Source: a virus
Virus record (IMG/VR): IMGVR_UViG_3300046007_001879
Coordinates: 1-24,881 of that record
Strand: one strand, 5' to 3'
Length of the DNA: 24,881 bases
Below the pieces are notes generated by a model that worked only from the letters and a program-made list of their open reading frames with translations, did no database searches and was not told where the DNA came from. Position 1 is the stretch's first letter; each line of letters starts with the position of its first letter. Positions 1 to 24,881 of the stretch are shown one piece after another. Both the position numbers and the translations under genes were made by a program.

Positions 1-210
1 TTCACAGAATACACCTTACAAGGATTCAGTCAAGAAAGACCTATTGAACTTCCTGAGGTCGGTGAGTTGTGCTTGGTTAGAGATGATGAGTCTATTCATT
101 GGAGAGTTCGAGAGTTTGCTTTTGAACATAACGGAACATTTTATGTTAAAGAACCATGCGGGAGTACGGATAGTTATATTTACATGAAACGAATTAAAAT
201 ATTAGACTAA
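1..210 (+). CDS. Hypothetical phage protein, 3' part only
   Basis: The reading frame is open from the first base of the window and stops at 208-210, leaving 69 C-terminal residues; the start lies upstream. The fragment contains a segment reading PEVGELCLVRDDESIHWRV, of the type seen in short phage proteins of unknown role that begin with a 'P-x-V-G-x-x-x-L-V' strand. Its stop codon overlaps the next ATG (TAATG), which suggests translational coupling and the same operon. No catalytic motif or membrane segment is visible. I do not assign a function. Confidence 0.7.
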   Translation, partial: FTEYTLQGFSQERPIELPEVGELCLVRDDESIHWRVREFAFEHNGTFYVKEPCGSTDSYIYMKRIKILD

Positions 211-527
211 TGAAAATAATAATCGCGATGTGTGTTTGGTGCGTTCTAACAAGTTTTAAAGCTACTTACTATAGTGATACATTCCATGGTAAAGTTATGC
301 GTTCAGGAGCAATCTATGATATGAATAAGTTGACATGTGCTAGTAATACACATAAGCTAGGAACTAAACTAAAAGTAACTAACCTAGATAACGGAAAGAG
401 TGTGATAGTTAAAGTTACAGATACAGGATCATTCCGTAAAGTAACACTAGACTTATCCAAGAAAGCATTTGAACGGATAGCTGAATTAGATAAAGGAGTA
501 ATAAATATTAAAATAAAAAAGATATGA
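210..527 (+). CDS. RlpA-like double-psi beta-barrel protein, probably secreted
   Basis: This 105-residue protein has a hydrophobic N-terminus (residues 1-16, a probable signal peptide or anchor) and then an RlpA-type double-psi beta-barrel. The family pattern is clear: ATYYSDTFHGK near 18-28, SGAIYDMNKLTCAS near 32-45, GTKLKVTNLDNGKSVIVKV at 51-69, VTDTG at 69-73 and LDLSKKAF at 80-87. RlpA proteins bind or cleave denuded peptidoglycan glycan strands in the envelope. Here the Glu normally found in the SGExYD segment is Ala34 and the histidine of the usual TAAH segment is Ser45, while Asp37 and Asp71 remain, so catalysis is doubtful. It is short for the family and has no SPOR domain. Start and stop overlap both neighbours. 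Its role could be envelope remodelling; that is inference. Confidence 0.75.
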   Translation: MKIIIAMCVWCVLTSFKATYYSDTFHGKVMRSGAIYDMNKLTCASNTHKLGTKLKVTNLDNGKSVIVKVTDTGSFRKVTLDLSKKAFERIAELDKGVINIKIKKI

Positions 528-859
528 CAAAGAAAGAAGAGTTAAAGCACTCATTGATGATGGAACAGCTTTTAACAAGTCAATTGTTTGAGCAAATACG
601 AGAATTAAAGTATGAGAATGCAGTAATGCGAGACGATCTATATCAACTTAGTAAGGACTACTTCACACCGAAAGATGCAATCGTAGCAAAGGTTATTGAA
701 GCATATAAAACAAGGTCAGAAATAGGGATTAGTAAGTACGGAACGACACTAGATGCAAACAATACGGATGACTTTCTACAACATCTTCAGGAAGAATTAA
801 TGGACGCCACACTTTATATTGAAAAATTAAAAGAAATTGCATCACAGTTAAATAAATAA
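524..859 (+). CDS. MazG-like phage protein (putative nucleotide pyrophosphohydrolase fold)
   Basis: The protein has 111 residues. Residues 1-45 form a charged helical, coiled-coil-like segment. Residues 55-105 carry the pattern SEIGISKYGTTLD followed by FLQHLQEELMDATLYIEKL, which resembles short phage proteins annotated as MazG-like or as dATP/dGTP pyrophosphohydrolase domains. The EELMDA helix matches the EExxD metal-binding helix of MazG enzymes. Such enzymes hydrolyse NTPs or dNTPs to monophosphates, and phages may use them to shape nucleotide pools. Only one of the usual metal-binding helices is evident, so activity is uncertain. The start overlaps the previous stop (ATGA). Confidence 0.6.
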   Translation: MTKKEELKHSLMMEQLLTSQLFEQIRELKYENAVMRDDLYQLSKDYFTPKDAIVAKVIEAYKTRSEIGISKYGTTLDANNTDDFLQHLQEELMDATLYIEKLKEIASQLNK

Positions 860-887
860 TACTTATATTAGTCAAAAATTAAAAACG

Positions 888-1166
888 ATGAGTAAATTTA
901 AAGGAGTGATTACACACATTGGAGATGTAATCGAATTAGGGAACTACAAAAAGCTGTATGTTCATGTAGTAGAAAACGAAGGAGAATATCCTCAATCATG
1001 TAACTTCGAAGTATTTGGAGAAGTAAAAGTAGATAACGTTCTTAAATACAATCGAGTTGGTGATGTTGTCGAAGTAGACTACAATCTGAAAGCTCAAGAG
1101 TCTAAACGAGAAGCTGGTGTATTCTTTAACACCATTCAAAGTTGGAAGATTACAAAGCATGATTAA
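888..1166 (+). CDS. DUF3127-like small OB-fold protein
   Basis: This 92-residue protein begins FKGVITHIGDVIEL and continues with a beta-rich pattern: a YPQSCNFEVFGE strand pair, a 'VGDVVEVDYNLKAQE' strand and a final FFNTIQSWKIT strand. This matches the layout of DUF3127 proteins, which are common in Bacteroidetes and their phages and are thought to be single-stranded-DNA-binding-like OB folds. It may act in DNA metabolism, but nucleic-acid binding has not been shown from this sequence. The ATG follows an A-rich leader with no Shine-Dalgarno. Its 3' end overlaps the sigma-like gene by 8 bases. Confidence 0.7.
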   Translation: MSKFKGVITHIGDVIELGNYKKLYVHVVENEGEYPQSCNFEVFGEVKVDNVLKYNRVGDVVEVDYNLKAQESKREAGVFFNTIQSWKITKHD

Positions 1167-1683
1167 GCAAATAGAAGTAATAGCAAAGAAACACAAGGAC
1201 TGGGTGAATATCGCTCGGTCCTTTGGTGCTAAAACAGAAGCAGAGGATGTCGTTCAGGACATGTATCTTAGACTAGATAAGTATATCAAACCAGACCAAC
1301 AAATATCTACATCGTTTGTATGGATTACTTTGAGAAACATTTATTTTGACTTCCTAAAGAAAGAGCCAGCCACGTTTGAACTAGATAAGACCGTTTCTGA
1401 CGCTATTTCACAGACTGAAAGTATAATTGCATACGGAGAGTTAAATAAACGCGTTAGAGACGAACTTAATAATGTTGATTGGTTTGATAAAATGCTATTC
1501 GAACTATATGTAACGAGTGGTAAGTCGATGAGACAACTATCAAAAGAGACAGGGATAAGTCTTTCTTGTATATTCTACACTACGAATAGAACAAAAACAC
1601 ACTTAAGGAGTTTACTTAATGAAGACTATGAAGATTACTTAAACGAAGATTACGAATGGCTAAAAGAAAAGCAACAGGACTAG
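1159..1683 (+). CDS. Small sigma-70-like transcription factor
   Basis: The protein is 174 residues when started at the ATG at 1159, which overlaps the upstream stop by 8 bases. An in-frame ATG at 1117 would add 14 residues lying wholly inside the upstream gene. The N-terminal part (IARSFGAKTEAEDVVQDMYL, then LRNIYFDFLKKE) resembles sigma-70 region 2, where an acidic 'EDxxQ' helix binds core polymerase. The C-terminal part (MRQLSKETGISLSCIFYTTN) resembles the region 4 helix-turn-helix. Similar short sigma-like proteins sit next to terminase genes in Bacteroidetes phages. The probable job is to redirect host RNA polymerase to phage promoters, perhaps late ones. Another DNA-binding role cannot be excluded. 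Confidence 0.65.
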   Translation: MIKQIEVIAKKHKDWVNIARSFGAKTEAEDVVQDMYLRLDKYIKPDQQISTSFVWITLRNIYFDFLKKEPATFELDKTVSDAISQTESIIAYGELNKRVRDELNNVDWFDKMLFELYVTSGKSMRQLSKETGISLSCIFYTTNRTKTHLRSLLNEDYEDYLNEDYEWLKEKQQD

Positions 1684-2012
1684 GAGATACAATTGAGAAT
1701 GTACTCCAAGCAACAGGAATAGATAAGGTAGCAAAGTTTATATTAGGTGAAGACTGCAAATGTGATGAACGTAAAGCAAAACTTAACGAGCTTTGGTCCT
1801 ATAGAAAGAAACCACTTTGCCTTAATGAAGATGAGTACTTATGGCTTAACGAAGGAGGATTAAAGAAAGCAGAGACATCCCTAGTAGATTCTATGTTAAT
1901 GCAAAGAACACATAACAGAGTATTCCAAACAGGTAGATTAGAATATACTTCTTGTGCTTCTTGTTTGAGAGATCAATACCAAGACTTAAAGAAAATATAT
2001 GACGCATATTAA
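1656..2012 (+). CDS. Hypothetical phage protein with cysteine pairs
   Basis: This 118-residue protein starts inside the 3' end of the sigma-like gene (28-base overlap). It opens KRKATGLGDTIENVLQATGI, has CKC near residues 34-36, and a CASC pair near residues 99-102. The cysteine spacing could bind zinc, but the pairs are far apart. Proteins beginning 'GLGDTIExxxxATGIxK' recur in Bacteroidetes phages just before the terminase genes, which fits here. No function is known to me. The next 80 bases are non-coding and hold a stem-loop. Confidence 0.7.
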   Translation: MAKRKATGLGDTIENVLQATGIDKVAKFILGEDCKCDERKAKLNELWSYRKKPLCLNEDEYLWLNEGGLKKAETSLVDSMLMQRTHNRVFQTGRLEYTSCASCLRDQYQDLKKIYDAY

Positions 2013-2035
2013 TAACGATATAATACAAGTAATAT

Positions 2036-2070
2036 ATTCAGGTAGATTCTTTTTTGTAGTTTGCCTGAAT
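2036..2070 (+). promoter_or_regulatory. Stem-loop before terminase genes
   Basis: In the 80-base gap before the small terminase gene, ATTCAGGTA (2036-2044) pairs with TGCCTGAAT (2062-2070), nine pairs including one G-T, around a T-rich 17-base loop. No T-run follows the stem, so it is a poor intrinsic terminator. It may be an RNA processing or leader structure. No TAnnTTTG promoter match was found in the gap. Confidence 0.4.
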
Positions 2071-2092
2071 TGAATAAACAATACAAAATCAT

Positions 2093-2371
2093 ATGGCAGG
2101 ACCAGGAGGTGCAAGACCAGGAGCAGGTCGCAAACCAAAAGACGAAGAGAATAGAATTAGGGATTTAATGATGCCTTATTCACTAGATGCAATACAATGC
2201 CTAGCTAATATAGTAGTAAGCGATAAATCAAAAGATACCGATAAGATTAGTGCATCAAAGATTATCATTGAATATGCTTATGGTAAACCTAAGGAGAAAG
2301 TAGAATCAGACATCACAATCAATACAACATCACTAAAAGATTTGATTAACTTTGGTAACACTGAATCCTAA
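2093..2371 (+). CDS. terS: Terminase small subunit (putative)
   Basis: The protein has 92 residues and opens with PGGARPGAGRKPKDEENR, the Gly/Arg/Pro-rich AT-hook-like start seen in many small terminase subunits. A helical central part (residues 25-75, containing ASKIIIEYAYGKPKE) follows, as in the DNA-binding and oligomerisation region of these proteins. The subunit recognises the packaging site and delivers DNA to the large terminase. It lies directly before the large terminase gene and overlaps it by 20 bases, which supports the call. Sequence similarity in this family is low, so the assignment rests mainly on the N-terminus and position. Confidence 0.75.
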   Translation: MAGPGGARPGAGRKPKDEENRIRDLMMPYSLDAIQCLANIVVSDKSKDTDKISASKIIIEYAYGKPKEKVESDITINTTSLKDLINFGNTES

Positions 2372-3557
2372 ATATAAAACGTTTGGAAGTGATAGCAGAT
2401 ATTTCATTGTTACTGGTGGTAGGGGTAGTGGTAAGTCTTACAGCATTAACTTGCTACTTCTATTACTTACATATGAAAGTGGGCATACCATTCTATTTAC
2501 AAGATATACACTTACTTCTGCTCACGTTAGTATTATCCCTGAGTTTATTGATAAGATTGATATACTAGATAAGCACTCCGATTTTCATATAACAAAGGAC
2601 GAGATTATAAACCTAAGAACAGGAAGTAAGATATTATTTAAAGGTATCAAAACAAGTTCAGGAACTCAGACTGCAAACCTTAAATCTTTGGCTGGTGTTA
2701 CGACATGGATATTAGATGAAGCAGAAGAGCTTACTGATGAAGATACATTTGATAAGATAGATTATTCGATACGTTCTAAAGACAAACAGAATAGAGTAAT
2801 ACTTATTTTAAATCCAGCAACTAAGGAGCATTTCATTTATCAAAAGTTCTTTGAAGCAAAAGGTGTTGAAGCGGGTAGCAATGTAATTAAAGGAGATACA
2901 ACATACATTCATACGACATACCTAGATAACTATAACAACTTATCGGAAAGTTTCTTAAATCAAATACAAACAATAAAAGAACGTAGACCGGACAAGTATA
3001 AACACACAATACTTGGAGGATGGCTAGAGAAAGCTGAAGGAGTTATATTTACCAATTGGAGAATAGGACCATTCAACAAAGATAATGGAAGTGTATTCGG
3101 TCAGGATTATGGATTCAGTAACGATCCATCTACATTAATTGAAACGTCAATAGATAGGACAAACAAAAAGATATACATTAAAGAGCATATACATAAGCAA
3201 GGTTTAACTACGTCAGAACTTGCGCAATTAAACCAACAATTTGCGGGTAGAGATTTAATAGTAGGTGACAACTCAGAGCCTAGATTGATAGCAGAACTTA
3301 AAGCAAGAGGGTTAAATATAGTAGCAACAATAAAAGGTGCAGATTCAGTTAAATATGGCATAAGTTTAATTCAAGATTATGACTTGATTATTGAAGAAAA
3401 TTCTGTAAATTTGATAAAGGAATTAAACAACTACTGCTGGCTTGAAAAAAAGAGTGAGACACCGATTGATAAATACAACCACTGCTTAGATGCAATGAGA
3501 TACGCGATTAGTTATCAATTAGCTAATCCAAACAAAGGGAAGTATTCAATTTACTAA
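2352..3557 (+). CDS. terL: Terminase large subunit
   Basis: This 401-residue protein is the packaging motor. The N-terminal ATPase has Walker A GGRGSGKS (22-29) and Walker B WILDEAEE (119-126, Asp122/Glu123). An LNPAT coupling-like motif follows near 153-157. The C-terminal RNase H-like nuclease shows the three expected acidic positions: Asp252 in GQDYGFSND, Asp306 in IVGDNSEP and Asp380 in NHCLDAMRYA. This layout fits the PBSX-type Terminase_3/6C group, and the length is typical. The frame opens just after a TGA at 2343-2345, and there is no ATG before Walker A. I therefore use the TTG at 2352 as the start; a +1 shift from the small-subunit gene is an alternative. Confidence 0.95.
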   Translation: MVTLNPKYKTFGSDSRYFIVTGGRGSGKSYSINLLLLLLTYESGHTILFTRYTLTSAHVSIIPEFIDKIDILDKHSDFHITKDEIINLRTGSKILFKGIKTSSGTQTANLKSLAGVTTWILDEAEELTDEDTFDKIDYSIRSKDKQNRVILILNPATKEHFIYQKFFEAKGVEAGSNVIKGDTTYIHTTYLDNYNNLSESFLNQIQTIKERRPDKYKHTILGGWLEKAEGVIFTNWRIGPFNKDNGSVFGQDYGFSNDPSTLIETSIDRTNKKIYIKEHIHKQGLTTSELAQLNQQFAGRDLIVGDNSEPRLIAELKARGLNIVATIKGADSVKYGISLIQDYDLIIEENSVNLIKELNNYCWLEKKSETPIDKYNHCLDAMRYAISYQLANPNKGKYSIY

Positions 3558-3569
3558 ATACAAAATAAG

Positions 3570-3773
3570 ATGAGTGAAGTTAAAGAAGTAACGTTTCAAG
3601 TACCGAACAAGAAACAAATTATTAAGGATGTAACCTTAGACTTAATCGAGAAGTTTAAAGCTGAGCACGGAGATGGCTGGAAGTTAGAGATGTATGAAGC
3701 TATCGACAACGAGATTATGAAGTTTCAAGGAAGTTTAGAGTATTGGAAAGCTATTAGAAAGTTGATTAAATGA
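3570..3773 (+). CDS. Small hypothetical phage protein
   Basis: This is a 67-residue, highly charged protein that is probably mostly helical after an N-terminal strand (EVTFQVPNKKQI). It has no membrane segment, cysteine cluster or catalytic motif. It lies 12 bases after the large terminase and overlaps the next start (ATGA at 3770-3773), so it should be co-translated with the tail chaperone gene. I do not recognise its family. Confidence 0.65.
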   Translation: MSEVKEVTFQVPNKKQIIKDVTLDLIEKFKAEHGDGWKLEMYEAIDNEIMKFQGSLEYWKAIRKLIK

Positions 3774-4459
3774 AGTTAGAACTAGTAATACCAACATCGT
3801 TAAGCGAGATACCTTTGATGCACTACCAAAAATACATGGTAGTTGCATCGAATAAGGATAACTCAGAGCTGTTTATATCACAGAAAATGATTGAGATATT
3901 TTGTGGTATAGAATTAAAGAACGTAGTTAACATTAAGCTGTCAGATGTGATTGATTTGGTTACTCACTTCAAGAAATTGTTTAGTGAAAAGTTAGAACTT
4001 AAAAGAACATTTGAGATACAAGGTGTAAAGTTTGGATTCATTAATGAGTTAGAGGATATCTCTTTTGGTGAGTATATAGATTTAGAGTCTAACATAATCG
4101 ATGTACAATCTTTCCACAAAGCAATGGCTGTAATGTACCGACCTATTACGAGTCAGAAAGGGGATAAGTATACCATAGATAAATATAGCGGTACAGCGAA
4201 CTATGCTGACTTGATGAAGTACGCACCTTTAGATGTTGTATTGCCAGCGTCGGTTTTTTTTTGGAATTTAGGAAGCGAGCTATTGACAGCTACCCTGTCC
4301 TATTTGGAGAATCAGATGACGAAGAAGAACAAAACGATTTTAGCGAAGCAACTCAATTTGGACAACGATGGGGATGGTATCAGTCAATATATCAACTCGC
4401 TAAAGGAGACATTACGAAGTTTGACAGAGTTACAGAAAGTGGACTATTTGAGTGCTTAA
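3770..4459 (+). CDS. Tail assembly chaperone, gpG-like unshifted product
   Basis: The protein has 229 residues and is soluble and helical. It is placed upstream of the tail tip and tape measure genes and contains a T9 run at 4254-4262, read as GTT TTT TTT TGG. This arrangement matches the gpG/gpGT tail chaperone system of long-tailed phages, in which the shorter protein coats the tape measure and a minority -1 frameshift product adds a tail-recruiting domain. The unshifted frame continues 65 codons past the slip site, through FWNLGSELL and NDGDGISQYINSLKE. That tail looks like real protein and resembles what I recall from related phage proteins. Function is inferred from position and frameshift architecture, not from a catalytic motif. 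Confidence 0.7.
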   Translation: MKLELVIPTSLSEIPLMHYQKYMVVASNKDNSELFISQKMIEIFCGIELKNVVNIKLSDVIDLVTHFKKLFSEKLELKRTFEIQGVKFGFINELEDISFGEYIDLESNIIDVQSFHKAMAVMYRPITSQKGDKYTIDKYSGTANYADLMKYAPLDVVLPASVFFWNLGSELLTATLSYLENQMTKKNKTILAKQLNLDNDGDGISQYINSLKETLRSLTELQKVDYLSA

Positions 4460-4536
4460 CAATGTTGACGTTTGAAAAGCAGAAAATGGAAATAGAAAAT
4501 AGACAATTAAAAAGAGCACATGAAAGGATACTATGA
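4261..4536 (+). CDS. Tail chaperone T-like domain, made by -1 frameshift
   Basis: This 91-residue reading frame lies in the -1 frame relative to the gpG-like gene and overlaps it for about 200 bases. It is open from 4210 with no ATG before residue 68 and begins exactly at the T9 run, so the natural reading is a gpGT-like fusion: 164 residues of the 3770 frame plus this segment, about 255 in total. It contains FGQRWGWYQSIYQLAKGDI and LFECLTMLTFEKQKMEIENR, a Trp-rich helical pattern typical of the T part in Bacteroidetes phage tail chaperones. The slippery heptamer is T TTT TTT at 4255-4261. A weak hairpin (GACAG 4285-4289 with CTGTC 4295-4299) lies downstream. Confidence 0.72.
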   Translation: MEFRKRAIDSYPVLFGESDDEEEQNDFSEATQFGQRWGWYQSIYQLAKGDITKFDRVTESGLFECLTMLTFEKQKMEIENRQLKRAHERIL

Positions 4537-4975
4537 TTTTACAAAAGCATTTCACGATTTCTTAATAAGTGATCCGTTAGTAAACCAGGTTACAAAAGGA
4601 AGCCTGGATAAGATTACAAACGCTAAAAAAGATATGTATCCGTTAGCTCACGTCATGATTGATAATGGTGCATTTGAAGAGAATACAATAAGGTTTTCTG
4701 TATCGTTAGTTGTGATGGATATTGTTGATTATACGAAAGAAGATTTAACACATTTATACTTCGGGAATAATAACGAAGATGACATTCACAATCAAACGTT
4801 AATGATTTGTCAACGTGCATTTGAAAGTATGCGAAGAGGTCAGTTAGGCGACAATTACTCTATTGAGTCAGAGACTGCATCTTTTGAATTCTTTGTTGAT
4901 AGATTTACAGATGATGTTGCTGGTTGCACTATGACTTTCGATGTAATAATGTCAAACGAGATGACTATATGTTAA
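4520..4975 (+). CDS. Tail terminator-like or tail completion protein
   Basis: The protein has 151 residues and a mixed alpha/beta character: an N-terminal helix, FHDFLISDPLVNQVTKG, then MYPLAHVMIDNG and beta strands through FSVSLVVMDIVDY and FEFFVDRF. Proteins of this length and pattern ('F..FL..D..V..VT.G......K...YPLAHV.I') occur in Bacteroidetes phages near tail genes and are often called tail terminator or minor tail proteins. Tail terminators cap the tail tube and meet the head. The gene overlaps the T-like frame by 17 bases and the next gene by 7. The specific role is inferred from position and size. Confidence 0.55.
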   Translation: MKGYYDFTKAFHDFLISDPLVNQVTKGSLDKITNAKKDMYPLAHVMIDNGAFEENTIRFSVSLVVMDIVDYTKEDLTHLYFGNNNEDDIHNQTLMICQRAFESMRRGQLGDNYSIESETASFEFFVDRFTDDVAGCTMTFDVIMSNEMTIC

Positions 4976-5520
4976 ATGTACAGGAGGAGTTAGACAAGTT
5001 TAAGGATTATGTAATTAAGCAATCTAAATCTAATCTAACTAGACTAAAGAAAAACGATAGGAAGGGATTGTATAATACGATTAAAGGTGAAGCAAAGGCA
5101 ATGCCTAACTCTTTCTACCTATCATTTGATTTAGGGGAATATGGTGCGTATGTCGATAAAGGTGTAAAGGGTGCGGACCCGTCTCAGGTTTCACCAAACG
5201 CAAAAGTAAAAGGACAGCAAGCGCCTAATAGTCCATACAGTTTCAAGACTAAGAAGCCACCATCTGACTTAATAGCAAAGTGGGCTCAAAGAAAGAACTT
5301 AAGATTAAGGGATAAGAAGGGACAATATGTTAAAGGCAGTTACAAAGCAATAGGATTTATCACGGCTAAAAACATTTGGGCGCGAGGCATTAAACCTTCA
5401 TTATTCTTTACAAAACCATTTGAGAAGGCATACAAGCAACTTCCTGATGAGTTAGTCGAAAAATACGGATTGGACGCTTTGGAGTTATTTAAACATACAA
5501 TCAAACAACCTAAAAAATAA
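4969..5520 (+). CDS. HK97 gp10-like head-tail or minor tail protein
   Basis: The ATG at 4969 overlaps the upstream stop and gives 183 residues; an earlier ATG at 4924 would add 15 residues inside the upstream gene. The sequence has a helical N-terminus, YGAYVDKGVKG near residues 58-68, an APNSPYSFKTKKPP loop, IGFITAKNIWARGIKPSLFF near 125-144, and a helical end (KAYKQLPDELVEKYG). This is the pattern of HK97 gp10-like proteins, in which the 'YxxYVExGt' strand and the final 'Gi.p.pFl.pA' segment are conserved. These proteins work in head-tail joining or tail completion. It sits next to the tail terminator-like gene, as usual. Confidence 0.6.
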   Translation: MLNVQEELDKFKDYVIKQSKSNLTRLKKNDRKGLYNTIKGEAKAMPNSFYLSFDLGEYGAYVDKGVKGADPSQVSPNAKVKGQQAPNSPYSFKTKKPPSDLIAKWAQRKNLRLRDKKGQYVKGSYKAIGFITAKNIWARGIKPSLFFTKPFEKAYKQLPDELVEKYGLDALELFKHTIKQPKK

Positions 5521-6575
5521 TGGCTAATATATTTGCGAGAAGTCCTTACATTATATCCGTAAACGAAACGGGACAAGAAGGTAGTAAGATAGAGATATTT
5601 CTATGGAATGGTACAGGTTCAGCACCTACTACACCACAATACACACTATCTAAATTAATACCCGCGTCTAATAATACGTTAACAACCTACGATATATCCC
5701 CATATATTAGAGAGTATTTGTCATTTGCTACGAGACAAGACCCAACAGCAATCACAACGTTAAGTACAAGCCAATGGTGTAATGTTCGAATCAAGAGATA
5801 TAAATTAGACGTTACTACATATACGCTATTAAATACTACAGATTACTACGCCTTTGATGGATATACTTATTACGAAAGTGGAAGCAATGTAGATTTAGGG
5901 AATTATTTACTAGAAAATAAAACATATTATTATAACGAGGGAACTTATTCAGGTCAGATAAATTTATTCTTATCTTATTACAATGTTTATGATGGTGGTG
6001 ATTATGTTCTTTATACTAAACCTGACTTGAGCGGTTCAACTACTTTGTCTGCTTCTAGTCAAGGATGGAGATGTATTCCTAGGGTTCATCCATCGTATAC
6101 AGCAACAGGAAATATAGTAAAAGTATATACAGCTTATGGCGTATTGAAAGCTACATATACATTTCTTCCAATTTGCGAGTCGAAATATACTCCTGTAGTG
6201 ATTGACTTCATTAATCAGTATGGAGCTTGGCAAAGAGAGTTCTTTTTTAAAGCGTCTAAGAGTACGCTAGCAATAGAATCAAATGATTATAACGTAATGC
6301 AGAGTTCGATAACTAGCTACGATATCAAACAAGGTCAAAAGAAATCATTTAACACCAATGCTAGGGAGACAATTTCTGTAAATAGCGGTTATGTAAATGA
6401 AGATTTTAGCTCAAACATTAAACAGCTTATAATGAGTGAACGTATATTGGTTGATAATAAGCCTGCGATATGCAAAACAAAGTCATTAGAGTTAATGAAA
6501 AACATAAATAATCACATGATTAACTATAGTTTAGAATTCGAATTAGCTTATAACACTATAAATGCAGTAATATAA
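5520..6575 (+). CDS. Tail structural protein, probably tail tip or baseplate
   Basis: This 351-residue protein begins NIFARSPYIISVNETGQEGS and is rich in Thr, Ser, Tyr and Asn with short strands, typical of beta-sandwich virion proteins. It shows no enzymatic motif. It is coupled to both neighbours through TAATG overlaps (5520 and 6575). Pairs of proteins of about 350 and 800 residues lie next to the tape measure in Bacteroidetes siphoviruses, so a distal tail or baseplate role is plausible. I cannot assign it to a named family. Confidence 0.6.
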   Translation: MANIFARSPYIISVNETGQEGSKIEIFLWNGTGSAPTTPQYTLSKLIPASNNTLTTYDISPYIREYLSFATRQDPTAITTLSTSQWCNVRIKRYKLDVTTYTLLNTTDYYAFDGYTYYESGSNVDLGNYLLENKTYYYNEGTYSGQINLFLSYYNVYDGGDYVLYTKPDLSGSTTLSASSQGWRCIPRVHPSYTATGNIVKVYTAYGVLKATYTFLPICESKYTPVVIDFINQYGAWQREFFFKASKSTLAIESNDYNVMQSSITSYDIKQGQKKSFNTNARETISVNSGYVNEDFSSNIKQLIMSERILVDNKPAICKTKSLELMKNINNHMINYSLEFELAYNTINAVI

Positions 6576-8998
6576 TGAAGAGAATTGTAGACATATACGT
6601 TGAAAGTATCAGTGGGAGTGGTGACTATTTAAAATTAGAATTGTTTAACGATGAGAAAATTGAGCTTACAAGTACGATTCAGAATATACAAGATATATCT
6701 AAGGTATACACCGACTTTACACAATCGTTTACCATACCAGCGAGTACAATTAATAATTCCATACTTCATCACTTTTATCAGTCGGATGTAAATATTACTA
6801 ATAACGAATGGAATTTTAATTTTAGAATTAGAGCAAGAATTGAAATTGATTTAGTCCCATTTAGAACGGGTACTATAATGATGGAGAAAGCTAATATAAA
6901 GGATGGACGTACGGATAGTTATACGATTACTTTCTATGGTGACTTAGTAAGTCTTAAGGATAAGTTTGGAGATGCTAAGTTAAGCGATTTAGATTTTACT
7001 TCATATGATATTGAATACACTGGCACAAATGTAATTAATAGAGTTAAGTCAAGTACATTAGAGAATGTGATGTTTCCGTTGATTAGTTCTAAAAGATTAT
7101 GGAGCTATGGAGATGGGGCTAGTACAGATGTTAAAACGGTTAAAGGTTCGATTAAGAATGACGAATTATTTCCGGCCTTAAAAGTTGCAAGGATATTAGA
7201 TGCAATTGAAGCAAAGTTTGACGTTGAATTTAATTCGCAGTTCTTTGTAAGTACAAATGATAAGTGGGAAAAGTTGTATTTATGGCTCAAGAATGAAGAG
7301 CAGTACACAGGAAAAACAAGTTCTACACCAGTGAATATTGTCGCGCCAAGCGGACAAACTATTGTCCCTGGATTCACTATGTATCCGTATTCTTTATCCC
7401 CAAAATATTACTACGCGTTTAACGGGTTTTATTTTGATGGTTCCTTCTTTACTTGTAAATCAGTAGGAAACGTGACGAATCCTTTTGGTTCGGGACTTGT
7501 GTCAATAGACGCTCCAACGTTACAAATATCCGTACAAAGTGTTTCAGACGCTACAATTGAATATTACATAGACTTATATAAAGATGGTAAAGTTGTTAAA
7601 ACAAAGACGAGTAAAGGTAAATTTTCCCCCTTAGATTTCTATACTTTCGCGCCTTCAGATAATGGAAGTGTATTTTTCTTTAGAATAAGAACTAAGGCGC
7701 CAATGACGTTAAACTTAGATGCTACTCTAAACTATAAATATTATAATAATTATAATCAACCAATATTTATTCCTTCAACTACCACTACTACAAAAACGGA
7801 TTTAAGTTCCAAAATGCCATCGATGACGGTTGCTGAATTCTTTAGCGGGTTGCTTAAGATGTTCAACGCTACTTGTTATGCTACGAGTGTAGATGTGTTT
7901 ACAATTGAGCCTTTGGATATGTGGTATAATGGTGGTAACATTTACGATATTACAAACTATACAGATATAGATTCTATTGACGTTGAAAGAACAAATGTAT
8001 TCAAAAAATTGTCTTTCAAATATCAAAAGTCAGAATCGTTTTTAAATAGGGAATATTACGACAATGGAATAATGGAAAGAGAGTATGCAGACACTAATTT
8101 GACGTTATCAAACGAGGGTACGGATTATAGTGTTGAATTACCTTTTGAAAACTTATTGATGAACAATCTAAACGTTGACAACTTTCAGGTTGGGTATTGC
8201 TTAACAAAAGGTCCTGACTTTAAATCTTACATTCCTAAGCCAGTATTCTTATATTTTAACGAAAGAATTAACGATACTTTATACATGAATAATGGCACTA
8301 CATCGACGTTATGTAGCGACTTTAATATATTCAGTAATGTATTAGAGTCAAATGGTGGCTTATATTCTCTTACATTTCATCCTGAATCAGACGTTAAAAT
8401 CCCTAATGATACGTTAACTAATAATTTATACTCATTATACTATAGTAGCTACCTAGAAAACTTATTCAATCCTAAATGTAGACTTATAAGAATAAAGGCA
8501 CACTTCCCTTTGTCATTAATCACGAAATTACGATTGAATGATAGGTTAATAGTGCGAGATAAAAGATATATTATCAACGAACTTAAGTCTGACATTACAA
8601 GTGGGGAAGTCAGTCTAACTTTAATCAATGATTTTAGACCAATGCTTAACGATGCTATTACTCCTACAATAGTTATACCAAGTGGCGGTGGTACTGTTAC
8701 AATTCCTTATAAGGTTCCAAACGGGGTGATTAGCACAACGTTTTCATCTGGGGTTTCAGGTACTACAATATCCCCAGGAAGTACAACTACAGATGCATCT
8801 ATTGAAGTCACAGCGCCTGTAAACCCGTACACACCTACACCGATTTGGACCGAAAGCACAACGGATGTTATAATAACAGATGATGGATGGGGGATAGTAA
8901 ACGAAGAAGGGTTTGGAGTTGTAATACCTGTTGATGCGACTAACTTAAATAATGATGGTACGACTTTTACAAATACAATTAATTTATTACAAGAATGA
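6575..8998 (+). CDS. Large tail-tip / baseplate hub-like structural protein
   Basis: With 807 residues this is the largest protein here. The N-terminal 120 residues contain ISKVYTDFTQSFTIPAS and PFRTGTIMMEKANIKDGR, a pattern I associate with Bacteroidetes phage baseplate or tail-tip proteins. The middle is beta-rich. The last 150 residues become Thr/Pro/Gly-rich (VIPSGGGTVTIP, then a run rich in Thr and Ser), like a flexible or Ig-like exposed domain, and the end resembles fibre-type sequence (DDGWGIVNEEGFG). It probably forms the tail tip, perhaps contacting the adhesins. It overlaps the small gene at 8995 through ATGA. The position before the tape measure gene is unusual. Confidence 0.65.
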   Translation: MKRIVDIYVESISGSGDYLKLELFNDEKIELTSTIQNIQDISKVYTDFTQSFTIPASTINNSILHHFYQSDVNITNNEWNFNFRIRARIEIDLVPFRTGTIMMEKANIKDGRTDSYTITFYGDLVSLKDKFGDAKLSDLDFTSYDIEYTGTNVINRVKSSTLENVMFPLISSKRLWSYGDGASTDVKTVKGSIKNDELFPALKVARILDAIEAKFDVEFNSQFFVSTNDKWEKLYLWLKNEEQYTGKTSSTPVNIVAPSGQTIVPGFTMYPYSLSPKYYYAFNGFYFDGSFFTCKSVGNVTNPFGSGLVSIDAPTLQISVQSVSDATIEYYIDLYKDGKVVKTKTSKGKFSPLDFYTFAPSDNGSVFFFRIRTKAPMTLNLDATLNYKYYNNYNQPIFIPSTTTTTKTDLSSKMPSMTVAEFFSGLLKMFNATCYATSVDVFTIEPLDMWYNGGNIYDITNYTDIDSIDVERTNVFKKLSFKYQKSESFLNREYYDNGIMEREYADTNLTLSNEGTDYSVELPFENLLMNNLNVDNFQVGYCLTKGPDFKSYIPKPVFLYFNERINDTLYMNNGTTSTLCSDFNIFSNVLESNGGLYSLTFHPESDVKIPNDTLTNNLYSLYYSSYLENLFNPKCRLIRIKAHFPLSLITKLRLNDRLIVRDKRYIINELKSDITSGEVSLTLINDFRPMLNDAITPTIVIPSGGGTVTIPYKVPNGVISTTFSSGVSGTTISPGSTTTDASIEVTAPVNPYTPTPIWTESTTDVIITDDGWGIVNEEGFGVVIPVDATNLNNDGTTFTNTINLLQE

Positions 8999-9171
8999 TA
9001 GAGCAAATAATAGCACTTTTAAAGATAGATAATTTCTACGGAGTAAGTGAAAATATAGACATTGCAAAGGGAAAATATCTATTATCGGATAGTTTTCGCG
9101 TAAACTACAAACAAGGCAAAAGAGAGTTATTATTGAAAGCAAAGTACAATGGCAGAAAAGAAAGTAATTGA
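8995..9171 (+). CDS. Small hypothetical protein in tail operon
   Basis: This 58-residue frame starts with an ATGA overlap on the baseplate gene and ends 23 bases inside the tape measure gene, filling what would otherwise be a 150-base gap. It encodes MIEQIIALLKIDNFYGVSEN at its N-terminus and then a basic C-terminal part (KQGKRELLLKAKYNGRKESN). There is no membrane segment. The coupled start and clean filling of the gap support it as a real gene; the function is unknown. Confidence 0.6.
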   Translation: MIEQIIALLKIDNFYGVSENIDIAKGKYLLSDSFRVNYKQGKRELLLKAKYNGRKESN

Positions 9172-11035
9172 ACTCGAAGTAAAGACAAACACTGAAGATA
9201 TAAAGGGTAAATTTGCATCTTTAAAAAGCGAAATATCTAAAACTTCGGAAGAGGTAGAACAACTTACAAAAGCCTATGGTGAAAATAGTGACGAGGTAAA
9301 GCAAGCGTCTAAACAATTAGAGTCTCTTGAGAATGCGTATAGAGATTTAAATAAAGTAGCTACAGATGTCGGTGCTACATTCGAGGAGGTATATGGTGAT
9401 TTACAACCACTTACAACGAGAATGGGTGAAGCAGAAGATAGACTCTATGAATTAACTTTAGCTGGTAAAACAAACTCAAAAGAATATAAGGATTTATTAG
9501 GTGTTGTAGGTCAGTACAAACGTACCATGATGGAGACTGATATGGTGGTAGATGCTGCTGCTACAACAATGACAAGTAAATTAGGAGGTGCATTAGGGGG
9601 TGCTGCATCTGCATTTTCAGCAGTTGAAGGAGGAATGGCTTTAGTTGGAGTTGAGAGTGAGGACTTGCAAGCTACGATGGTAAAGTTACAAGCCGCAATG
9701 GCACTCTCAGAAGGCATAAATGGCATAAAGGAATCTAGTGCTGCATTCAAACAATTAGGTGCTATAATAGGTCAAACTGCAATAGGTCAAAAATTACTTA
9801 CAGCAGCGCAAATAGTAGGTGCTGCAACTATGCGTGTTCTAAATGCTGTAATGGCTGCAAACCCAATACTCCTTGTAGTTGGTGCCGTAGGTGCTTTAGT
9901 TGCTGCTTTAGAAATATTAAAAAGAGGGCAAGATGATGCTGCTAATAAACAAAGGGAATTAAATAGACAATTAGAATACACAAAAAGATTAGAGAAAGAA
10001 AGTATAGACGCTACATCTGAGCACGTTAACGAATTAAAGAAACAGCACGAAAACAAGCTAAGATTAAAACAAGCTGAGGGAGCTAAGGATAGTGAGTTAA
10101 CAAAAATAGAGATTGATAATAAAAAAGAGATATTAAGATATTACAACTTAGTTTATCAAGGTGGAGCTAAATTAAATAAGGATCAATTAGCAGATGCAAA
10201 ACAATTAAGAGAAGATATAAAAATATTACAAGCTCAACAACTAACTGATTTAAAGGAAGCAAACGCAGAAAAGAAAACAGAAATTAAAAAAGCAAATAAA
10301 GACCTATACGAACAAGACAGAATAGATTTAATAAATCAAGAGCAAGATGACATAGCAAGAGGTATTTTAGCTGATAATGCTGAGGCTGAAGCGGATAGAT
10401 TAGCAAAAGGAAATAAATTAAAATCAGAGGAGGAGTACTTTGGTTTATTAGTTGAGCTAGACGATCAAGCGAGAGAAGAAAAGAAAGCAAAAGACGCAGA
10501 AGATTTAGCAAATTCAAAATTAATTTCAGCTGCAAAGTTTGACATAGCAAGAAATACCTTTTCAGTAATTGGTGATTTAGCAAAGTCATTTGCTGGCAAG
10601 TCAGAGAGAGAACAAAAGAGAGCGTTTAATATTCAGAAAGCGGCTAATATTGCTGGTGCTGTAATGGATACTTATAAGGCTGCAAATGGTGCTTATGCCT
10701 CAATGTCAGGAATCCCCTATGTTGGTCCGTTTTTAGGTGCTGCGGCTGCGGCTGTTGCTATTGGTGCAGGTATAGCAAACGTTAACAATATTCGTAATCA
10801 AGAATTTGGTGGGGGGGGAAGTGCTAGTTCAGCTCCATCTAGCACAGGCAGTCTTGGTGGTGGTGGTGGATCTAATAACCAAGCAATAACACCGAACTTT
10901 AATATTATAGGCAACCAAAACCAAACGCAATTAGCACAATTAAATCAAGCACCCGTTAAAGCGTATGTTGTAGGTTCGGACGTTACGACACAGCAAATGT
11001 TAGATAAGAAAAAAATACAAAACGCTACAATTTAA
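9149..11035 (+). CDS. Tail tape measure protein
   Basis: This 628-residue protein sets tail length and passes through the tail tube during DNA ejection. Residues 1-90 are a charged helical coiled coil (LEVKTNTEDIKGKF, then EEVEQLTKAYGENSDEVKQ). Ala/Gly-rich stretches follow (GGALGGAASAFSAVEGGMAL) and a hydrophobic segment near 220-260 (MAANPILLVVGAVGALVAAL) that could insert into the host membrane. A long Lys/Glu coiled coil covers about 270-440, and a second hydrophobic stretch lies near 525-555 (GPFLGAAAAAVAIGAGIANV). The C-terminus is Gly/Ser/Asn/Gln-rich. Helical content, hydrophobic islands and tail context are typical. At roughly 1.5 angstrom per residue, the tail would be of the order of 90 nm, a rule of thumb only. 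Confidence 0.88.
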   Translation: MAEKKVIELEVKTNTEDIKGKFASLKSEISKTSEEVEQLTKAYGENSDEVKQASKQLESLENAYRDLNKVATDVGATFEEVYGDLQPLTTRMGEAEDRLYELTLAGKTNSKEYKDLLGVVGQYKRTMMETDMVVDAAATTMTSKLGGALGGAASAFSAVEGGMALVGVESEDLQATMVKLQAAMALSEGINGIKESSAAFKQLGAIIGQTAIGQKLLTAAQIVGAATMRVLNAVMAANPILLVVGAVGALVAALEILKRGQDDAANKQRELNRQLEYTKRLEKESIDATSEHVNELKKQHENKLRLKQAEGAKDSELTKIEIDNKKEILRYYNLVYQGGAKLNKDQLADAKQLREDIKILQAQQLTDLKEANAEKKTEIKKANKDLYEQDRIDLINQEQDDIARGILADNAEAEADRLAKGNKLKSEEEYFGLLVELDDQAREEKKAKDAEDLANSKLISAAKFDIARNTFSVIGDLAKSFAGKSEREQKRAFNIQKAANIAGAVMDTYKAANGAYASMSGIPYVGPFLGAAAAAVAIGAGIANVNNIRNQEFGGGGSASSAPSSTGSLGGGGGSNNQAITPNFNIIGNQNQTQLAQLNQAPVKAYVVGSDVTTQQMLDKKKIQNATI

Positions 11036-11046
11036 GTTATAATAAT

Positions 11047-11619
11047 ATGGAAAAGTTACAGAACATAGAGCTTACAATTAAGGACGAGAAAGAGCAAGGT
11101 GTATTTGCAATTAGTTTTGTTGATAGACCGGCGATTGAAGAAGATTTTATTTTACTTTCTGAAATGGAAGTGCAAATGAAAGTTATCGACGAGAATAAAC
11201 GTGAGGTAATTGGTCTTGCATTGGTACCTGAAAAAAAGATTCTTAGACGTATTAAAGATAAAGAATTCACGGTCTCATTTAGTGCTGAGACAATTGCTAA
11301 AACGCAGGAACTTTACATGAAGAAATTGTACGGAAATAATGTTACTGTGGACCATGCAGAAAATGTTGATGGTGTAGCATTAATTGAGTCATGGATAGTT
11401 GAAGATGTTAAGAACGATAAATCAAATATCTACAAACTTAATGCGCCTATTGGATCGTGGGTTGTAAAGATGAAAGTTTATAACGAAGAAGTTTACCAAG
11501 GCATTAAAGATGGTAAGTTTAACGGATTTAGTATTGAGGGTAAATACGATGGATTAGAGCAATTAGAAATGCAAGAAGACGTACTAAATGAGATTAAAGA
11601 TTTACTAGAAAAACTATGA
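11047..11619 (+). CDS. XkdF-like prohead serine protease
   Basis: The protein has 190 residues and matches the XkdF-type phage serine protease pattern. FAISFVDRPAIEEDFILLSE (20-39) is the conserved start, EVIGLALVPEKKILRR (53-68) follows, then VDHAENVDG with His103, GSWVVKMKV (136-144) and FNGFSIEGKY with the candidate nucleophile Ser162. These enzymes cleave scaffold and capsid proteins during head maturation. The following genes (decoration, scaffold-like, major capsid) form the expected head module. The last 20 residues are helical and acidic. The 11-base spacing from the tape measure and ATGA overlap with the next gene show a compact operon. Confidence 0.82.
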   Translation: MEKLQNIELTIKDEKEQGVFAISFVDRPAIEEDFILLSEMEVQMKVIDENKREVIGLALVPEKKILRRIKDKEFTVSFSAETIAKTQELYMKKLYGNNVTVDHAENVDGVALIESWIVEDVKNDKSNIYKLNAPIGSWVVKMKVYNEEVYQGIKDGKFNGFSIEGKYDGLEQLEMQEDVLNEIKDLLEKL

Positions 11620-12146
11620 GTTTATATCCACACTATGTAAGATATAATGATTCGACACATATTGAGTCTACAAACTATTTGTATTTTGATGATGGTTCGG
11701 ACGAGTTACGCAGAATATTAAGAAGTAAATTTAATTCATTCTTAAATTATTACGACCATTTAGGGACTAGCGTAACAACTATTACGACAACTAATTTTTA
11801 TAAATTAACTACTACTACTACGTTAGGACTTTATAACGATAATTTCCAACATACAAATAATAGAATAACAAACTTAAATACTAATAGAAATTGCAAATTA
11901 GAAGCATCTGTTTCTGTTACTAGTGGAAATAATAATATACTAAACTTTGCTTTCTATAAAAACGGGGTGATAGTAGATTCTAGTGAAATGGACGTTACTT
12001 GTTCATCAAGTGGTAAAGCATCAACAACTCACATACAAACAATAGTAAATTTAGATGTAAATGACTATGTTGAAGTATGGGTAAAAAATCAAAGTTCAAA
12101 CAATGTTACTTTGGTTCATTTAAATGTAATCATAACTGAAATATAA
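11616..12146 (+). CDS. Head decoration/fibre protein with TNF/C1q-like domain (putative)
   Basis: This 176-residue protein has an N-terminal segment of about 60 residues with a short helix (DELRRILRSKFNSFLNYYDH), followed by a beta-sandwich. The sandwich shows LEASVSVTSGNNNILNFAFY, 'KNGVIVDSSEMDV', and the closing strands VNLDVNDYVEVWVKNQSSNN and VTLVHLNVII. This is the pattern of TNF/C1q-like jelly-roll domains used in phage fibres and capsid decoration proteins. Its place between protease and capsid genes favours a head-borne, trimeric decoration that could bind glycans or the cell surface. A fibre elsewhere on the virion remains possible. Confidence 0.55.
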   Translation: MSLYPHYVRYNDSTHIESTNYLYFDDGSDELRRILRSKFNSFLNYYDHLGTSVTTITTTNFYKLTTTTTLGLYNDNFQHTNNRITNLNTNRNCKLEASVSVTSGNNNILNFAFYKNGVIVDSSEMDVTCSSSGKASTTHIQTIVNLDVNDYVEVWVKNQSSNNVTLVHLNVIITEI

Positions 12147-12343
12147 TGGCAAAGAAAGCGACAATGGCAAAAGCGTCACCAAAAGGTGGCAAGAAAGGGT
12201 GTCTATGTAAAGACGGAAAATACTCTAGTGAATGTTGTGATGGCACATTACCAGCACAAGGAATTGGAAGCGAGTTAGGACAATCCGTAGCGACTATTAA
12301 TCACGTTGTAACTGAACGAGTTATCTCTGAAGCAAGAGGGTAA
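12146..12343 (+). CDS. Small Lys/Cys-rich protein of head module
   Basis: The protein has 65 residues. The first 17 are lysine-rich (AKKATMAKASPKGGKKG); then comes a cysteine cluster with CLC and CC and the motif DGTLPAQGIGSELGQS. A 'GCLCKDGxYSxxCCxG' core recurs in small Bacteroidetes phage proteins near capsid genes. The cysteines might bind a metal or form disulphides in the virion. It is coupled to the upstream gene by TAATG. No function is known to me. Confidence 0.65.
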   Translation: MAKKATMAKASPKGGKKGCLCKDGKYSSECCDGTLPAQGIGSELGQSVATINHVVTERVISEARG

Positions 12344-12379
12344 TTTAAAACAAACTATTTAATAATAAGTTAATAAAGT

Positions 12380-12979
12380 ATGGAAAAAGAAACACTTTTA
12401 AAAAAGGTTAAAAACTTCCTTATAGAGCTTACAGGTTTAGAGACTGAAGTTCTAGAAACGAAGTTAGAAGACCAAGTATTAGCAGATGGTCAAACAACTA
12501 TCCAAGCTGATATGTTTGAGCCAGGACAAAACGTATTTATCGTAGTTCCTGATGCCGAGCCTGTGCCACTTCCTGTTGGTGAATATGAACTAACGGATGG
12601 TAAAATCTTAGTAGTAAAAGTTGAGGGAGTTATTGACTCTATCGTTGATGCTTTACCTACTGAAGAAAACCCTGCAGAAGCAGAAACAGAAGTACCTGTT
12701 GAAGCTGAAAAAACACCTGAACAAGCGAAAGTTAAAAAAATCGTACGTTCACAAGTTGAAGAACAACATTTTTCCGCATTGGAAGAAAAAATTGCAGAGT
12801 TAGAAGCTAAAATTGTAGAACTTTCTAAGGTTACAGAAGAGGTGGTTGTAGAGCTTGCTGAAGAGCCTAAACCAATTCAGTTTAATCCTGAGAATTCTCA
12901 AACAATTCAGCACATCGACTTAACACCAGGTAAAGCGAGAAGTATTCGCGACAACATTTTAGAAACAATTTATAAATAA
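12380..12979 (+). CDS. Scaffold-like protein preceding the capsid gene
   Basis: This 199-residue acidic protein lies 8 bases before the major capsid gene. Residues 1-85 are beta-rich (QVLADGQTTIQADMFEPGQN, then FIVVPDAEPVPLPVGEYEL), a Glu/Ala/Pro-rich linker covers about 90-120, and a coiled coil is evident near 130-165 (SALEEKIAELEAKIVELSK). The acidic composition, coiled coil and position between protease and major capsid protein are what a capsid scaffolding protein shows, and it may be a substrate of the upstream protease. The leader TAATAAAGTATGG is typical of Bacteroidetes genes. An alternative is a minor head protein. Confidence 0.62.
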   Translation: MEKETLLKKVKNFLIELTGLETEVLETKLEDQVLADGQTTIQADMFEPGQNVFIVVPDAEPVPLPVGEYELTDGKILVVKVEGVIDSIVDALPTEENPAEAETEVPVEAEKTPEQAKVKKIVRSQVEEQHFSALEEKIAELEAKIVELSKVTEEVVVELAEEPKPIQFNPENSQTIQHIDLTPGKARSIRDNILETIYK

Positions 12980-12987
12980 AATAAACT

Positions 12988-13941
12988 ATGGCAACTACAA
13001 CATCATTAACGACTACATATAGTGGTCAACATTCAGGAATGTGGGTAAAAGCTGCTTTATTAAGCGGTAACACATTAGCAAACGGGGGTATGACTATCAT
13101 GCCTAACATCGCTTACAAAGCGGTTATCAACAAATTGAGTACGGACGGGCTTCTTGCAAATGCGAGCTGTGACTTCACCGCTACTTCTACGGTAACAATT
13201 ACAGAACGTACATTAACTTTAGAGAATTTCCAAGTTAATTTATCTTTATGTAAAAAAGATTACATCACTTCTTGGCAATCAGAAGAAATGGGGTATTCTG
13301 CAAACAAAGTATTAGCTAAATCTTTCGCTGATTACTTACTTGCATTCGTAGTAGAGAAAGTTGCTTCTGCTATCGAGACATCTATTTGGAATGGTGTTAA
13401 TGCGACTGACGGACAAGTTGCCGGTATCATGACATTATTAACTGCTGACGCTTCATTGCCAACTGCAAATGAGGTTGCTGGAACAACTGTAACTGCTGCT
13501 AACGTTATTGCTGAATTAGGAAAAATCGTTGACGCAATTCCAGCTGCATTGTATGGTAAAGATGACTTGAAACTTTATGTATCTCAAAACATCGCTAAAT
13601 TATATGTTCGTGCATTAGGTGGATTTGGAGCTTCAGGATTAGGTGCTAATGGTTCTGATAACAAAGGGACACAATGGTATAACAATGGTCAATTGACTTT
13701 TGATGGTATTCCATTATTCGTAGCAAACGGATTGACTGCTAACCAAGCAATCGCTGCTCAAACTTCTAACTTGTTTTTCGGTTGCGGTTTGCTTAACGAT
13801 GCAAATGAAATACGATTAATTGATACCTCCGAAACATTAGGAGATGACAATGTAAGAATCGTAATGAGAGCTGGTTACGCAGTTAACTACCACTCAGTAT
13901 CAGATATCGTGACTTACGGAATCACCAATTCCGCTAATTAG
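12988..13941 (+). CDS. Major capsid protein
   Basis: The protein has 317 residues and an Ala/Thr-rich composition. It has an N-terminal arm (residues 1-25), a 'LTLENFQVNLSLCKKDYITSW' strand/helix region near 75-95, a long spine-like helix (SFADYLLAFVVEKVASAIET), and late beta strands with GIPLFVANGL and VRIVMRAGYAVNYHSVSDIV. This fits the HK97 fold, although exact domain edges cannot be set by eye. The codons look more regular and G/C-ending than those of neighbours (GCTAAC, GCTTCT, ATCGCT), as expected for a highly expressed gene. It follows protease and scaffold-like genes and is followed directly by a strong intrinsic terminator. Confidence 0.88.
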   Translation: MATTTSLTTTYSGQHSGMWVKAALLSGNTLANGGMTIMPNIAYKAVINKLSTDGLLANASCDFTATSTVTITERTLTLENFQVNLSLCKKDYITSWQSEEMGYSANKVLAKSFADYLLAFVVEKVASAIETSIWNGVNATDGQVAGIMTLLTADASLPTANEVAGTTVTAANVIAELGKIVDAIPAALYGKDDLKLYVSQNIAKLYVRALGGFGASGLGANGSDNKGTQWYNNGQLTFDGIPLFVANGLTANQAIAAQTSNLFFGCGLLNDANEIRLIDTSETLGDDNVRIVMRAGYAVNYHSVSDIVTYGITNSAN

Positions 13942-13963
13942 TAACTAGCTGAATATTAATACT

Positions 13964-13994
13964 AGGGGAGGGGAAAAAACTCCTCCCTTTTTTT
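13964..13994 (+). terminator. Intrinsic terminator after the major capsid gene
   Basis: GGGAGGGG (13966-13973) pairs with CTCCTCCC (13980-13987), eight pairs including one G-T, around an A6 loop, and T7 follows at 13988-13994. It is the strongest stem-loop plus T-run in the window. It would end or attenuate transcription from the head genes. Confidence 0.88.
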
Positions 13995-14017
13995 ATAAAC
14001 ATTAAAACTATAAACTC

Positions 14018-14566
14018 ATGGCATGTGATATTGCAAAAGGTAGATTAGAAGAGTGCAAAGACCAAGTTGGAGGTCTTAAAGCAGTTTACTTCATTAACTA
14101 CCAAATAGCTCGAGCGGACATAACGTATGACGCTACAAATACAGATATGATTACAGCAATTACGAATGTAGATGTCTTGTATAAATATGAATTAAAAGGT
14201 GTGGATAATACATTCGACCAGGATGTTGTATCTGACAGAAATGCTGGTACAACTTATTTTTCTCAAAAATTAAACATTAGATTAAAGCACCAAGATATTG
14301 CTACTCACAAGCAAATCAAGCTGTTAAGTTATGGTCGTCCACATATCGTGGTACAGACTAATAATGATCAGTTCTTCATTATGGGTTTAGAGCAAGGTGC
14401 TGATGTTGTAGGGGGTACAATTTCAACAGGTGGTGAAATGAAATCTGCTTCAGGATATTCTTTGAATTTCGTAGCAGACGAGAAAGTTCCTGCTAACTTC
14501 TTGAATGCGTCAACATCAACAGCGATGTTAGCGTTATTTACAAGTGCTACAATGGTTACTTCATAG
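14018..14566 (+). CDS. Major tail (tube) protein, putative
   Basis: This 182-residue protein begins ACDIAKGRLEECKDQVGGLK and contains VDNTFDQDVVSDRNAGTTYF, 'LNIRLKHQDIATHKQI', IMGLEQGADVVGGTISTGG and a final GYSLNFVADEKVPANFL. This pattern (an N-terminal 'C.I..G....CKD..GG...v', an 'F.Q....R..GT.y..q.l' strand, then a 'GLe.GAd..GG....G' loop) is characteristic of tail tube proteins in Bacteroidetes siphoviruses. The gene stands alone between two terminators, consistent with separate high expression. Its location between capsid and portal genes, away from the tape measure, is unusual. Confidence 0.75.
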   Translation: MACDIAKGRLEECKDQVGGLKAVYFINYQIARADITYDATNTDMITAITNVDVLYKYELKGVDNTFDQDVVSDRNAGTTYFSQKLNIRLKHQDIATHKQIKLLSYGRPHIVVQTNNDQFFIMGLEQGADVVGGTISTGGEMKSASGYSLNFVADEKVPANFLNASTSTAMLALFTSATMVTS

Positions 14567-14588
14567 CCTAAAATAGTTCACTAGGCTA
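14564..14588 (+). other. Hairpin across the tail tube stop codon
   Basis: TAGCCTA (14564-14570) pairs perfectly with TAGGCTA (14582-14588) around an 11-base loop, and the stem includes the TAG stop. No T-run follows it. It may protect the 3' end of the mRNA or assist the adjacent terminator. Confidence 0.45.
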
Positions 14589-14592
14589 AGAG

Positions 14593-14623
14593 GGGGTGTC
14601 GATTAAGTTCGGCATCCCTTTTT
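14593..14623 (+). terminator. Intrinsic terminator after the tail tube gene
   Basis: GGGGTGTCGA (14593-14602) pairs with TCGGCATCCC (14609-14618), ten pairs including two G-T, around the loop TTAAGT; T5 follows. Together with the hairpin at 14564-14588 it fills most of the gap before the next gene. Confidence 0.8.
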
Positions 14624-14662
14624 GTGTTTAAAACAAAATGTAATTCTTTAAGTTATATATAC

Positions 14663-15049
14663 ATGATAGTATTAGAACCTATAGCAACGTCTCAATTAAT
14701 CACAGTAACTCAAAGGTTAACTGACCTTGGAACAATACCTAGAGCGAATAAATTACAAATTACAGACGAAGAAACAAACGTATCTAGGGTAATAACATTA
14801 ACGGCTACAGCTCCATACGATTACTTTGATAATATTACCTTAACAATTAATCCAGCATTAAAGGAAGGACATACTTATAAGGCTGTATTATACTATAATA
14901 CTATAGATAAATACACATGGAAGGGTAAAATCTTCTGCACTGCTCAAATTACTACTTCATTAGGTTTTGAAGATGTAAGAGACTACAGCGTAAATGATGG
15001 AAGATATACAGAAAATACAACAACAAACCAATTTATATTAAATGACTAG
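14663..15049 (+). CDS. Virion-associated hypothetical protein
   Basis: The protein has 128 residues when started at the ATG at 14663. A GTG at 14624 would put the start in the terminator tail and add 13 unlikely residues. The sequence is beta-rich: IVLEPIATSQLITVTQRL, then LQITDEETNVSRVITL and YDYFDNITLTINPALKEGH with alternating strands, like an Ig-like or jelly-roll domain. The end overlaps the portal start by 8 bases, so it is translated with the head-connector genes. It could be a minor virion protein. I do not recognise a named family. Confidence 0.6.
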   Translation: MIVLEPIATSQLITVTQRLTDLGTIPRANKLQITDEETNVSRVITLTATAPYDYFDNITLTINPALKEGHTYKAVLYYNTIDKYTWKGKIFCTAQITTSLGFEDVRDYSVNDGRYTENTTTNQFILND

Positions 15050-16796
15050 TAACCACGTTATAGAATTATCTGCATATACTTCACCAATAGTTACGGAAGA
15101 CAAGCGTAATGAATGGGTAAATTATGGGGAAGACAATAATTATTTTCAATTCTTGATAGATAGATACTCTAATAGTGCTACTCATTCAGCAGTAGTTAAT
15201 AATATTAGTAGATTAATATACGGAAAAGGTTTGAGTGCATTAGATGCGTCTAAAAAGCCAAATGATTACGCTCAGATGTTGACTCTATTTACAGCAAATG
15301 ATTTACGTAGAGTTATCCAAGACTTATATTTATTAGGTCAAGGTGCATTTCAAGTGCATTACGATAAAGGTCATAAGAATGTTGTAAAGGTATATCATAT
15401 CCCTGTGCAATTATTACGACCAGAGAAATGCGATAAAGACGGAAATATTGTAGGATATTATTATTCAGATAACTGGGAAGATCCTAAGAAATTTGTACCT
15501 AAAAGATTTGACGCATTCGGTGAGGGTAAAAGTGAGATAGAGATACTAATGATACAGCCTTATTCTGTAGGAGCTAAATATTTTAGTAGAGTTGATTACC
15601 AAGGTGCGTTAGAATATACGGTCCTAGAAGAAAAAATTAGTGAGTACCTTATTAATGAGGTAACAAATGGGTTCAGCCCCACGACTATAGTAAATTTTAA
15701 TAATGGTACACCGACTGATGAGCAGAAAGATGAGATTGCAAGAGCTACGATAAGTAAATTAACAGGATCAACAGGGAAGAAAGTAGTTGTATCATTCAAT
15801 GAAGATGAAGCTAAGAAAACTACAATCGATAGCGTACCTTTAAATGATGCGCCTGAACATTACCAATACTTGTCAGATGAGTGCAGAAGCAAGATATTAA
15901 CAGGTCATTGCGTAACTTCACCACTTATTTTTGGTATTGCTACAACTACAGGATTCAGTGCAAATGCAGATGAGTTAAAGAATAGTGTTATTTTATTCGA
16001 TAACATGGTGATAAGACCAAAACAAGAAATATTATTAGAAGCGTTAGATAGTATATTAGCATTTAATGGTATATCATTAAAGTTATTCTTTAAGACTTTA
16101 CAACCTTTAGAATTTGTAGACTTATCAAACGCACAATCTACGGACCAAGTTAAAGAAGAAACAGGTGTTGAAATGAGTGCTGAAGACCATATTGAATGGA
16201 TTGATGGACATGAATATGTGTTAATTGATAGTAGAGAAGTTGATTATGACCTAGAAGATGAGTTGGACGCTGAATTAGAAGCATTAAATTCACCAAAAAA
16301 AACGTTATTATCTAAGATTGTTAACCTGGTTTCTACAGGAACGGCAAGAGCTAATATAAAGTCAGAGCAAGACGGTGCTCTTTTCAAACATAGATATAGA
16401 TATGTAGGTGGGGTTTCTGAAAATACTAGGGATTTCTGTAAAAAAATGGTGCAAGCAAACAAAATATATCGTAAAGAAGATATTATTAACATGGGTTCAC
16501 AAGCAGTAAATGAAGGTTGGGGACCAGAGGGTGCAGATACATACTCAATTTGGTTATATAAAGGGGGTGGAGATTGCCACCATAAATGGATGAGAGAAAC
16601 ATATTTGAAGAAGTCAGACGCTAACTCTCCACTTGCAAGAAGATACACACCCGGTGAAGTTAGAAAAGCTGGTGAAATTGTACCACTTACTGATAAAGAT
16701 AAAAGTGGAAAACAAGTAAATGACAAACGCGTATATCAAAGACCAACGGACATGCCTTATAACGGGTTTTTACCAACAAATAAACGATTCAACTAA
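15042..16796 (+). CDS. Portal protein fused to a MuF/gp7-like C-terminal domain
   Basis: The protein has 584 residues. Residues 1 to about 400 look like a portal: NEWVNYGEDNNYFQFLIDRY, VVNNISRLIYGKGLSAL, LRRVIQDLYLLGQGAFQVHY, and TGFSANADELKNSVILFDNM near the end of the portal core. A disordered acidic stretch follows (EDELDAELEAL). Residues about 445-584 carry YRYVGGVSENTRDFC (Cys466), AVNEGWGPEGADTYS and GGGDCHHKW (Cys512, His513, His514), matching the 'G..d..TR.FC...... C.H.W' signature of Mu gpF / SPP1 gp7-like minor head proteins, with which portals often associate. A single chain with both parts is consistent with a fused portal plus ejected or morphogenesis domain. It follows the capsid gene, opposite to the usual order. 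Confidence 0.85.
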   Translation: MTSNHVIELSAYTSPIVTEDKRNEWVNYGEDNNYFQFLIDRYSNSATHSAVVNNISRLIYGKGLSALDASKKPNDYAQMLTLFTANDLRRVIQDLYLLGQGAFQVHYDKGHKNVVKVYHIPVQLLRPEKCDKDGNIVGYYYSDNWEDPKKFVPKRFDAFGEGKSEIEILMIQPYSVGAKYFSRVDYQGALEYTVLEEKISEYLINEVTNGFSPTTIVNFNNGTPTDEQKDEIARATISKLTGSTGKKVVVSFNEDEAKKTTIDSVPLNDAPEHYQYLSDECRSKILTGHCVTSPLIFGIATTTGFSANADELKNSVILFDNMVIRPKQEILLEALDSILAFNGISLKLFFKTLQPLEFVDLSNAQSTDQVKEETGVEMSAEDHIEWIDGHEYVLIDSREVDYDLEDELDAELEALNSPKKTLLSKIVNLVSTGTARANIKSEQDGALFKHRYRYVGGVSENTRDFCKKMVQANKIYRKEDIINMGSQAVNEGWGPEGADTYSIWLYKGGGDCHHKWMRETYLKKSDANSPLARRYTPGEVRKAGEIVPLTDKDKSGKQVNDKRVYQRPTDMPYNGFLPTNKRFN

Positions 16797-17296
16797 TGGC
16801 AGAAGCATTATTAATAGGGAAAGCAGATTTGCAAGCGTACACAGCATTAAATGGCAATGTTGATACGGATAAGGTAATACCATTTATAAAGATAGCTCAA
16901 GACATTTGGCTTTTGCAATATGTAGGTACTGACTTAATGACTAAAATTAAGAATGATATTGCATCAAGTACATTAACAGGTAACTATGCAACGCTTGTAA
17001 ATACGTATTTAAAGCCTATGTTAATCCACTTTACAATGGTAGAATATTTACCATTTGCAGCTTATTCGATTTCTAATAAAGGACTTTATAAACATAGTTC
17101 TGAAAATGCTGAAATAGTAAGTAAGGAAGAAGTTGATTATTTAATAGAGAAAGAAAAACGTATTGCTGAGAATTACGCACAAAGATTTTTAGATTACATG
17201 TGTGTAAACTCTTCACTATTTACGGAATATACAAGCAATGGAAGTGGAGATGTATTTCCTCAAAATGGTAATTACTTATCAAATTGGTATATATGA
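16796..17296 (+). CDS. Head-tail connector-like protein
   Basis: This 166-residue helical protein starts in a TAATG overlap after the portal gene. It contains DKVIPFIKIAQDIWLLQYVG near residues 24-43, then a TDLMTKIKNDI helix, LKPMLIHFTMVEYLPFAAYS and a long helix with EEVDYLIEKEKRIAENYAQR. The layout 'I..F...AQ......iG..l...i' followed by two helices resembles adaptor proteins that bind under the portal, and Bacteroidetes phage proteins of the DUF6712 type. This position right after the portal suits a head completion protein. The assignment is by layout, not by a catalytic signature. Confidence 0.6.
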   Translation: MAEALLIGKADLQAYTALNGNVDTDKVIPFIKIAQDIWLLQYVGTDLMTKIKNDIASSTLTGNYATLVNTYLKPMLIHFTMVEYLPFAAYSISNKGLYKHSSENAEIVSKEEVDYLIEKEKRIAENYAQRFLDYMCVNSSLFTEYTSNGSGDVFPQNGNYLSNWYI

Positions 17297-17424
17297 TTAG
17301 AGAGGTATACAAGCCTAAACAAAACAATGTTATTAAATTAGAGTTATATCTAAAGAAGATAGAGAAAGATGGCAAACAAAAAGATAAGCGAATTAACACC
17401 GAAGGTAGCACAACTAGAAGATAG
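17293..17424 (+). CDS. Very small basic protein overlapping fibre gene
   Basis: This 43-residue frame starts in an ATGA overlap with the connector gene and ends 56 bases inside the next gene. It encodes MIREVYKPKQNNVIKLELYL and then a Lys/Arg-rich tail. The coupled start and lack of any other frame in 17297-17368 support it. The long overlap with the fibre gene is unusual, and only the first half may be under selection. Function is unknown. Confidence 0.45.
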   Translation: MIREVYKPKQNNVIKLELYLKKIEKDGKQKDKRINTEGSTTRR

Positions 17425-17821
17425 TGACCTGATAATGATTTCCGATTACAACGGAGCTACGTACGACACTAAATCTGTTACAGGCGCGGAGATAAGACCA
17501 TATAAAACAATAATATTTGCGATTAGTCAAAGCGGAACTGCTGCACCTACAAAAGATTGGAGTTATGAAACAGAAGTTACGCAAACTTTTACATTTGCAA
17601 GAACTGCAGCTGGCACATATACAATAACGGCTTCAAGTGCTTTATTCACATTAGATAAAACATTTGTAACATTAGGAAGTGGAGGTAATCCATACGCATT
17701 ATATGGAGCTACTAGATTAAGTACAACAGTTATAGAGTTCTATAGTTTGAACGTATCTACAAATGTGGGTATTGATAACGCACTAGGAGAAACAATATTA
17801 GAAATCAAAATAATAAAATAG
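17369..17821 (+). CDS. Tail fibre or adhesin-associated structural protein
   Basis: The protein has 150 residues and begins MANKKISELTPKVAQLEDSD, the 'KISELtpa..l.dsDl.m..d' start common to phage fibre and baseplate-associated proteins, where it serves as an attachment segment. The rest is Thr/Ala/Ser-rich beta structure (QTFTFARTAAGTYTITASSA). There is no enzymatic motif. It heads a cassette of small beta-rich virion proteins that ends in a LamG-fold adhesin, so a fibre shaft or fibre connector is likely. Confidence 0.6.
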   Translation: MANKKISELTPKVAQLEDSDLIMISDYNGATYDTKSVTGAEIRPYKTIIFAISQSGTAAPTKDWSYETEVTQTFTFARTAAGTYTITASSALFTLDKTFVTLGSGGNPYALYGATRLSTTVIEFYSLNVSTNVGIDNALGETILEIKIIK

Positions 17822-17823
17822 AT

Positions 17824-18093
17824 ATGAGTTTACCAAATTTAGATAGATTAGTTGCTACGAAAGGAACTAAATTAGTGAATAACACGACAGAAGTAACTGC
17901 TGTAATTGCTGGTATTTTTGTGTTAGAAGACACAGTGTTTACTTCCATTAAAGTTAGTGGATCAGATGCTAAGTCAACGTATATTACTACTCCAGCAACA
18001 GCAGTTAAAGCTGGTGCGTTGATTACAGGAGCTGGTGTGTTATTCAGTGGTGTAAAATTGACAAGCGGTTCGGTTAACTTAATCTTAGGTTAG
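17824..18093 (+). CDS. Small beta-rich virion protein
   Basis: This 89-residue Thr/Val/Ala/Gly-rich protein (EVTAVIAGIFVLEDTVFTSI, then AGALITGAGVLFSGVKLTSG) has alternating strands and no charged clusters. It resembles small decoration or spike-shaft proteins that follow fibre genes in Bacteroidetes phages. It is packed between two fibre genes with spacings of only a few bases. Function is inferred from composition and position. Confidence 0.55.
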   Translation: MSLPNLDRLVATKGTKLVNNTTEVTAVIAGIFVLEDTVFTSIKVSGSDAKSTYITTPATAVKAGALITGAGVLFSGVKLTSGSVNLILG

Positions 18094-18094
18094 A

Positions 18095-18829
18095 ATGCTA
18101 TACGGATACGGAGTTCTAAATAATCACGTTCCAACATTGCGAGCTACAGTTATGCGTGGTGGCAGTATAGCTCCTTCTTCATTACTTACTGGGCTTTACG
18201 CTGTGTATAAAGGTGAATCTAATGCAAATGATTCATTAGGTCCTTATACTGGGACGCCATATGGTGGGCTTACTTATGTCACTGGTAAAAGCGGAAATGC
18301 TTTTCAATTTAATGGACTTAACTCTTACATTCAAGTACCTTATAATATCTTTGCATCTACTGTAAATTTTTCAATTTCTTTTTGGGTTAATTTCAGTTCA
18401 TTAACTGGGAATCAATTTTTGTTCAGTAATATAAAAGTTTCAGGTGGTATTTATAAAGGATTTGGAATAGTAAAAAATACGGCAAATAAAATAAATTTAC
18501 AAATATATGGTGCTTCAAGTACAGATATATATTCAATTACAACTTTAAACGCATCTACTTGGTATAATATTGTAATTACTAGAAACAATTTAGGGAGTAA
18601 TATATATATAAATGGCGCTTTAGATAATTCAGATAGTTCATCAGTTAATCCAACTTATTACACGCCACAATATTCTCAAATTGGAGCATATGATAATACA
18701 TCAAGTTCACTAAGTTATGTTACTAATGGAGCAATTGATGAATTAGATATTTGGGGAAAACAATTAACATCGACAGAAGTAACTGAATTATATAATAGTG
18801 GAGCTGGTAAGTTCTACCCAACATTTTAA
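18095..18829 (+). CDS. LamG-like (concanavalin A-fold) adhesin
   Basis: The protein has 244 residues. After about 40 residues at the N-terminus a LamG-type jelly roll is clear: AFQFNGLNSYIQVPYNIFAS near 69-88, FSISFWVNFSSL near 91-102, STWYNIVITRNNLGSNIYIN near 153-172, QYSQIGAYD near 192-200 and AIDELDIWGKQLTSTEVTEL near 213-232. These are the strands and the closing 'IDEl.iw...Lt..Ei..LY' signature of laminin G-like domains, which bind carbohydrates. As the last gene of the fibre cassette it is a good candidate receptor-binding protein for polysaccharide on the host surface. Confidence 0.78.
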   Translation: MLYGYGVLNNHVPTLRATVMRGGSIAPSSLLTGLYAVYKGESNANDSLGPYTGTPYGGLTYVTGKSGNAFQFNGLNSYIQVPYNIFASTVNFSISFWVNFSSLTGNQFLFSNIKVSGGIYKGFGIVKNTANKINLQIYGASSTDIYSITTLNASTWYNIVITRNNLGSNIYINGALDNSDSSSVNPTYYTPQYSQIGAYDNTSSSLSYVTNGAIDELDIWGKQLTSTEVTELYNSGAGKFYPTF

Positions 18830-18832
18830 ACT

Positions 18833-19069
18833 ATGACTAAAGTAAGAGAATTAACAGTAGAACAAAAAAATATCCTTGTAGGTAAAGTATGGGGGTTTCA
18901 AGGACAATATTTTAATCCACAATTAGATGCAGATGGTAAATGGTTTATATCAAATGAAGAAGTGAATGGATGTACATTAATCCAAGCGGAATCGATACCT
19001 TGTGATGCTTGGTTGTTAACTTTGCCCGAAATTGATTATAATCCTGTAGTAAGTGAAATGCCATTATAA
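18833..19069 (+). CDS. Small protein after the adhesin, possible fibre chaperone
   Basis: This 78-residue acidic protein (LTVEQKNILVGKVWGFQGQY, then FISNEEVNGCTLIQAESIPC and LTLPEIDYNPVV) starts four bases after the adhesin gene. Small proteins with a 'F.P..D..g.w.is..E' pattern often follow phage adhesin genes and may act in fibre assembly. That role is inference. It overlaps the next start through TAATG. Confidence 0.55.
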   Translation: MTKVRELTVEQKNILVGKVWGFQGQYFNPQLDADGKWFISNEEVNGCTLIQAESIPCDAWLLTLPEIDYNPVVSEMPL

Positions 19070-19749
19070 TGCAAGAACTACAATCGATACTAAATTCTAA
19101 ATTATCAAGCGGAATGATTTTCGTATTGGTTGTATTGGTTGTAATTCTTTATTACTTTCATAAACCTATAACTTTCTGGTTAACATCGTTAATTAAGCGT
19201 AAAGAGAAAGTGCAAGATATTAAGTCTTTGAAGAGTCATGATATCTTTTCAACTTTGCAACGTGTAAAACAAGAAGCAATGTTTCTTAAATTTTTCTCTC
19301 ACGGAAAATATGACGAAACTAAATCTAGAATGTCTGCGGATTTCGTGAGGTTTAAGTGCGATGTTTGTAGTGATAAGTTTGAGAGTTTTTTAGATAATGA
19401 TTTTAGTAAGTTATCTAGTGATGAATTAAAGCAGTTGATACTTTCTTCACTTTGGAATATACACGCGAAATATGTAAATGAAATAAAAAACCATTGGATT
19501 GATAGAGGTATTGAGAAAAAAGACGTGGATTATGTAATAGAATTATTTGAGTCATTTAGACATGGAGTTGTGATGGGTTTTCAGCATAGAGTTGAAGCTA
19601 TATTTTCATGTGAACATTACGATAGTCATTTTAAAAAAATACTTGCTTGTTACAACATCTTTGCATTTGGAATTGATTTACTTCCTAAAGATTTACAAGA
19701 TACATTTGAATCTATTAACGGCAAATTTGCGAATATAGCATATAATTAG
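19069..19749 (+). CDS. Membrane-anchored protein of unknown function
   Basis: The protein has 226 residues. Residues 15-30 are strongly hydrophobic (GMIFVLVVLVVILYYF), giving one N-terminal transmembrane segment. The rest is soluble and helical, with a FKCDVC pair near 100-105 and further single cysteines and histidines (FSCEHYDSHF). A positive patch (KRKEK) right after the membrane segment suggests that the soluble part is cytoplasmic. It could be related to host takeover or to lysis, since lysis genes follow after the HNH gene. I do not recognise the family. A promoter lies in its last codons (19726-19757). Confidence 0.6.
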   Translation: MQELQSILNSKLSSGMIFVLVVLVVILYYFHKPITFWLTSLIKRKEKVQDIKSLKSHDIFSTLQRVKQEAMFLKFFSHGKYDETKSRMSADFVRFKCDVCSDKFESFLDNDFSKLSSDELKQLILSSLWNIHAKYVNEIKNHWIDRGIEKKDVDYVIELFESFRHGVVMGFQHRVEAIFSCEHYDSHFKKILACYNIFAFGIDLLPKDLQDTFESINGKFANIAYN

Positions 19750-19757
19750 TATATTTA
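19726..19757 (+). promoter_or_regulatory. Bacteroidetes-type promoter candidate
   Basis: TTTG at 19726-19729 is followed after 20 bases by TATATTTA at 19750-19757, one mismatch from the TAnnTTTG -7 element, with the spacing expected for the Bacteroidetes primary sigma factor. Transcription would begin near 19761-19764, exactly at the first strand of the structured element that follows. Confidence 0.55.
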
Positions 19758-19760
19758 CAT

Positions 19761-19820
19761 TGGAGTTAAGATTTAGCGGTCTTATGCAAAAGGTTCACGT
19801 TCCTGCTCCATTCTTTTTTT
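19761..19820 (+). ncRNA. Structured RNA candidate with T-tract (leader or small RNA)
   Basis: Fifty bases fold on paper as a three-way junction. TGGAG (19761-19765) pairs with CTCCA (19806-19810); TAAGA (19767-19771) with TCTTA (19780-19784); AGG (19791-19793) with CCT (19802-19804), leaving TTCACGTT as the loop. A T7 run follows at 19814-19820. A promoter candidate ends just before it. The same loop sequence can instead pair perfectly with AACGTGAA at 19824-19831, just before the HNH start codon. It could be a small RNA or an attenuator controlling the HNH gene. It is tRNA-like in outline but too short for a tRNA. The arms are short, so confidence is limited. Confidence 0.4.
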
Positions 19821-19831
19821 AACAACGTGAA
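19794..19831 (+). promoter_or_regulatory. Alternative hairpin upstream of the HNH gene
   Basis: TTCACGTT (19794-19801) and AACGTGAA (19824-19831) are perfect 8-base complements around a 22-base loop that contains CTCCA and the T7 run. Forming it would break the closing stem of the upstream junction and bury the T-tract. The 3' arm lies 15 bases before the HNH ATG. Confidence 0.45.
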
Positions 19832-19846
19832 TAAAAACGTAAAATT

Positions 19847-20368
19847 ATGCAAGAAGAAATTTGGAAGGATATACCTAACTATGAAGGGTTATATCAAGTT
19901 AGCAACTTAGGTAATGTAAAAAGCTTATCAAGAGAAATTTTAAAACGTGGTAAATATCCATTTATTTGCAAAGAAAGGATGTTAAAAAATAGGGTAAACA
20001 CACGTGGCTATAATCAATTTATTCTTTCTAGTAATAGAAACCGAAAAACTTTTACTACTCATCAATTAGTAGCAATGGCTTTTCTTAATCACAAACCTGA
20101 TGGCACACATAAATTAGTGGTGGATCATATTAATGCAAATAAATTAGATAATCGTGTTGAAAATCTACAAGTAATAAGTCAAAGAGAAAATTCTTCTAAG
20201 GATAAAAAGAACAAGGCTTCAAGATACACTGGTGTAAGTTGGAGTAGTGGAAATAATAAATGGATGTCAGCAATTAGAATAAACGGGAAACAAAACCATT
20301 TAGGGTACTTCAAATGTGAAACATCTGCACATTTAGCATATCAAAATAAACTAAAACAAATAATATGA
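19847..20368 (+). CDS. HNH homing endonuclease with NUMOD4 and AP2-like domains
   Basis: The protein has 173 residues. NUMOD4 is at the start (IWKDIPNYEGLYQVSNLGNV, about 5-24). The HNH core contains His72 in TTHQLVAMAF, VVDHINANKLDNRVENL (Asp93, His94, Asn96) and the final Asn106. An AP2-like DNA-binding domain ends the protein (RYTGVSWSSGNNKWMSAIRI, then GYFKCETSAHLAYQ). Such enzymes nick or cut a target without the element and spread by recombination. It stands between the membrane protein gene and the holin, overlapping the holin start by four bases, so it sits within the late operon without breaking a recognised gene. Confidence 0.9.
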   Translation: MQEEIWKDIPNYEGLYQVSNLGNVKSLSREILKRGKYPFICKERMLKNRVNTRGYNQFILSSNRNRKTFTTHQLVAMAFLNHKPDGTHKLVVDHINANKLDNRVENLQVISQRENSSKDKKNKASRYTGVSWSSGNNKWMSAIRINGKQNHLGYFKCETSAHLAYQNKLKQII

Positions 20369-20559
20369 GTACAATTAAAGAAAGATGGAATGCGAAAACT
20401 CCCATTTTTTGGAAGAAATTTCAAAGAGTAGGAATTACAATCGGTAGTTTAGGTGCAATTTTAATAGCTCCTCCAATTGGATTGTCTGTTGTAGGTGGTT
20501 ATTTAATAACTGCTGGTAGTGTAATAGGTGTGATTTCACAATTAACAACAGAGAAGTAA
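20365..20559 (+). CDS. Holin (putative)
   Basis: This 64-residue protein has a charged N-terminus (STIKERWNAKTPIFWKKFQR) and two hydrophobic segments, about 22-36 (VGITIGSLGAILIAP) and 40-59 (LSVVGGYLITAGSVIGVISQ), separated by a Pro-Pro turn. It is directly followed by the endolysin with a TAATG overlap, the classic holin-endolysin pair. Holins form membrane holes that release or activate the endolysin. The two-membrane-segment layout fits class II. Small size and position support the call; no sequence signature exists for the group. Confidence 0.7.
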   Translation: MSTIKERWNAKTPIFWKKFQRVGITIGSLGAILIAPPIGLSVVGGYLITAGSVIGVISQLTTEK

Positions 20560-21029
20560 TGGATCAGTTAACAATTGATAGGATAGCAACTGCACATCCT
20601 AAAATCAGAGAAGAGTTAAAGAATTATTATATCGAATGTAATAATAAGTTGCCAAAAGGTGTTAGATTGCGTTTTGCGTACGTTTATCGAAGTGTAGAAG
20701 AACAAAACGTACTATATAACCAAAGGCCTAAAGTTACGAACGCTAAAGGCGGTCAATCGATACATAATTATGGGCTTGCTTTTGATATAGCTATACTACT
20801 AGATAAGGATAATAACGGAACTTTTGAGAGTATAGATTGGAATATTAGCTCTCCTTACTTTAAGTTAGTAGTAGAATACTTTAAAAGCAAAGGTTACGAA
20901 CATGGAGGAGATTGGAAGTCATTTAAAGACTACCCACACTTTCAAAAGGCATTAGGTCACACATGGCAAACATTGAAAAACAAGCCTACATTTAAAGATA
21001 CAAACGGAATATCTTATCCTATTTTGTAA
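20559..21029 (+). CDS. Endolysin, M15-type peptidase
   Basis: The protein has 156 residues and cleaves peptidoglycan peptides. The M15/VanY-type zinc site is seen: SIHNYGLAFDIA gives Ser67, His69 and Asp76 (the SxHxxGxAxD motif), and GGDWKSFKDYPHFQ gives Asp118 and His127, the second zinc-binding histidine. An upstream FAYVYRSVEEQNVLYNQRP segment is the usual 'R..eeQ..lY.qgR' helix. There is no signal peptide, so release depends on the holin just upstream. The closest known class is L-alanyl-D-glutamate peptidase or D,D-carboxypeptidase; the exact bond cut is not visible. A terminator follows. Confidence 0.9.
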   Translation: MDQLTIDRIATAHPKIREELKNYYIECNNKLPKGVRLRFAYVYRSVEEQNVLYNQRPKVTNAKGGQSIHNYGLAFDIAILLDKDNNGTFESIDWNISSPYFKLVVEYFKSKGYEHGGDWKSFKDYPHFQKALGHTWQTLKNKPTFKDTNGISYPIL

Positions 21030-21048
21030 CTATATATCACTCTATTTT

Positions 21049-21080
21049 AAACGCAATCTTAATCGGTTGCGTTTTTTTTT
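21049..21080 (+). terminator. Intrinsic terminator after the endolysin
   Basis: AAACGCAAT (21049-21057) pairs with GTTGCGTTT (21066-21074), nine pairs with one G-T, around an 8-base loop, and a T9 run spans 21072-21080. It closes the late lysis operon. Confidence 0.85.
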
Positions 21081-21122
21081 AACTTTATTTTATAAAATGT
21101 TATGATATTATAATAAATGTAT

Positions 21123-21130
21123 TATATTTG
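21123..21130 (+). promoter_or_regulatory. Bacteroidetes promoter -7 element
   Basis: TATATTTG is an exact match to TAnnTTTG in the AT-rich 132-base gap between the late terminator and the next gene. No clear TTTG lies at the -33 distance (the sequence there is TGTTA). It would serve the run of small genes from 21162. Confidence 0.6.
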
Positions 21131-21161
21131 TAAGGTATTAACAATTTAAAAAATAGAAATT

Positions 21162-21359
21162 ATGAGAAGAGCACACGAAATAGCAGCAAAACATTTAAGA
21201 AATGCAAAATTTGAAGCGAGATTATTTAAAAACTACGATATGCCACACCAACCATTTGAGGTTAGAGTAAAAGGAATTACAAAAGATGTTGCTATGAAGT
21301 TACAATCTATTATGTGTCAAGTTGTTAAATGTGACAGTATTAATATAATTGAATGTTAA
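21162..21359 (+). CDS. Small basic hypothetical protein
   Basis: This 65-residue basic protein (MRRAHEIAAKHLRNAKFEAR, then FEVRVKGITKDVAMKLQSIM) has a helix-strand-helix-strand look and two cysteines near the end. It is the first gene after the -7 element at 21123, preceded by an A-rich leader ending AGAAATTATG, as is usual in these genomes. It overlaps the next start. No family is recognised; a small DNA- or protein-binding role in the early phase is possible. Confidence 0.65.
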   Translation: MRRAHEIAAKHLRNAKFEARLFKNYDMPHQPFEVRVKGITKDVAMKLQSIMCQVVKCDSINIIEC

Positions 21360-21748
21360 TTATGGATAATTTATCAAAAGTTTTAGATTTCGTAAAATCA
21401 GAACAAAAAAGAGCGAAAAAAGGATTTAAAATGTGGGGTTGGATAGGTGCTAGTTCAAAGAGTTTTTATAGAGGTGCAATTACTTTTTTAGAAAATATTG
21501 AGGACTTTATCGAAATAGAAAAAATTACAAAAAGAGAAATAAACACAAAAATAAATTTTGGAACTATAAAAGATTTAGATAAATATAAATATACTATTGA
21601 AAATTTTAATGTAGATTTAAGATTATGCAAAATAGATATAACAACACGATCAATAAATCAAGAAAAAAATAGTTTTACAATTGATTTATTAGAAGCAAAA
21701 GAACAAGGGATAATAGATATAACATTTTTAAATAAATTATTAAAATAA
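21353..21748 (+). CDS. Hypothetical phage protein
   Basis: The protein has 131 residues from the ATG at 21353 (overlapping the upstream stop) or 128 from the ATG at 21362, which has the better leader. It is charged and AT-rich in codon use (many AAA, ATA, TTA), lower in GC than the structural genes. The N-terminus is helical (DNLSKVLDFVKSEQKRAKKG), followed by GWIGASSKSFYRGAITFLEN; the C-terminal half has alternating strands. No motif is recognised. It could be a recent acquisition. Confidence 0.6.
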   Translation: MLIMDNLSKVLDFVKSEQKRAKKGFKMWGWIGASSKSFYRGAITFLENIEDFIEIEKITKREINTKINFGTIKDLDKYKYTIENFNVDLRLCKIDITTRSINQEKNSFTIDLLEAKEQGIIDITFLNKLLK

Positions 21749-21755
21749 CAAAATT

Positions 21756-21896
21756 ATGATAGAGCTGGTGTTAGGTGGTTTCATTTATTGGATAATCACA
21801 AAAATAGAAGAAGAACGTAAAATTAAAAAAAGATTAAAAGACGCTAAAGATAAAGTATTTCCACAGGATCGTATCCAATATTATACAAGTCTTTAA
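21756..21896 (+). CDS. Small single-pass membrane protein
   Basis: This 46-residue frame starts eight bases after the previous stop with an AAAATTATG leader. Residues 3-16 are hydrophobic (ELVLGGFIYWIITK) and are followed by a Lys/Glu-rich helix (IEEERKIKKRLKDAKDKV). The layout of a short membrane anchor with a charged coil is like an inner-membrane spanin or a membrane-bound regulator, but it is very short. It is supported by spacing and composition only. Confidence 0.5.
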   Translation: MIELVLGGFIYWIITKIEEERKIKKRLKDAKDKVFPQDRIQYYTSL

Positions 21897-21897
21897 T

Positions 21898-21969
21898 ATG
21901 AAATTAGCTAAAATAATATTAGTAGTAATTATAATAACAATAGCATGTCTGGTATTAGTGCAGAATTAA
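21898..21969 (+). CDS. 23-residue hydrophobic peptide
   Basis: The ATG lies two bases after the previous stop. The product is almost entirely hydrophobic after MKLAK and contains a TIAC segment near residues 14-17 that is at best a weak lipobox. It ends 25 bases inside the next gene. A short membrane peptide is possible; so is chance in AT-rich DNA. Confidence 0.3.
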   Translation: MKLAKIILVVIIITIACLVLVQN

Positions 21970-22214
21970 GAGCTGAAATAAAGTGGAACGTAATGTTTTA
22001 CTCAGCATATCGATTAAAAAAGAAGTACAAGGTGTCTGTGGGTTATCTAGCAAACTTAAAACTTGAAAATGAACGTGAGTACAATATCAGTTCTAAAGCG
22101 GTGTTAGGCAACAAGACTGCACCATATTTTACAGAAGATGAAATGTTAAACGGGTTCAGTTGTACATATGAAGACTTAAGTCCTAGTGAGAAATCAATAT
22201 ATGATAGATTATGA
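21945..22214 (+). CDS. Hypothetical phage protein
   Basis: This 89-residue protein has a helical N-terminus with a helix-turn-helix look (IKWNVMFYSAYRLKKKYKVS, then VGYLANLKLENE), where YRLKKKYKVSVGYLANL could be the recognition part. The C-terminal half is acidic (YFTEDEMLNGFSCTYEDLSP). It overlaps the next gene by four bases. A DNA-binding regulator is possible but not shown. Confidence 0.6.
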   Translation: MSGISAELRAEIKWNVMFYSAYRLKKKYKVSVGYLANLKLENEREYNISSKAVLGNKTAPYFTEDEMLNGFSCTYEDLSPSEKSIYDRL

Positions 22215-22420
22215 CAGCAAAAGAACAAGCAAACGAATTAGTTAATAAGTATAGCGAATTATTATCTATTCATATTTTTAATGGAGTTTTTGACATAGCT
22301 AAAGAATGTGCATTAATTGCAGTTAATGAGATAATTTTAGAAATGCCTATGATTATAGGAGAATTTAATATTAAAAGATTGTATTGGCAACAAGTTAAAC
22401 AAGAAATAGAAAATTTATGA
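22211..22420 (+). CDS. Small conserved-type phage protein
   Basis: This 69-residue helical protein follows the pattern MTAKEQANELVNKYSEL ... AKECALIAVNEII ... YWQQVKQEIENL. Proteins with this 'TAKEkA.eLv.k......ak.cAlia v.Eil....yW..Vk.ei' outline are frequent in phages of Bacteroidetes, with unknown function. Both ends overlap neighbours by four bases, indicating coupled translation. Confidence 0.7.
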   Translation: MTAKEQANELVNKYSELLSIHIFNGVFDIAKECALIAVNEIILEMPMIIGEFNIKRLYWQQVKQEIENL

Positions 22421-22641
22421 AGAAATGTTTCACCTGTCGAAATAACTACCCAATGGTTATGTATCATTTAGATGACTCTAAATACAAGATAAAAGCAAAT
22501 AAGGGTAAGACTATAGAATGCAGATTTTGTACGCTTAAACGCAACCTAAATGACAAAGGATTTACGCATCGAATAGATGGAAAGTTTACCTTTACACAAG
22601 CTAGTAAAAAACAAATAATACTTAATTTTTTTAAATTATGA
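22417..22641 (+). CDS. Small zinc-ribbon-like protein
   Basis: The protein has 74 residues with two cysteine pairs: KCFTC at 3-7 and CRFC near 35-38. This CxxC...CxxC arrangement is a likely zinc ribbon. The linker is basic (KYKIKANKGKTIE), and the end is basic and hydrophobic. Such small proteins are common in Bacteroidetes phage early regions, without known role. ATGA-type overlaps occur at both ends. Confidence 0.65.
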   Translation: MKKCFTCRNNYPMVMYHLDDSKYKIKANKGKTIECRFCTLKRNLNDKGFTHRIDGKFTFTQASKKQIILNFFKL

Positions 22642-22862
22642 AAACAGCAATAGATTGGTTGGTTGAGCAACTAGAAAACCATACTGGAGTTACAAGAAAA
22701 GGATTTGAGTATGTTATTAACGAAGCAAAAGAAATGGAACGGGACCACTTAATAGACTTCTTCAAGTTCTTTAGGGACAACGGCGAAAATTACATTGGAT
22801 TAACAATTGAACAATTTGTTGATTTATATTTAAAAAGCAACGTAACTCCAGACTCGCTGTAG
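22638..22862 (+). CDS. Small helical hypothetical protein
   Basis: This 74-residue protein starts MKTAIDWLVEQLENHTGVTR and continues EYVINEAKEMERDHLIDFF with several amphipathic helices. The 'TAIDWL..qLe .... A..mEk.qi..f' pattern is common in Bacteroidetes phages, without known role. It is the last gene of the operon; the terminator at 22880 follows. Confidence 0.65.
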   Translation: MKTAIDWLVEQLENHTGVTRKGFEYVINEAKEMERDHLIDFFKFFRDNGENYIGLTIEQFVDLYLKSNVTPDSL

Positions 22863-22879
22863 TAAAGCCTCTTGCTTGG

Positions 22880-22909
22880 ACTCCTATCGTAATTGGTAGG
22901 AGTTTTTTT
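22880..22909 (+). terminator. Intrinsic terminator of the small-gene operon
   Basis: ACTCCTATC (22880-22888) pairs with GGTAGGAGT (22895-22903), nine pairs with one G-T, around the loop GTAATT; T7 spans 22903-22909. Confidence 0.88.
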
Positions 22910-22937
22910 GTCACAAATATTTACTAAAAATGTGACA
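22909..22937 (+). repeat. Inverted repeat TGTCACA-N15-TGTGACA
   Basis: TGTCACA (22909-22915) and TGTGACA (22931-22937) are perfect inverted copies 15 bases apart, directly after the terminator. It may be a protein-binding operator for the next gene. Confidence 0.55.
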
Positions 22938-22954
22938 CATAAAAACAATTACTT

Positions 22955-22990
22955 AAATACGTAGTTACTTAATTGTACCAATACGTATTT
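22955..22990 (+). repeat. Inverted repeat AAATACGTA-N18-TACGTATTT
   Basis: AAATACGTA (22955-22963) and TACGTATTT (22982-22990) are perfect inverted copies. Because the core TACGTA is itself a palindrome, AATACGTA also recurs directly at 24-base spacing (22956 and 22980). The right copy ends two bases before the ATG at 22993, so a bound protein would block the start. Confidence 0.55.
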
Positions 22991-22992
22991 TA

Positions 22993-24153
22993 ATGGTTGA
23001 ATTCAAAACCGAAATGATAGAACTCTACAAACAAGGAGTTACTATTACTGAAATTGCAAAAAAAATATGCAAAGAAAACAACCTAGAATATACAGATGCT
23101 AAAAGGACTTCAACTTCCAAAATCATTAATAGAGTAAAAAACAAAGGTATATTTGAAGAATGCGAATCTGTAGGAATAGATCCCGACAAAATCAAAAACT
23201 ATTGGTATAAAGGTAAGCACTATTCCATCAACGTAAAAGGCGAAACCGACCAATTCAAGTACGAAGACTTTAAAGAAGACTTTATTGCATCGGTTAAGGA
23301 TATTAAACCTGACTATATTCAAATAATTAGAACGGATTCAGAGGAGGAATCACATTGCTTACTGATAGATCCTGCAGATATCCACGTAAATAAATTATGT
23401 TCTGCATTTGAAACAAATGAGGAATATAATTCACAGATGGCAGTACAACGCGTTAAGGATGGCGTAGCATCGATTATAAGTAAGTCTAAGGGCTTTAATA
23501 TAGATAAGATAATACTTATTGTAGGTAACGATGTTTTAAACACGGACAACGCACGAAATCAAACAACAAAAGGTACGCAACAAGATACGCACATGAAGTG
23601 GTTTGACGCTTTCTTAATGGCTAAGCAGTTATATATTGATATTATTAGTACGTTAGTAGCTATTGCAGACCTAGAAGTAGTATATAATGTATCTAATCAC
23701 GACGAGATGAGTGGGTTCTTTTTAATGGATAGTATCTACTCATGGTATAACGAGCACCCAAACATCACGTTTAATCGTTCACCTTCGCATCGTAAATATA
23801 CAACATACGGAAATAACTTGATTGGTACTACACATGGAGACGGAGCTAAACAAAATGACTTACCACTCTTAATGTGCCACGAAGCTAGTCAACACTGGCA
23901 CGATTGTAAGCATCGTTATTGGTTTACTCACCACGTTCACCACAAAACAAGCAAAGATGTAATGTCCGTACAAATTGAATCATTACGTTCACCTTCACCC
24001 GCAGACTCATGGCATCACAAAAGCGGGTATCAACACTCGCCACTAGCTATCGAAGGCTTTATATTCCATAAAACACATGGACAAGTCGCACGACTTACGA
24101 CATTATTTAGTATCTTAGCTATATTAACAATGAACATATTTAATAATATATGA
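22993..24153 (+). CDS. Calcineurin-like metallophosphoesterase with N-terminal HTH, altered C-terminus
   Basis: The protein has 386 residues. Residues 6-50 look like a helix-turn-helix (ELYKQGVTITEIAKKI). The metallophosphoesterase core follows, with the metal-binding motifs D129-I-H131, GND (178-180), NHD (235-237), HGD (281-283) and HHVHH (313-317), as in Mre11/SbcD-like and other phage phosphoesterases. It probably acts on DNA or nucleotides; the substrate is not visible. The family-like end is at Phe372 (HGQVARLTTLF). Residues 373-386 are encoded by unrelated AT-rich DNA brought by the downstream insertion, and the codons for ARLTTLF recur at the end of the next gene. Confidence 0.85.
   Translation: MVEFKTEMIELYKQGVTITEIAKKICKENNLEYTDAKRTSTSKIINRVKNKGIFEECESVGIDPDKIKNYWYKGKHYSINVKGETDQFKYEDFKEDFIASVKDIKPDYIQIIRTDSEEESHCLLIDPADIHVNKLCSAFETNEEYNSQMAVQRVKDGVASIISKSKGFNIDKIILIVGNDVLNTDNARNQTTKGTQQDTHMKWFDAFLMAKQLYIDIISTLVAIADLEVVYNVSNHDEMSGFFLMDSIYSWYNEHPNITFNRSPSHRKYTTYGNNLIGTTHGDGAKQNDLPLLMCHEASQHWHDCKHRYWFTHHVHHKTSKDVMSVQIESLRSPSPADSWHHKSGYQHSPLAIEGFIFHKTHGQVARLTTLFSILAILTMNIFNNI
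24087..24108 (+). repeat. Direct repeat, left copy (3' end of phosphoesterase)
   Basis: This 22-base copy matches 24818-24839 at 19 positions. Both copies encode ARLTTLF in frame, and the two differences that can be assigned to codons (CGA/AGA and TTA/CTT) are synonymous. The copies flank the GIY-YIG insertion. Confidence 0.8.
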
Positions 24154-24842
24154 GTAAAGTAATAATTACAGGGATTTATAAAATAACAAGCCCTACAAAT
24201 AGAGTATATGTAGGTCAGTCTGTAGATATTTTACATAGGTTTAAAACATATAAACGTATGTATTCTAAAAATCAACATCAAACTAAACTATATAGGTCTT
24301 TTTTAAAGCATGGAGTTATAAATCATAAATTTGAAATATTAGAAATATGCGAATATGATGAATTAAATGTTAAAGAAAGGTATTACCAAGATTTTTATAA
24401 TGTTTTAAATGGTGGTTTAAATTGCAATCTTACAAAAACAAATGATAAAAGCGGAAAAGTAAGTGAAGAAACACGAGCTAAAATGTCAATTGCATCAAAA
24501 GGGAATCAACATTGGAAAGGAAAAACACATACTGAAGAAACAAAAGAAAAAATTAGATTATCTAAAATTGGTTTAAAATTTTCAGATGAAATAAATAAGA
24601 AAAAAGGAAGGAAAGGAAGGGTACATACAGGGAAAGTTTATTCATCTAAAGAAAATGTATCAAGTAAAACTATACATCAATACACTTTAGATGGTGAATT
24701 TGTAAAAGAATGGTATAGTCTAGGAGATATTAAAAAAGATTTAGGATTTAATATATACAACATAAGTTCGTGTTGTAATGGTAAATTAAGAAAAAGTAGT
24801 AATTTTATTTGGAAACACGCAAGACTTACGACACTTTTTTAA
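24150..24842 (+). CDS. GIY-YIG homing endonuclease with NUMOD3 and IENR1-like repeats
   Basis: The protein has 230 residues. The GIY-YIG nuclease core is at the N-terminus: GIYKI (8-12), YVGQS (20-24), Arg30 and a probable catalytic Glu near 77 (NVKERYYQ). NUMOD3-type DNA-binding segments follow (RAKMSIASKGNQHWKGKTHT, about 110-129, and again near 130-145), then an IENR1/NUMOD1-type unit (YTLDGEFVKEWYSLGDIKKD, ending CCNGKLRKSSNFIWKH). The family-like end is FIWKHA; the remaining RLTTLF is a copy of the phosphoesterase end. The start overlaps the altered phosphoesterase stop (ATGA). It is a free-standing mobile gene that probably inserted in the 3' end of that gene. Confidence 0.9.
   Translation: MSKVIITGIYKITSPTNRVYVGQSVDILHRFKTYKRMYSKNQHQTKLYRSFLKHGVINHKFEILEICEYDELNVKERYYQDFYNVLNGGLNCNLTKTNDKSGKVSEETRAKMSIASKGNQHWKGKTHTEETKEKIRLSKIGLKFSDEINKKKGRKGRVHTGKVYSSKENVSSKTIHQYTLDGEFVKEWYSLGDIKKDLGFNIYNISSCCNGKLRKSSNFIWKHARLTTLF
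24818..24839 (+). repeat. Direct repeat, right copy (end of GIY-YIG gene)
   Basis: This is the partner of 24087-24108, followed by the TAA at 24840-24842. Removing 24109-24839 would rejoin the phosphoesterase at ...TTLF followed by TAA, giving the expected family end. Confidence 0.8.
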
Positions 24843-24876
24843 GCCTATACCCTTAAAATAAAATAAAAATTTAATT

Positions 24877-24881
24877 ATGGC
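24877..24881 (+). CDS. Start of a next gene, cut by window end
   Basis: An ATG at 24877 follows a typical A-rich Bacteroidetes leader (AAATAAAAATTTAATT) 34 bases after the GIY-YIG stop. Only ATGGC is present, so nothing can be said about the product. Confidence 0.4.

Follow-up and report, generated by a model that had tools for sequence, protein, structure and literature searches.

The closest described systems are lambda gpG/gpGT and P2 E/E+E'. In lambda, the small late gene G is extended in the -1 frame to give gpGT; the slip site is GGGAAAG, it lies 5 codons before the G stop, and G/T stands directly upstream of gene H. The essential tail gene E of P2 (PF10109, Phage_TAC_7) likewise gives two products with a common N-terminus. 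Its -1 slip site, T_TTT_TTG, is rich in T and precedes the stop of E by 6 codons; E+E' and the tape measure gene overlap. Proteins of the gpG/gpGT type bind the tape measure and tail tube proteins and are missing from virions. The HK97 pair gp13/gp14 (2OB9) is a further case for comparison. To our knowledge, the characterised tail chaperone cases are all ribosomal. Another way of changing frame is programmed transcriptional slippage at A/T runs, as in Thermus dnaX (A9), IS elements and Shigella mxiE.

We analysed the linear IMG/VR record IMGVR_UViG_3300046007_001879, whose whole stretch of 24,881 bases is called the window here. A run of nine T (T9) at 4254-4262 lies inside an open reading frame at 3770-4459 (229 aa) and is read there as GTT TTT TTT TGG (4253-4264). 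The -1 frame stays open between 4210 and the stop codon at 4534-4536; past the junction it holds 91 residues, the earliest ATG being residue 68. Joining the two frames at the T9 run gives 255 residues, against 229 without a shift. In all of this the original prediction was accurate, namely in the coordinates of the run and of its heptamer, in the extent of the -1 frame with its late first ATG, and in a junction at the T run yielding about 255 instead of 229 residues. The features of the locus, its presumed partner and two further late genes are as follows.

3770-4261, plus strand: shared N-terminal domain, the gpG-like part of both products, 164 aa (PHROG 32199, E=2e-17; AF2; third-position variability)
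4254-4262, plus strand: T9 slip run (T9 or T10 in the same register in 251/251 usable loci)
4255-4261, plus strand: T_TTT_TTT heptamer, in the frame of the 3770 ORF
4262-4459, plus strand: 0-frame tail of the unshifted product, 65 aa and stop, overlapping the -1 domain
4261-4536, plus strand: -1 frame domain, the T-like C-terminus of the 255-aa fusion, 91 aa and stop
9149-11035, plus strand: tape measure gene, which lies apart from the locus and is its presumed partner (matches to PHROG tape measure families, lowest E=3.7e-16)
12988-13941: virion-protein-like gene
15042-16796: portal gene

Compared with the known systems, the locus shares with P2 a T-rich -1 slip site and two products with a common N-terminus, and with lambda the -1 extension of a small late gene, together with a presumed chaperone role. 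It differs in that 16-88 codons of the 0 frame follow the slip (66 clusters of relatives, see below), whereas only 6 (P2) or 5 (lambda) do so in the model phages, and in that the slip run is T9. It also differs in layout: the tape measure gene starts 4,612 bases 3' of the -1 stop (4536), in place of the usual direct adjacency seen in lambda or the overlap seen in P2. Judged by sequence comparison, the gene would be a variant of the known lambda-like frame switch that departs from it in its 0-frame tail, in its distance from the tape measure gene and in lacking TTC at the slip site.

At least 597 relatives are present in viral metagenomes, so that the gene defines a family there. We fetched 253 loci, consisting of the best 80 of these at least 597, a set of 63, four MAG contigs, the best 80 of 145, a set of 25, and the cultured Nonlabens phage P12024S (locus L082). 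Two of them (L198 and L200) start too near the site to be read and were left out. The 251 usable loci represent 208 distinct 400-base sequences, with three contigs present twice, and the complete loci form 66 clusters at less than 85% protein identity, 30 at less than 60% and 8 at less than 45%. The peptide search patterns were mostly outside the slip codons and hence did not select for T; one pattern, in the 63-locus scan, spans these codons, and the patterns were back-translated with degeneracy. The results showed that the in-register run is kept in all 251 loci, as T9 in 239 and as T10 in 12; in the T10 loci the codon before is TTT and the register is unchanged. Locus L254, which carries an indel, has its T9 in register as well (at 3015). 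The same arrangement is found in P12024S; in tblastn searches of cultured phages with the N or the -1 domain, full-length relatives were found only in the Nonlabens phages P12024S/L. On these alignments, the conservation of T9 is beyond chance. The comparison of homologous loci thus speaks for the predicted shift, with the slip run and its register kept throughout and the -1 domain conserved. As for the hosts, P12024S grows on Persicivirga, and the names of the four MAG contigs give Winogradskyella or Bacteroidetes, phage contigs in MAGs being weak host evidence; the virus probably infects Bacteroidota.

The -1 domain has the consensus FRxR...WGWYQSIY...LTxLxFEKEK across 62 aligned clusters, and that of the window is modelled by AF2 as all-helical, with a mean pLDDT of 82. 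An ATG 5' of WGWY occurs in the -1 frame of only 6 of the 66 clusters, at scattered positions, which means that this domain must be reached by a frame switch; ATG, GTG and TTG are all missing there in 36 clusters. The junction codon is TTA in 173 and TTG in 78 of the 251 loci. Furthermore, codon-position variability was compared in 987 pairs with 80-97% DNA identity, drawn from the complete loci among the first 144. In the N domain, the 0 frame shows third-position differences of 0.15-0.33 per test window, as in single coding; the last slip codons show zero third-position differences; and 3' of the slip the pattern is that of the -1 frame, with position 2 the least and position 3 the most variable in most test windows. 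The codon-position signal therefore switches frame at the slip site, and the conservation of the -1 domain starts there. That the second frame has no start of its own, as originally predicted, is strongly supported by this comparison, 60 of the 66 clusters being without an ATG before WGWY. In P12024S the gene has been split by annotation into gp38 (8001-8528 of its locus), the 0-frame product, and gp39 (8528-8695), the later part of the -1 domain annotated from an internal ATG, both called hypothetical. By comparison with their relatives, gp38 and gp39 are one frame-switching gene, and the second tail protein of this cultured phage would thus have been mis-split.

The 0-frame tail of the unshifted product also appears to be maintained, so that a long stretch is doubly coded, a point on which the original prediction is silent. 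Over the first 54 codons after the slip, the 0 frame is free of stops in 62 of 66 clusters and the +1 frame in 0 of 66, with 17 and 426 stops, respectively, per 3564 codons. With the -1 protein held fixed, identity in the 0 frame was 0.391 against an expected 0.237 (600 sampled pairs; higher in 598), and that in the +1 frame was raised as well (0.309 against 0.213), though this frame is full of stops. Under synonymous resampling with the codon usage of the N domain, 27 of 29 loci have a 0 frame that is open beyond expectation, and a stricter permutation of synonymous codons within each domain, with ORFs of more than 82 codons counted as 82, gave P<0.05 in 19 of 29. For the two closest pair classes, third positions of the -1 frame in the overlap differ at 0.048 and 0.109, against 0.175 and 0.301 in the N domain, a 2.7- to 3.6-fold slowing; since they are also slow beyond the 0-frame stop (0.050 and 0.157, 1.9- to 3.5-fold), slow third positions alone are not decisive for double coding. 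AF2 models the 0-frame tail as helical at low confidence. Taken together, these patterns suggest that both C-termini are probably under selection, and part of the constraint on the overlap may act on the RNA. The locus would then be a natural case of two overlapping C-termini, both apparently selected.

With regard to function, this is very probably a frame-switching two-product gene with a role in tail assembly. The shared N domain would be made both in the unshifted 229-aa protein, with its 65-aa tail, and in the 255-aa fusion, whose C-terminus would be read in the -1 frame following a programmed slip of one base at T9. By analogy with the known lambda system, the shared part would bind the tape measure protein and the -1 domain would recruit the tail tube protein. 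Sixty-one of 62 family members match PHROG 32199, a family without an assigned function, at E<=0.01 (E 2e-17 for the window), the exception being L254. PHROG 166, a tail protein family, is matched by 8 of the 62 at E<=0.01 (best 3e-5) and by 2 of 10 members scanned singly, at profile positions 32-97, with no match in the window itself; P2 gpE also matches this family, and its stretch (E 4e-7) encloses the same positions. The AF2 model of the 0-frame product is confident up to the slip, with a pLDDT of 84-97 per 10-residue block over residues 1-170, and the HK97 tail chaperone 2OB9 aligns to its residues 1-75 (VIA-align Z 4.1, 67 residues, rmsd 3.8), a weak fold match that may be chance; such a Z is not proof. 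Most of the VIA-align rows match just the low-confidence helical tail. In BFVD, the structure matches comprise P12024S gp38, a large number of phage proteins without a name, and a single entry called tail assembly chaperone (E 0.073, probability 0.96).

Other searches returned nothing of this kind. Among the 62 members, no chaperone was present in the 25 Pfam families listed or in 15 NCBIfam families; a PDB sequence search had no match at E 1; and Foldseek against the PDB gave none at E<0.001 for the 0-frame product and two for the -1 domain, both meaningless. With hhalign against the single sequences of P2 gpE, HK97 gp13, P2 E' and lambda T, which as single sequences are poor templates, no similarity was found, including between HK97 gp13 and our proteins and between lambda T and the -1 domain. 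A protein of Flavobacterium phage 6H, R9VW65, is weakly related in fold (E 8.6e-5, TMq 0.33). Its 191-aa ORF, length-matched and taken as R9VW65 (locus L261, 10352-10927, minus strand), carries T_TTT_TTC at FFY near its end, and the -1 frame stops one codon later. Because this frame closes so soon, 6H does not show the same system, and its protein is a possible counter-example from a distant relative. In the window, the chaperone-like gene is surrounded by terminase, tape measure, portal and maturation protease genes, and in P12024S a gene 6.4 kb downstream is a tape measure candidate by a weak PHROG match (E 1.6e-4). Weak profile matches, a weak fold match and this context make gpG/gpGT-type tail assembly chaperones the most likely identity of the two proteins. 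The proposed gpG/gpGT role is accordingly likely, and the -1 switch itself is well supported by the alignments. In view of the weak matches and the atypical layout, we claim only that the gene works like gpG/gpGT.

The composition of the slip codons bears on what makes the switch. The last slip Phe codon is TTT in all 251 loci and never TTC, while in the N domains of 30 clusters TTC makes up 61 of 240 Phe codons; the probability of this absence is about 1.5e-4 under independence and 0.10 with the 8 deepest clusters only. TTC would be silent here in both frames, since it changes TTA/TTG of the -1 frame to CTA/CTG, all Leu. PMC4066793 ranks heptamers of the type H_HH.U_UU.Y with the most efficient ones in E. 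coli, and U_UUU_UUC is of this type. The outer two Ts prove nothing, because the amino acids may hold them (V/L/I/F before; W/Y/C, and Leu, after). In 333 other ORFs of these loci, T7 is rare in all three registers (9, 5 and 7 seen against 31, 22 and 21 expected), as is A9 or longer (2 against 22), whereas A_AAA_AAG, a classic ribosomal slip site, is not depleted (33 against 35). In-register T_TTT_TTC is absent from these ORFs (0 against 8.4), and the other two registers hold 11 against 24.6. The sole T9 among them lies in another register, at codon 263 of an ORF at 3089-4228 of locus L194.

For RNA structure, the original prediction had pointed to a small hairpin downstream of the run. The GACAG/CTGTC repeat does exist at 4285-4299; a role as stimulator is not supported, as shuffled sequences fold equally well (z +0.49, with 138 of 200 matching or surpassing the site) and the 5' arm of the hairpin is not kept in the aligned relatives. 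Three 3' windows over 29 loci gave mean z values of -0.03, -0.35 and +0.36, and RNAalifold returned just a weak helix (-0.76 kcal/mol), in which the T run itself forms 7 pairs, none of them compensatory. Folding against shuffles and RNAalifold thus gave no conserved RNA structure in the stretches tested, and the window had no Rfam match.

These data leave several readings to be weighed. In one of them the -1 ORF is an independent gene that has a start codon of its own. This agrees with the annotation of P12024S gp39 from an ATG within that frame and with the TTG at the junction of 78 loci; we consider it very improbable, given the start codons missing before WGWY in most clusters, the TTA at the junction of the other 173 loci and a conservation that begins at the slip. 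Even less credible is that the T run is a sequencing artefact or a phase-variation switch working by replication slippage. PMC1088944 considers hypermutability during replication likely for long T runs, yet out-of-register lengths were seen in 0 of 251 loci, the 12 T10 cases keep the register, and many separate assemblies agree with the cultured phage. A reading in which the frame switch is real and the proteins have some other structural or head-completion role can draw on the weak family matches, on the position of the gene, which follows the terminase gene closely and lies 4.6 kb away from the tape measure gene, and on the 6.4 kb that separate the P12024S gene from its candidate tape measure gene. 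We regard such a role as unlikely, as the PHROG 166 and HK97 chaperone matches coincide on the N-terminal 75 residues, and the ORF list shows no second pair of small, overlapping ORFs immediately 5' of the tape measure gene.

Either the ribosome or the polymerase may do the slipping. Ordinary -1 ribosomal frameshifting, with a tandem slip of two Phe tRNAs on U_UUU_UUU and no stimulatory structure, is a real possibility that we put somewhat below even: the ribosome could do the switch, because T_TTT_TTT stands in the 0 frame in 251/251 loci. In its favour, the annotation of P2 gene E gives a translational -1 shift at TTTTTTG, 6 codons before its stop, and G-T ribosomal frameshifting is, by the review PMC5009743, widely conserved among long-tailed phages. 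The absence of in-register T_TTT_TTC from other ORFs likewise hints that ribosomes slip there and points away from the polymerase. Set against this, a T in place of C in the final codon is not needed by the E. coli rules and yet is invariant, and no conserved stimulator was found in the stretches tested; in bacteria a stimulatory structure is common, yet dispensable. The T run seems to be kept more strictly than ribosomal slipping alone would need, and the whole run seems to be what selection acts on. Polymerase slippage is a serious alternative, because TTC is missing, structure is not conserved and T runs are avoided independently of register; the invariant nine-T run at the frame junction without conserved RNA structure also resembles programmed transcriptional slippage, which is marked by a conserved homopolymer of about nine A or T. 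Nine is, by PMC1088944, the threshold length for counter-selected A/T runs in a large proportion of bacterial genomes. The avoidance of T runs could nevertheless come from replication errors, and TTC could be avoided for its effect on ribosomal efficiency. We give an even chance to realignment of RNA polymerase with insertion of an extra U (U9 to U10), and think it improbable that both processes act together. Of what was originally predicted, the -1 switch at the T run is strongly supported; as for its agent, the evidence fits polymerase slippage at least as well as the ribosome. We slightly favour the polymerase over the ribosome, the fusion protein being identical either way. The full proposal, a large clade of Bacteroidota phages in which polymerase slippage at T9 sets the chaperone ratio and two C-termini are selected within about 50-260 bases, is tentative, its chances falling a little short of even. 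The gene offers a clean case for asking whether phages can rely on polymerase slippage, rather than on ribosomal frameshifting, to set their tail stoichiometry. Searches of the open-access literature listed no work on a tail chaperone gene with slippage, nor any on a frameshift in this gene family.

Several other features were seen around the gene. The late gene order over 2093-16796 is unusual, running from the terminase through the chaperone-like gene, tape measure, maturation protease and virion-protein-like genes to the portal. Of the two T9 runs in the window, just the one at 4254-4262 falls within a listed ORF; that at 21072-21080 forms the tail of a hairpin resembling a terminator (21049-21080), 3' of an endolysin-like gene (20559-21029). 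A NUMOD4/HNH homing-type endonuclease gene (19847-20368) lies within the late region. A 22-base direct repeat (24087-24108 and 24818-24839, 86% identical, 731 bases from start to start) flanks a GIY-YIG/NUMOD3 endonuclease gene at 24150-24842, which looks as if it had been inserted near the end of the gene at 22993-24153.
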